Shown piece after piece: positions 1-64,000 of a stretch of DNA of 64,000 nt; position 1 is the stretch's first letter, and every line of letters starts with the position of its first letter. Made by a program: the position numbers and the translations under genes. The notes under the pieces were generated by a model. The model worked only from the letters and a program-made list of their open reading frames with translations. It made no database searches and was not told the DNA's origin. The stretch comes from Symbiodinium natans (Eukaryota > Sar > Dinophyceae > Suessiales > Symbiodiniaceae). The stretch lies in assembly GCA_905221605.1 (NCBI GenBank), contig CAJNDS010001669.1, positions 552,001-616,000 of the forward strand, in the 5' to 3' direction.

Positions 1-139
1 TAAACCCCTAAAACCCCAACCCCAAAAGGAAAGAAAATGCACAACATCCCAAGGCCAGGTGGGTGGGGGAGGTTGACGGACTTACTGGAGGGTTAGTGTA
101 GGGTTCGTTTAGGGTCTAGGGTCTAGGGTTTAGGGCTTG

Positions 140-230
140 TTCATGGGTAGTTTCAAGCTGTTAGAAGGTCATAAGCATAGCTACCATACTTCTAAGGCCT
201 TGTTAGAACTACCCATGAAACTACAAGTAG
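140..230. mobile_element. MITE family A copy
   Basis: The left arm TTCATGGGTAGTT and the right arm AACTACCCATGAAACTAC are inverted repeats around about 65 bases of centre. The same arms recur at more than a dozen places in the window (family A; fullest form TACTTGGAGGTTCATGGGTA). There is no coding capacity, so it would be non-autonomous. Confidence 0.6.
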
Positions 231-365
231 TACTTACGTAGTACCCTAGCCCTAAACCCTAAACCCCCCTGAGACCACAAACTAAAAGAAAGTAATTCAG
301 GTCGGGGCCGGCACGGGCTCGTCCGAGAACAGGTCGATGACGCAGTTCATCTGACACTCTTCGCC

Positions 366-511
366 TTGGCCGATGGGTGGGTGGTGGTGGGTAGTGGTGG
401 GTGGGGGTGGGTGGGGTGGGTGGGGGTGGGTGGGTGGGGGTGGTGTGGGTGGGGTTGGGGGAGGGTAGGGGAGGGTGGGGTGGGGCTAGGGATGGGGGGG
501 GGGGGGGGGTG
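366..511 (+). repeat. GGGTGG-rich minisatellite ending in poly-G
   Basis: About 145 bases made almost only of G runs of 3-5 separated by T or A, ending in a run of about 14 G. The + strand has many G-tracts suited to quadruplex formation. No coding function is inferred. Confidence 0.8.
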
Positions 512-1109
512 TTTTGGTTGCGTGCAAGCCAAAAACATATTGTTTGCAAATTCCTGCCGAAATTCGACGCATTTGTCGGAGGGGAGGGGGGGAATCGTCG
601 ATATTTACAGCACGTTTGGCACTTATGAACGGCGAAGACTATTTGCTTTCTGGGTTGGGGTGGGGGGGGGTTGCGGGGCACTGTTTCCATCTTCGGCATG
701 CCCCTTGCGAAACACTGTTGAAGCAGTGACCTTCTTGTTCGAACACCATGACAGCAGTGACGTGCGAAAAACAAGTCTGGGGGGGGGGAGGGCTTGGAGC
801 AAAATCATCGGTATTTACTGCACTTCGGCTCTTTTCATCAGTGAAATGTACTGTTTTCTTGGTTGGGGTGGAGTGCAGTGGGCACTCTTTCCATCTTCTT
901 CAGCCCCCTGTGCGACAGCACTGACGAGCGAAACAAAGGTTTTGCCAGAAAGCTGTGTTGCTAAAACCCCACGTTTGTTCAGGAATCAACATGCGTTCCA
1001 CAGCGGCGGAAGACAGACTCTCCGAGTCATAAGTGGGTTATACGTATGGTAGGTATACTAAGTACCCTACAGGCCCTACTGAAAACTACCCATGAACCTC
1101 CAAGTAGCC

Positions 1110-1162
1110 CTAAACCCTAAACCCTAAACCCTAAACCCTAAACCCTAAACCCTAAACCCTAC
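1110..1162 (-). repeat. Interstitial telomere-like tract (CCCTAAA, about 7 units)
   Basis: Uninterrupted CCCTAAA heptamers abutting the right end of a MITE family A copy (about 1030-1107). It is a plant/alga-type telomere unit at an internal position. Confidence 0.9.
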
Positions 1163-1539
1163 AAGTGGCAAACTGCAGCTGAGCCTCAATACCACACGTC
1201 CTCTGCATCGAACCACCCAGAATTGCTGTATTCTTGGCAGCTTTCCTTGGCCGCTTTAAGGCGGTCCAAGGATCCCCGCCGGTTTTCTAAACATGAGTTA
1301 GGGTTTGGGGTTTAGGGTTTCGGGTAACAACACCTGACGTGGCTCTCCAGCTTGCATGCCAGAGAAAGAGCAGAGAGCAGCTGGACATGTGTAGACGGGC
1401 ATGCCGCTGACAACTAAAAGTCAAAATCCAGGCGCCAACTCAACAGAATGAGAATGAAAGCTGACTAATGCAGATCATGAAGGACAACAACGCAGCGAGC
1501 AAATTGTCCTGCCTAATAGCTGTTCAGCACGGACATCGC

Positions 1540-1668
1540 TTGGAGGTTCACGGGTAGCACCAGGTGTAGGGCGATAAGTATGGCAACTATACTTACAACC
1601 CCTATACTTACAATACCCTATTTAGGGTACTGTATAACCCTAGTTATGACTACCTATGAACCTCCAGG
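1540..1668. mobile_element. MITE family A copy, without telomere insertion
   Basis: Left arm TTGGAGGTTCACGGGTAG and right arm CTACCTATGAACCTCCA form an imperfect inverted repeat flanking about 90 bases rich in TTATAAC/GTTATAA-like half-palindromes. No open frame with recognisable protein. Confidence 0.6.
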
Positions 1669-1721
1669 CAAGGGAGGCCTTTTTCCATCTGGGCTGGGTG
1701 GGGAATGCCCTACCCCAAACC

Positions 1722-1835
1722 CCAAACCCCAAACCCCAAACCCCAAACCCCAAACCCTAAACCCTAAACCCTAAACCCTAAACACCTAAACCCCTAAACC
1801 CCTAAACCCCTAAACCCCTAAACCGCAAACCCTAA
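1722..1835 (-). repeat. Mixed telomere-like tract (CCCCAAA, CCCTAAA, CCCCTAAA)
   Basis: Three unit types follow one another in blocks: heptamers CCCCAAA, then CCCTAAA, then octamers CCCCTAAA. The blocks look like separate local expansions rather than one telomerase product. Confidence 0.85.
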
Positions 1836-2863
1836 ACCGCAGAGGCATCTTCTTCTCTCCGACATCGGCTTCGTGCTTGTTGCCTTCTGGTGTCCGCTGC
1901 TCTAAGCTCTAGGGTTTGGGGTTTAGGGTTTGGGTTTAGGGTTTGGGGTTTAGGGTTTAGTGCTTTGGGCTTAACACCCAGATGCTATTCTCGCACCATG
2001 CCTTCTGCACCCCAGCGTCGCACTTGCGATAGCCGAAGAACCACAGCGCAGTTGCCTTCGCCATGTCGACTCCTTGGACAGCACCCAGAAAAGTCATACT
2101 CGGACCCTCAGGATGTACCCCTTAAGAGGTTCCCTGAATCTACACCTAACGTGGCTCTTATATTCCCTTTTTCGGATGTACCCCGAAACATGGCCCTTAT
2201 GTTTTTGTAGAGGATCTTTCAAAAAGGGTCCCAATAACCAAGGGTACAACCTTTAGGGGTTGCCAAACTAAGAACTGCAGCTCCGGCAAGAAAAACCAAG
2301 GCGGCTTGCCAGGAGACCTCATTATCGACCTTCCGCGTTCGCCAGCCCACTGAGGAAACACCGGAAGGAATAGCAAACTCCAACATTTCCCTGCCTCCTT
2401 CTTTGTAGCCTTCAACATGAATCATGTAACAGCCCACCCAGACTTTGTGCCCCTAAACCTACACCCCGAAGCACTTCCGCCAAGCAGCCTGCCGGTCGGA
2501 CCGTGGGACGGCTGGGGGATGGGGCCGGTTGGGGGTGGCCCGGGAATGAGGGGGAATCCTAAACCCTAAACCCTACAATCCTACAACCCTAAACCCTTTT
2601 GCATCTGGACTCCTACAACCCTAAACCCTAAACCCTAAACCCTAAACCCATGGAGGAGGGGCGGGCACGGAGCCGCTAAAGGCAGCGGAAGCCCTGGAGC
2701 TGTGCAGGGAGAACCACGGACAGCAAAAAGAGAGAGAGGGGGCGGTAAGCCTTATAAACCCTAAGCCCCCAGGGCTAGGAGGGAGCTGCCAAGGAAAGAA
2801 CAATACGGTTTGAGGTATCGGGCCTTTTGCGAGCCCAGAACTGCCAGCAGCACAGGCAGCATC

Positions 2864-2944
2864 GGGGTTCAGGGTTCAGGGTTCAGGGTTCAGGGTTCAG
2901 GGTTCAGGGTTTAGGGTTTAGGGTTTAGGGTTTAGGGTTTAGGG
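2864..2944 (+). repeat. TTCAGGG block followed by TTTAGGG block
   Basis: About six TTCAGGG units run directly into about five TTTAGGG units. The variant unit has been amplified as a homogeneous block. Confidence 0.85.
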
Positions 2945-3206
2945 GACAGCGTCTTCTGCCCTGCCTGGCTATGCGGCCGCTGCGACCGGAATGCACGACT
3001 CCGCCAGCGGGGGGGACACCTTGCAGGCGGCCCTACCTACTTTGGAGGTTCGTGAATGGTCATAAGTAGTGATATAAGTACCCCAAGTAGAGTTATATAG
3101 TAGGGTTATATGTACAGGAACACTTAAGGGGGAAAACAAATGTTTACATCATCTCTGAGTATCTCCTGATCTTGGGACCTGTGTGGGGGGGGGGGGGGTA
3201 GGGGAA

Positions 3207-3244
3207 CCCTAAACCCTAAACCCTAAACCCTAAACTCTAAACCC
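3207..3244 (-). repeat. Telomere-like tract (CCCTAAA)
   Basis: About five CCCTAAA units just after a poly-G run at 3186-3198. Confidence 0.8.
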
Positions 3245-4081
3245 TCACTCGTCCCCATCCTCTGGTCGAAACAGGACCCAGAAGAGCCCAGCAAGAAGTG
3301 CTCAAATCGATCCCCAAAGTCCGAACCCTCTTGCTCTGAGCATTCTGCGACTTCACCCGGTAAGTTCCCTCAATCAGAGCTCTAGAAGCCTTCGACTGGA
3401 CAGAACTATCGTGTTCCAGATGACAGAACGTTCCGAAAGTTGTGAGAGGCATACTCGTGAAAAGAAAGCAAGCAACTCTCTGTGAGATAAGACTCATAGA
3501 CCCAGAAATTTCAAGCCCTACAGCCTAAACCCTGCCGACCCTACTTCGATTCTTGATTCTGGGGGCACCAAAACCCTAAACCCTAAACCTTTGAGGGCTG
3601 AAGCCTTGGTCACTCCGTGGCCATGACCCCATGAATGCCGCAAGGACTGCCGCCAGTGAAGCCGCACAAGGGTTTAGGGTTTCGGGTTTAGGGTTGGGAC
3701 GTCTAACTATGCGTGCCTCTCTGTGGGGTTTCTTGCGCTTCTTGGGTGCTCTGTGGGGCAAAGTCAGGGGCGTCTCATCTCCAAAATACATCGGGCGGAT
3801 GGCCATCTACGGTTACATCAGCTGGGCCGAGGACTTGGAACTGTTGGCATTCTTCACCTGCTGGACTATCCTTCTCTATGCTCTATCTGTGCCAAAAGCA
3901 CGCGGACATGAGACACGAAGATGCACACACGTGCATCATTGCTTCATGCGGGTTCGTGAGTGCGCAGTCTGCAGCACGCCCTTTTGCTCGCCGCACCTCA
4001 CCATGAAAAACATCATCTCCTCCTGGGAGCATTGCAGACAACGATCCCTGATAACATGGGCGGGCCGAGGGGGGGGAGGGG

Positions 4082-4147
4082 GGTTTAGGGTTTAGGGTTT
4101 AGGGTTTAGGGTTTAGGGTTTAGGGTTTAGGGTTTAGGGTTTAGGGT
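4082..4147 (+). repeat. Telomere-like tract (TTTAGGG, about 9 units)
   Basis: Perfect TTTAGGG heptamers. They are followed at 4150-4217 by a MITE family A remnant ending CCCATGAGCCTCCAAGTAG. Confidence 0.9.
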
Positions 4148-4335
4148 TACTTATAAGCCTATTTTAGGGTACGTACTCATGACCATGCTTACAACTCCCC
4201 CATGAGCCTCCAAGTAGAGCCCGCGAAGCCCTTAAACCCTAAATACAGGCCTTGGTTGGGTCCGGCTTAGAAGATGCTTATGGCATGGCAGTCCGCTTCT
4301 TGTGCCGATGGCTGCGACAATTCCCAAAGAGCCCA

Positions 4336-4580
4336 AAACGACTTAACTAAGGAATCGACCTTATATCATGATGGGGTCCTTAGTATGATTCAAGGAATAT
4401 TCCTTAATTCAGGAATAGACCTTATATCATAATGGGATCCTTAGTATGATTCAAGGTATTTTCTTTAATTCAGGAATAGACCTTATGTCATACTGGGATC
4501 CTTAGTATGATTCAAGGTACATTCCTTAATTCAGGAATAGACCCTATGTCATAATGGGATCCTTCGTATGATTCAAGGCT
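4336..4580. repeat. Tandem GGATCC-type palindromic repeat, about 60 bp x 4
   Basis: A unit of about 60 bases containing ATTCAGGAATAGACCTTAT, GGGATCCTTAGTATGATTCAAGG and imperfect AAGGAATATTCCTT palindromes is repeated about four times. The same core words occur in dispersed family B elements, so this looks like an internally amplified copy. Confidence 0.75.
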
Positions 4581-6150
4581 TATGCACCCTAAACCCTAAA
4601 ACCTAAACCCTAAACCCTTGCTTCAGGGGCATTGGGCTCTCTGGGTCACAGTTCCAGTTCTCAGAGAGGGCCCGCCCAATGCCCTCAAAGGAACTTGCAC
4701 CTGAACTCTTAGAGTAAAGGGGCCCCGCAAGCTCGTTGAAAATATAAACCCTAAACCCTAAACCCTAAAACCCTAAACCCTAAACCCACCGAGGGTCTGG
4801 GTAGACCAGGATGCTCCGCCGGAATGTGAACGCCGCCGGCGCGGTCGGCGTGGCACCAGGGCAGGGTGGTGAGGCGCGGTGTGCCTGTGAGGCCTGCAGC
4901 TATTCTAAGGGTTTAGGGTTTAGGCTTTTAGGGTTTAGTATATTGTGTTATTTCAGGACATTTTTTTCTATAAGTATGCTTTGTATTATCTTAATACTGT
5001 GTTATATTACTAATTTATTTTAGTCTGCTATACTAGTATTCTAGTATTCCAGTACAGTACCCTGTTATCTGTACATATTACTATACTTTCGTATCAATAT
5101 ACTTTCCTTTTAGTCTAGTGTTCTCTTATTCTAGTATTCCGTTCTCATAGGATCATACTAGCTGTTTGCTATATTGTTATGTTGTTATATTCTTGTACTA
5201 CTATAGTTGTTATCTTGTTATAACTTTATAAAGTGATTTGGGGCTTTAGCTAGGGTTAAGATGGGAGGGTGTCAGGTAAGATCCTCATTGCTTCGCCCTT
5301 GGCGACGCTGGCTGATATCGAAGGCTGTTTGCCAGTCTCAGCACAGGCCTTGCGCGGCTTCGATGCCTCTTCAGCCTTTTAGGGCTTAGGGTTTAGGGTT
5401 TAGGGTGAGAGGCGGGGGGACTACTGGCGAATCACAACGGAATTCGGATGCGAGAGACAGTGCCAAGCTGCCTTGATTGCAAGGCTCGTTCGGTGTAGGG
5501 TGAGTGCGCAAGATTCGCACGCACGGTTTATCTATGCACAATGGCCTGGATACCTGTTTAGAATCTTAAGCTAAGTCACAATATGAGGGTTGTATCGTAA
5601 ACAACATCCAACCCAGCTTGCCGTTTACGAAGATAAGGGGCCCTAGTAGAGACCCCAAATAAGTAGTAAGAACCCAACAATGTCGGAAACCCGCACATAG
5701 ATCTTGAATGGCGATGCCTGCCGTAGAGTGGCCGCCGCCTTGCGCAGCGCGTTCAAATCCTTGTCCTGCGGCTCACTTCCGTGCAACCTTTTGGGGTTTA
5801 GGGTTTACGGGTTTAGGGTTTAGGGTGCAACCCCCCCAGAAAGGGTGTGGAGCCCAGGCGGGACGCCCAACAAGGCAGGACTAAAGAGGGACCGACCTTA
5901 GGCCCCAAATCTCTAAACCCTAAACCCTAAACCCTAAACCCTAAACCCTAAACCCTAAACCCTGACTCCCTCCAGCACTCCTCCAAACAACACGCCGCGC
6001 TACGCCCAGACACGAGCCCTTCAATCGACAGCTGGAAAACAGAGACGCCCACACCAAGGCACATTCTAGAAATCAATCGGTTTAGGGTTTAAGTTCATGG
6101 TTTCGACTCTCACACTCGCACAAGGCCGGCAATGCATCGATGGTTTAGGG
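4580..6150. other. Gene-less stretch: telomere-like fragments and AT-rich filler
   Basis: Short CCCTAAA tracts (4744-4790, 5915-5963) and TTTAGGG fragments alternate with single-copy-looking DNA. An AT-rich segment (about 4940-5225) is built from degenerate TATTCTAGTATTC-like words. No gene is supported. Confidence 0.6.
5915..5963 (-). repeat. Telomere-like tract (CCCTAAA, about 7 units)
   Basis: Near-perfect CCCTAAA heptamers in otherwise single-copy-looking DNA. Confidence 0.9.
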
Positions 6151-6260
6151 TTTAGGGATTAATTCTGGGGACACAGCGCGCCAGCACTCCTGCACCGCTC
6201 CACCGGCGCCCAGCAGGCAGTGGGGGCTACCACGGCCTTGCTTGGACGGCAACATCCAAA

Positions 6261-6378
6261 GAGTCGAATCTCACCTCCATGCGTTTTTGTTTTGGCACGG
6301 AACTTAGGGAATCGAATTTGACCGACATGCGTTTTTTTGGGCATGGAGCTTCGGGAATCGAATCTCACCTCCATGCGA
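6261..6378. repeat. Short tandem repeat, about 50 bp x 2.5
   Basis: The words GAATCGAATCTCACCTCCATG, allowing a few changes, and TTTTTGGCACGGAACTT-like spacers recur three times at about 50-base spacing. Non-coding. Confidence 0.65.
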
Positions 6379-6379
6379 T

Positions 6380-8640
6380 TTTAATTGGCGCACCCTTCAG
6401 GGTTGAAAGGGTTTAGGGCTGTTTGGAGGTCAAGGTTTAGGCTTGCGAAGAGCCGGGCAAGCTGAACATCAAGACTCTTGCAACCCGGAGAGCCCAATGC
6501 TTCCTGAATCAATAAGGAATATGCCTTAACCAGGTAACGCCCTTGCTTGCGGCCCCGCGCGTTTTGCGCGGGTCTCGTTGCAGTCGGAGACAAGAAAACG
6601 CGAAAAAAACTTATGGTTTTTTGCGTGTTGCATTCGCGGGACGCGTTTTGACCATTGCCAAAAATCATCACCGCCAGCATGGGTTCGGTGCTCGCGAGCG
6701 CGAAAACACTGCGATGTTTTCGAGACGCGCGCATGGCACCCAAGAAAGTGCTTGCTTTTCGAACGCTGTTTTCGCAGGAGAACACTGCGCAGAGCGATGT
6801 TTTCGACGACGTGGACGTGTGCGATTTTCAGAGGATCGCAAGACCATCGCACAGAAGACAAGAGCTAGGACTGATGGGTGAGGGACCTTGGGGATGAGGC
6901 AGGTGGCAAGGCGACAGGTTCGGTGAAGACCACGGCTTCGGGTTCAGGGTACAGTGAAGGTGAAGCCCGAGAATCTGCAGGAGTCTCAAAGTCACGTAAT
7001 TACCTCCCCCCCCCCAAACCTCAAAGGCCTTGAAGTCCGGAAACCTGCTGAAATCCGTAAACCTGTTCGGGGCCGCATTCATGGGCGTTAGCCTAAACCA
7101 TGATAGGGATCCGGTGATCCGATTATGGTTTGAGGTCTACTCTCGAATGCGGTCATTTCTCGCAACCCCCGGTCAAGGGACTGAAGGAGGGCCCTGACAC
7201 GGGACCTTAGGGGGTATTGTAGGGGCTGCATAGGTTATATACTTAGAGGTTCATGGTACTTGCTTACCACTCATAACTGGCTTATAACTTATAACCCTAC
7301 TTATAGTTGGGATAACCCCTACAAGGCCCGCTGAGGGGTATTACAAGTGAGGTTACAAGTGCAGTTATAATTGGTTAGTAAGTACCATGAACCTCCAAGT
7401 ACTATAAAAGGTACAAAGACCTGTAAATGGTTGCGCGCGCCGTGCGTTCTACCCCCCCCCCCCCCAAATGGCATGGTATCCCCCCCCCCCCCCCCCCATG
7501 GTCTACGGTCTCGCCTAAACCTAAAGCCCTAAACCCTAAACTCTAAAAAGCAACCCACAAAGGGGGGGGGGGTACCATCCTAGGGCAGAAGGTGGGCAAC
7601 CATATATAGGGGTTGTATACGTGAATAACCCCCTTACGTCCCTTAACTCGGCCCTGTGCACCCTAAACCCCGAAACACTCAACGGTTATACGCCCCTGTT
7701 GAGCCCGGGAACTGCTTCATGCCAGGACTGAGGCCCGCGCTAAGCCCCCTGAGCCCTGCGTCCAGGTTTCACACCCGAAGCCCTAAACCCTAAACCCTAA
7801 ACCCAAAACCCTAAGCCCTACGTCCAGCTTTCACACTCGCTCCCGCCTTCATCACTGCTGCGCCACGCGCATCCCAGCATTCCTCTGAGCCGGCTTTGGG
7901 GGGTTGGAGTTTAGGGTTTGGGGGTTAGGGTGTTAGGAGTTTAGGAGTTTTTGTGCTTTTTGGGTTTTGTTTGGATTTGTTGGGTTTTGTTGGGTTTTTG
8001 TTGGGGAAGTTTTGGGGGTTTTAGGGGGTTGGGTGGTTATGGTTTTGGGGCGTTTGGGTGGTTTAGGGTTTTTTTGGGGCTGTCGGGTGGTTTAGGGTTG
8101 CAAGGACTTAGGGTGGTTTAGGGTTTTGGGGATCTTTGGGTTTTAGGTTTTAGGGTTTTAGGGTGGTCTAGGGTTTTGGGGGTCTTTGGGTTTAAGGGCT
8201 TTAGGGTGGTTTAGGTTTTAGTCTGCTAAGGTTCAGGGTGTATAGGGCATCTGGGTGATTCGGGCGTCGCTCCTTTGGCGTTCAGGGAAGGAACAGGGCG
8301 CCGATCGCGCTTCCTCCGCTTTTCAGTGAATGGCTTCACCTCACTGCTTCCATCTACACACTGCCCTGTGTCAAAAGCCCTATAAACCCTACAAACCCAA
8401 AAAAAAACCGCATAGACTCCACAAATCCCATCATATAAATTCACCCCCTGCCCCTAAATTAACCCTGAACCCTGAACCCTAAACCCTGAAACCCTAAACC
8501 TCCAAAACCCTAAACCTAAACCCAACAAACCCTAAAACCAAACCCTAAAAACCTAAACTCTAGGTCAGCTGTCCTTCTTGACAGGCACTCAGGACCCTCT
8601 TGGCCACTGGACCCTGGCAGGTTTGTTTCAGTGACTCTCG
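6380..8640. other. Gene-less stretch with GC-rich open frames, poly-C runs and degenerate G/T repeats
   Basis: Overlapping open frames on both strands at 6381-6897 show no domain and follow from GC-rich composition. A MITE family A copy lies at 7240-7401. Poly-C runs occur at about 7451-7465 and 7481-7497. At 7900-8225 the + strand is a decayed G/T-rich tract with a roughly 60-base periodicity (GGTTTAGGGTTTTGGGG-like words). I see no gene. Confidence 0.55.
7240..7401. mobile_element. MITE family A copy (long form)
   Basis: Arms TACTTAGAGGTTCATGGTAC and GTACCATGAACCTCCAAGTA are inverted repeats. The 120-base interior carries several short TTATAAC/GTTATAA inverted pairs. No telomere-like insertion. 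Confidence 0.7.
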
Positions 8641-8661
8641 GGCACAAGTTCCCTATGAACA

Positions 8662-8755
8662 GGTTTAGGGTTTAGGGTTTAGGGTTTAGGGTTTAGGGTT
8701 TAGGGTTTAGGGTTTAGGGTTTAGGGTTTAGGGTTTAGGGTTTAGGGTTTAGGGT
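8662..8755 (+). repeat. Telomere-like tract (TTTAGGG, about 13 units)
   Basis: Perfect heptamers over more than 90 bases. Confidence 0.95.
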
Positions 8756-9182
8756 CAGCATTCTGACCCCTAAAACGTCTAGGGATTTAGGCTTCGCGCC
8801 CTCGACCCTTCTGCAGCAAAATGAAACGACCATTCGCTCTCTCCTCCAGACCTCCACCTTCCATTCATCAAGGGGATTCCGTATAGTAATTATTTGAGGA
8901 ATGCCTAAACCCTACATCCTAAACCCTAGAAACCCTAAACCCCAACTCAAGCGTACCGTCCTCTCTGGGATTATAGTCCATACTAAGGCATTAGTGGGCT
9001 TTAGCTACGGGGGCCCCCCGAAGTGACGAAGCCACCCCCCAGCCGATACACCCCAAAAGATATACAAATGGTTTAGGCTTTAGGGTTTAGGGGCCTAAAC
9101 CCTAAACCCTAAACCCGAAACCCTAAACCTCTGCAGCCTCTGAAGCCAAAGATTCCAGTACCATGACTCCTTCGCTAGGGAA

Positions 9183-9360
9183 TACTTGGAGGTTCATGGG
9201 TACTTATAACCACCATTAAGGGTTTAGGGTTTATCGTTTAGGGCTACTAGGAGGTACTTATAACCACAGTTATAAGTCTACTTGTAACCTAGTTAGGGAT
9301 TAGGGGGCTTATAAGTACAGTTATTCTGACGGGTTAGAAGTACCCTGAACCTCCAAGTAG
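9183..9360. mobile_element. MITE family A copy with internal telomere-like insert
   Basis: Arms TACTTGGAGGTTCATGGGTA and TACCCTGAACCTCCAAGTA are a near-perfect inverted pair. About 25 bases of TTTAGGG-like repeat (9221-9245) sit inside the element, so the tract arose after, or within, the inserted element. Confidence 0.75.
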
Positions 9361-9564
9361 TCCTGGACTTTTAACAATAAGCATCCTCATATGATTTAGG
9401 GTACATTCCTTCATTGTGAGTTTCTGGGCAATCTACAAGCCCTGTGAAGCCCAATTACTATACCCTACAAGCCCTATCACACCCACAAACCCCTCCAGAC
9501 CTTATAACCATCAAAACCCTACAAGCACTCCAAAACCCCATCAGGCCCTCCAAATCCTACGAAG

Positions 9565-9635
9565 CCCCAAACCCTAAACCCTAAACCCAAACCCTAAACC
9601 CTAAACCCTAAACCCTAAACCCTAAACCCTAAACC
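9565..9635 (-). repeat. Telomere-like tract (CCCTAAA, about 9 units)
   Basis: Heptamers with one CCCAAA slip near the start. Confidence 0.9.
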
Positions 9636-9639
9636 TCTG

Positions 9640-11160
9640 CTCAAACCCTGGCGAACCCAGAATCGCCACCGTGCGGCCACACTCTCTTGGAGCCAAGGCA
9701 AATCTTCTTCCCGGGGGTCCTCCACCCAGGCGGCTAGAGCCTGTAAAGGGCAGGGGGCTTTTCCGAAAGGTGTTGGGGCTTGGAGTTCGGAGGTAGGGTT
9801 TGGGGATTAGGGTCCGCCGACCCTGGCGGCGTGTTGGACCCAACCCTCCAAACCCCCACCCCCCCCCACCGCCCCACCCCCCCACCTACCCTCCCCCCCT
9901 ACCCCCAACCCTCCCCCTTGTTTCACGCAGCCCCCCGCCTCTTCAAGACTTTTAAGACTGTCTGACGGGGGTTTTAGCAAAACCCCTCCAAACCCCCACC
10001 CACCCCCCCCCCCTTTTCTCCCCCTGCACCCCCCATCCAGGGGGTTGCCTATGTTGCAACCTTACGCCAACCACTCCAACAGTTCGAAGCCTCTACCCGT
10101 CAAACCCCCAAACCCTGGTTTAGGTGAAGAGTTTAGCGTTTAGGCTTTAGGGTAACAACAATTTCCGGCTTTGAGGGTTGAGAGGTTTCGGGCCTCTTGG
10201 GTCGGCGGCCTGAGCCGGAGGCTGCTAAATTTGGGGTTTGGGCTTTCAGGGATATCTTTCGCGCAGAGGGCAGAGAGACCAAAGCCCCTTTTGCTACGGA
10301 AAAGGGATTAGGGTTTGGGGTTTAGGAATATACCTTAAACCATATAGGCGTCGTTTGTACGTTGGGCTCTTTGGGATAGAGATTTGACAGGGCTTTTCGA
10401 GATCAATTAGGCCTTTACCAGGTTCTTGTTCTTTGTTTGGTTCTTTTGGGGTTTTAGGGATCCATTAGGCCTTTGCCAGGTTTTAGTTTTTGTTTTTTTG
10501 GGGGGTTGGGTCATCAGACCAGCCGCATTCAACGAGCCAAACCAGTGAACCATAGCCCTCAAGCCCTCCATAATAAAACGGGCGTATGTATGTATGTATA
10601 TATATATATATATATTTATTTATTTATTTATTTATACACACATCCCTCTTAAGGACCGTTAATATAAGGGTGAACATCCAACCTCGCATGATGAAAGCCT
10701 TCCATTGAGAGCGAATTCTTGGGCTAGCACAAGAGCCAAGCCCCTAAACCCTAAAAACTAAAAACCCTAAACTTCAACCCCAAACTACCCTAATACATAC
10801 AAACCCGAAACCCGAAACCTCTCAACAATAAGCCCTTCAATCCCAAAACGCCTCCGCAAGCGCAGGGATGTCGTTCTCATCGAGGGCCGCGATGGCGCGC
10901 GCCGTGTTGCTCTCCATGCATGGACCTCCCTGGAGAGGCGCGATGAAAACCCCCATGATTAGGATTCAGGGTTCAGGGTTTACGAGTACTGTAAGGCTTT
11001 AGGGTTTAGGGTTAGGGTTTAGGGTTTAGGGTTTGGGGTTGAGGGTTAAGGGTTTAGGGAGAACAATACAGCACCCCTGAAACAGGGAAGGGGGGTGCCT
11101 TACAAAGCTTCCACGCAAAACTCCAAGGGTCCCTTCCTTCACAAGAAGACCTCTTATTAC
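9640..11160. other. Gene-less stretch with C-rich and TA microsatellite DNA
   Basis: Contains a C-rich tract (9838-9925), a tandem duplication of about 70 bases with ATTAGGCCTTT words (10401-10505) and a GTAT/TA/TTTA microsatellite (10586-10634). Telomere-like scraps occur throughout. No gene is supported. Confidence 0.6.
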
Positions 11161-11355
11161 CCGAAACCCCTAACCCTAAACCCTAAAACCCAAAAACCCT
11201 AAACCCTAAACCCTTTTTGCATCCGGGCTTGGGGAGTCGGCCGGGAATGATTGACTATGGCTGAAAGATGGACACTTCTCTCCAAGACTCGTGCTCGGGA
11301 GACATATCCAAACTGAAAGTACCAGTACAAGCTACAAACAAACGGACCACCGAAT

Positions 11356-12072
11356 TTACATTCTACGTTCTCGTCGTTTTTGCTCCTTAAGAGCACGCCT
11401 TCTGAGCATATGGGCTTCTCTGAGTTGTTCAAGGTACTCAGGCTGAGCGAAAGGTAAGCTCACGTTGGAAGACACCGAAGATGCGGGAAGAGGCAGGTTC
11501 ATGTCCGAGCTTGAAGGAACCGATGACACACAAGAAGTCTGGTTGATGTCCGAACAAAAGACCGAAGACTCAGGTACACGAGCAGATTGCCGACCGGATT
11601 CTGGCGGCTCTGGAACTGTAATACCCTTGTCGCTCCATTTGGAAGCCTGTTCCGTGGCAGGTACATTCTCCCTGACGCTGCCAGTATCAGTAACTTCCGT
11701 GCCTTCCAGACTTTGTATCCTGTCCGAGAGCACCTGAATAGCGTCATGTGCTTTCGCCATCAGACTTCCAACCAGGCCTTCTGTAATGCGTCTGCACTCA
11801 TCACTGGAAAACACCTCTTCAACAGTTTGTGTCGCCATGTTCACAAACGTGCCGAGGTCTTCCTGAGCTGGAGAACAGACCGGTCCGAAATCCTGCTGTT
11901 CCACGTCCAGTCCCAAGGCAGAGTAGAGACAAATGGGTTGCCTAGGTCCGCGACACTGTGCTGCATGAAAGAGAGCTCGCCACAATAAGTCTGCAACTTC
12001 TTCCAACCCAGCCTTTTGAGCACAGCGTAGACTGTAAGCAATGCACGATGCAAGTTTCCCGGTGGCCTCCAT
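11356..12072 (-). CDS. Intronless 238-aa protein of unknown function, retroposed gene
   Basis: I do not recognise the family. From the first ATG (12072) the protein is 238 residues. The first 120 are rich in predicted helix, with paired Cys/Ala segments and an Asp/Glu-rich stretch. A Ser/Pro/Val-rich, probably disordered region follows, then a very basic C-terminus (Arg/Lys-rich helix). The frame is uninterrupted, unlike most other genes in the window. About 60 bases upstream sits a perfect tandem pair of spliced-leader relicts, as expected if a trans-spliced mRNA was reverse-transcribed and reinserted twice. The frame stays open upstream to a TTG at 12114, but the ATG fits the leader position better. 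Telomere-like tracts flank the unit on both sides (about 11170-11214 and from 12163). It could be a live retrogene or a recent pseudogene with its frame still intact. Confidence 0.7.
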   Translation of the reverse strand: MEATGKLASCIAYSLRCAQKAGLEEVADLLWRALFHAAQCRGPRQPICLYSALGLDVEQQDFGPVCSPAQEDLGTFVNMATQTVEEVFSSDECRRITEGLVGSLMAKAHDAIQVLSDRIQSLEGTEVTDTGSVRENVPATEQASKWSDKGITVPEPPESGRQSARVPESSVFCSDINQTSCVSSVPSSSDMNLPLPASSVSSNVSLPFAQPEYLEQLREAHMLRRRALKEQKRRERRM

Positions 12073-12132
12073 TGCAATACGATGGGGAGGAAACCTAATT
12101 GGAAAAGCACTCAATAGAGTCTCGTAGCCAAA

Positions 12133-12162
12133 CTTGAGCCAAAATGGCTTGAGCCAAAATGG
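12133..12162 (-). other. Tandem relict dinoflagellate spliced-leader sequences
   Basis: Read on the minus strand, two exact head-to-tail copies of CCATTTTGGCTCAAG occupy 12162-12148 and 12147-12133, followed by the gene's 5' leader. This 15-mer is the part of the dinoflagellate spliced leader left after a new leader is joined at its internal AG. Two copies mean two cycles of trans-splicing, reverse transcription and integration. Confidence 0.93.
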
Positions 12163-12225
12163 CCCCTAAACCCTAAACCCTAAACCCTAAAACCCTAAAC
12201 CCTAAACATGAGTCACGGGGACCCT
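12163..12225 (-). repeat. Telomere-like tract abutting the leader relicts
   Basis: CCCTAAA units start directly after the outer relict spliced leader, so the retrocopy 5' end and the telomere-like tract share a junction. Confidence 0.8.
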
Positions 12226-12434
12226 GATGGAGTTTTAAGGGCTGGGTTCCCTGCTTCAGGGGTAGGGGGCCTTACCGACAGGGCCCAAGAACCCTTGAGA
12301 AGGAGTACCTGGACCCCAAAAAAGTATGCAAAAAAACTAAAGCAGCTCAAAACCCATAAAGGAGCCGTTATTTTACATACTTCGTGGGCGGTTGTGGCAT
12401 CCTAGCCTTATACCCTAAACCCTCTAGTCCTTGG

Positions 12435-12596
12435 CTACTCGGAGGCTCATGGCTAGTTGTAAGTATGACTACAAGTCTTGGAACGGTACTCATGACCCCC
12501 TGTTCAGGAGTACTTCTCATGACCCCCTGTTCAGGAGTACTTCTCATGACCCCCTGTTCAGGAGTACTTATAACCCGACTTGAAGCCATCCAAGTA
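12435..12596. mobile_element. MITE family A copy with internal 27-bp x 3 expansion
   Basis: Left arm TACTCGGAGGCTCATGG and degenerate right arm GCCATCCAAGTA bound a unit ACTCATGACCCCCTGTTCAG... of 27 bases repeated three times (12488-12568), which differs only in the first base. The open frames seen here on both strands come from the repeat. Confidence 0.65.
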
Positions 12597-12599
12597 TGG

Positions 12600-13770
12600 C
12601 TGAAGGCCTAAACCCTAAACCCTAAACCCGAAACCCTAAACCCTTGCATGGCTATACGTCGCTGTGACTGCTAAGGTATTTGGGCGCGGCTGAGTCCGGC
12701 TTCTCAATATCGGGCCTGGGTGGTGCACGGGCCCATCCGTGCAGCCGCTGCGTTGCTGTGGAAGAAGTCGTAGTCGTTCCTGCAGACTTGCGTTTGAGGG
12801 TTTAGGGTTTAGGGGTTTAGGGTTTGTGTTGCTAGGGTGTAGGGTTTTGAGGTTAGGGTTTAGGGCTTCGTTTTAAGAAGCGGGTATTCCCCCTGAACCT
12901 AAACCTGCCCAGAGAGCCCAGCACCCCTTTGACTCAGGAAGGGGCCTTAACTCATATTGGGAACCCTTTGAATGATTTTCGGTAGCTTCCCTAAACCCTA
13001 AACCCTAAACCCTAAACCCTAACCCCTAACCCTAAACTTTCAGCACATTCGTATTGGGCTCTCTGGTGGACCCTTGGGCAAACAGCCCGCCGAGCTGTGC
13101 TACCCGAAGCCCGGATCATCCCTAAGCTCCAATACCCCCAATTGAAGAGTAAGTAGGATCCTTGAAATATGAGGGGTTCCTTGTATGGTTTAAGGAAAGC
13201 TCCTTCATTAAAGAGATTCCTTAACACATCTCGGGGTTCCTTGTCCGGTTTAAGAAAAAATTGGATGGCCTAAGGAATTTTCCGTCATTAAAAGGGGTAT
13301 TGGAGTCTCTAGGTACGACTTCAAGTCCAAAGGTCAGCCCGGTTTGGCCAGCGCCCTCCAGGCTGCGTCCCAGCGCCCCCGCCGCGGCCAGCAGGCAGTG
13401 CGCGAGCGCGTGGAGCGCGTGGGCGTGGCTCCAGTCTGGCTGGGACTCAGTAACCCAGAGAGCCCACGCAACTTGAAAGAAGGGCATACCATTAGTTGAA
13501 TACTTAAGCACGACCCCTGCAGTAGTAGCATTCACTGCTATTTACTAGTTTTTTCCTATACCGCTGCTGATACTATTATTCATGCTATCAACATATTTTA
13601 TGATTAGCTGTACTTCTACCTTTATTGCTACCAGCAACCCTAAACCCTAAAGCCTAAAGCCTAAACCCAAAACCCTAAACTATAAAAGCAACTTTGAACC
13701 CTCCCATCTTAGGCTAGAGTTTGCCACCTGCTGGCTGGGATGGAAGCAAGCCGCTGCTGATGTTGTCCTG
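12600..13770. other. Gene-less stretch with family B element
   Basis: Telomere-like scraps, a family B inverted-repeat element (13127-13311) and AT-rich filler (13540-13640). A minus-strand frame at 13221-13535 overlaps the element and shows no domain. Confidence 0.55.
13127..13311. mobile_element. MITE family B copy
   Basis: The ends CTCCAATACCCCCA and GGGGTATTGGAGTCTCT are inverted repeats. The interior has two GGTTTAAG/CTTAAACC-like palindromic modules and the TAGGATCCTT word shared with other family B copies. Confidence 0.65.
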
Positions 13771-13773
13771 CGG

Positions 13774-13927
13774 GTTTAGGGTTTAGGGTTTAGGGTGTAG
13801 GGTTTAGGGTTTAGGGTTTAGGGTTTAGGGTTTAGGGTTTAGGGTTTAGGGTTTAGGGTTTAGGGTTTAGGGTTTAGGGTTTAGGGTTTAGGGTTTAGGG
13901 TTTAGGGTTTAGGGTTTAGGGTTTGGG
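13774..13927 (+). repeat. Longest telomere-like tract (TTTAGGG, about 21 units)
   Basis: Almost perfect heptamers across about 150 bases with one GTGTAGG deviation near the start. It is the longest such array in the window. Confidence 0.95.
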
Positions 13928-13929
13928 GT

Positions 13930-15400
13930 CAAGGGTTTGGGTTTGGGGTTTAGGGCTTTTGCTTTCGTACACATCTCGATTTCGGCGTCTAGGGTTTTAA
14001 GGTTTAGGGCTTAGGAATTTAGTGGGGGGTGTCTCCAGACGGATCAAAACTGCTGAGACTGGACATGATGCTAGGGTTTTAGGGTTTAGGGTTTAGGGTT
14101 TAGCCTCAATGCGTCTGTATGTAGGATCAAAGATCTCCAACAATGACGAGCTCAGGGAACGCTTCCAGGCATGGTTTTAATACCATTAGTGCTAGGAGGA
14201 TTACAAGCACTATTCACACTATTAATACTAGTTAGACTACCAGTACTATTCATTCATAGTACGAATAATACTGTTCATGCGATTCGTACTATTCATGCTA
14301 TTCATACTATTAATACAACTATTTCTGGCAATGCTCCCTAACCCTATAAACCCTAAACCCTAAACCCTAGGCCCAAGCCCTAAACCCTGAACCCTAAACC
14401 CTTTGGAGATCCCAGAAGTCCAAGAGTGATGACGAATTTGGCGAACACAGACTTCCAAAAGCGACGACAGTTTCGCATTCATGTCGCGAACCCAGAAGCC
14501 AAAAAGTGATGACAGTTTCCCTGGTTGCTATTTAACCCCCCAGTAAACGTTTAATTTTTAGCTCCCTTGGCGCGCCACTCGATCCAGCCCATCTGACTCT
14601 TAACTTAGGAACCCCATAGAGTTGACAGAGTGTTTGGGAAATTATGAACTTTATGATGATATTTATACTCGAAAATATTGATAACAATAGTGATAGTCTG
14701 TCCTCAACGGGGGAGTGCCTCATGGAAAACCTGAACGATGGAACAAAGCATCGCCACGATGCAGATGTACGGAGTTGCTACTTGACTGCTTGCGGAAGGC
14801 CTTCATAGACTGGGAGCGCATGCTTTCTGGTGCGCTGAACCTAGACGTTGTGCTACGGAGCCATGCGCCCTGTGTGCAGGAGGCGGGGGCGCTGAAGGGC
14901 GTGTCATTAAAAAAGGAGAGAGTATCATCCTTATGAACGACCCCAAAAAGGGACCTCTAATTTTGGGGAAAGACCCTCATATCATGATCCCTAAACACCC
15001 GAACGCCTTGATTCTTGTTTTGCTGTTGGCAACGGGATTCCTGCCGTAAGAACTCGACACCTGCTGTTTGCTTGATCATGACCACATCATCCCATGCAAG
15101 ATTCTTTGGTAACTTGCGACAAAGGTTGTCTGAGGAAAAGGTCGAACACTGAACCCTTGATGCATGGACTGAAGGTGGCGCCAGCCCCCCCCCCCCCCCC
15201 CCCCCCAGGTTTAGGTAGTTTAGGGTTTAGGGTTTAGGGTTTGGGGTTTGGGGTTTAGGGTTTAGGGTTTAGTGACCCTAAACCCCTGAACCATTTTGCA
15301 ACCCCTGAAGCCTTGTGAGGCACGGAGCTGGGCTTCTGCCCCCAAGCCCCTCATTCCTTTGTTTGATACATCCCCTTAACCCCCTACCCCCAAAACAAAT
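13930..15400. other. Gene-less stretch
   Basis: Holds telomere-like scraps, AT-rich DNA built from TACTATTCATGC-like words (14176-14335), a run of about 22 C (15186-15207) and short open frames (14532-14936) without recognisable protein. Confidence 0.55.
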
Positions 15401-15404
15401 CTAT

Positions 15405-15502
15405 ACACCGTAAACCCTAAGCCCTAAACCCCAAACCCTAAACCCTAAACCCTAATCCCTAAACCCTAAACCCTAAACCCTAATCCCTAAACCCTAAACC
15501 CT
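15405..15502 (-). repeat. Telomere-like tract (CCCTAAA with CCCTAAT variants)
   Basis: About 13 units; CCCTAATCCCTAAA dimers appear twice at regular spacing, so there was a small higher-order duplication. Confidence 0.9.
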
Positions 15503-15599
15503 CATTGGGATGAGAGGCGTGCAGGCCAGGAGCCCGCCCGGACGCAGCGAGCGCAGCGCGGGCCTTCCGAGCTTTGGACCCGGAGAGCCCTGAATGGGT

Positions 15600-15691
15600 G
15601 GGTTTAGGGTTTAGGGTTTGGGGTTTAGGGTTTAGGGTTTAGGGTTTAGGGTTTAGGGTTTAGGGTTTAGGGTTTGGGGTTTGGGGTTTAG

Positions 15692-15725
<34 letters not shown>

Positions 15726-15727
15726 GG
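15600..15727 (+). repeat. TTTAGGG tract grading into TTGAGGG tract
   Basis: About 12 TTTAGGG/TTTGGGG units, then about five TTGAGGG units. Variant units are clustered, not interspersed. Confidence 0.9.
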
Positions 15728-15730
15728 CCA

Positions 15731-15840
15731 CTATTTGGAGGTTCCTGGGTAGTTGCAAGTATAATTTTGATAACGCTACTTAGACCCTACCTAGGGTACT
15801 TACACCCCCCCGTATGTTTACCCATGAGCCTCCAAGTAGT
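15731..15840. mobile_element. MITE family A copy, about 110 bp
   Basis: Arms CTATTTGGAGGTTCCTGGGTA and TACCCATGAGCCTCCAAGTAG form an inverted pair; the interior is compact, with no telomere-like insert. Confidence 0.7.
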
Positions 15841-15901
15841 TAAGAAATACATACCTCAAACTATGTAGGGATCCTCATGATGATGTAAGGTACATATTTC
15901 C

Positions 15902-15951
15902 TAACCCTAAACCCTAAACCCTAAACCCTAAACCCTAAACCCTAAACCCTC
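15902..15951 (-). repeat. Telomere-like tract inside a family B remnant
   Basis: About seven CCCTAAA units interrupt a family B remnant. GGGATCCTCATGATG-type sequence lies to the left and CTTGGGCTTTCTGGGA to the right. Confidence 0.75.
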
Positions 15952-16519
15952 AATGAAGGGATCTTGGGCTTTCTGGGACTTTGGCTTCGAATCTCACACT
16001 GGCAACTGGAGGCGAGGCCCTTGTCCACTCGTTCGGATGGAAAGGTACACCACAGGCACTCTTCAACCCGCTCAGAATGACCAGGATGTTACAAACAGTA
16101 AACCCTCATCCCCAAACCCTAAACCCTAAACCCTGAACCCTAAACCCTAAACCCTGTTCTTTGAAATGGCTTAGGGTTTGTAGGGTTCGGGATTAAGGTT
16201 TCGACTCTCACACTTGCACACGCGTGCGAGGCTTCTGGCACGATGTCGAAGCTGTGGGTCAAGCACTGCAACTCTGTACAAACCCACCATTACGGGTAGG
16301 AAGTCCGTGCCAGATACCCGCTGTACATTGCAACAACTGTCAGCTTGCCCATTTCTGCACCCCTCCCCCCCCTCCCCCCCCCTTCATGGTTCTCTGGCTC
16401 TCTACGCCTATCCTGAGTAAAATTTGCTAAGTGCGGCAACTGGGGGGGGGTTGCAACACATCTTCGCTCGCTGCTTTGTAAGCGAGTGCGAACATTCAGG
16501 GAACTCTTGTCCCTTGCTT

Positions 16520-16765
16520 TGACGCTCATGGGTAGTTAGAAGTAGGGTTCTTAGTATGTACTCATAAACCCTACTTAAGGTACCTATAACCACTCTGCTT
16601 ATAACCTTATAACCACTCTACGTGTAACCCTACTTAAGGTACTAAACCCTAAACCCTAAACCCTAAACCCTAAACCCTAAACCCTAAACCCTAAACCCTA
16701 AACCCTAAACCCTAAACCCTAAACCCTAAACCCTACGTAGAACTACCCATTGAACCTCCAAGTAC
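16520..16765. mobile_element. MITE family A copy carrying a 90-bp telomere-like insert
   Basis: Left arm CTCATGGGTAGTTAGAAGTA and right arm AACTACCCATTGAACCTCCA bound the element. At 16644-16734 about 13 perfect CCCTAAA units lie between the arms. This is the clearest case of a long tract inside one element. Confidence 0.75.
16644..16734 (-). repeat. Telomere-like tract (CCCTAAA, about 13 units)
   Basis: Perfect heptamers within the family A element at 16520-16765. Confidence 0.95.
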
Positions 16766-17200
16766 CTTGGCCTCCAGACCGATGCTGTGAGAAGTTCTCG
16801 GACCCCCCCAGGCAAGGTCGCAGAATAGAAAATTACTACATTGCAACGCTGTTAGAATACTGTTACATTGTCATATTGTCATATAATAACTTGTCATATT
16901 TTCTTTTTCTAATATTCTTAATAGAATCAAGCATTATTCGTATGTTGCTATATTATATCATCAGGTGAATATATCTTTACATTATATGATATGGCTATAT
17001 AAATTCACATGTTATGTTTTGTATTGTGTTTTGCTACATGTTGGGATCTTGTTCTGGGTTTGTCATTCTACTAATTTGTATTCTGTTTACGTGTGTCATC
17101 GTGACTTGAGGCCAAGGTCTACACAACAAGTTCATGCAGCGATGCTCTAATTTCAGCAGCCAAACACCCCTTCAGCAGCCACTGGCGAAGCAGTGGAGCC
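16766..17200. other. AT-rich gene-less stretch
   Basis: AT-rich sequence with short open frames lacking any domain. It lies 3' of the minus-strand gene at 17204-18512 and may include its 3' untranslated region. Confidence 0.5.
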
Positions 17201-17203
17201 CCA

Positions 17204-18512
17204 TCAAAAGTGGATCTCCACCGAAATCTCACAGTTCTTGGCGTCTCTGCTGATCGACTGTCTGAAGTCCCAATCTGCTTCTTCCCCATTCCGCAGCTGG
17301 CAGCATGTCTTGTCGCCGAAATTGTGCTCGATCGGCTGTGCGCTGAGCTGCTTGCGGGCTCCTTCACCAACTGTGACACAGGCTGCGATGCTGCCCACGC
17401 CTGAGGGCACGGCAGAAGAGCATTTCAGCTCGATACTGCCCCACCCCTTTGCCTTCTTGAATCCGGCGCCATGCTTTCCACCAGTCTGTCTGGCGAGGAT
17501 CACCATTCGGAAGGTGGAGGGCTCGGCCTGCCCGGGGAAGTGGAGCTGAAACTCTGGGCTGAGCAGCCTCTCCGAGTTGGATTCAAACTTCGCAGCGTCC
17601 ACATACCACTTGACCAGCTGCCGGTTCTCATCCAACTGTGTGGCCTCCAGAGTGCCCGGCCGCACGCGCGGCGAGACGCTGGGCGAGACGCTGGGCGAGG
17701 TGGGCTTGGGGGAGCCCTGCGACGCTGGGCTCACGCTGCCCAAGAGGCGGGGGTAGTCGCATCCGGGCTGAAGTGCAGGCATTGGGGCGACAGGCATGGC
17801 CAGCGTAACTGGCACTGGCAGGAGTGACACCATTGGAGCTGCCTGGGCCAGGCAGGGCTGCGTGGGGACCCACGCCGAGGCCGTCCCGGGCACCGCCTGT
17901 GTTGCCTGCGTGGCTGGTGGTGCCACAGCTTCCAGGGCCGGTGCCATGATCTTCTCCTCCCTGACCATCGCGTCCCATTCCCATCGGTCAGGGGTTGCCT
18001 GCTTCATTGTTGTTCATTGTTGGGAGTATCTTTAAAATTATCATGTTTTTCCTTATTGGGAATTTAAGACGACAAAAATGCAAAATTATAACCAACAAGG
18101 ACCCAGTTGCGGAGTGCAACAGGCATGGCTTCGAGACGCCGGCCTTGGCCGGCAGCGCCTCCTCCGGTGCCTCGTCCAGGCTCTTGCAGAGTGCTTCCAG
18201 ATCCCAAGGGTCCGGCGTCTCGAAACGGTTCAGCGTCCGCAGGGTCTGTAGCTTTTTGACGGTCTTCACCGGCTCGGTGGATTCTGGAGATTCCTCAATC
18301 ACCTCCTTGTCAGTTTTCTGCTCAGCGGCCTTGCCTGTGATGTGGAGATCGCCTTCAGATGCCGTGGGCTCCTCCATGACCAGGGCCGCTTCGGGCGCCG
18401 TCTGCGAGCGTTGCAAGAACTGGCGCGGGCGGGCCTCGGAAACCTGAACGAAGGTGTTGACTACAGTGATGTCATGCTCCATTAGAACTGGCATCGCATC
18501 TGCTGATGCCAT
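17204..18512 (-). CDS. Two-exon dinoflagellate-specific protein, about 398 aa
   Basis: Exon 1 is 18512-18111 and exon 2 is 17998-17204; removing the 112-base GC-AG intron joins them in frame. The start is the ATG at 18512 (MASADAMPV); the longer frame upstream reads into telomere-like repeat. The first half is low-complexity (Ala/Pro/Thr/Glu). The last 130 residues form a compact domain beginning near VKWYVDAAKFESN and continuing through FKKAKGWGSIELKC and EHNFGDKTCCQL to the end. I recognise this C-terminal domain from many dinoflagellate predicted proteins, which share the WYVDA, FKKAKG and EHDF words; no biochemical role is known to me. Four Cys occur in it. Expression or function is not shown by the sequence. 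Confidence 0.8.
17999..18110 (-). other. GC-AG intron, 112 nt
   Basis: On the minus strand exon 1 ends at TCC, the intron begins GCAACTGGG and ends GAAGCAG, and exon 2 begins GCAACCCCT. The intron start and the exon 2 start share GCAAC, the direct-repeat signature common at dinoflagellate introns. Without splicing the frame shifts, because 112 is not a multiple of 3. Confidence 0.75.
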
Positions 18513-18643
18513 GGTGTCGAGGGCTACGGATACAGAAAAAGCCGGGGCTGTGCCGGGCGATGCGAAAGCAGGTCGTCTCCTATGCACCTCGAGCCTTGCA
18601 GCTATACAGGGTTTGGGGTTGCAGATTCTCAGAACCCTAAATC

Positions 18644-18702
18644 CCCAAACCCCCAAACCCTAAACCCTAAACCCCAAACCCTAAACCCTAAACCCCAAAC
18701 CC
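18644..18702 (-). repeat. Telomere-like tract, mixed CCCCAAA/CCCTAAA
   Basis: Alternating CCCTAAA and CCCCAAA units about 130 bases upstream of the start codon of the gene at 17204-18512. Confidence 0.85.
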
Positions 18703-18772
18703 ATGTGCTCTGTGCACTGCATGAGGGCTCGCCTGCGGCCATGCGTACCGGAGCACCGTTTCAAAGCTAAAC

Positions 18773-18870
18773 GTAAACCCTAAACCCTAAACCCCCTTAG
18801 GGTTTAGGGTTTAGGGTTTAGGGAACCCTAAACCCTAAACCCTAAACCCTAAACCCTAAACCCTAAACCT
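18773..18870. repeat. Inverted telomere-like tracts (CCCTAAA / TTTAGGG / CCCTAAA)
   Basis: A short CCCTAAA tract, then four TTTAGGG units, then six CCCTAAA units with almost no spacer. The orientation switches twice within 100 bases. Confidence 0.9.
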
Positions 18871-18954
18871 CCCAACCCTAAGCAGACCCTGCCTGAGATG
18901 CGATGCCCGAGAGGCCAGGGAACCTGAGAGAGCTGTCTGCGCTTTACGGTTTAG

Positions 18955-19001
18955 AGTTTAGGGTTTAGGGTTTAGGGTTTAGGGTTTAGGGTTTAGGGTT
19001 T
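18955..19001 (+). repeat. Telomere-like tract (TTTAGGG)
   Basis: About six TTTAGGG units followed by TTTTTTG. Confidence 0.85.
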
Positions 19002-19009
19002 TTTGTAGG

Positions 19010-21310
19010 AGGGTGAGGGTTGAAAGGTCTCGGGGATTAGGGTTTATGGGGGGTTAGGGACTTAGGAGTTTAAGGGTTAGGCCACTCTGCAGGGAACTAT
19101 AGCCAGGTTTTGTTTTGGGGGTTTGGGGTTTAGGGTTTAGGGTGACAAGGCGACCGGGATCAAGCAGGAGATAGGGATTAGGGTTCAGTCGTTCCTAAAC
19201 CTTCAGCCCTAAACACCTAAACCCTAAACCCTAAACCCTAGACCCTGAACCCTAAACCCTAAACCCTAAACCCTAAACCGCATGATTGACGTCTCCAGTT
19301 GGCCGGTGTAGTCCAGATAGAGCAGGTCCAGCGCGCCGGTCGCTTCGGCCGAGCGCAGGAAGTCCTTGCAAAGAGACGAGCTGTGAAGGCAGGGGAATAC
19401 ACGATAACACATTGTGGTACGATAGAAGCATATACCATTCTACACGATAACGCTGTAATATACAAAGCATGGAACATAAGTTACTGTATGCTACAATGAC
19501 AATGCTCCGTCTAGTAAATGGTGCACGCAACGCCTCGCACGAAAACGAAAGGATGGGCCAGATGCGTGCAGCTAGGCGCTAACAATGTCGCAAAGAGTGC
19601 TCTAGCAAGAGAAAGGGCAAGAGCGGCAATGCAACAAACCAGGCTATCCACAAGCCCGTGACAAAACAAGATTTGCTCAGGTGTGCCTGTAGCCCCTAAA
19701 CCCTAAACCCTAAAACCTAAACCCTAAACCCTAAACCCCAAACCCCAAGCCCTAAACCCTAAACCCTAAACCCGCCCAAACCCCAAGCCCGGTGCCCTCT
19801 CAGCTCCTGCACTCGGCCACACCAGCTCGAGATCCCTCGCTCTCTCCTCGTTGGCAGAGGTGTGACCCTCACTTTCCACGCATCGGAAGCCCTACGGTTG
19901 CAAAACAGCGCACGCGGCAGTCGGTAAGGCAAGCACAAGTCTCAGAACAACCCTGCGCTGGCCGCACACGCTTCAAACTCGTAGATTCGAAGAAGAGGCT
20001 GTATAGCATTGAGGAAGAGGGCACGTGGACCCTGTCAGGCTGAGAAGTAGCCATGCCCCCCCCCATTTTAACATGGGTTCCAAAAAGTGGGTTTAGCATA
20101 TTTGGCCCAATGACATAACTCTTGCACCGCCTCAAGGATGCCAGTACTCAATGTGAAAATGGGGGGGGGGGGTCGACCTTGGGCCGACTTAGATGAGGGC
20201 TAGCAGCCGGTGCAAGATTTCCCCCATCCACCCGTAGTAGTACTCCTCGTGAAGCTTCAATCGTTCCCATTCTGCAAACAGCCATGATCTACCGACAATC
20301 ATGGCTTCGTATGCCCACAATGCAATTGAGATGCAGCGCTTCCACGACAGCCGGCACCACGTTCGGCGACAGGATCCTAAACGCATATCGCAGTTCCGGT
20401 CAAGTGTACCCCGGGTCACACAACCTTTGACCGTCGATGCCACAGTGGCGCTTTCTATTCCAGAGACCCCGATGCCCCTTGATTGAGGACTACGCCTCCA
20501 ACCAAATACGGGGTCCGTGAACTATGGCATATTCTAACCTGAAGCCCAGACCCTGAAGCATCCCTAAACCCTATACAGATCCTAAAGCCTAAAGCCTAAA
20601 GCCTCAAGCCTCAAGCCTAAAGCCTAAAGCCTAAAGCCTCCACTCTAAACCCTAAACCCTAAACCCTGTGTTGAACCCAGACTCTTGACATCAGCTGGCA
20701 CGACAAGTCTTCCGGCAGGAAATGCAAGAAACGCTGAAATCCTCAGCACCTGAACCTCAAGCAAGTCCATTCCAGCGTGACTCCTCCAACCTGCAAAGCA
20801 GAACCCCTTAACCCTGAACCCTAAACCCTAAACCCTAAACTTACTTGTGGTCTCTGGGCTCCTTTCGAGCCCGAAGCCGCCAACCCCATGCACGCACAAC
20901 GCGGCTGCCCGGGCTAGGCTTTGAGGCTTTGAGGGTTCAGGGTTTAGGGTTTAGGGTTTAGGGTTTCAGGGTTTCAGGGTTTAGGGTTAGGGTTCAGAGT
21001 TCCAGGTTTAGGCTCAGGGTTCGCGTTTAGGACTCCACTGCTGCTGCCCAGGCATCCGCTCAGCTGGCAGTCCACGCCCACACAATGCCTGGACATGTCC
21101 CGGAATGCGTAGCTCTCTAAAGTAGGGTGCCTTTTTGGGCACTTGCTACAGGGGTGCCGTACTATATGACCCATAAAGGCTTAGAGAACTACCCATACGA
21201 ATGGAATCCCAAAATGGCTGAAGGACGATTGTTAACTCAGGGCTCTCTGCGACCTTGCAGCTTGATGATATCTCACGTTCGGGGTGTTTTGTGGCGACCT
21301 TCAATTTCAA
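19010..21310. other. Gene-less stretch with uncertain open frames
   Basis: Telomere-like scraps with single-copy-looking inserts. Open frames at 19792-20043 (+) and 20189-20443 (-) have balanced composition but no domain I recognise. Either could be a decayed exon, so I do not call a gene. Confidence 0.5.
20579..20672 (-). repeat. CCTAAAG/CCTCAAG variant heptamer tract
   Basis: About nine heptamers of CCTAAAG and CCTCAAG precede three ordinary CCCTAAA units. It is a variant unit amplified as a block, in the same period as the telomere unit. Confidence 0.8.
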
Positions 21311-21317
21311 GAACGTC

Positions 21318-21407
21318 CCAGGATGGGCTATTAGGCCCTATAATCCCCGTAATCAACCCTATAAAGGGCCTTTTTAAGGGGGTATAGGGTATCATAGCCC
21401 ATCCTGG
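21318..21407. mobile_element. 90-bp element with perfect 14-bp inverted ends
   Basis: CCAGGATGGGCTAT at the left and ATAGCCCATCCTGG at the right are exact inverted repeats. The interior adds GGCCCTATA/TATAGGG and AAGGGCC pairs, so the whole unit could fold into one hairpin. I see only this copy. Confidence 0.65.
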
Positions 21408-21736
21408 TCTCCAACGTGTTGGGGAGAGTGGAGACTCTCATGCCGCAGGAATCTTCTGCCAGCCACCGGCGTGCAAAATGGCACCCCAAGCACCCAACCT
21501 TATCAGGGTTTCGGGTTTCGGGTTTAGGGTCTTGTTACATGTCTGTGCCAGGACCTAAACACCCATCTCAGCCAGTGCGGAAGGCGAGACCAAGCTGTCA
21601 GCTATTTGGGTTTAAGGTTTAGGGTTTAGGGTTTAGGGTTTCACTTGCATCCCTTGCCTGCGACGTCTCGGCATCCGCTCCATCCAACACGAGGGCCAGC
21701 GGGGTATCCTCACTGGTTTAGGCTCAGGGGCTTCAG

Positions 21737-21830
21737 GTTTTGGTTTAGGGTTTAAGGTTTAGGGTTTAGGGTTTAGGGTTTAGGGTTTAGGGTTTAGGCT
21801 TTAGGCTTTAGGCTTTAGGGTTTCGGGTGC
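21737..21830 (+). repeat. Telomere-like tract with TTTAGGC block
   Basis: About seven TTTAGGG units flanked by TTTAGGC units at the right end (GGCTTTAGGCTTTAGGC). Confidence 0.85.
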
Positions 21831-22324
21831 TCTGGACGAAGAGAAACACTTGAACAGATGCCTCTGGACTAGCAAGAGAACTGGCAACGACTTTCCGCAC
21901 CTCACCTGCAGCAAGTTCGCGCACCTAAAATGGAGATTCGAGCGCTTGTCATTGAGCAACACGTGAATCCTGAACCCTGCAAAATCCTTAAACACTGTAA
22001 CAAGCGCTCAAGCAAAAGGCCAAAGGCCTAAGGAGGCAACTTTTCGTACCCTCAGACCTTTTTCCACGCAAATTTTGCGGAACCCTAAACCCTAAACCCT
22101 AAACCCTAAAATGACTCTGGCTGGGTGTATATTTCCACAGGGCTCCCTGGACCTTCGACTCCTTCGACAAATGCGAGGATACATCAGAGGCGGTTTCTCA
22201 CCAGACAGAGCCCGAACCAACCCTAAACCCTGAACCCTAAACCCTCCGAAAGCCTTGGGGAATCGCACCGCTGGGGCTTGGACTGTGAAAGATGGAAACG
22301 CGCGGTGCGCGAATTGGTGCTTCA

Positions 22325-22473
22325 TCTATGTCTCCGGTTTAGGTTTAGGGTTTAGGGTTTAGGGTTTTTAGGGTTTAGGGTTTAGGGTTTAGGGTTTAGG
22401 GTTTAGGGTTTAGGGTTTAGGGTTTAGGGTTTAGGGTTTAGGGTTTAGGGTTTAGGGTTTAGGGTTTAGGGTC
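22325..22473 (+). repeat. Telomere-like tract (TTTAGGG, about 20 units)
   Basis: Nearly perfect heptamers over about 145 bases with one TTTTTAGGG slip. Confidence 0.95.
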
Positions 22474-22564
22474 GGGTTTAGCCCACTGCAGACGAGCGAC
22501 TTCGCAAATGGTGTCAAGTGGCATAGCCTGCTTTTTCATCTTCTGCGCGTTCTGTCTTACCGAA

Positions 22565-22653
22565 CCCAGAGAGCCTACTGTCCCTCAATTAACGAATATA
22601 CCTTAAATCATACTAAGGATCCCTTTATAGTCCAAGGGTTTTGGGGTCTCTGG
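22565..22653. mobile_element. MITE family B copy, 89 bp, compact
   Basis: Ends CCCAGAGAGCC and GGTCTCTGGG are inverted. The body carries ACCTTAAATCATACTAAGGA and TCCCTTTATAG. It is the most compact example of the family in the window. Confidence 0.7.
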
Positions 22654-22806
22654 GCATACTATATTGTGTGATATTCGACGATGAAAACTTAGTGTGTCCG
22701 ATGATGTTACATTACTTGATAGGCATAACTACATGTTGACATTTACGTGCGTGGACAAGTGTGTATTAGTATTCAAAGGAGGGCCTTCCTACTTTCGAGG
22801 GATAGT

Positions 22807-22875
22807 TAACCCTAAACCCTAAACCCTAAACCCTAAACCCTATCTAAACCCTATCTAAACCCTAAACCCTAAACC
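22807..22875 (-). repeat. Telomere-like tract (CCCTAAA with CCCTATCTAAA)
   Basis: About nine units including two CCCTATCTAAA insertional variants. Confidence 0.85.
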
Positions 22876-22963
22876 CCGTTCCCAGTCGGGCCGGAGATCA
22901 CGCTGACCTGGACTCCTGACCCTTAGCAACCTTAGAAGACCTTTTGCATACCGCAGAAGGCCC

Positions 22964-23059
22964 AGGTTTAGGGTTTAGGGTTTAGGGTTTAGGGTTTAGG
23001 GTTTAAGGTTTAGGGTTTAGGGTTTAGGGTTTAGGGTTTAGGGTTTAGGGTTTAGGGTT
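22964..23059 (+). repeat. Telomere-like tract (TTTAGGG, about 13 units)
   Basis: Nearly perfect heptamers, with one TTTAAGG unit. Confidence 0.95.
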
Positions 23060-23394
23060 CAGCATCTCAAGTTCGAGCATTTACTAGGCCAGCAGTGTGT
23101 GTAGGCAACGGAAAAAAAACCCACCCACCCAGAGAATCCCAAAACATTAAGAAAATAAAAAATTTACATTTCTCATCAGCAAGCCCTGTCCTCCAACCTC
23201 CCTCTGTCATGGAGCATCCTACCCACGAACCATTTCATCGGCCCCCATAGAGGGGCGGGACTTGAAATCCTGAAACCGGTGAAGGCTCGGTTTTGGTCAA
23301 AAATCCAGAAAACGAGAGACCACCCAGAGCCGTCGATTTCAGTACTAAAAAATCGCATTTTTAATTGGGACCCGGGCCGATCCTGGGGTCCCCC

Positions 23395-24175
23395 CGATTT
23401 GCAAGGGCCAAGGCCGCACGCGCGCGGGCCAGGACAAGGCCAGACCCTTGCGTGCCCAACAGGGCCGGTCGATTTAAGGATTGGCCCAGGGCCAGTGACC
23501 AACAGGGCCGGTCGATTTGGAAGGGCCAAGGCCAAGGCCAAGGCCGCACGCGCGCGGGCCAGGACAAGGCCAGACCCTTGCATGCCCAACAGGGCCGGTC
23601 GATTTAAGGATTGGCCCCAGGGCCAGTGACCAACAGGGCCGGTCGATTTGGAAGGGCCAAGGCCAAGGCCAAGGCCGCGCGCGCGCGGGCCAGGACAAGG
23701 CCAGACCCTTGAGTGCCCAACAGGGCCGGTCGATTTAAGGATTGGCCCCAGGGCCAGTGACCAACAGCGCCGGTCGATTTGGAAGGGCCAAGGCCAAGGC
23801 CAAGGCTGCGCGCGCGCGGGCCAGGACAAGGCCAGACCCTTCCGTGCCCAACAGGGCCGGTCGATTTAAGGATTGGCCCCAGGGCCAGTGACCAACAGGG
23901 CCGGTCGATTTGGAAGGGCCAAGGCCAAGGCCAAGGCCGCGCGCGCGCGGGCCAGGACAAGGCCAGACCCTTGCGTGCCCAACAGGGCCGGTCGATCTGG
24001 AAGGGCCCCTTGAGTGCCCAACAGGGCCGGTCGATTTGGAAGGGCCAAGGCCAAGGCCAAGGCCGCGCGCGCGTGGGCCAGGACAAGGCCAGACCCTTGA
24101 GTGCCCAACAGGGCCGGTCGATTTGGAAGGATTGCCCTTAGGGCGTGACCAACAGGGCCGGTCGATTTGCTGACT
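23395..24175. repeat. 131-bp GC-rich minisatellite, about 6 units
   Basis: A 131-base unit containing AACAGGGCCGGTCGATTT twice, AAGGCCAAGGCCAAGGCC and a GCGCGCGCG run repeats from about 23395 to 23960 with very few changes. Shorter, rearranged units follow to 24175. The period is not a multiple of 3, so the long open frames on both strands (Arg/Pro/Gly-rich) drift between frames and are not a gene. Confidence 0.9.
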
Positions 24176-24466
24176 ATAGGGTTTAAATATATATAGGTAA
24201 GAGAGGTTTAGGGTTTAGGGTTTAGGTTTGGGTTCGGGGTTAAGGGCGCAGGGCTTACCCACACAACTGGGAATTCGGATTTAGGGTTAAGGGCTTGGGG
24301 CCTACCCAGAATTCTGGGAGGATCCAAGATGTAGAAGCCCCAAAATGGTACAGTACCCTAAACTTTTGGGTCATTCTCAGGAACCCTCCAAGGGATCTAC
24401 TTTTTGGATGCTCCCCGGGGCTCTACACGTTGGATCCTCCCAGGGGTCTGGGTTTGCGCAAAAGAT

Positions 24467-24573
24467 TCCAACCCTAAACCCTAAACCCCAAACCCTAAAC
24501 CCTAAACTCTCAACCCTAAAACCCTAAACCCTAAACCCTAAACCCTACACCCTAACCCTAAACCCTACACTCT
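24467..24573 (-). repeat. Telomere-like tract (CCCTAAA, about 13 degenerate units)
   Basis: Heptamers with CCCCAAA, CTCTCAA and CCCTACA changes; older-looking than the perfect arrays. Confidence 0.85.
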
Positions 24574-25219
24574 GAAGAGGGGCTCGCCAGGGCCTCGGCA
24601 ATCAAGGCGTTGAGGCGCTGCTTGGTGCGTCGAGCGCGCATGACGCGGGGCCACGCCTTGTCCGATCCTGCGGCTTGTGGAAGTCTTATTCTAAAAGGGT
24701 TTAGGGTTTAGGGTTCAGGGTTTAGGGTTTAGGGTTTAGGGTTTAGGGCTACTAGACCCAGGAGTAACCTAGGAATAAACAGGTACCCTTTTTGGTTTCA
24801 CGGGGATTACACAAGGGGAACCCCAACACTAAAGAAGGAAATGGGGGCCTACTTCGGGTGCTACTTTTTTGGCGCCCGAAATACCCTAAACTCTGAACCC
24901 CGCATAGCTCAAAGGCAATATCCACTTCGCAGGGATTTGGCAACTGGTGAGGAGGAAAATCATGCCGTGCTGCAGAACCTATTAGGGCCCGTCATCCGGT
25001 TCGGGGATGAGGGTCTAGGATTTAGGGCTTATAAAAGGGCTTTAGGGTGTAGGGCTTTATGGATTAGGGATTTAGGGTTTAGGGGCGCAGGACTCTGTCA
25101 ACTAACCCTAAACCCTAAACCCTTAGACATAGATGAAGCACCGATTCGCGCACTGTGCGTTTCCAGCTTTCACAGTCCAAGCCCCAGCGGTGAGATTCCC
25201 CAGGAATTTGAATTGTACG

Positions 25220-25283
25220 GAGGGTTTAGGGTTTAGGGTTTAGGGTTTAGGGTTTAGGGTTTAGGGTTTAGGGTTTAGGGTTG
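25220..25283 (+). repeat. Telomere-like tract (TTTAGGG, about 9 units)
   Basis: Perfect heptamers ending just before the family C element at 25295. Confidence 0.9.
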
Positions 25284-25294
25284 ACGGTTTCGGG

Positions 25295-25397
25295 CTTGGG
25301 GTGTTCCCGCGAAAACTCATAGTCCTGAATAGGGATTATAGTACCCCCTATTACAATCCCTACTAAGGACTGTTAGGAGAAGGGGGAACATCCCAAG
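25295..25397. mobile_element. MITE family C copy, about 103 bp
   Basis: Ends CTTGGGGTGTTCCC and GGGGGAACATCCCAAG are imperfect inverted repeats. The body holds AGTCCTGAATAGGGA and TCCCTACTAAGGACT as a second inverted pair. No coding capacity. Confidence 0.7.
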
Positions 25398-25437
25398 TTT
25401 CGGGTTTGGGGTTGAAGGGTTTTTGGGTTTTCCGACC

Positions 25438-25516
25438 CTGAACCCTAAACCCTAAACCCTAAACCCTAAACCCTAAACTCTATACCCTAAACCCTAAACC
25501 CTAAACCCTAAACCCT
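25438..25516 (-). repeat. Telomere-like tract (CCCTAAA, about 11 units)
   Basis: Heptamers with CTCTATA interruption in the middle. Confidence 0.9.
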
Positions 25517-25625
25517 ATTCCTATTTCGGGGGGTTCAGTCTCAGTCTCCAGGTCGGCCCAGGCACTTATCGTGGGCCCGGTTTCCGAGTACCTCCCCCGC
25601 CCCCCCCGCCGCCACCCCTGTAGAG

Positions 25626-25805
25626 GTTTAGGGTTTAGGGTGTTTAGGGTTTTTAAGGTTTATAGGGTTTCTAGGATTTCTAGGATTTCTAGGGTTTGTA
25701 GAGTTTATAGGGTTTCTAGGGTTTATAGGTTTTTTAGGGTTTATAGGGTGTAGGGTTAGGGTTTGTAGGTTGAGGGTTGGGGGTTGGGGGTTGAGGGTTT
25801 AGGGT
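25626..25805 (+). repeat. Degenerate telomere-like tract (TTTCTAGGG, TTTATAGGG)
   Basis: TTTAGGG expanded to 9-mers such as GGTTTCTAG and GGTTTATAG, then TTGGGGG/TTGAGGG units. The register is loose and mutated. Confidence 0.75.
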
Positions 25806-26252
25806 GTCTTCTGCATGATCTGAGGGCCGTGCGCGATCCATGCAAAAGACATGCCAGCACATGGGCTGGATCGGAAAGAGCCATCAACCCCGAGAAGCCC
25901 TCCGCGTCACTCGCTCTCCCAAAGGAACAACTCGCAACCGCCCTTCGGGGATTGCAGACACATGTACACCACATTCCGTCCATTCCAGATCGCAGGCATC
26001 GCTTGCGGACTCCCCATCTCTGACATGTGCACCGCGTAGGGTTTAGGGTTTGGCGTTTAGGGATGTACCCACATCCTAAACCCTAAACCCTAAACATACA
26101 GTTCTGCAAGGGGGCCTCTGGTGGGGTACTCCATGGAGAGTTCAGTCAGTCAACGCGTGCAGTCCTCCAGAAGATGCGCGCCGCTCGAACTTGTCAGCCT
26201 CGACTCAAGACACAATCAGGGAGCTCAGCCACCCCTTACAGCTCAGGTACCC

Positions 26253-26315
26253 CTCAACCCTAAACCCTAAACCCTAAACCCTAAACCCTAAACCCTAAAC
26301 CCTAAACCCTAAACC
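26253..26315 (-). repeat. Telomere-like tract (CCCTAAA, about 8 units)
   Basis: Perfect heptamers. Confidence 0.9.
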
Positions 26316-27281
26316 TAAAAGGCCCCTCAATACCCCTCAATGAAATAGAATGGGGTTTAGGGTTCCAGACTTCGGGCTGAGGATTGCACCGTGCTTCTGG
26401 TGACTGACGGTATGCTCCTTGATTGTGACATGTTGGGCTCCGGAGCCTAAACCCCCGATACCCGTTGTTGCATTAAGGGGCAGGGTTTAAGCTTTAGGGT
26501 TTAGGGTTTAGGGGTTGAGGGCTCAGGGTTTAGGGGGTGTGGGGTTCAGGGTTCAGGGTTTAGGGTTTAGGGTTCAGGGTTTGAGGGCCTTAAGCTCTCT
26601 GGAGGTTTCTCGGTTCTCTGTTTTACAGCAGATTCCGCGCAGTTTTTTGGGGGACTTGTGACTGTGGGGGGTTTAAAGGGCTTAGGGGGCTTTAGGGGCC
26701 CTAAACCCTAAACCCCAAACCCTAATCCTTTAATCCTTTAAGGTGGCAAAACCAAACCCCAGGTCGTCTCATGAGCCACTGCCAGTCGAAGGTGCCTTGC
26801 TTTTGTGGGTTTAGGGGTTTAGGCTTTAGGGTCTAGGGTCTAGGGTTTAGGGTTGCGCAACTGAAGCATCTAGGTACCGTTTGCCAGCCGAGGCGCCAGT
26901 GGCTCCTAGGGCAGCAAAAAGACGGGGCAATGGGCAATGGGCAATGGCTTTATAGGGTTGTTTGAACACTTTGGTTCACTGTTTAGGGTTTAGGGTTTAG
27001 GGTTTAGGGCTAGGCCTTAGCACATGTGAGAGCATGAAGGGCCCCTATTTTGCATAGAAGCACTCAAACATGCAGCGCTAATGAGCTTGAAAGACCTCTT
27101 ACTCACAGGGATGGCGACCGTGTAGGGGGCGTGGGCGTCTTCCTCTCCCTGCCATTGCTATGCTTCCTGTAGAATCACCGTCCTTTGTTCCAGAGAGGTT
27201 CATGTTAGGGTTTAGGGCCGGGTGTAGGATTCTGAAACCCAATGAGGGAACATGCAAAATGTCCCAAGGGGCTACCGAGTT

Positions 27282-27353
27282 GCCCTAAACCCTAAACCCT
27301 AAACCCTAAACCCTAAACCCTAAAACCCTAAACCCTAAACCCTAAACCCTAAG
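27282..27353 (-). repeat. Telomere-like tract (CCCTAAA, about 10 units)
   Basis: Perfect heptamers with one AAAA slip in the middle. Confidence 0.9.
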
Positions 27354-27454
27354 TTGCCCAAGCTTGCGTCCCAAGGTGCTCGTGGCTGTGGGCGGCCATC
27401 CGCCACGTCGCCGGCTGCCCAGGCAGCAAGCCTTGGCTGACAACCTCATGAGGG

Positions 27455-27655
27455 TGTAGGGTTTAGGGTTTAGGGTTTTATGGTTTTAGGGTTTTGGGGT
27501 TTTAGGGTTTTAGGGTTCTAGGGTTTTAGGGTCTTAGGGTCTTAGGGTTTTAGGGGTCTTAGGGTTTAGGGTTTTAGGGTCTTAGGGTCTTAGTGTTTTA
27601 GGGTTTTAGGGTTTTAGGGCTTTAGGGTTTTTAGGGTTTTTAGGGTTTTAGGATT
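27455..27655 (+). repeat. Octamer telomere-like tract (TTTTAGGG / TCTTAGGG)
   Basis: About 200 bases of mainly 8-base units, TTTTAGGG interleaved with TCTTAGGG; heptamers occur only at the left edge. It marks local amplification of a variant unit. Confidence 0.9.
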
Positions 27656-28059
27656 CGTGTTCTGTACGACTGCTTGGTCCGACTCTCACGTGTGGAACCT
27701 TGTACTTGAAGGTTCAGTGGTAGTTGTAAGGCAGGCTGAAAGTACCCTCAATGGGGTTAGAAGTATACTTGCCCAACTTTTAACCCTACTTATGACTTCC
27801 CACGGACCCGAAACCCTAAACCCTAAACTCCTAAACCCGAAACCCTAAACCCTACTTTTGGCTGCCTCCCCGGAACCTCCCCTGAACCTCCAAAGCGCAT
27901 ATAGATGAGGACCGACAGCACCTCTGGAGTCGGGTCATCCCTTTGCAACTGGCCAGAAGTATGCAAACGCCAGAGAGCCCAATCCCCGTTTTAGGGTTTA
28001 GGGTCTAGGTTTTTTCGGTTCTGGGGTTTGGGGTTTGGGGTACTAATTCAGAATTTTGG

Positions 28060-28199
28060 GGGGACCCTAAACCCTAAACCCCAAACCCTGAACCCTAAAC
28101 CCTAAACCCTAAACCCTAAACCCTAAACCCTGAACCCTAAACCCTAAACCCTAAACCCTAAACCCTAAACCCTAAACCCTAAACCCTAAACCCTAAACA
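28060..28199 (-). repeat. Telomere-like tract (CCCTAAA, about 19 units)
   Basis: Heptamers with CCCTGAA variants at two places. Confidence 0.95.
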
Positions 28200-28303
28200 G
28201 GGGACATTCTGATGGGGGGATCTTGGGCTTCCGGGGGGGCGCACAGGCTCCTTGCCAAGGGACTCTGTGCGGTAAGCTGCGTCCTGGCAAGTTCGACATT
28301 TGA

Positions 28304-28420
28304 AAGGTTTAGGGTTTAGGGTTTAGGGTTTAGGGTTTAGGGTTTAGGGTTTAGGGTTTAGGGTTTAGGGTTTAGGGTTTAGGGTTTAGGGTTAGGGTTA
28401 AGGGTTTAGGGTTTAGGGTT
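28304..28420 (+). repeat. Telomere-like tract (TTTAGGG, about 16 units)
   Basis: Perfect heptamers. Together with the tract 105 bases to the left it forms a large inverted pair. Confidence 0.95.
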
Positions 28421-28746
28421 CCCGACTCCCGTGACCAGCTTCACTGACTGCGCTTGCAATAATGACACGTCTACATGCACATCTCTGAAGCGCAGTATGC
28501 AGCACACTGCATGCGATCCTGCTGCAGTTCAGTCCTGATGGCTCCGTGGATGTAACCCCTCCACCCACACCCGCCTTCGCCCTGCCGCCCTGAACCCCCG
28601 AGCCCAGTGCCCCCGCATTCAGGAGTGGACCCTAAACCCTAAACCCTAAACCCTTAAGAAGGCTCCTTGTAGAGTTCAAGGCATATTCCTTCACTATAAA
28701 GTGTGCTGGCTAAAAAGACCTAAGCCCGCAAAGCCGCCTCAAACCC

Positions 28747-28869
28747 TACTTGGAGGTTCATGGGTCGTTCTAAGTGGGTTTAAGGTTTTGGGTTTAGGGT
28801 TTAGGGTGATAAGTATGGTCATCCTACTAATGACCCTACTTAGCGAACTGGCCCATGAACCTCCACGTC
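28747..28869. mobile_element. MITE family A copy with telomere-like insert
   Basis: Arms TACTTGGAGGTTCATGGGT and GCCCATGAACCTCCACGT bound about 85 bases, of which 28785-28807 are TTTAGGG-like. Confidence 0.7.
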
Positions 28870-29742
28870 GTACCCGCTCTCCTAAGTCTTAAACCCCCAA
28901 GGGCACCAGCACGAGCGCCCGCCGCACCAGGTTTGAAGCCCCTGTGCTTAGGCGGCTGGTCGGAGCCCAGGGGACGCGAGTTCCTTCCCAGGGCGAACTT
29001 GGGAGTTTTTTGACTTAGTAAGCAGGGCTATAGTCTCATTGTTTAATTGTGATTAGGACAACGAAGCATTCGAGACCCTATGGTTTGAGGTGTATTCTGT
29101 AAATAAAAGGCTTTAGGGTTTGGGGTTTCGGGCTCTCTCCGACCAACCCGGAACCCTAGCCAGTAAGTTTGCACCCCCGCCCCGAAGCTTCACAACCTAA
29201 GCCCGAAACCCGAAACCCTCAAATTTCCCACGAACCCCAAATCCCACAAACAATCCGCACTCTAAATCCCCAACCGTCGCAACCCTTAAGCCCCCAAACC
29301 GCCTAAGCCCTAATCCCTAAAACCCCGAAAACCCAAACCGCCTACTGTAAGCCCTTCTTGAAAGACCTTTTGACTTCGTAACTCTTTTTACTATCCCTAT
29401 TCGAAATCCTATCATAATCCCCATAACACTTATCCCTATTCGAAATCCTATCATAATCCCCATAACACTTTATACCAATGATGACTCTCACATTCCTATA
29501 AAGCACATTCAGCAGTTCTTGATTTGTTTTGTGTAATTTTGCTATTCCCCAAAAAGATTGTAGTGCTGAAGCTTATGCAATAGCAAAACCGGCGCAACAA
29601 ATCCCTAATTATATCTAACTACGATACTTCCCGCTAGAGCCATAAAAATAGGACTTTTTGTCGTGTGGTCTTCATATAAACAAGAGCAAAAGAGACCTCC
29701 TAAGGAGAGTATGGGAGTAACCGACGCTGCTTTTGTGATGAG

Positions 29743-29830
29743 CCCGGGGACCCCAGTACCCCCTTAACTACGAAATGTGTCCTTAAAAATATGGAATATT
29801 CCTCAATTATGGGGTACTGGAGTCTCTGGG
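29743..29830. mobile_element. MITE family B copy, 88 bp
   Basis: Ends CCCGGGGACCCCAGTACCCC and GGGGTACTGGAGTCTCTGGG match as inverted repeats at 17 of 20 positions. The interior has the family word GGAATATTCCT. Confidence 0.75.
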
Positions 29831-30103
29831 AGACTGGGGGGGCTTCCCCGCACGCCTGGAACAGCTCGGAAGAGCTCTTGTCCAGTGGAGTCCTCGTGCG
29901 TTCGCAGTTAGGGTTTCGGGGCTAGGGCAGCTCCTTGTCACTGCCGCCCGATGCTTCCCTAGACCTAAACCCTAAACCCTAAACGCTAGACCCTATCCCT
30001 ACACCCCAAACCCCAAACCCTACAACATCCCAGTGCTATCAAGACTACGCAGATCTGAATTGTCCAACTTCTCCCGCGCTTCTACCCCATTCGCCGCCTC
30101 GTT

Positions 30104-30229
30104 GGTTGGAGGGTTCATGGGTAGCTCTAAGTAGGAATATAAGTCCCCCTAAACTCGTTTCGTTATGCATGAATTTAGTTTCCGTACGTTTAGAACCCTA
30201 CTTACGACTGCCCGTGTACCTACAAGTGT
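30104..30229. mobile_element. MITE family A copy, diverged
   Basis: Arms TTGGAGGGTTCATGGGTAG and CTGCCCGTGTACCTACAAG are an imperfect inverted pair, with CTAAGTAGG/CCTACTTA just inside. Confidence 0.6.
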
Positions 30230-30490
30230 CCTTTAACGGCACGTTCGCGCCGTAGTAGTTCAGCAGACACAGCCATGGTCCTGGGCGGAGGTCTGCCCGA
30301 AACGCGCACAGACAACGTCATATTCATTATTGTGACTAGTATTGTTGCTGCGAATAATGTTAGCACGCACATTAGTACGAGCATCACTATGATCACATTA
30401 TTTTGATTAGTACTAGTATTATTAGAAGTATGCATGTTTTTGGTAGTATTACCCTTCTTCTTATTTTAGTCTTTTTAGCATTATTCTTAT

Positions 30491-30620
<130 letters not shown>

Positions 30621-30716
30621 GTTTACTGCGATGCATGCTTTGAGACACCCCCAGCTTGAGTGACTCAAGCGGGTGGACTCGGATGGGAGCAGAACTTGGG
30701 AAAACCAAGCAGAAGG

Positions 30717-30963
30717 CATGGGTTCCCCTACTACCCCCCTCTATACCACTAGGGTTTAGGGTTTAGGGTTTAGGGTTTAGGGTTTAGGGTTTAGGGTTTA
30801 GGGTTTAGGGTTTAGGGTTTAGGGTTTAGGGTTTAGGGCTACTACACCCCCTGTGTTCCCCCATAATTTAGGTTGCTTAGGGACAATTAAGCCGAATTCA
30901 GGCTATTTAAGGGGGGGAACCTAGGGGGGGGTAGTATAGAGGGGGGTAGTAGGGGAACCCATG
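30717..30963. mobile_element. MITE family D copy 1, with telomere-like insert
   Basis: A perfect terminal inverted repeat of about 30 bases begins CATGGGTTCCCCTACTACCC at 30717 and ends as its complement at 30963. A 90-base TTTAGGG array (30749-30839) lies directly inside the left arm. Confidence 0.85.
30749..30839 (+). repeat. Telomere-like tract (TTTAGGG, about 13 units)
   Basis: Perfect heptamers placed between the left arm and body of the family D element. Confidence 0.95.
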
Positions 30964-31116
30964 AAGAGGACATGCCGTCCCGTGGTTCTCAGAAAAGGAA
31001 CCCACTCGGCTGGCCACGACGTGTTTTCCTCGCAGAAAGGAGGCGGATGGCGAAAATTCCAAGAGTTCACATGTGCGATTCAGGTCTTCGGGATCTGGGT
31101 TGAAAACAAGGGATCA

Positions 31117-31262
31117 TGGCTTACCCTACTGCCCCCCTCTATACTCTCCCCTCTAGGTTCCCCCCTTAAATAACCTTACTTAGGCGTAACTACCCCTAAA
31201 CAGTCACAATTACGGGGGGCATCAAGGGGGGGGTAGTAAAGAGGGGGGTAGCAGGTAAGGCT
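31117..31262. mobile_element. MITE family D copy 2
   Basis: Ends GCTTACCCTACTGCCCCCCT and GGGGGGTAGCAGGTAAGGC are inverted, sharing the CTACTxCCCCCCTCTAtACT core with copy 1. It has no telomere-like insert, so it shows the shorter state of the element. Confidence 0.8.
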
Positions 31263-31329
31263 GGAAAGGGAGCTCTCTAGCATAAAAAAGAGGCTCCACG
31301 CATCTCAGCTCGAGCACTGCATAGGCAAT

Positions 31330-31485
31330 CCCAGAGAGCCCAACACCCCTTGGCCCCCGATACGGTTTGAGGTATAAGCCTCACCTGTGGGAACCACGGA
31401 ATGTACTTCAAACCCTACTCATAACGAGCCCTCGATATGGTTTCAGGGATAAGCCTCACTTGAGGGATACTTTTGGGCTTTCTGG
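31330..31485. mobile_element. MITE family B copy, long form
   Basis: Left end CCCAGAGAGCCCAACACCCC, right end GGGCTTTCTGGGA. The interior holds two CGATAnGGTTT...GGTATAAGCC-like modules. Confidence 0.7.
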
Positions 31486-31930
31486 GATGCAGCAACGCAA
31501 AGGCCCAAACCCCTGCCCTCTGCACCTGGTTTGATGGTAGGCCCAGGGCCATCGCTGAACGAGCAGACCACCTAAGCCAAGCCCTAAAACCTAATTAAAC
31601 CCTAAACCCTAAACCCTAAACCCAAGCAGCAGGACCATGGGGCTTTAGTCCTAAAACGAGGGATCGTGGCTGGCAAGAAAGAGAGATCCGGGAGTGCACT
31701 TTTCTGCTATGATTCCTCCCACGGTGTTTAGGGTTTAGGTTTTAGGGTTTAGGTTTTAGGGTTTAGGTTTTAGGGTTTTAGGGTCCTGGAACCGTTGCCA
31801 TTTGCGCACTCTGATTGGAGAGCCTCATGACGTCGATTTTTCGGCTCTGCGTATACCACTTCCAAGAAATTTTGCCGGCTGCCAAGCAGTCCCGCTACCT
31901 TGTACTCCATGAAGTTGAAAAGGCTAGGAT

Positions 31931-32051
31931 TTGGATGTTCCCCCTTACACGAACAGTCCTTAGTAGGGAATCTAGTAACCCCCAGCCTATTCTCATAACC
32001 CCAAAGCCTAAACCCTAAACCCTGGAGTAGTACAAGGGGGAACATCCCAAG
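31931..32051. mobile_element. MITE family C copy with telomere-like insert
   Basis: Ends TTGGATGTTCCCCCTTA and AAGGGGGAACATCCCAA are nearly exact inverted repeats; AGTCCTTAGTAGGGA lies inside. CCCTAAACCCT at about 32009-32022 interrupts it. Confidence 0.7.
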
Positions 32052-32091
32052 CCTAGGATCAACAACTTCGGGCGCCCCAGACGTTGAATCC

Positions 32092-32141
32092 CTAACCCTA
32101 AACCCTAAACCCTAAACCCTAAACCCTAAACCCTAAACCCT
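32092..32141 (-). repeat. Telomere-like tract (CCCTAAA, about 7 units)
   Basis: Perfect heptamers. Confidence 0.9.
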
Positions 32142-32262
32142 TAGTCAGGGGATATTCGGGGCCTCTCTGGGCTTCTTACGACTGGGAAGGGCACCGGGCG
32201 CTGGGCGACGCAGCGCCAGACTTCGGCGTGGCGGGCCTCCTGAAGTGGATTGGTTTCGGATT

Positions 32263-32400
32263 TAGGGCTAGGGTTTAGGGTTTAGGGTTTAGGGTTTAGG
32301 GTTTAGGGTTTAGGGTTTAGGGTTTAGGGTTTAGGGTTTGGGGTTTAGGGTTTAGGGTTTAGGGCTTAGGGTTTAGGGCTTGGGGTTTGGGGTTTAGGGT
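32263..32400 (+). repeat. Telomere-like tract (TTTAGGG, about 18 units)
   Basis: Mostly perfect heptamers. It is the last substantial tract before the AT-rich satellite. Confidence 0.9.
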
Positions 32401-32492
32401 GTTGGCCTGACGCGGACAGCTGGTTTGGAAAAGCCAACGAGCCAAGCGCCAACCCCATGGGCAGAGCCCAATACCCCTTAGTTAAGGGGGAT

Positions 32493-32547
32493 GTATATAT
32501 ATATATATATGTATATCTATCTACCTGTATATATATATATATATATA
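32493..32547. repeat. TA microsatellite
   Basis: TATATATA runs with GTATATCTATC between them, just left of the AT-rich satellite. Confidence 0.85.
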
Positions 32548-32579
32548 TGTGAGAGGGACCTTTTGGGTCCATTTCACGT

Positions 32580-35500
32580 ATATCACTTGTATGAGGAATT
32601 TAATTTATTTACCTATTAATTTCTTTAATTTCTTTAATTTCTGGGGCTCTCTTAGGGAAATAAATGAAATTAAAGAAATTAATTAATTTCATTAGTTTCT
32701 TTAATTTCTGGGCCTCTCTGTGCGAAATTAAAGAAATTAATGAAATTAATTAATTTCTTTAGTTTCATTAATTTCTTTAATTTATTTTAATTAGTCCCGT
32801 GAGCCGGGGGGGCTCCCCCAATTAATTTCTGTAATTTCTTTAATTTCTTTAATTTCTGGGCCTCTCTGTGAGAAATTAAAGAAATTAAAGAAATTAATTC
32901 CGGTAGCCCTTCGGGCTTGCGAGACTAATTAAAAGAAATTAATGAAATTAAAGAAATTACAGAAATTAATGAAATTAATTAATTTCTTTAATTTCTTTAA
33001 TTTCTGGGCCTCTCTGTGAGAAAATAAAGAAATTAAAGAAATTAATTAATTTCATTAATTTCTTTAATTTCTGGGCCTCCCTATGAGAAATTAAAGAAAT
33101 TAAAGAAATTAATTAATTTCATTAATTTCTTTAATTTCTGGGCCTCTCTGTGCGAAATTAAAGAAATTAAAGAAATTAATTAATTTCTTTAATTTCATTA
33201 ATTTCATTAATTTCTTTAATTTATTTTAATTAGTCCCGTGAGCCGGGGGGGCTACCCCAATTAATTTCTTTAATTTCTTTAATTTCTGGGCCTCTCTGTG
33301 AGAAATTAAAGAAATTAAAGAAATTAATTCAGGTAGCCCTTCGGGCTTGCGAGACTAATTAAAAGAAATTAAAGAAATTAAAGAAATTAAAGAAATTAAA
33401 GAAATTAATTAATTTCTTTAATTTCTTTAATTTCTGGGCCTCCCTATGAGAAATTAAAGAAATTAAAGAAATTAATTAATTTCATTAATTTCTTTAATTT
33501 CTGGGCCTCTCTGTGCGAAATTAAAGAAATTAAAGAAATTAATTAATTTCTTTAATTTCATTAATTTCATTAATTTCTTTAATTTATTTTAATTAGTCCC
33601 GTGAGCCGGGGGGGCTACCCCAATTAATTTCTTTAATTTCTTTAATTTCTGTGCCTCTCTGTGAGAAATTAAAGAAAGTAAAGAAATTAATTCCGGTAGC
33701 CCTTCGGGCTTGCGAGACTAATTAAAAGAAATTAAAGAAATTAAAGAAATTAATGAAATTAATTAATTTCTTTAATTTCTTTAATTTCTGGGCCTCTCTG
33801 TGAGAAATTAAAGAAATTAAAGAAATTAATTAATTTCATTAATTTCTTTAATTTCTGGGCCTCCCTATGAGAAATTAAAGAAATTAAAGAAATTAATTAA
33901 TTTCATTAATTTCTTTAATTTCAAATTCATTAATTTCATTAATTTCTTTAATTTATTTTAATTAGTCCCGTGAGCCGGGGGGGCTACCCCAATTAATTTC
34001 TTTAATTTCTTTAATTTCTGTGCCTCTCTGTGAGAAATTAAAGAAATTAAAGAAATTAATTCCGGTAGCCCTTCGGGCTTGCGAGACTAATTAAAAGAAA
34101 TTAAAGAAATTAAAGAAATTAATGAAATTAATTAATTTCTTTAATTTCTTTAATTTCTGGGCCTCTCTGTGAGAAATTAAAGAAATTAAAGAAATTAATT
34201 AATTTCATTAATTTCTTTAATTTCTGGGCCTCTCTGTGAGAAATTAAAGAAATTAAAGAAATTAATTAATTTCATTAATTTCTTTAATTTCTGGGCCTCT
34301 CTGTGCGAAATTAAAGAAATTAAAGAAATTAATTAATTTCTTTAATTTCATTAATTTCATTAATTTCTTTAATTTATTTTAATTAGTCCCGTGAGCCGGG
34401 GGGGGGCCCCAATTAATTTCTTTAATTTCTTTAATTTCTGGGCCTCTCTGTGAGAAATTAAAGAAATTAAAGAAATTAATTCCGGTAGCCCTTCGGGCTT
34501 GCGAGACTAATTAAAAGAAATTAATGAAATTAAAGAAATTAAAGAAATTAATGAAATTAATTAATTTCTTTAATTTCTTGAATTTCTGGGCCTCTCTGTG
34601 AGAAATTAAAGAAATTAAAGAAATTAATTAATTTCATTAATTTCTTTAATTTCTGGGCCTCCCTATGAGAAATTAAAGAAATTAAAGAAATTAATTAATT
34701 TCATTAATTTCTTTAATTTCTGGGCCTCTCTGTGCGAAATTAAAGAAATTAAGGAAATTAATTAATTTCTTTAATTTCATTAATTTCATTAATTTCTTTA
34801 ATTTATTTTAATTAGTCCCGTGAGCCGGGGGGGCTACCCCAATTAATTTCTTTAATTTCTTTAATTTCTGGGCCTCTCTGTGAGAAATTAAAGAAATTAA
34901 AGAAATTAATTCAGGTAGCCCTTCGGGCTTGCGAGACTAATTAAAAGAAATTAAAGAAATTAAAGAAATTAAAGAAATTAATGAAATTAATGAAATTAAT
35001 TAATTTCTTTAATTTCTTTAATTTCTGGGCCTCCCTATGAGAAATTAAAGAAATTAAAGAAATTAATTAATTTCATTAATTTCTTTAATTTCTGGGCCTC
35101 TCTGTGCGAAATTAAAGAAATTAAAGAAATTAATTAATTTCTTTAATTTCATTAATTTCATTAATTTCTTTAATTTATTTTAATTAGTCCCGTGAGCCGG
35201 GGGGGCTACCCCAATTAATTTCTTTAATTTCTTTAATTTCTGTGCCTCTCTGTGAGAAATTAAAGAAATTAAAGAAATTAATTCCGGTAGCCCTTCGGGC
35301 TTGCGAGACTAATTAAAAGAAATTAAAGAAATTAAAGAAATTAATGAAATTAATTAATTTCTTTAATTTCTTTAATTTCTGGGCCTCTCTGTGAGAAATT
35401 AAAGAAATTAAAGAAATTAATTAATTTCATTAATTTCTTTAATTTCTGGGCCTCTCTGTGAGAAATTAAAGAAATTAAAGAAATTAATTAATTTCATTAA

Positions 35501-35958
35501 TTTCTTTAATTTCTGGGCCTCTCTGTGCGAAATTAAAGAAATTAAAGAAATTAATTAATTTCTTTAATTTCATTAATTTCATTAATTTCTTTAATTTATT
35601 TTAATTAGTCCCGTGAGCCGGGGGGGGGGCCCCAATTAATTTCTTTAATTTCTTTAATTTCTGGGCCTCTCTGTGAGAAATTAAAGAAATTAAAGAAATT
35701 AATTCCGGTAGCCCTTCGGGCTTGCGAGACTAATTAAAAGAAATTAATGAAATTAAAGAAATTAAAGAAATTAATGAAATTAATTAATTTCTTGAATTTC
35801 TTGAATTTCTGGGCCTCTCTGTGAGAAATTAAAGAAATTAAAGAAATTAATCAATTTCATTAATTTCTTTAATTTCTGGGCCTCTCTGTGCGAAATTAAA
35901 GAAATTAAAGAAATTAGTTAATTTCTTTAATTTCATTAATTTCATTAATTTCTTTAAT
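32580..35958. repeat. AT-rich palindromic higher-order satellite, 3.4 kb
   Basis: The basic word is AATTAAAGAAATTAA and its complement, alternating so that nearly the whole array can pair with itself. Three GC islands recur in fixed order: TTTCTGGGCCTCTCTGTGAG, TTAGTCCCGTGAGCCGG, and GGTAGCCCTTCGGGCTTGCG (a hairpin with a TTCG loop). The TTAGTCCCGTGAG island appears eight times, near 32791, 33230, 33593, 33962, 34383, 34813, 35184 and 35605, giving higher-order units of about 360-440 bases. There is no open frame and no telomere-like repeat inside. Confidence 0.95.
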
Positions 35959-37220
35959 AAAATTTCCCTGATGTTTCCCTGTTGCGCTTTTTTTTGGCCC
36001 CGATTGTTTCAGGGAAGTTTTCCCTTGAAACCCCTGTGTAGTGCTAGAATTTCCCCTCGAATCCCTTTAAGGCTTCGTGTATCTGTACCGCGTTCCCTTT
36101 TCTATTCCCTTACTTTCGTGCTGAAACCATCGCCCTTTCTTTCCCTTAATTTCCCCAGTCATCCCTTAAAGAAAGGGACGCCTTCAAGATGTAGGAAGGA
36201 TTTTTCATATAGTTGTGTGTACAATGGCTTGGTACTAGCGCTCTAATTTTCAAGAAGCTGTTTTGCAAGTAATGTGTGTCACGAGTTTGCTACGTTCATA
36301 GGCAGACGATGTAAATACACCCTCTCTAAACAAACCATTTCCCCTAAACCCTGAACCCTAAACTCTAAACCCTAAACCCTAAACGCTCAAAGACTCCTAC
36401 GGCCTCCAGGCCCTCTAAGAATCCCAAGTTCTCTAAGACTCCCAAGCCCCCTACACTTCCTAAGGCCCCGAAGCTCCCCAGGCCCCCTGAGCCCGCCAAG
36501 CCTCCTTAAGTCCCGTAAGCTCCCTAAGCTGTCGAAGCCCCCTTACTCCCTAAACAAGTTCGCAGAGCAAGCAGACAGAATTTCAGGACTACAAGCAATC
36601 GGTCATGAGCTGTCCTGCAGGCAACGCAACGCCTCCACCCAAAGCGTAACTTAAAATTTCCCTGATGTTTCCCTGTTGCGCTGTTTTTTGGCCCCGATTG
36701 TTTCAGGGAAGTTTTCCCTTGAAACCCCTGTGTAGTGCTAGAATTTCCCCTCGAATCCCTTTAAGGCTTCGTGTATCTTTACCGCGTTCCCTTTTCTATT
36801 CCCTTACTTTCGTCCTGAAACCATCACCCTTTCTTTCCCTTAATTTCCCCAGTCATCCCTTAAAGAAAGGGGCGCCTTCAAGATGTAGGAAGGATTCTTT
36901 CATCTAGTAGTGTGCACACTGGCTTGGTAATTACTGGCGCTCTAATTTTCAAGAAGCTGTTTTGCAAGTAATAGCTCTGGGTTATGTCACGGGTTTGCTA
37001 AGGTAAACTACGTAAATACACCCTCCATTAATCTCCCTCGGCACTCTTCTGGGCCCTCTAAGAATCCTAAGCCTCCTAAAACTCCCAATCCCCTTACGAT
37101 TCCTAAGGCCCCAAAGCCTCCTAAGCACCCTGAGCCCCCTTAAGTCCCGTAGGCTCCCCAAGCTGCCTAAGCCCCCTTGCAATTTAACCGGACTTAATTT
37201 TCAAGACTACAAGCAACGGG
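35959..37220. repeat. Recent tandem duplication (about 640 and 570 bp)
   Basis: Copy 1 (35959 to about 36602) and copy 2 (36653 to about 37220) start with the same AAAATTTCCCTGATG and stay near-identical for over 300 bases, including a shared open frame of 80-91 codons. Later parts share CCTAAG/CCCC-rich words and end at GACTACAAGCAA. Copy 1 carries a telomere-like insert (36340-36386) that copy 2 lacks. The shared frame has no recognisable domain and no other support, so I do not call it a gene. Confidence 0.85.
36340..36386 (-). repeat. Telomere-like insert present in only one duplicate
   Basis: About six CCCTAAA-type units lie between GTAAATACACCCTC and GGCCCTCTAAGAATCC in copy 1. The corresponding interval of copy 2 has unrelated short sequence and no tract. 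Confidence 0.8.
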
Positions 37221-37746
37221 GTACGGTACTCGTACTGCTCTTCGAATGTGGATGTTCTTATGTTTGGTTCTTGGCGTGTCATTCGCTTACTTAAACGCTA
37301 GAAATGTCTCAACGGAGTCAGCGCTTAGCTTGTGCACACAAGTCAGGTAAACAAAGAATACATAAAAGTGTCACAGCTAAAAAAACTTCCAGCTCAAGAC
37401 ACACACATACACACACCCTGGACATAAAGTCACCAAATAAACGCAAAACTTAATGAATGAGATGCTGCAAGGTACGGCGCTCAGCTTGGTCATTGTCTGC
37501 GGGACTTGGCTTTGATCGCGGTTTAATAGGCTGTGTATTGAATGAAGGGTTTGGACAAAGATAAGTTGCATCACTTGCTGGGATCATGATGTAGCAGATC
37601 TTGTGTTGCTTTTTTTCTTTGTCGGCCACGGTTACTTGTGAAGGAGTAGCCCTATACAGCCGTAATCGGGAACCGGCATCTCTTATAGTTTTCGGCCCAC
37701 TGCTTTAACGTCCTCTCGGTACCTCACCGCTTTGCTTGGAAAAGCG

Positions 37747-38159
37747 ATGCCCTCGACGATAGAGAAGCTCAAGGGAGCGGAGCTCAGTCTTCAGCTCGCG
37801 CAGTTAGAGGCTCGGGTTCGCAAAGCAAGCCCAATGTGCCCGCATTTTAACACACGCCCAAGCCTTAAAGGCGTTCCTATATCCTCTTCCTTTGTACAGG
37901 CCGAGAAGTCTGCGGCAAAGGTGAAGGCTGCTACAGACCGAGTGAATGAGCTGAAGGCACGTGTAGCGGCACGTGTAGCTAAGAAAGCAGGTAAGGCCGC
38001 CTCTGGTTCGGGCACGTCTTGTCCAGTGGCAGGCAAGCGCACGCGTTACAGTTACGACAGAACGCGCTGCGTTGCTTGTCAACAATGGGCTCGGGTTCAC
38101 AAAGGTGAACTCAAACACGTTTCCGAAAAGCATAAGCCCTCATGCGAGTGGGGGCGATA

Positions 38160-38160
<1 letters not shown>
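37747..38160 (+). CDS. Small coiled-coil protein with C-terminal Cys/His motif
   Basis: The first ATG is 37747; an alternative TTG lies 15 bases upstream. With a 75-base GC-AG intron (37825-37899) removed, the product is 112 residues. The N-terminal two thirds is one amphipathic helix of Ala/Glu/Lys/Leu heptads that becomes continuous across the junction. The C-terminus has CVAC followed by His-rich spacing and HKPSC, a possible zinc site. I do not recognise the family. Because 75 is a multiple of three with no stop, the unspliced 137-residue reading is also open, but the intron segment breaks the heptads and is Cys/Pro-rich. Basic composition suggests nucleic acid or chromatin association, which is inference only. 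Confidence 0.6.
37825..37899 (+). other. Probable GC-AG intron, 75 nt
   Basis: Starts GCAAGCCCA after the codon AAA and ends TTTGTACAG before GCC. The polypyrimidine stretch CCTCTTCCTTTG precedes the acceptor. Confidence 0.65.
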
Positions 38161-39289
<1,129 letters not shown>

Positions 39290-39290
<1 letters not shown>

Positions 39291-39313
39291 TGCCCCAAAG
39301 ACAGAAAGAAATA

Positions 39314-39365
<52 letters not shown>

Positions 39366-40890
39366 GAGATGATGAGACATGCAAAACTTCTGGCTTTGTA
39401 GTGTCAGCAACACGCGCATGCAGCGTTGTGCTATGTCCTGTGAGTGACATGTGCATCCAACATATTTGGGAAAGCTAAGTGGTCGAAATGAATGTAGCCA
39501 CTTTAGCTAACGAGACCCCCCGTCCAAAGGGATGGATTTTCAAAGCGCCCATCCAACCCAGGCCATTGAATGTAGGCTAGACGTATTGCTGCTAGAAGTG
39601 AGGGTTGCTGCAGATCCCAGTGCTGCGACGGGAGCCACACGGGTTTGTAATCACATGGGCTTCATGTATGGGCGAAGTTACTGGCCAAGCTGTTTGTGTG
39701 CATCTACACCTCGGGACAGCTGCAGGGTGCAGTGTTTTCGCTGCCAGAGTGCTGGCGCCTATGCTCAGTGCTTGGCTTTTACTTATGTGCGATTGAGGGC
39801 TTGCTCCTATGCCTCAAAGACAGAAAGAAAGAAAGAGAGATGATGAGACATGGCTGGCTTTTTAGCATGCAGCGTTGTGCTATGTCCTGTGAGTGACATG
39901 TGCATCCAACATATGTGGGAAAGCTAAGTGGTCGAGATGAATGTAGCCGCTTTAGCTAACGAGACCCCGTCCAAAGGGATGGATTTTCAAAGTGCCCATC
40001 CAACCCAGAGAAGCTATAGGGGATCCTGCCTACTGATGGCTGGGCCATTGAATGTAGGCTAAACGTATTGCTGGTAGAAGTGAGGGCTGCTGCAGATTCC
40101 AGTGCTGCAACGGGAGCTACATGGGTTTGTAATTTGTAATCACATGGGCTTCACGTATGGGCGAAGTTACTGGCCAAGCTGTTTGTGTGCATCTACACCT
40201 CGGGACAGCTGCAGGGTGCAGTGTTTTCGCTGCCAGAGAGCTGGCGCCTATGCTCAGTGCTTGGCTTTTACTTATGTGCGATTGAGGGCTTGCTCCTATT
40301 GCCTCAAAGACAGAAAGAAATAAAGAAAGAAAGAAAATGAGACATGCAAAACTGCTGGCTTTGTAGTGTCAGCAACACGTGCATGCAGCATTGTGCTAAG
40401 AGTGGTTGCAGATTCCAGTGCTGCAACGGGAGCCACACGGGTTGGTAATCTCATGGAATGTCATGTGTGGGTGAAGTTACTGGTCAAGCTGTATGTGTGC
40501 ATCTACACCTCGGGACAGCTGCAGGGTGCAGTGTTTTCGCTGCCAGAGAGCTGGCGCCTATGCTCAGTGCTTGGTTTTAACTTATGTGCGACTGAGGGCT
40601 TGCCCCTATGCCCGAAAGAAAGAAAAACAGAAAGAGAGATGATGCGACATGCAAAACTGCTGGCTTTGTAGTGTCAGCAACACGTGCATGCAGCGTTGTG
40701 CTATGTCCTGCGAGTGGTGGCAGATTCCAGTGCTGCAACGGGAACCACACGGGTTTGTAATCTCATGGGCTTCATATATGGGCGAAGTTACTAGTCAAGC
40801 TGTATGCGTGCATCTACACCTCGGGACAGCTGCAGGGTGCAGTGTTTTCGTTCGCTGCTAGAGAGCTGGCTCCTATGCTCAGTGCAAGGT
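39290..40890. repeat. Complex tandem repeat with (GAAA)n blocks, about 4 units
   Basis: Units of about 520, 490 and 300 bases each carry CAGTGCTGCAACGGGAGC, GGGCGAAGTTACTGG, ACACCTCGGGACAGCTGCAG and a GAAA-rich run near AGACAGAAAGAAA (39299, 39820, 40309, 40612). Later units lose the GTAGCCACTTTAGCTAACGAG segment. Open frames shift between units, so I call no gene. Confidence 0.85.
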
Positions 40891-42480
40891 TTTTACTTAT
40901 GTTGGATTGATGTATTTATAGCTTGGTTTTTCATGGCCACTTGCGGTCGTCAGGCTCTACGGCAACCAGGTCTGTTGGTCGAGTGCCGTTTCTTGGCCCC
41001 TTAGATGGACGTGCAGACGCGCTGCTGCATTTTTTTCCTTCTTGCTGGGTGCTTGAGTGGTGGCCCGACACGATACACACCTGCCGCTGAGGTATTCTGG
41101 GACTGCTTTGATGGACCACGCTCTTGATGCTTTCACCTTCTGTCGTATTTGCTGGAAGGACACGTGACGACATGAGCTGTGGACTGTTCGTTCCCATCTC
41201 CCATTAGGTCCTTGTGAGAATTTGTTGCTTATGAGCATAGCTGAGTTGCCACGGTCTACTCTCTAGTTTGTAAGAGTGAGAACGCTGGGTTGAGTTTCTG
41301 TGCGCGCTGGGGCCCCTGCATTGCACTGTGTATTGAACTTCGCTTCCTGTGCATTAACTTTGTAGTTTCTCAAGGCTGCAACCTCCGCCTGGTTGAGCAC
41401 GGCTAGCTGGCCAGGTCAGACCAGACAGCTGCGGACTTTGAGCATATGGTGCTAGTGTGCTAGCTCCTCACCAAACTACTCTTGGCTGGCGCTAGCCGCT
41501 AGAGGTGGTGGAAGGACATGAGAGTGGAGCTGATGACAACTAGTGTTCTCCAGGGTTCCTATCAGCTTCGGGCTGGCAAGAACTCTTGGATTTCTCAGAG
41601 CTTCTAGATTTCAGCTGTTTCTGCGCAGCCAGACTCTTGGGATCTTGGCAGGCAGGTCGGTGCTCCAGAGTTTTTCAGGTTGGTAAAATGATTGCCTGGC
41701 AGTGGTTAGCGTGCAGGCAATGCCCACTCTCGAAAACTGCGGTCAGCAGCTGGTCTTCGCAAGATTTCTGCGCAAATCATCTTTCCAAGTTGGCGCCTAC
41801 CATCCCTTATTGATTAATCTGCTCCTCCTGCGTCAGCAGGAGGCGACTGCCGCAAGCAGATGGACGTCTTGGTCATCTAGACGACCCAGGACTTCCTGGA
41901 ATCGCCGTGGCAGCTGCAGACAAGTCACAGTGTGACTAAACGTGTCAATGTCACGTAATGCCATCGAGCTTTGTGAAGCTCATCTGCTTGCTAACTCCAG
42001 TCGCCGTGATCTCTCGAGATTGTAGCGATTTGGGCTTGAGTTGACTACTACTTTTGTGCTGCGCTTGCTATCAGAAGCGTAGTGAGCTGCAGCATAAACA
42101 TATCTGGTGTGGACAGTATACCGTCCATCCCTCTATCTCTCAGCACCTCGGCCTTGTAGATTCCATGTGATCAGAAGTGTGCTTCTCGATCCTGCCCGCT
42201 GTAGAACGAGTGCGCTCGGGTGCCAAGGTCTTAGTGTCTTGATCCCAGCCATGCTGGTTGACGCTGGAACTATGGAAGATGCAGGCCTGCCGCTCATTAT
42301 ACACGCTTTAATGCACAGGGCGTAGTAGAATCGCACGCAGCGCCAGTAGGTGCACATTCGCAGACATTCAGCGATGTTAGACATTCGGCGCCCTCTGAAA
42401 GGAACAACGCCCGGAAAATAGTGACGTCAAGTGCGCCAAGCAGCCCAGGCGAAACAACGAGTTTCTCAGCTTCGCCGTCC
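40890..42480. other. Gene-less stretch upstream of the gene block
   Basis: Balanced-composition, non-repetitive DNA with no convincing frame and no telomere-like repeat. It may hold the left end or promoter of the element beginning near 42.4 kb; no terminal repeat could be identified by eye. Confidence 0.45.
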
Positions 42481-42485
42481 CCGTC

Positions 42486-43617
42486 ATGCCTTCCGTGTCC
42501 CGTACCTACACAGAGCAGTGGTTTGTCTCCTCTCCGATCTTTGTCCGGCTCAACAAAGTGGGCAACGCTGATTCCACTTTCGATCAGCAATCGGAGTCTG
42601 CTTCCAAGGAAGACATCGTCTCACAAGCCATTGACATTCACGCCGGGCCACGGTGGCCGACACCGCAAGGCGACCATTGTTTCCAATGAGAACATTGACT
42701 ATTCGAAAACCGGTCCATTCAAGCTGGGCAAGGGACCGAAAAAGCTTGGATATTACCCACGCAAAGAACATCTGCGACCTCACCATGGCAGACCGGTGTG
42801 CGCAAAGTCCAAGCCCTCAAGGTGTGTCGATGCGCTACAGGGGTCATCGGGCGGAAGAGTTGGGACTTTTCATCGGCAACGGAAGTCCGTGAAGTGCGAG
42901 AAAGGTGAAGGCCATACACCGACACTTTCGTCAACAAAGCCAGCCAAGCCAGAGATCCCCTTGACGTATGCTGTTGCACATCCGACCATCTTCAAGCAGG
43001 AAGAGATACCTCGTCATGCCTATCGCACATGGGGAGAGGTGCTGAGCCGTTACACCAAGGTCGCCCGCAGACATGGGCTCTTCAAGCATCGGGGATCATC
43101 GGAACATGGGCATCTACATTCCCCTGCACTCACGCCGACATTCACGCCGAAGTTTACTCGCGAAGTCGAGAAGGACATGTCCAAGTTGGCAACTGACGCA
43201 AACATTTGCGTATGTGTCAGCGATGAGATGGAGATTGCACGGCGTGAGATCACCGCCTTTGAACACCATGAATCGAAGCCCCTCCGCAGCTGCATCCACG
43301 GCTCCAAGAACGTCGCAGATCTCACGTCGAAAACTCCGCAGCCTCACAGCTGCTCGCAGGTGCAGTTGTCGGAAATCTACATGGCGATGACGGTGATGAT
43401 ATCTGGCATTCACGCCGGCATTGAAACCCCCATGCAGCAGGGGCTTTCAGTGGATTGCCCCAGCTTCGGTGCCTCTAGCCGTCATGAAGTTGCGCATGGT
43501 CAATTCTGCTTGTTGCAAGCGGCGATCGGCCATCGCAAGGGCCGCTTGGAGCAGCGTAGTGAACTTCTCCATACCCTTAATACTTTGCCAGGAGCACAAG
43601 GGCAGTACATAATATGA
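42486..43617 (+). CDS. Uncertain coding region, frame switches
   Basis: One frame is open from 42421 (GTG) to 43617, but parts of it look unlike protein. At 42486-42689 the frame starting MPSVSRTYTEQW reads better, and at about 42653-42890 a third frame (HAKNICDLTMADRC) does. From about 43140 the long frame again looks coding (SKLATDANICVCVSDEMEIA). This fits either a gene with small introns or a frameshifted remnant. No domain is recognised. It lies 13 bases before the next ORF on the same strand, so it may be an upstream exon of it. Confidence 0.4.
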
Positions 43618-43630
43618 ATATTCTGCCTTG

Positions 43631-44764
43631 ATGCAAGGTTCAGACTCGGACTACTTTGCGAGAAAGGGTGGCAAGTATGAAGAGACGTGCTTGGTCGACG
43701 CATTCCGCGCACACAGGGTAAAGGTACCGTATGAAAGATCCGGACCCTTCTACGCGTTAAAGGATGGACGACGGCTACTTGCTCCTTTCTCACGAAGCAT
43801 CGCGAGGTGCAGTCTGGCAGAGCTGCAAGTCCAAGGTCAGTTTGTGGTTGGATATAAAAAGCACTTTGTTGCCGTGAGGCAAACGAACGACGATGGGCTC
43901 GAGGTGAACTTCACAAATAAATCGCATCTGTGGCACCGATGTAGTCTCAGCTGCACCTTTCCGACGGCGTTTCATCGTCCGGAAAAATCAGCTGTGTACT
44001 ACCTCAACCCGGAACATATAGATGTTGTGTTCCGCGTCTCATGCGCAAACGATCTTGGGGCAGATCGCACAGGCATAAAGACCGCCGTGGGTGACTACAA
44101 AGGAGGCACCGTCTCGGCTGCGGGAGGCAGCAGCGGCGGTGCGGCTTCGTCTTTACTTGTTCAGCACATCGGCCAGTACATTGCTTTCCGTAGAACTATG
44201 CATGTTCTGCAGGTCACTAGGAGGAACCTGCAAGAATTTATCACAGAACCATCTCTATGGTTCCAAGTGCCGAATCCTCTGGACGGCAGCATCGATGGTC
44301 GTACATGGCAGTACTGGATAGACAGCGTTGAGTATGAAGCAAGAAAGGTTACAAGCAGCGTCGATGTCAGCATCATGCTTCCTGCAAGACGTACTGCGTC
44401 GAATGGAGAGCCACTGGCACAGTCCATCTCAGACGTAGACCGCGCAGCAAAGCGGCTCGACGCTTGGACCGAGATCATGCTCCGTATGATTGATTACGCA
44501 GAGGTGATCGACAAGAACCTGATCTTGTCCCCGATTGATCCCAGCATATCCAAGAGAACTTGGGAGCAACATTTATTCGACATTCGTCGCAGCGTGAGGA
44601 TTCTGAATGAGGCTGTTGCAACCTACGTGGAAACCGACGGACTAAACTTTCCATATAGTGCTGCGGATGATTACGTGGGTGGCGCGTCTCCAGAGCCAAC
44701 TTCAATCGTGGACCGCACGGGGAGTCTCTCGTTGTACAAATTCTCACTAACTTTGATTCAGTGA
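43631..44764 (+). CDS. 377-aa protein with cysteine-peptidase-like N-terminus
   Basis: Starts at ATG 43631. Residues 20-25 read CLVDAF and residues 75-83 read YKKHFVAVR. A Cys at a helix start followed some 60 residues later by a His in a beta-strand is the layout of papain-fold peptidases (Josephin- or ubiquitin-peptidase-like), but no third catalytic residue can be assigned by eye. A Gly/Ser linker (AAGGSSGGAASS, near 165) separates this from a mainly helical C-terminal part with several Trp. It sits between the uncertain frame upstream and the F-box-like ORF 64 bases downstream, all on the + strand. Its role in the element, for example protein processing or deubiquitination, is inference. 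Without the Cys/His reading I would call it unknown. Confidence 0.55.
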   Translation: MQGSDSDYFARKGGKYEETCLVDAFRAHRVKVPYERSGPFYALKDGRRLLAPFSRSIARCSLAELQVQGQFVVGYKKHFVAVRQTNDDGLEVNFTNKSHLWHRCSLSCTFPTAFHRPEKSAVYYLNPEHIDVVFRVSCANDLGADRTGIKTAVGDYKGGTVSAAGGSSGGAASSLLVQHIGQYIAFRRTMHVLQVTRRNLQEFITEPSLWFQVPNPLDGSIDGRTWQYWIDSVEYEARKVTSSVDVSIMLPARRTASNGEPLAQSISDVDRAAKRLDAWTEIMLRMIDYAEVIDKNLILSPIDPSISKRTWEQHLFDIRRSVRILNEAVATYVETDGLNFPYSAADDYVGGASPEPTSIVDRTGSLSLYKFSLTLIQ

Positions 44765-44828
44765 AGGCAGCAGATCATCTTTTGGTGTTGGAGTTCTTCC
44801 GAAATTCTTTAAGCAAAAGTACCCTGTA

Positions 44829-46307
44829 ATGGAACAGCGCCAACCTGTTCATCGGTTAGGTTATGTGGAGCCCTTGCCAGTCGAGACCTACGTGGAGCCC
44901 TTGCCAGTCGAGACCTACGTGGAGCCCTTGCCAGTCGAGATCTACCGCCTGATCAGGCGGTATCACAATGCCTTTAGTCAAGGTCCTGCAGCGTCTGCTG
45001 ATATGACCTGCAGATGCTTGCAATATTCTTGCTTGCAAGCGATCATAATCAGCTTCTGTATTGATACCAGGTACGATGATGAAGACGTGTTTTGGATTGT
45101 TCCTGCCCAACACCCGCTAGCATGTTGCGCTACATTCACATGCTCTCCAAGATTGCGACATCCTCAGCCACTGCGTTGTGCTTTGCTCACGCGCTTCAAT
45201 GACAGCCCAGAGGACGGCGAGCATGAGTTCGATTATCTGGGCGGCTCCAACCGTCGACCTCGCTTTGGACCAGCGGAGCCCCGTGAGTCACAGTCTGAAC
45301 GCGCAGCGTCTTCTAGCGTACGGCTTCCGGTAGAATTGTTGCAGCGCCTGCCAAAATACTTCTTCGAGTACGGCTTTCTACGTTCTTTGGCGATCACTTC
45401 CAGATCCATGCTTCTTGCGACTCGAAGTAGAGAACACTGGACCGATCTAGACGTGAGTCTAGATCAGCCGGGTCTTGAGTTTACTGGAAGACTACGATAC
45501 GCTATCGAGCTCCTGAGCCAGGCCAACAAAATCATCGTGAATCTACGTCAGCTGGCCATGCTCATCTCACCGTTGCCTGCGAGCGTTAGGCTGTGCTGGG
45601 ACATCGTTCCCATGCCACCGCAGCCTCGGCTCAGCAATCTATATTATGGTTTTCGCTCAATGCGACCCTTAATGGGCTGCGCCGATTTCGACGTGTTCTT
45701 GCCAGCCAACGTTCGAGGTATCTACGTAGGCGTCAGGGAATGGCATGGACAGAGGCAGTCTTGCTGCAGAGTTGATAACCTGTTCAGACAAACGATCACC
45801 TGGTCCATAGGTATAAACGACGATCCTGTAATGCCACACCCATCAGCAAGCAGGCACGCGCCAGTTCCTGACGCAGTCAACAGATTTTCCTTAAGATGGG
45901 ACCAGCGAACATTCTCCATTGCGCTGAACGGTGTAGGTGTATCCCGTGCCCGACTGCGAGATGGTCTCGCAGTTGCGTCGCCAGCGCTTTCTCAAGTGTT
46001 CTTCATGGCTTTCGGGCATGGAATGCAGGGACAGCCGCCTCCGGCCTGTAGGACAATACCGTCCTCAATTCAAGCGAATGCCAGTATTCGATGTGGACTT
46101 TGTCATCGAGAGCACTCATTGTTGCTGCCGCGGTGGAGTGTGTGCCCTATGTGCAGTACATGGATCTGTTCATCGCACATTGGACGGACGCCGTGGGCAA
46201 GTTGTCCACATTGTGTGATGCAGCTGCAGGACTACCTGGGGGGCTCATCTGCTTTCCAAGGCATCCGATGTAGCCTGTTCCAAAGTACACAGCTCATACT
46301 CTCATAG
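44829..46307 (+). CDS. 492-aa protein with F-box-like and RING-like regions
   Basis: Residues 12-39 contain three copies of YVEPLPVET, encoded by a 27-base tandem repeat. Residues about 166-206 (LPVELLQRLPKYFFEYGF...) resemble an F-box. Residues about 297-400, with YVGVREW, WSIGIN and FSIALNG, have the look of a SPRY/B30.2 sandwich; this is weaker. The C-terminus has paired metal ligands C422-C425, C439-C442, C447-H450 and C459-C462, a cross-brace RING-like pattern. Together these suggest a substrate-binding ubiquitin-ligase-type protein. The ATG at 44829 follows an in-frame gap of 64 bases after the previous stop; the next gene starts 25 bases after this stop. It may be separate, or joined to either neighbour by introns I cannot resolve. 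Confidence 0.6.
   Translation: MEQRQPVHRLGYVEPLPVETYVEPLPVETYVEPLPVEIYRLIRRYHNAFSQGPAASADMTCRCLQYSCLQAIIISFCIDTRYDDEDVFWIVPAQHPLACCATFTCSPRLRHPQPLRCALLTRFNDSPEDGEHEFDYLGGSNRRPRFGPAEPRESQSERAASSSVRLPVELLQRLPKYFFEYGFLRSLAITSRSMLLATRSREHWTDLDVSLDQPGLEFTGRLRYAIELLSQANKIIVNLRQLAMLISPLPASVRLCWDIVPMPPQPRLSNLYYGFRSMRPLMGCADFDVFLPANVRGIYVGVREWHGQRQSCCRVDNLFRQTITWSIGINDDPVMPHPSASRHAPVPDAVNRFSLRWDQRTFSIALNGVGVSRARLRDGLAVASPALSQVFFMAFGHGMQGQPPPACRTIPSSIQANASIRCGLCHREHSLLLPRWSVCPMCSTWICSSHIGRTPWASCPHCVMQLQDYLGGSSAFQGIRCSLFQSTQLILS
44862..44942 (+). repeat. 27-bp x 3 coding repeat
   Basis: The unit encodes YVEPLPVET; the three copies differ at two bases only, so the expansion is recent. It lies in the start of the 492-aa ORF. 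Confidence 0.9.
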
Positions 46308-46332
46308 TTTGAACACGATGTTGGAGAGTTAG

Positions 46333-49300
46333 ATGCTGAGCACACGTCTTCGTCCGAAAATTAATCTGCTATCAGGTTTCTGGCCACCCCCGCTCCCTGA
46401 CATGGTCGGCAGTGTCATCGGTTCCGAGACCCCACTGGAGCCTACGTTCAGAATGACTGCGGAGCCATCGCGAGACAATACCGACGTACTGCAGCCTTGC
46501 GACACCCTTGCTCAGATCAACAGTCATGAAATGGACCACAGGATTCGTTTTGAGCCCGAAGGACACAGGTATTTCTTCGACGGCAAAAAGATTAACACGA
46601 GCGCAGCGTGTCACGAATAGTTTTTCGTTTGGTTATGTGACTCATTGTCAGTGATTTTGTAGTCTGCGTAAGAGCGTGTGAGGTCACTTCTCTGATCCAT
46701 TGCTTTGCAGAGCCATTCGATGCCATGGAAGCGATTACAAAAATGAAACGGGGAAGCAAGTGGCCGAGACCGGAGTATCTTGTGTCCGATATTGGACGAG
46801 ATGTCATTGAGCTCATGCTGGTGGATCACGATGAAAACACTGTTCGACAGCTCAAACACATCATCATGCAGTCCAGCCTCGATGCACGCGAGCTCTGTGC
46901 AGAACTCATTCGGTTGCGCAGCATGCTAAGTAATTGGGAAGACATTGTGCAAGAAATCGTATTGTCCGACCAGGAGATCATAGATATGTGGAAGCAGAAA
47001 TCGTTGTTTGCAAGCACCGCGGGCACGTGGACCCATGCTATGCTGGAGCATATGATGAACGGCTTCCATGTATCTCCTGGTTGCATGAGTGATGAATTAG
47101 ACATGGCTATTGACTTTTTATCTTCAGTCAGAGAAGAGTATCCAGCTTCAGTGGTCTTCAGAACCGAGTGGACTATCTACGCAGTCAAGGAAGATCTGGC
47201 TGGCTCAATAGACTTGGTGCTGCAGGATCCTAACGACGACAACCTCATCCTGATCGACTGGAAGCGCAGTGAGAAGTTGCCGGAAAAGTATTCCGGCTAT
47301 GGGCGGTTCATGCAGGAGCCTTTGAGCAGCGTGCCTGATTGCCAAGGCGAGCACTATAGGCTTCAACTCAACTTGTACAAGTGGGTTCTGGAATCGTATT
47401 ACTCCAAGAAGGTGAAAGATATGAGAGTGGTGTGCGTGCACAAGAATCCTTCCAAGGAGGCGTTCGTCGACAAGGTTCCCGATATGTCGGAAGTCGTGAG
47501 CAATCTCATGCGGCAAAGACGCGAAAGCTTGCAGCCGGCAGAGCCCACCTTTTCGCAGATTCCAGACACTACTGATCTCGCGGAAGAAATTAAAATCGCA
47601 CAAGCGCTTGCGCCTACGGTTCCTTTTGAAGTTGCTCACAGTCAGCGAAGACTGTCTCAGGCGTGCAGCGATGTTAACCAGGATCTTGAACCTCCAGTCG
47701 ACAACTGTGATGAGAACCGAGATGACAAGTTTCCTGATTTCTTGAAGAAAAGACGTGCAATTAAGGGCGCGGACAAGAGTGCACTGCTCTTCGAGCAAAT
47801 GTTTGCTGCGAGCCACAAGTTGTTACAATGCACTCTCGATGTAACACCGGCAGACGTACGGGCCACCAGCGACTGCGTCCTGAAAATCACAAGTACGACT
47901 ATTGCAGATGTGACAGAAGCGCAGCCAACATGGTCAGCAGATCTGGTCCGCCTGGTCGTGGTTGCTGCCCATTTATGTCGTTGCCGCGTACAGGATCGAC
48001 CGATGTTGGCGGACTGCGCGGCCCTGCTGTGGATGATGGAAGGTGAAAGACACATTCGAGTCCACAACGGGTTCCTTTATGTCTACGACGATGACGGTAC
48101 CTTCGTCCCTTTCGGCGGAGTTCCTCCCGAAACAGTGCTGCGACGTGTTTACCTATTCTGCAGCCGTTTGGAAGGTCTGCTTCTGCTGCTTCCAACCCGT
48201 ACTCGAAGAGATCCTCAAGTTGTACTCGATGCCGTTGCTGCCAAACGGCAAGAGTTTGTTTCGGAGTCCGAGTTCCTGGAGCGATGCGCGTCAGCGGTTC
48301 TGCAGGGGCCTTCGAATTCTGATCAGTACGAACGCTTAGATTCCATACCAATGGGTGATGAAGGGAATGAAGGTGGCGCGCGTCAGCGAGGAGATTCGGA
48401 ACCCTGGACTATAGCCTTAGCTGCGAAGGTTTGGAAGCTTTCGTGCGCTATCAGAAATGAATTGATGTACACCAAGCTGATCTCACTTTTGGTAGAATGG
48501 TGCGAAACTCCCGACAAGCGAGAAAGGTGTGTCTGCTACGAGGACTTGTGTCTGCGTTACGACTCCGACTTGCTGGTGCCCGTTACTGTTGTTCCAAAGA
48601 GCTCTGCGAACAATTGCTATATCAAGATACCGCACGCCATCAAGGATCCTGTCTTAGAGGCCAATGTTTTACGCCTGCAGAAGTTTTACTCCCAGACATT
48701 CTGGTGCAACGCGCATGTCTTCAAATGCTGCCAGGCAGCTATTGCCCTAGCCAAGAGGGGCTTGAATGTGGATCGGTGCTTCATCGGCATCTCGCCAGGA
48801 GGTGTGGGGCAGAGTCTCTACTCGCAGCACATCGCCGCTATGTTCGGCAACAACCATGCCTTTTTCGACCCAAACGTGTGGCACAATGACGAAGAGCTCA
48901 GAAAGCAAGTAGAAAGCTTTGCGAGATGCTTTATTATCACAGGTCAGGAAGCACCAGAGTCAGCCCGCAAGCTTCATCTGGATTTATACAAGAAGACGAT
49001 GAGTGCGGACGGCATCATGGGGCGTAAACCATACGGTTACACCACAAGGATGTTCACCATAGTTGGATGGACGCTTGGCAAACACGGTGTTTTTTGTTAG
49101 TCAGTGCGGATGAAGAAACAGTTTATTTGGTAGTTTTCTTATGGCTGGACCACGAAGGAAGCGATTGGAACTCAACCGCATGCTCATGTTTGCCGGTGTA
49201 AGTGTTGGGAATTTTAACTCAATACTTCGCCGTGCCTTGGTTTGGAAACCAAAAGCGAGATTTCTTATGAAGGCCTATCTCGAGAAATATCCAGACCATG

Positions 49301-52300
49301 AATTGGCCGGTATATTCGAAGCTGATCCGTCACTCAACAACTTCTTGCCAGGGTCGCAGGCATCACTGGCCGGACATCGTGTCCAGCATGCCTTCGAACT
49401 CATGCATGACAAGGAAGCCTGTTACCGCCTCATCGAAGAGTACGTAAACGGAGGTGACGAGTACCTTACAGAAGATACCATGCGGGGGGCGTGCTTTCTG
49501 CCAGTGCGAAAGAAGGCTGATGATGTGGACGAGGGCATCGGGAACTTGATGGCAGGTGCCACTTCACAGGACGAGCACGATCAGTCTGATACGCAATGGA
49601 AGAATCTGAGTAGCACTATCTTTCGCAAAATGCTGGATGCACAGATGGAGACGCTTTCGTTCTATGAGTTCAAGCTTATGCTGTTGACCGGTGATTACCC
49701 CAATTTGCCGAAGAACAAGTTGTGGGAAGAGCTGCAGTCCAAAGGATTCATGACAAAGGCAAATCTCCGAGTTCGAGGAAGACGTGGCAAAGATATACAA
49801 GGTCACCTGATTCCTGTCTTGAAAACAGAGCATCAGCTGTCCGATGTGATATGCACATCTGTGTCCGAAAGCTTGATGTTTCGCGAACAACATGATTTGA
49901 GCTCCTTGAGAGAGTTTATGGAGAAGCATCCATCCAGGGCCCACAATGTCAGCATTCTCAAGACTTTCTTCCAGCAGGCAATGAAGCCGAAAGCAAACAA
50001 GGGCTGCCCCGACGCCGAGAAACTCGCGAGAAAGCAACTGATGGAAAAGAAACTCAAAAAACTGAACGAGTACGAGTCAGCGCTCAACTTCTTCAATAGC
50101 CTGCAGGCTACAAAAAGACGTCGGATTATCAGCAAACAAGAGTCATTTCCTACCATGGTCGATGATGGAACCAGTCTGTGCTCATTTGACGTATCGTATC
50201 ACTACCCCGAGCAGAACACGGTGCGGAGTCGCAGATACGCGCGGAAGGGAGGCGCGCAAGTGGCTCCAAGACGGGTCCAGCACATAACGCTGCCTCACAC
50301 GCAGGATCTAGATATCCACAACTGTTGTCTTAGCATCCTCAAGCAGTTGCTCGACAAGACAAATCCCACTCCAGCTCTACCAGAAGAGCTCCAGAAGGTG
50401 CTGAACACATGCGCGGACGAGCGAGACAGCTTTGTCCGTAATTACATGAAGATCTCCTTGCCCGAAGGAAAGAGCATCATCAACAGCATCTTGAGTGGTG
50501 GTCTGCCACCTGCAACTATGCAGAGGGAGCCTGCAATTCTGAAGTTACAGTCTCTGAGTATCTACTGCAGATGGCTTGCTTGCAACTTGCTGCCACAAGA
50601 CTTCGACAGGTTTTCGGAAGACACTGAAAGGAAACGACCTTTAGCGTCGACTCTACACGTTCTTTGGACAGCAGTGGAGGATTCAATTCTGGACGCTTGG
50701 CTGAGCGCTATCTGCCCTATGTCGCCGAAGCATGTGTCGCTTCATTTTGATGGTGTCCGGATTGACAGAGAACTCGTCAACAACACTCCGGATCTTGTTG
50801 CGATGTGTCAGAGGGCTATTCTCGAGAAAACTGGCTTCGATGTTTCAATTGCCAAGAAGGAGACGAAGACGATCATGCAGCTGATCGAGAGTGTAGCAGA
50901 AACCAAGGTGGCCTTGCGAGCTGTGCCAGCACATCTGTTAGAAGATGGTAATTGCATTCCTTGTGCGCTGTGGCATCTCAATTCTAAACTTCGGGAAAAC
51001 ATCACCAAGATATTTGGTGACCCCAGCGCTCCAGACAACCAGCAGGCGCTAAAGAGCCGTTGTCGTTCGTACAGGTCTTGCATGGCAGCGCTGAAGCAGG
51101 ACTTCACAGGCTGCGTTGGTCTTCCTGACGCTGAGATCGCAAGCTTCCTGTTGCACTTCGAGAACGATGGCAAGCCGCACTCGGTGACTGTCCAATACAA
51201 TGCTTCCAAGGAGTATGTCTCTGTTCTGAACGGCTCTATGCACTACCGACTCCAGACCAGCCAGTTCATGTCGGCGTTTTTCAACGGTATTGATACTTCC
51301 ACAGCTGTTTGTTTTTGGCAAACGCATCACCCAAGCAGTAAGCAAGGCTGCGAAAATGGCCTGTTGGATCTCGAAGCTGGCATGGAGGGGTCGGTGAGCG
51401 AGAGCGATGTTTCCGACGATGTTCAGAAAGAGCAGTGCACGCAACAGTCTTTTATCCTGGATGAGAACGAAGAGTTAGCGTTTCCAGACGTCATATTAAA
51501 GAGCTTGAAAGAGGAGGTCAGCCAATACACGGACAGACTATGTAGCAAGACAGACGTTCGCAGACAGAACGGCAGGTACAGCTGTGAGCTGTGTCCGTTT
51601 CGAAGCTTCAAGGAGCTCAGAGGGCTCAAGGTGCATGTGCAGAAGCACCACCACCAGAAGAACCAGTTCGTTTGCTCGGGCACAAAGCAAATCAAGGCGA
51701 TAGCAGCTCTTCATGACCATCATGCTGGGCTTCAAGAACGCTGCAAGCAGTATCTGCAAACAACCGCGAGGCTCATGTCGTCCACTATTGTACCAGCGCT
51801 CCCAAGGACAAAGAATTACATAGACAAGGATATCAGGCTGCTTTACACCTCTTCTGGACCGATGTATGTGAGCCATCGAAGTCTGAAAGAGGGCACGTTC
51901 GCTAGAAGAGTTCGCAACGTGTACTATGACAAGTCATTTGCAGAAGCGTTTCTTCAGGAAATCCTGATGCAACTCATCCAGGCCAGTGTTGCTCACGGGG
52001 TGAACGTGTTAGGTCTGTGTTGGTGTGCTGAAAGATGTCATCATGTCGTTGCATCTTCCTTTTTTAGTTAGGTGCGAACAACTTGGCCTCGACTTCACCT
52101 GCGAGCACAAGACGCGGGCAACGTGTTGTCCTCACTGTATCCCACACACACCCGCTTCTGGTGGCCAATTCTGGAAGACGTCGCGTATTCCCCTGCCATA
52201 CAGGACAGATTGCGCTGCATGTTAGAAGTGCTCGAGCAGTCTGAAGAATGGAGCTACATCAGCACGGATGCGACACTGAAGACATGCCTGAAGCTGAAGG

Positions 52301-53481
52301 GACAGGAGTCCTATCGCGCATCGAAAAGAGTTCGGAATGATGCACCCTTTCCTGACAGCGTTGCGTGGAGACGCCTTCTCACGGTGCGCGGTCGCACAGG
52401 AGCAGTGCTGCTACTCGAGCCAATTCGGACGGAAAAGTCTGAGGATTTGATAGAAGCGTTTGAAAACAATTTTTCGGACGTTGCTCTGGATCAAGTGCGG
52501 TATATGGCTACAGACCAACCTTCGCCCAAGCTGTACCAGTGGCTGAACACAAAGTGCCCGAACCTGGTTTGCTTATGCCTCGATCCAATTCATTTAGCTA
52601 TTGTCTATGAGTATGCCCAGTGGAACAAGAAGACAGTTGGCTCGAAGATGCTGCGAGCCCTACTGTCAAAGGTTCTGGCTGTTGATGACCAGAAGACTAG
52701 CAGTGACTGGGGCCCTTTTTTCAATGGCTCGAATCCCACGCCACTGAACAAGGCAGAAGAAATTATGAGAGAGAAGATTCTGCAGTGTTCAATGTCCGAA
52801 AGGCAGGCAAAGAAAATCATGGCTGAGTTAGACACTTCCACACCCTTTCGCGATCGGCTGGCCTTCATCAGCGGACTCGCAGCCATATGCTCTCTGAGAC
52901 AGGAGGAAGTTTCCCGAAAGGTCACAGGCGCGAACAAGGAGGTCTACATGGTCTTATGGGCAGCATGTGCGCCGGACCGGTTGGAATGGCTTTGGAACAA
53001 TGTCAGATTGCGGCATACTCTGACAAAGGCGCAGCAGCTTTTTCTTCCGAGCGGTACCTCATCCAATGAAGCGTTGCACGCCGAGATTAATTCTTGGTTG
53101 CGCACATGCAACTCGCTTCACAGGTCGACTCTTCGTCTCAAGCTACGATTGATGCAGTACCGCAAACTGTTGACGCATCACATAGCCACATGCTATCCGT
53201 TTGCTAGAATGACGGCAGAAGGTGTCGTTTTATCTCGAGCGCTGGCTAAGCCAACGTGGTCGGTGGAGACCTGGAATGCTTGGTGCGAGGAGCAACGTCG
53301 CGATGGAGGCCAAAGCAAGGCTGATCTGCCCCTTATGCGCTCTCGTGATATTGAGATCGCTATGGTAAAGGGTTGGGTGCAAAAGAAACCCGCGTCAAAG
53401 CGGCGTCGAATTAAGCGAACTCCATTTTCTGCCAAGCGCCAGCACCAACTAAAGGTTGGTGGGGTAAAGGGGCATAAGTGA
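46333..53481 (+). CDS. Giant replication/transposition protein of a mobile element (about 2302 aa, 4 exons)
   Basis: Exons 46333-46602, 46683-49069, 49158-51999 and 52072-53481 join in frame. (1) Residues about 60-340: RecB-like PD-(D/E)XK nuclease, with HRYFFDGKKI and VTSLIH at its start, then H208, E252, D267, D282-x-K284 (LIDWK) and Q318 (QLNLY). (2) About 790-886: SF3/D5-like helicase, with SPGGVGQS where GKS is expected, then FFDPN, FIITGQE and DGIMGRKPYG. (3) About 1265-1425: polymerase-palm-like motifs DLDIHN, GKSIINSILSGG and LHFDG. (4) About 1475-1590: OTU-like peptidase, DGNC then HY. (5) C2H2 finger near 1695 (C-x2-C-x13-H-x3-H). (6) About 1893-2180: DDE-type transposase/integrase-like, STDATLK, ATDQP, LDPIHLA and NEALHAEIN giving D, D, D/H and E. 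Parts 1, 2 and 6 resemble predicted proteins I know from Symbiodinium genomes, unnamed. Parts 3 and 4 are weaker. If the introns are wrong, the exons are three separate ORFs starting at 46725, 49141 and 52072. Confidence 0.75.
46603..46682 (+). other. GC-AG intron, 80 nt
   Basis: Exon 1 ends ...AACACGAGC; the intron starts GCAGCGTG and ends CGTGTGAG; exon 2 starts GTCACTTCTCTG. The join gives INTSVTSLIHCF, the usual start of a RecB-like nuclease domain. The unspliced frame hits TAG at 46618. Confidence 0.75.
49070..49157 (+). other. GA-AG intron, 88 nt
   Basis: Exon 2 ends ...GTTGGATG, the intron starts GACGCTTGG and ends CCACGAAG, and exon 3 starts GAAGCGATTGG. The join reads TIVGWKRLELNRML and restores the frame (88 leaves remainder 1). 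Intron and exon 3 both start GA. Confidence 0.65.
52000..52071 (+). other. GT-AG intron, 72 nt
   Basis: Starts GTGAACGTG after GCTCACGGG and ends CTTTTTTAGTTAG before GTGCGAAC. It removes the only stop (52069-52071) between two halves that share a frame, and has a pyrimidine-rich 3' end. Confidence 0.7.
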
Positions 53482-54540
53482 CACCGCAAAGCGACTGTTG
53501 CTGTGCGCGACATGTCGCAATCGTGAGGTTGCGACGGGTGTGAAACGACGGATAGCAAAACGCGCGTGTTGTTGCCCTTGTTGGATGACCTGCTCCTTTG
53601 CACTAAGAGACGCGTGCCTGATAAGTTCATTGTGACAAGATCTTGCTGGCTGGCGCAGGACTGTGATCACTTCGATGACGTTTTCCCTTCACCTATGCCA
53701 TGATTTGAGTTTGGCACGCTTGGTTGAGTGTGTTTTGACACGTGTGCTGTGTCAATTCTTCACGCACGCCAGTCTCACATCGACTGAACCTTGATCCAAA
53801 CTAGCCTCATTTAATCTTCTACATGGTTTACCTTGCCCTGATGCCCGGCATCCTTTAAAGTTATCAGGTATATTGAAGGCTACGCCGAAGTCTGGAGTTA
53901 CATAAAGTTGCGCGCAGGCAACGCATGATCCGTGACTGGAAGGAATTCTCCGAGATACGGTGTGTCTGTCATGTTGGGTGTACCAGATGTTCTCACCGGT
54001 CACGGGTTCGTGCTCGCGACTAGCGACTCGGCTCTTTGTCGGCTAGACATCGAAGGTGTTGTCGGCCTCGCTCGAAGTGCTACTACACTAATGAAGTTTG
54101 ATCTATGGTACGCGCGTGAAGCCCATTGTGCTCGCCTTGGCAATCTGGCACGCTGCTCAAAGGCTCCTGCATGAACCGCCCATAGCCTACAAGCGAGCTG
54201 CAGCTCCATGTCTTATCAAGCAGACACGTGCACCTGGCGACACGTGAAATGCCTCACAAGACCACCCTGCTGGACGTTCGAAACTTTCAAGTGTCCACCC
54301 GAGTCGGAAATTCTAACCCTTTCAAGTGGACTGACCTCCGAGCTAAGCCGTAGATGCCCAGGCAGATTAGTATCATGGGGTACGGTTTCTCAGGTATCAA
54401 CATCGTATGCATCAGCGGCACCGGCACGGTCCACAAGACCCTAGCGAATGACGCCGCCTTGTGTCCCCTCATGATTGTTCCGGAGGAAAGCGAACTTTGC
54501 TAAGCTGACAGCTAGTGTAGAGTGTAGACAGGAAACACCT
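53482..54540. other. Gene-less stretch downstream of the element
   Basis: No frame with a recognisable protein and no telomere-like repeat. It may contain the 3' end of the element; I could not find a terminal repeat matching sequence upstream of 42.4 kb. Confidence 0.45.
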
Positions 54541-54544
54541 GAAT

Positions 54545-55080
54545 ACGACTGCTGGTGGATGCGGACGCCAACAAACTTGCGCACATTGAGGACATGGGCA
54601 AAGCCGCCCTCGTGGACGCATCTTCCAAGGGCCATGTCGAGATTGTACGTTTTCTGCTGGATGCTGGTGCCGACAAGAACTTGTGGGACGACTACAACGC
54701 GAATGCTCTCATGGCCACATTTTCTCAGGGCCACGTGGAGATTGTGCGTTTGCTGGTGGACGCTGGTGCCGACAAGAACTTGCTGGACGAGTTCCGCGCG
54801 ACCGCTCTCATGCGCGCATCTTCCGAGGGCCACGTCGAGATTGTACGTTTGCTGTTGGATGCTGGTGCTGGCAAGATCTTGGAGGACGAGTACCACGTGA
54901 CCGCTCTCATCGCGCATGTTCCGAGGGCCATGTCGAGATTGTACATATGCTGCTGGACGCTGGTGCCGACCAGTCCTGACAGGAAAATGCAGGAAAGATC
55001 CGGCCTGACCGCTCTCGTGGACGCATCTTCCAAGAGCCATGTCGAGACTGTACGTGTTCTGCTGGGTTCTTTCACTAGGC
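54545..55080 (+). pseudogene. Ankyrin-repeat gene fragment, frameshifted
   Basis: Four to five ankyrin repeats are visible (ASSKGHVEIVRFLLDAGADK, then similar units every 33 codons). Near 54912 the frame shifts by one base: the repeat continues in another frame as ACSEGHVEIVHMLLDAGADQ and meets a stop. The original frame resumes near 54990 with LTALVDASSKSHVETVRVLL. The upstream end lacks a start codon. The regular codon spacing also creates a long minus-strand open frame, which is a shadow. It is most likely a decaying copy; an unrecognised intron at the shift is the alternative. Confidence 0.7.
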
Positions 55081-56230
55081 CTCTCTCAGAAGTAGGAGCA
55101 GGCGAATCTCCTAATGTGAGTAGTTCAGTTGGCACTGTGTCGGCATCGTCGATACGCAACAAGGTGAGAGGCGAGTTAGTGGTGGTGGTGGTAGTAGTAG
55201 CATCACGAGCAATCATATGCAGTTGTTGTAGTCGAAGCAGGAGGAGGTGGTAATAGAAATCGTCATATTCATTCAATAACGCATTAATAGCAGGTATATC
55301 TATTGTCAAACATAGTCAACACAAGGACGGTGCGCGAAATAGACCCTAAAGGTCTCGGCCACATATATATATATATACACATACGTGTGGCTTCTCTATA
55401 TTATGGTCCCTTTCCGGGTTCCTATTATAAGGTGGCCCGTAAGGTTTAGGGCATGCAAAAAGGGACCATAATTTATTGGAGAACTCACCATCTATATGCA
55501 TGTATTTACACAGATTTAGACAAAGATATACACACATCTGTTTGCTTCTTCGTTGCTATAGTGCAGCGAATCTTGCCCATTCAGGGGAAACTGGGCCCAA
55601 CTCTACACCCCTGCAGTAAGCCTCTCTAAACTCTAAACCCTAAACCCTAAACCCTACTCCTATCTTTAAGGCATCTTCGCCAAACCACTGCTTCCACTTG
55701 TCGCTGGCCACGAAATATGTCCAGCCCGGTTGCTTGTAAGGAATGCGGCTTAAACCATCAAGAAGGGTTCTAAAGCTTGAATTTAGGGTTTGGGGTTTAA
55801 GGTTCCTTAGCCAGTTTTGTTTCCTTAAACGGGTACAAAAGAGCCCTTTACCCCTCGCAGAAGGGGTAAATATTCCTTAAACCATACTACGGATCCCTAT
55901 ATATGGGTCAAGGAATATTGTTGAACTAAGGGTTTTGGGCTCTCTGGGAACTGGCCTCTGGAAACTCTCACTGATCCGGCCACGCTGCCCCTGGCCCAGC
56001 AAAGCTTGGCCCGTAGAGCCATAGGCCCAAGCCCAGCAGCACCTAGGGTTTAGGGTTTAGGGTTTAGGGTAAGCCCAGCACCACCTAAACGGGCACAAGA
56101 TGGAAAGCGGTTTAATTCGGGTTCCCCGTTGTACTAACAGTCCTTTGTAGGGATTCTAATAGTCCTTCGTAGGGATTCTAATTAGGGGGAGTACTCTAAT
56201 CCTTGTTAAGGACTGGCAGTATAAGGGGGA
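55080..56230. other. Gene-less stretch where telomere-like repeats return
   Basis: GTG/GTA-rich run at 55175-55200, a TA microsatellite with an inverted repeat (55365-55470), and the first TTTAGGG/CCCTAAA scraps since 38.4 kb (55444, 55627-55655, 56043-56071). A family B element ends at 55949 with GGGCTCTCTGGGA, and a family C element lies at 56117-56233. Confidence 0.6.
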
Positions 56231-56233
56231 TAA
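56117..56233. mobile_element. MITE family C copy
   Basis: GTTCCCCGTTGTACTAACAG at the left; TATAAGGGGG at the right. The word AGTCCTTxGTAGGGATTCTA is duplicated inside, and the complementary CCTTGTTAAGGACTGGCAG is near the right end. Confidence 0.55.
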
Positions 56234-56299
56234 ACCCTAAACCCTAAACCCTAAACCCTAAACCCTAAACCCTAAACCCTAAACCCTAAACCCTAAACC
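56232..56299 (-). repeat. Telomere-like tract (CCCTAAA, about 9 units)
   Basis: Perfect heptamers directly abutting the family C element. Confidence 0.95.
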
Positions 56300-56554
56300 A
56301 GCAGCTTTGCGAACATGAGCAGGCTCCCCAAGATTGGCATTGTCACATATGGCTTCGACCCGGTTGGTGTGCTTGACATGTCTGCCGCCTGTGGCCAGAT
56401 CAGTTGCAAGAAGTATGAGCGTTACTGATGAAAGGTACATATCAGCTGGGGGGGTTAGGCCGATGACTCTACTTAAAGCCTTGTTCAACAAAGTCCAATC
56501 AGTGGAGACCAGACCAGAGCATGCAACAACTTTTCCGTATAGCGATTGCGCCCG

Positions 56555-56953
56555 CATGCGCGCGGGGACGCGCGTGGGCGCTCGCAGGCGCGCGCGCGGG
56601 CGCGGGCGCTGCGCGTGCGAGCGTGCGCGTGCGAGCGTGCGCGTGCGAGCGTGCGCGTGCGAGCGTGCGCGTGCGAGCGTGCGCGTGTGCGTCGCGCGTG
56701 CGTGTTGAGCGTGCGCGTCGTGCGTCGCGCGTGCGCCTCGCGCGTGCGCGTCACGCGTGCGCGTGCACGCTTTGGCATTTGTCTTTGCGCTTTCGATTGG
56801 CCTTGTGTTTGTGTTCGTGTTCGTGGGTGCGTTTGTTTCTGCTTGTTTGTGTCGTGCGTGCATGCATGCATGCATGCATGCATGCATGCATGCATGCATG
56901 CATGCATGCATGCATGCATGCATGTGCGTGCGCTTGCGTGCATGCATGCATGC
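56555..56953. repeat. GCGTGCGAGCGT minisatellite and (GCAT)n microsatellite
   Basis: 56590-56760 repeats GCGTGCGAGC-type 10-12-mers. 56858-56925 is a pure GCAT/ATGC tetranucleotide run, with a second short run at 56938-56953. The His/Met/Ala-Cys-rich and Arg-rich open frames on both strands arise from these repeats. Confidence 0.9.
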
Positions 56954-57425
56954 GCATGCTTGTGCACGTATGAATGTCCCCATCCATGTACGCGCGCAGT
57001 TCCGCACAGCTCCCTCCTCCAAGATTGCGAAGCCATGTTCTACAACTCGGGCGCAATGACGGTTGTGGGCATCCCCTCTTGCAACCGGCTTGCAAACGTC
57101 ACGCCAGGACAGCAGCTGTCCGCGCACACCGTGCTCATGACATGGCATGCAGCTCATCGGATGTCCCCTATACGCCCTAAACCCTAAATCTTCAACCCTA
57201 AACCCACCAAGGCGCATCTTTGGCATGCCGGGTCAACATGCTGTGAGGGCTTTATGTTGTTTAGGACCTTAGGATGTATACTGTCTCCTCCGACCACGAG
57301 TAGGCTTTAAAGGTAGTTCGTTGTGTTAGAGAATCGACTTGAGCCGAGGTTTGGGCATCAATGCCGAGGGAGAGCGATGTGGCATTCATCAGGGTCAGGC
57401 CACTTGAGGGCTCAATTTTCAGTGC

Positions 57426-57535
57426 GGGAGGTTCATGGGAACTCTATGAAGGGCTAGAAGTGTGGCAACTGTACTTTTAACCAAATTTAGGTACTTCTAA
57501 CCCCACTTACAACTGTCCATGAAACTCTAAGTAGG
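57426..57535. mobile_element. MITE family A copy, about 110 bp
   Basis: Arms GGGAGGTTCATGGGAACTCT and CTGTCCATGAAACTCTAAG are imperfect inverted repeats without telomere-like insert. Confidence 0.6.
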
Positions 57536-58060
57536 GTTCGGAGTTTATGGGCATTCGGGGTGAAGCATTCATTCAGGCGGCTTGGCTTCTGTGATGACAT
57601 CAGCATGCACATGCCTTCTCCATGGTCCATAGCGACTCATGGAGTAGCCTAGACTGTGAGGACGCCTGCCAGCCCAGCCAGCCAGATCAGATCTAGCCGA
57701 AACCTGACGCGTTTCACGAACCCGGAAGTCAAATAAACCTGAGTGAAGGATAAAGACCTGAACTTAGAGTGAGGCCCCTATGTAGTTTTTGTATCATCGC
57801 CATACCGCCAGAACCTCCCGGACAAAGAAACGACTTGCCCACACTGCTGCTCCAGCAACCCACAAGCCGCCTGATCCCCTTCGACCGAATTACACCCCTT
57901 TAACACACAAAACCCTAAACCCTCATCCTAAATCCTAGACCTAAACCCTAAAGCCGAAAGCCTAAACCCCAAATCCTAAACCCTCTAAACCCCAAAGCCC
58001 CAAAATCCCAAAGCCAGATAAAACCCTAAACCCAAAGCAAAGCAAACCCAAGCCAAGCGG

Positions 58061-58290
58061 TTCCCGGAGACTCCGAAAAACCTTAACTAAGGAATGTTCC
58101 TTCAATCATATTAAGGATCCCTATGTGGTTTAAGGGTTTAGGGTTTAGTATTCAGGGCTCAGGGTGTATGTTTCTTAATTAGTGAGTATTCCTTACATCA
58201 CTAGGGTTTAGGGCTTGGGGTTTAGGAGGATTTTCCCCTCAACCCTCAACCCTCAACCCTCAACCCTAAACCCTAGTGGAGTCTCTGGGT
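58061..58290. mobile_element. MITE family B copy with two telomere-like inserts
   Basis: Ends TTCCCGGAGACTCCG and GGAGTCTCTGGG are inverted. Inside, TTTAGGG-type scraps (58133-58150) and a TTTAGGG/TTGAGGG-complement block (58202-58275) interrupt the family words GGAATGTTCCTT and AAGGATCCCTATGTGG. Confidence 0.65.
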
Positions 58291-58375
58291 TGCTGTGACC
58301 CTTTTCTTGCGCGCGAGGCCCCGCCGGCGTCACGCGAGTTGACCTTGGGGCCGGTCTTGAGATGGACTCTAGGGA

Positions 58376-58453
58376 GGGTTTAGGGTTTAGGGGTTTAGGG
58401 GTTTAGAGGTTTAGGGGTTTAGGGGTTTAGGGGTTTAGGAGTTTAGGGGTTTA
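58376..58453 (+). repeat. Octamer telomere-like tract (TTTAGGGG)
   Basis: About eight TTTAGGGG octamers after a single TTTAGGG; variants TTTAGAGG and TTTAGGAG occur once each. Confidence 0.9.
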
Positions 58454-60170
58454 TTTAGGGTCTAAGGTTTAGGTTTACGGTGGGATCCTTCGCTTGGTTA
58501 CTAGGGCTCAAGGCTCAAGAGCAGTTACAAACAGCTTGCTGAGGCTACGAACTGCCAGTTTCGGTCCTCCTTACGAAGTGTATGCATAGAACCTGCGGAC
58601 ACACTGCCGCGACAAAGCTGGAATCGTTTCTGCCGGTATCTCAACAGCTGACTCAAGAAAGCTATACTGCCCTCAGAACGTTGAACAAATAGTATGTTCA
58701 ATAGTCCCTGGGGGATTTATATGAAAAAAGTTGCAACAACAAATCCTAAGGGGACTATAGAAAAAATGGGAATCTTGCTCCTGTTCCAGCATGCCCGAAC
58801 CCAAGCCACCCCAGTCGCCGCTCCTCTGATCGCAGGACCTTTGCTGTGGCGCAGGGAGCCCCTAAACCGTGACGGTTTAGGGTTTAGGGTTTAGGGTTTA
58901 GGATTTAGGGTTTAGGGTTTTAGGGTTTAACCCTACCAACCTCCCCAACAATATACAAAGCCCAAGAGGCTCCTCCAGCCTGCACCTGCAGAAAAACCGG
59001 CAGCATCCCCTAAAAATCGGCAGACCCTGTCTTGGCTGACTTCTGAACCCCTCCTAAAATTGGTTTGGGGTTTAGGGTTTAGGGGTTAGCTAAAAGTTTA
59101 ACTTTTAGGCTCCTTCTTGTAGTTGCCTTCAAAATCCGAAAAGGTTAAAGGTTAAAGTCCTAAGAGCCTGCCAGAAGAAAGCCAAGCTGTTGCTAGATGC
59201 CCCCACACCATCCTAGTCCTAGACTCCTAGAAGCCTATAAGCCCTAACCCCCAAAACCTACACCCCTAAACATGCGTTTGTTGACGCGTGGACTGAGGTC
59301 GGCGCCGCAAACATCCCAGAACCCCCTAGACCCCAAACATCCTCGAACCCCAAACCCTAAACCCCTGAAAATCCCCAAAGGCCCTTGCAAGGCAAGTGTC
59401 CCTGGTCCTGGCGGCGCAGCGCGGCCCTGACCCATGGTGGGGCCCGCAGCGACGCCGCGGCGGAGGAGAAGGCACCTGCCAAGGCTTCCAGGCTTTTGGG
59501 GTTTAGGGTTTAGGGTTTAGGGTTTGGGGTTTAGGATTTGGGGTTTGGGGTTTAGGGTTTAGGGTTTAGGGTTTCGGGGGAGTGTCTGCATTTCAATGCG
59601 ACAATCAGCTCTTTCGATAGTCTCACTCGTCGAGCGTTTCAGGCTGAGGTCTCACAGTGTTCGGGCCAACGTCTGAAAGCATCCACCCATACCCCTCAGA
59701 TGGGATAGACAGGGCTTTCGGTTTTAGAGTTTAGAGTTTAGGGACCCTTCCTCTGAGCCTGAATGAAGTTGGAAGGCTGGAAGAAGGCCCCCCGAATTCC
59801 CAGGGATGAACACGTGCGACAGTCGTGAATTGCTTGGAGGACCATGGGTAGCTATATGCCGGGGTTACAGTCGTCGTTACTTCCCTCTCTCTCGCTCTCT
59901 CTGGCTCTCTGGCTCGCCCGCTCTCTCTCTCTCTCTCGCTCTCTGTCTGCGTCTTCGGAAGCCACAGCTCCACGACGAAGGGCTAAACCCTAAAACCTAA
60001 ACCCTAAACCCTAAACCCTAAAACCCTAAACCCTAAGCCCATGACCGGCCTAGGCCGAGGGACCACACAGGCCACACAGGGCCTCAGAGGACCCTGAGTC
60101 ACGAGGCCGCACCGGCGGCACAGAGCGGCTGACGGTGCGCACAAGCGGTTTAGGGTTTAGGGTTTAGGGT

Positions 60171-60930
60171 TTAAGGTTTAGGGTTTAGGGTTAGGGTTTC
60201 CAGCACACCCGGCCACGTCTTGAAGACGCCGAAGGTCGCACGAATTGCACGCATTGGGACATCAAAATTAGGAAGCCCATTGGCACACGAATCTGCGCAA
60301 GCCTGCACTAGCTGCCGCTTTGCATCCTCGACGGCCGCATCCTCCGACGCAGTCCATCTCAAATAAGCCAAACCCCTGACGAAGGTTGCATGCCCGAGAT
60401 TGTGATGTTTTCCTGCTTCGCGGGTGCGCTTGGCACAGGTTTGTGGCCGTTTAGTGCGTACACGTTTTGGCCATGATGTACTTTCCATACTCCTGCACAC
60501 CTGTGCAGGCTTCGAATGTCATTACATAAGGAGAGCATGCACACGGTCATGAGGAAGTGCTCACTGCCTTTGGAACCGCGGCCGGTCCGAGCGCACACTG
60601 GCCTCTCAGCATGAGCAGCATGGTCGAGGACTGATGCTACCGAGCCTGCGGCACAAGTTGGTGAATTGCCTGTTGGCCCCACGGACATGTCCAACGACAT
60701 GGGGTGCCCCACCTCTAGGACAACTGCCCCTCTGAGCACGCACATTGGCATGCCGACTTGCAAACTCCTTGGCAGCAAACACTTTTCTGCACCAGGGGCA
60801 TTGGTTGCACACCACCGCCTTCCGCGCCACTACGGAGGTTGCGAGCCTTTGTGTGTGTGTGTGTGCACCGCAAGAGCCCGTAGATCTTCTGTGTCTGCTG
60901 CCAACGGAAAGTGTACTTACCCACCAATAC
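60171..60930 (-). pseudogene. Decayed coding remnant with zinc-finger-like segment
   Basis: Three overlapping minus-strand frames each look protein-like in a different interval. At 60830-60740 CNQCPWCRKVFAAKEF...HANV resembles a C2H2 finger. Then SVASVLDHAAHAE to LCNDIRSLHRCAGVW (about 60640-60490) follows in a second frame, and AGKHHNLGHATFVRGLAYLRW-like sequence (about 60420-60350) in a third. The order and style recall a dinoflagellate multicopy protein family, but this is a weak memory. At least two frameshifts or introns would be required. Confidence 0.35.
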
Positions 60931-61150
60931 TTATAGCCCTACACCCTAACCCAAAACCCTAAACCCTAAACACTACTTATAACCACCCATGAACCTCCCT
61001 AGTCAGGGAATTTGGAGGGATCTCTGGGGTGCCTGAAAGCGCCCAAACGGGTCTCCGCAGCCGCGGCAGAAGAGGCTGGCGCACTCCTGAAGTCTCCCCT
61101 CTCTTGGGGAGGTTCATGGGTAGTTACAGGTTTAGGGTTTAGGGTTTCGG

Positions 61151-61268
61151 TACTTGGAGGTCCATGGGAAGCTTTACGAATAAGTACCCAAATAATGGTC
61201 GAATAACGGTATGGGTGTAGTTACCATACTCATAACCCTACTTACAACTAACCCTGAGCCTCCAAGTA
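61151..61268. mobile_element. MITE family A copy, clean 118-bp form
   Basis: Arms TACTTGGAGGTCCATGGGAA and TAACCCTGAGCCTCCAAGTA. The short interior has no telomere-like insert, so it is a useful reference for the intact element. A left-arm-only copy lies at 61108-61130. Confidence 0.75.
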
Positions 61269-61346
61269 ACCCCGCCTTTTAGTATGGTCCCTTGTACTTG
61301 GTTAGAGGGATCCAAAGTATGGGCCCTTATTCTGTATAGTGTCAGC

Positions 61347-61396
61347 CCTAAACCCTAAACCCTAAACCCTAAACCCTAAACCCTAAACCCTAAACC
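61347..61396 (-). repeat. Telomere-like tract (CCCTAAA, about 7 units)
   Basis: Perfect heptamers inside a short unit whose ends (GTCCCTTGTACTTGG and CAAGGGACACAAGACC-like) look inverted. Confidence 0.9.
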
Positions 61397-61399
61397 GTT

Positions 61400-61999
61400 G
61401 TGTAACAAGGGACACAAGACCTAAGGTCCATACTTGGAACCCCATTTTCAGGGGCCTCAGGGCTTCTCGAGGCTGCAAGAATACCACACGCACATGGGCA
61501 GTTCCCTACACGAGGGTCCTTCTTTGCGGTCCTTACGTTGCAGGCGCGTGCTCTGTAGGGGAACCCAAAAAGGGACCCTAACTTAGAGAACTACCCACAT
61601 GGTGCGTCAGCCAGACTCCCTTTTTTCCTCCAGGGGCGGATCCTCGGAGCATCGTAGGCAGCCTTAAGGAAGGTGATGCCTGCAGCCCCGAGCAGCAACC
61701 CTGGTTTTTTGAGTTGCAGCAAAACTGATCTCCGCGGCTCTTGAGCACAAGCTCAAAGCCTTCAGAGAACGCTCAAAAGGCACATCACTGCCGTGGTTGT
61801 TATTAAGCTAGCCTTGCAAAACTCTGAGCCCTAAACCCTGAACCCTAAACCCTGCAAGAGCCCTTCCAACTCTACAAAAGCACTACGCAGAAACCCTTGG
61901 CTGCCAATGTGGCTAATGGCTTCCAACATTCTGGACCTGTTCGCAAAACAGGCCTCAAAGGGTCCTGAACCCTTTTTTCAGGACCCTAAACCCTAAACC
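61400..61999. other. Gene-less stretch 3' of the oxidase gene
   Basis: Short telomere-like scraps and unique-looking sequence; it would contain the 3' untranslated region of the minus-strand oxidase gene. No terminator or processing signal is identified. Confidence 0.5.
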
Positions 62000-63675
62000 C
62001 TAAACCCACTCCTGAGGAGTCCTAAAGGCCTCCATGATTTCGGCCTCCGGTGACCCTTCCTTGGGCTCGTGGGCGTAGAGCCACTTGGCGTTCTCCGGCA
62101 GGGACATTAAGATGCTCTCGATGCGGCCAACGCCGCTGCTTAGCCTAGTTCATGGTTGGGATAGTCTTAAAATTCTACATATATATATAGGTGTATATGT
62201 ATGTATATGTACATATATACATATTTAATATTTTTGGTGTTTAAATACCCTTAATTAAAAATGCAAAAAATGGTACCCCACTATGAGTCAGCAGCATCTT
62301 GAGGCCGAAGACGGTGCCGCGATCGTAGACAAGGTTGAACTCCACGTAGCGGCCCCGGCGGATCAACTGCCATTGCTTCTGCTCCTCCGTGAACTCCTTG
62401 TCCCTGTTCTTCTCAAGAATTGGCACGTAGGCCTTGGGAACTGCAGCCAGGCAGTCTGTCGAAAACTTCAGGTGCTTGTCGGGGTCCTCGGAGTTGAAGT
62501 CGTCAAAGAAGATGCCACCCAGGCCCCGCGTCTCCTGACGATGCTGGATGAGGAAGTACTTGTCGGCCCACTTCTTGAACTTGCCGTACCAGTCCTATAC
62601 TAAACTTGGAACCCTAGCAAAAATGCGTTTTTTGCTGTAAACTTCTTAGGAAAAAAGTACACAAACATAAAAATCATTTAAGTATCCCTAAGAGTCGGGG
62701 TCGTACTTGTCACAGACATCCTTGTATGTCCCGTGGAAATGCTTCATGTCCTCCTTGTCCAGGTAGGAGGGAGTGATGTCAGTGCCACCGCCAAACCACC
62801 ACCTTACTAGCCCAGGAACCCTATGATAATAAGGGTACCCTTCTTGGGGTTGATTACGTTGTAAGGGAACACCCAGAACCCAAAAAAATCGTGAAAGGGT
62901 ACCACTGGGCGACCAAGCCACTGGCCGGTCTCCGTCTCGAAGTAGCGGTAGTTGAAGTGCATGGTGGGGCAATGGGGGTTCTTGGGATGCATCACAGAGG
63001 ACAGGCCGCAAGCGAAGAAAGGGACCTTCTGACCGGGTTTCAGCTTTCCGCCTGCGCGGTCGGCCCCCCGCTCGGTGGCCGCATTCAGCGCCGACTCGGG
63101 CATCTCGCCGTAGACAACGCTGAGGTTCACCCCAGCCTTCTCCTTGGTAGCCGAGTAACCATCTCACAATAAGGGTACCCTTTTTGGGGTTGCTCGTCTT
63201 TATAAGGGAACCCACAACCCAAAAAAGGCAAAAGGGCACCACTCAGCTGCCAAGTCTCAAAAATGTTGCCGTTGGCGAGCACACGGGCAACTCCGCCACC
63301 GCCTTTCTCGCCGCGCGTGTAGGGCTCCGTCGAGAACTTGGCACCACCGTCGCAGTCCTCAATGGCCTTGCAGATGTTCGCCTGGGCCTCTGCCACAACC
63401 GCCTCAAATCGCCGCCGCATGGAATCTGGGGCATCCGACTGCTTGCACATGGAGGTGTACTTCTCCATGACGACGGTCGCAGACCTCGCCACCGTGCGCT
63501 TACGCATTCCCCGCCGGCAGCCCGTCAAAGCCGCTGCCCCCGTCACGGCAAGGAGGGTGTGGGACGGGCTGGGCGAGTGGGTGCTTGTCGGAGCCGCGGC
63601 CGGGGCCACTACCGCACGTGGGGCGGCAGACTGGCTCGTAATCGGCTGGCCCGGACTTGTCACGAAGGCATCCAT
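62000..63675 (-). CDS. CPOX: Coproporphyrinogen III oxidase, oxygen-dependent, plastid-type; 5 exons, 395 aa
   Basis: It converts coproporphyrinogen III to protoporphyrinogen IX in haem/chlorophyll synthesis. Exons (minus strand): 63675-63259, 63142-62922, 62802-62697, 62594 to about 62290, and 62138-62000; lengths sum to an exact frame. Family motifs run in order: [13 protein letters not shown] across the first join, [30 protein letters not shown] across the second join, [46 protein letters not shown] and [11 protein letters not shown] near the end, closing with TPQEWV. The catalytic His and Asp contexts are present. The first about 70 residues are Ala/Ser/Pro/Thr-rich with a hydrophobic stretch then RRGMRKR, fitting a plastid-targeting leader. 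ATG 63675 is chosen because a relict spliced leader lies 66 bases upstream; an open frame continues further only through that leader. The stop (TAG) lies in a telomere-like repeat. Confidence 0.93.
62139..62289 (-). other. Intron 4 of the oxidase, about 151-154 nt
   Basis: Lies between GTVFGLKML and [10 protein letters not shown] and ends AACTAGGCTAAG. The donor is either GA (62289) or GC (62292); both keep the frame. It contains a TATATA run and GTGGGGTACCATTTTTTG, similar to the left part of introns 1 and 2. Confidence 0.65.
62595..62696 (-). mobile_element. Intron 3 of the oxidase, 102 nt, GA-AG, possible second introner type
   Basis: Starts GACTCTTAGGGATAC and ends AGTTTAGTATAG; exon 4 starts GACTGG, so GACT is duplicated. 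The interior does not align with introns 1 and 2. Splicing joins KYDP to DWYGKFKKW. Confidence 0.7.
62803..62921 (-). mobile_element. Introner-like intron 2 of the oxidase, 119 nt, GT-AG
   Basis: Same element as intron 1 along its whole length: CTTGGTCGCCCAGTGGTACC at the start, TTTTTTTGGGTT, TGTTCCCTTA, CAACCCCAAGAAGGGTACCC and a GGGCTAGTAAG end. It is flanked by GTGG on both sides. Splicing gives ETGQWWFGGG. Confidence 0.8.
63143..63258 (-). mobile_element. Introner-like intron 1 of the oxidase, 116 nt, GA-AG
   Basis: The minus strand reads exon ATTTTT, then GAGA, then CTTGGCAGCTGAGT ... ACTCGGCTACCAAG, then GAGAAGGCT. The 14-base ends are inverted repeats (12 of 14) and GAGA is duplicated on each side, as for a cut-and-paste insertion that became an intron. 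Splicing at GA...AG restores FEKAGVN. Confidence 0.8.
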
Positions 63676-63740
63676 CTCGATTCTGACTACTGGCGCACAC
63701 CTGGCTGCGACCTCTGTGTGTCTTGCTTTGGCCGGTATGG

Positions 63741-63755
63741 CTTGCGCCAAAATGG
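63741..63755 (-). other. Relict spliced leader 5' of the oxidase
   Basis: The minus strand reads CCATTTTGGCGCAAG, one mismatch from the relict-leader 15-mer, and the preceding AG also matches. It lies 66 bases before the chosen ATG, where a 5' leader would be. Confidence 0.75.
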
Positions 63756-63813
63756 CTCCGCGTTCAGAGCTTGGCTTCGGGCTCAAGACCCCTTCATTGA
63801 GGAAATACACCAC

Positions 63814-64000
63814 CTTAAACGATATAAGATTCTGTACTCTGAACTGAGGTCTAATTATTCCATGACGAGGACTGCCGCTTCCCGGGGTCCATGCGCTTGG
63901 TGCATTTCAATCAAGAAAATGGTGGCCGAACAGGGTTTAGGGTTTAGGGTTCAGGGAACAAGGCTATGCCGCAAACTACCTAAACCCTAAACCCTAAACC
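63814..64000. other. Right edge: upstream region and telomere-like scraps
   Basis: Upstream of the oxidase leader; TTTAGGG units at 63934-63950 and CCCTAAA at the window end. No gene is visible. Confidence 0.6.

Follow-up and report, generated by a model that had tools for sequence, protein, structure and literature searches.

Helitrons are defined by a Rep/HUH nuclease together with a Pif1-type helicase. In Polintons/Mavericks and Tlr1-type elements a protein-primed PolB or a derivative of it is found, to which Polintons add a retroviral-type integrase and a capsid. A further arrangement is that of the TV-Pol family, and of the PolA-S3H proteins of virophages and polinton-like viruses, in which a minimal family-A-like palm adjoins an SF3-like helicase domain. 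TV-Pols are described by Iyer, Abhiman and Aravind (2008; PMC2579912) as never fused to nucleases. For an OTU domain situated beside a transposon polymerase, PMC11071308 gives the prediction that it cleaves its own chain.

Here we describe a locus of Symbiodinium natans that was found in a window of 64,000 nucleotides (the whole stretch of DNA that was analysed, to which all coordinates refer). A sequence-only reading had placed in it a single gene fusing nuclease, SF3-like helicase, palm-like polymerase, OTU-like peptidase, C2H2 finger and DDE-type domains. Among the literature matches listed, no title or abstract opening describes this element; supplements were outside the scope of that search.

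Results

The main chain is an uninterrupted spliced frame

The exons 46333-46602, 46683-49069, 49158-51999 and 52072-53481 join to a frame of 6909 nt, which encodes 2302 aa and has one terminal stop. The exon sum is exact, and the single frame read earlier through three introns was thereby upheld.

46603-46682, forward strand: intron 1, 80 nt; the relative P0005 reads SVTGLIH gaplessly across the junction
49070-49157, forward strand: intron 2, 88 nt, with a GA donor (an 85-nt GC-AG alternative is possible); P0005 and P0006 read GW[KT]RLE
52000-52071, forward strand: intron 3, 72 nt, GT-AG; position apparently conserved

Because the main chain contains open frames of 819, 985 and 469 codons and has long homologues, a chance origin of the frame is far outweighed. 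At junctions 1 and 2 the same flanking residues are present without a gap in P0005, P0006 and similar relatives, in a comparison at the level of the protein sequences. Of 70 predicted proteins with a C-terminus that could be mapped onto the window protein, 24 end at residues 1829-1853, and many predictions consisting of the DDE domain only start at about residues 1813-1845. The position of the intron at junction 3 appears to be conserved.

The ATG at 46333, taken earlier as the start, is probably not the start. It lies probably inside a 115-nt intron, and homology extends upstream to 43.66 kb. This start was set aside and an upstream splice in frame was preferred.

46261-46375, forward strand: proposed GC-AG intron (AAG/GC...CAG/GT), 115 nt, holding the ATG at 46333
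44757-46260, forward strand: segment up2, probably the exon preceding the main chain; tblastn matches of P0057 (E 7e-90 over 45291-46262) and P0001 (E 1e-84 over 45348-46037)
43658-44728, forward strand: segment up1; tblastn of relatives, P0102 E 3e-27
42514-42777, forward strand: segment up0, a possible far N-terminal coding segment; weak match to one relative only (P0087, E 7e-9)

Splicing out 46261-46375, one of 11 frame-keeping intron choices in the scanned stretch, joins the ORF 44757-46260 in frame to give 8370 nt and 2789 aa, and the joined frame leads into the W.P.PLPDMVG block common to P0001. In the predicted proteins P0001, P0004 and P0057 the upstream module precedes the nuclease. 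The gene is thus longer than first reported, with its start probably elsewhere than at 46333. Segment up2, which we take to have an F-box-like start, an SPRY-like middle and a C-terminal Cys/His finger, gave no match in the Pfam scan of the window ORFs. In a 10-row alignment of up1 a CL pair is present in all rows and HFV or HFM in eight; by our reading this segment may be peptidase-like, with a conserved Cys in ...CLV.ALR and a His in ...HFV. The Pfam scan gave no peptidase match for up1. No unique splice joining up1 or up0 to the chain was found.

Domains of the chain

The regions recognised in the main chain are the following.

46510-47522, forward strand: PD-(D/E)XK nuclease, residues 60-370, with intron 1 inside
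48510-49500, forward strand: SF3/P4-like ATPase domain, residues 700-1000, with intron 2 inside
48786-48815, forward strand: Walker-A-like loop GISPGGVGQS, in which Gln replaces Lys (Q800 in 94 of 100 rows)
50143-50940, forward strand: TV-Pol-like (family-A-like) palm, residues 1215-1480
50938-51330, forward strand: OTU-like cysteine peptidase domain, residues 1480-1610, at motif level
51583-51651, forward strand: C2H2 zinc finger, residues 1695-1717; PF13894 E 0.0043, below cut-off
52072-53481, forward strand: DDE transposase, with a modelled RNase H fold and all-helical insertion

The nuclease and the transposase were the calls that stood most fully. Profile matches confirmed a Cas4/RecB-like PD-(D/E)XK nuclease: phrog_298, an exonuclease, was matched with E 1e-19 in P0001 and at E <=0.1 in 11 of 22 relatives, and cas4 matched P0063 with E 2.1e-4, below the model cut-off. 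The motifs D...DxK and QxxxY are kept (D267 in 65/66, D282 and K284 each in 67/67, Q318 in 65/66 and Y322 in 65/67 rows; in all such counts rows with less than 60% domain coverage were removed and the query row was included). For the DDE domain a confident structure model confirmed the predicted RNase H fold and an IS256/hAT-like transposase. Its catalytic residues are conserved in the pattern D, D, [D]xxH, E. The best solved matches in a second, not exhaustive look at the Foldseek matches with VIA were ISCth4 and Hermes, which we take to be IS256-type and hAT, respectively.

The palm-like polymerase found support in profile alignments, with a Polaromonas plasmid protein (probability 96.8, P 2.5e-10), with MAP_030 of phage Ma-LMM01 (probability 71.9, P 3.4e-5) and with a Calothrix plasmid fragment (probability 24). 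Controls for the MAP_030 comparison were 39 ORFs from the first 50 kb of Ma-LMM01 and 100 shuffles, the highest of which reached a probability of 3.7. The palm residues D1269, D1271 and K1324 are kept in 91/91 rows and D1417 in 90/91. R1244 (90/91 rows) stands, on sequence alone, at the place expected for the TV-Pol hairpin arginine before the palm. The RxxxK motif of TV-Pols is not present as such: K1324 is invariant, but the window reads LPEGK, without an Arg four residues earlier, and MAP_030 and the Polaromonas protein likewise lack this Arg. As the pair is missing, the domain is termed TV-Pol-like and is not placed in the TV-Pol family. The excerpted TV-Pol paper names phage Ma-LMM01 but no gene; from its position beside transposase genes and its motifs we infer that MAP_030, listed in PHROGs as of unknown function, is the TV-Pol of this phage. 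Pfam gave no polymerase in the relatives, MAP_030 or the Polaromonas protein, and the scan of the last two gave only a weak Clp_N match. The label 'family A' therefore depends on the TV-Pol paper and the MAP_030 identification. In profile comparison the polymerase appears closer to family A than to PolB, and this separates it from Polintons, as the first reading had it. No relative was obtained among IMG/VR contigs with the polymerase profile, for which one short pattern was used, nor in a scan of genome contigs with the Polaromonas protein.

The helicase was retained in part. TIGR01613 (primase_Cterm) matched P0084 with E 4e-4 and P0077 with E 1.8e-3, both far under the 108.7-bit cut-off, and matches of this type at E <=0.1 occurred in 3 of 22 members. 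The Walker A consensus GxxGxGK[ST] is replaced in most of the family by GGxGQS, and the presumed Walker B site reads QE, not DE (Q845 in 99/99 rows, E846 in 98/99). As most of the family lacks the Walker A lysine, ATP use by the helicase may be abnormal. A comparison with the profile of phage P4 alpha (probability 0.7, shuffles up to 2.2, only the loop GPGGSGKS aligned) was not significant and is not counted as support. When the helicase region was searched against phage sequences by tblastn, the hits had E values of 2 to 6 only.

The OTU-like peptidase stays at motif level. Its candidate catalytic residues Cys1485 and His1552 are conserved in 69/79 and 76/79 rows (the 10 rows without the Cys have Ser or Gly there), and no Pfam match to OTU was found in the window ORFs or the scanned relatives. 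In the C2H2 finger each of the ligands C1695, C1698, H1712 and H1717 is present in 65/66 rows, against a weak profile score. Neither the window ORFs nor the relatives scanned with Pfam, 22 at first and then others, yielded a family of helicases, polymerases, OTU peptidases or transposases, and when a 22-row alignment was searched against PDB sequences the hits were confined to zinc fingers, none better than E 0.23. Of the six-domain fusion, the nuclease and the DDE domain are firm and the polymerase profile-supported; the helicase is weak, the finger is weak by score but has conserved ligands, and the OTU-like region is a motif-level call.

Relatives share parts of the architecture

Parts of the chain are present in 110 relatives, mostly in the same domain order, and 11 of these have all six domains. 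The helicase occurs in all 110, the polymerase in 95, the OTU-like region in 79, the nuclease in 70, the C2H2 finger in 68 and the DDE domain in just 35, the last partly because some predictions end at intron 3. Four independent predictions (P0001, P0006, P0052 and P0063) link the nuclease to the DDE domain. Accessory modules (ankyrin repeats, RCC1, F-box) vary among the relatives. All 32 organism-named relatives are dinoflagellates, 13 of them from Symbiodinium sp. CCMP2592, which bears out the suspected recurrence of the chain across this lineage.

Gly-Gly sites in the relatives

The motif D-x-x-G-G-[S/A] occurs at 124 sites in the 110 relatives, versus a mean of 6.8 expected (highest 14 in 200 shuffles). 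It is borne by 48 of the 110 proteins, or 37 of the 80 in a non-redundant set from which 30 had been dropped, and is absent from 62 of the 110. With the Asp moved by one residue towards or away from the glycines, 2 and 13 sites were counted versus 6.7 and 6.8 expected; composition as the sole cause is rejected by the shuffles and this Asp-shift control. GG[S/A] alone is also above expectation (247 versus 109). Of the 124 sites, 107 lie outside the modules that the window also has and a further 15 at most 30 aa from an edge, with 29% of residues outside; 'outside' means no match to a window module, and ankyrin and other unshared domains are counted there. Later-found proteins have 11 sites versus 1.7 (highest 6), and a DDE set has 6 versus 0.8 (highest 3), two of the 6 (P0122, P0215) being within the DDE domain and not in a linker. 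The sites look like putative Gly-Gly cleavage sites in linkers. The 2302-aa chain of the window contains no such site; upstream of it are the following.

44093-44110, forward strand: DYKGGT, a junction-like variant with T after GG
44669-44686, forward strand: site DYVGGA
45231-45248, forward strand: site DYLGGS
46230-46247, forward strand: site DYLGGS

Surroundings

Between 36000-43700 and 53482-60000 no inverted repeats were found, and the 12 best flank matches were all telomere-like repeats. An inverted fragment of the nuclease exon lies beyond the gene.

54117-54187, reverse strand: 71-bp fragment, 96% match to 47295-47365

ORFs of at least 200 aa in 32.4-54.4 kb are only pieces of this gene (with 42262-43617 in doubt) and a single antisense ORF of 205 aa that overlaps it, in a survey that would miss a spliced capsid gene.

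Discussion

The window gene can be read as one copy of a dinoflagellate giant polyprotein family and as the central gene of a DNA transposon that replicates itself, a reading to which we give about an even chance. The product is likely to be a polyprotein carrying sites that resemble cleavage sites, not a single finished enzyme. A cysteine peptidase of the chain, either the OTU-like domain or up1, would cut after Gly-Gly, releasing the accessory modules and in many relatives also the nuclease. The helicase-like domain, polymerase, finger and transposase would remain together as one machine that copies the element, the polymerase perhaps priming itself in the way suggested for TV-Pols; insertion of the copy would fall to the DDE domain. 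More tentatively, and with somewhat poorer prospects, the family may represent a new capsid-less, dinoflagellate-wide transposon superfamily with the entire machinery for replication and integration in one polyprotein, processing by its own OTU-like peptidase between G-G and S/A of the ubiquitin-like motif, and a TV-Pol-like primase-polymerase coupled to an IS256/hAT-type DDE transposase. The replicative kit proposed at the outset is present in so far as nuclease, helicase-like domain, polymerase and transposase recur in one chain; inverted repeats were not found with it.

A domesticated multi-copy host gene family, in which a transposon-derived catalytic core serves a host role in repair or genome maintenance, appears rather unlikely. 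Catalytic residues conserved across deep divergence, the varying ankyrin, RCC1 and F-box modules as in host gene families, and the failure to find termini would suit it, but a nuclease combined with a polymerase and a transposase makes up an element's kit, one strain has 13 divergent clusters, and the degraded 71-bp fragment lies close by. It is unlikely that the chain is catalytically mixed, that is, a cut-and-paste transposon in which nuclease and transposase work and the helicase, perhaps also the OTU-like domain, are dead scaffolds of a relic replication module. The Gln of the Walker A loop, the QE of the presumed Walker B site and the OTU-like domains without Cys point that way; D1269, D1271, K1324 and D1417, kept in at least 90/91 rows, would be unexpected in a relic. 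Still more doubtful is a DNA virus, endogenous or satellite and similar to polintons or virophages, of which only the replication gene is intact here, the capsid genes being lost or elsewhere. TV-Pols and D5/SF3-type helicases do co-occur in viruses such as Sputnik (PMC2579912), and polinton-like viruses are found in the dinoflagellate Oxyrrhis (PMC12721341). Against this stand the ORF survey, within its limits for spliced genes, and the IMG/VR search with its one short pattern. In addition, none of the listed relatives is named as a virus, though most are unnamed, and the searches that contributed to this check and also yielded Skav206393 and Skav206392 were limited to scoring the 8000 candidates with most words in common. 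That separate neighbouring genes have been joined only by inference is scarcely credible: one annotation does divide the chain into the neighbours Skav206393 and Skav206392, and protein ends cluster at intron 3, but four predictions join nuclease to DDE, the residues on either side of junctions 1 and 2 recur in relatives, and the frame sum is exact.

If the self-replicating transposon reading is true, dinoflagellates hold a large and diverse class of replicative elements with a machinery unlike that of Polintons and Helitrons, joining a minimal family-A-like polymerase to a transposase of the cut-and-paste type. Replicative transposition by a DDE enzyme would become testable in one protein, a transposon polyprotein processed at Gly-Gly in the manner of ubiquitin would be at hand, and the large size of dinoflagellate genomes would be touched upon.

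Each of the known systems shares part of this design. Helentrons have a large single ORF with an OTU-like peptidase and an extra nuclease (PMC6431247), whereas family scans gave no Rep/HUH nuclease or Pif1-type helicase match here. The transposases of IS256, Mutator-like and hAT elements resemble the modelled DDE domain in their RNase H fold with all-helical insertion and the D, D, [D]xxH, E pattern, but here the domain belongs to a giant replication polyprotein, and no inverted repeats were found. With Polintons/Mavericks and Tlr1-type elements the locus has in common the logic of a self-synthesizing transposon and an OTU domain, here an OTU-like region, beside the polymerase, which in PMC11071308 is predicted to cleave the chain; their PolB, integrase and capsid were not recognised. 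The TV-Pol family and the PolA-S3H proteins share the minimal family-A-like palm adjoining an SF3-like helicase domain, an Arg at the place expected for the hairpin and the palm Asps, and the window polymerase matches by profile a plasmid protein related to the probable TV-Pol of Ma-LMM01. They differ in that the helicase follows the polymerase there and precedes it here, in the RxxxK pair, which is absent as such from the window protein, and in the fusion, found here, to a nuclease, an OTU-like domain, a C2H2 finger and a DDE transposase.

Extent and exons of the gene

The sequence-only reading had joined four exons, spliced within the window, in one frame, and this was borne out: they give 6909 nt with a single terminal stop, and an ORF scan of the window returned open frames of 819, 985 and 469 codons. 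Its start at 46333, however, is probably not the true one.

43658-44728, + strand, accessory module up1
44757-46307, + strand, upstream ORF (module up2, 44757-46260)
46261-46375, + strand, candidate intron
46333-46602, + strand, exon 1 as first described
46683-49069, + strand, exon 2
49158-51999, + strand, exon 3
52072-53481, + strand, exon 4

The module of the upstream ORF precedes the nuclease in the relatives P0001, P0004 and P0057. The candidate intron, one among 11 frame-keeping choices, has consensus-like borders (AAG/GC...CAG/GT) and joins this ORF in frame, giving 8370 nt and 2789 aa; if it is accepted, the ATG at 46333 would therefore be intronic. Homology to relatives extends upstream to 43658 and, in a single protein, as far as 42514; a unique splice for joins beyond the upstream ORF to either position was looked for in the window and not found. 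As judged from sequence, the gene is longer than 46333-53481.

At the first and second junctions the flanking residues are the same, with no gap, in relatives compared as proteins, P0005 and P0006 among them. At the third junction an intron appears to be conserved: residues 1829-1853 contain 24 of the 70 C-terminal ends that were projected, and many DDE-only predictions start at about 1813-1845.

A dinoflagellate family

A search with residues 780-1480 defined a set of 110 relatives. Organism names were attached to 32, all dinoflagellate (Symbiodinium, Effrenium, Polarella, Prorocentrum); the strain Symbiodinium sp. CCMP2592 accounts for 13. The DDE search (122 matches; 10 named among 120 listed) and the helicase-polymerase search (77 matches; 5 named) likewise named dinoflagellates exclusively. 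The helicase region is present in all 110, the polymerase in 95, OTU in 79, nuclease in 70, C2H2 in 68 and DDE in 35; all six occur together in 11. The accessory modules (up1, up2, ankyrin, RCC1) differ in position among relatives, and in the Prorocentrum protein P0089 the nuclease follows the polymerase. RCC1 repeats are annotated on the Polarella relatives P0060, P0064, P0068 and P0070, where they could reflect fusion or gene-model error. A second near-identical record (P0288, 99.9% over 782 aa; P0184, 99.3% over 268 aa) lies on one 872,090-base contig, of the same genome as the window's or another.

A Gly-Gly motif between modules

The linkers of the window carry D-x-x-G-G-[S/A] at three positions and a variant at a fourth.

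44093, junction site, T variant
44669, linker site
45231, linker site
46230, linker site

The window's own 2302-aa chain has 0 sites. The 110 proteins hold 124, in 48 carriers, against a shuffle mean of 6.8 (maximum 14, 200 shuffles). With the Asp shifted by one residue 2 and 13 sites were counted (6.7 and 6.8 in shuffles), with K in its place 1 (5.2), and for GG[S/A] by itself 247 (109). Relative to the modules that the window shares, 107 of the sites fall outside, 15 are no more than 30 aa from an edge and 2 sit further in. They are common ahead of the nuclease (21 of the 38 proteins in which that stretch exceeds 150 aa) and from nuclease to helicase (31 of 67), and are rare further on (helicase-polymerase 2/95, polymerase-C2H2 3/68, after C2H2 1/30). 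The excess recurred in later-found proteins, which are non-independent relatives (11 versus 1.7; 6 versus 0.8, 2 of these 6 within the DDE domain).

Ubiquitin-type peptidases cleave this type of bond, in which a small residue comes after Gly-Gly. For an OTU adjoining a polymerase in Polintons, self-chain cleavage is proposed in PMC11071308. From these two points we infer a polyprotein that would shed its N-terminal modules, and often the nuclease too, so that helicase, polymerase, OTU, finger and transposase would remain as a single machine. TV-Pols are predicted in PMC2579912 to act as primase and polymerase both; the element would presumably be copied and then inserted by its DDE domain.

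Surroundings of the gene

Arrays of TTTAGGG, the plant-type telomere heptamer (at least 3 units, either strand), number 95: 79 in 1-32.6 kb, 16 in 55000-60040 and 0 between, with a shorter telomere-like stretch near 38.4 kb. The array-free block of about 23 kb, between the last array at 32252-32400 and the next at 55633, encloses the gene and could be an inserted element.

At 32615-33480, TTAATTTCT and its complement recur in A+T-rich, satellite-like tandem arrays, at least in the rows listed; G+C amounts to 0.33 across 32-34 kb and 0.26 across 34-36 kb. A unit is repeated 3-4 times in tandem at 39344-40910 (spacing about 310-490 bp, identity 61-98% by piece). Directly 3' of the gene, ORF 54543-55253 reads by eye like ankyrin repeats, which are also annotated on several family relatives. 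A 71-bp piece of the nuclease exon, inverted and 96% identical, at 54117-54187 suggests a degraded second copy.

Comparison with known systems

None of the hallmarks of Polintons was recognised in this gene. The ATPase is not classed here as a canonical SF3 helicase, since its Walker-A lysine is replaced by Gln, as in most relatives. The polymerase is TV-Pol-like, yet the RxxxK pair of TV-Pols was not found in it and membership was set aside. Its fusion to a nuclease is unusual, since Iyer et al. state in PMC2579912 that TV-Pols are never fused to nucleases. In its proposed working mode the element resembles the self-synthesizing transposons.
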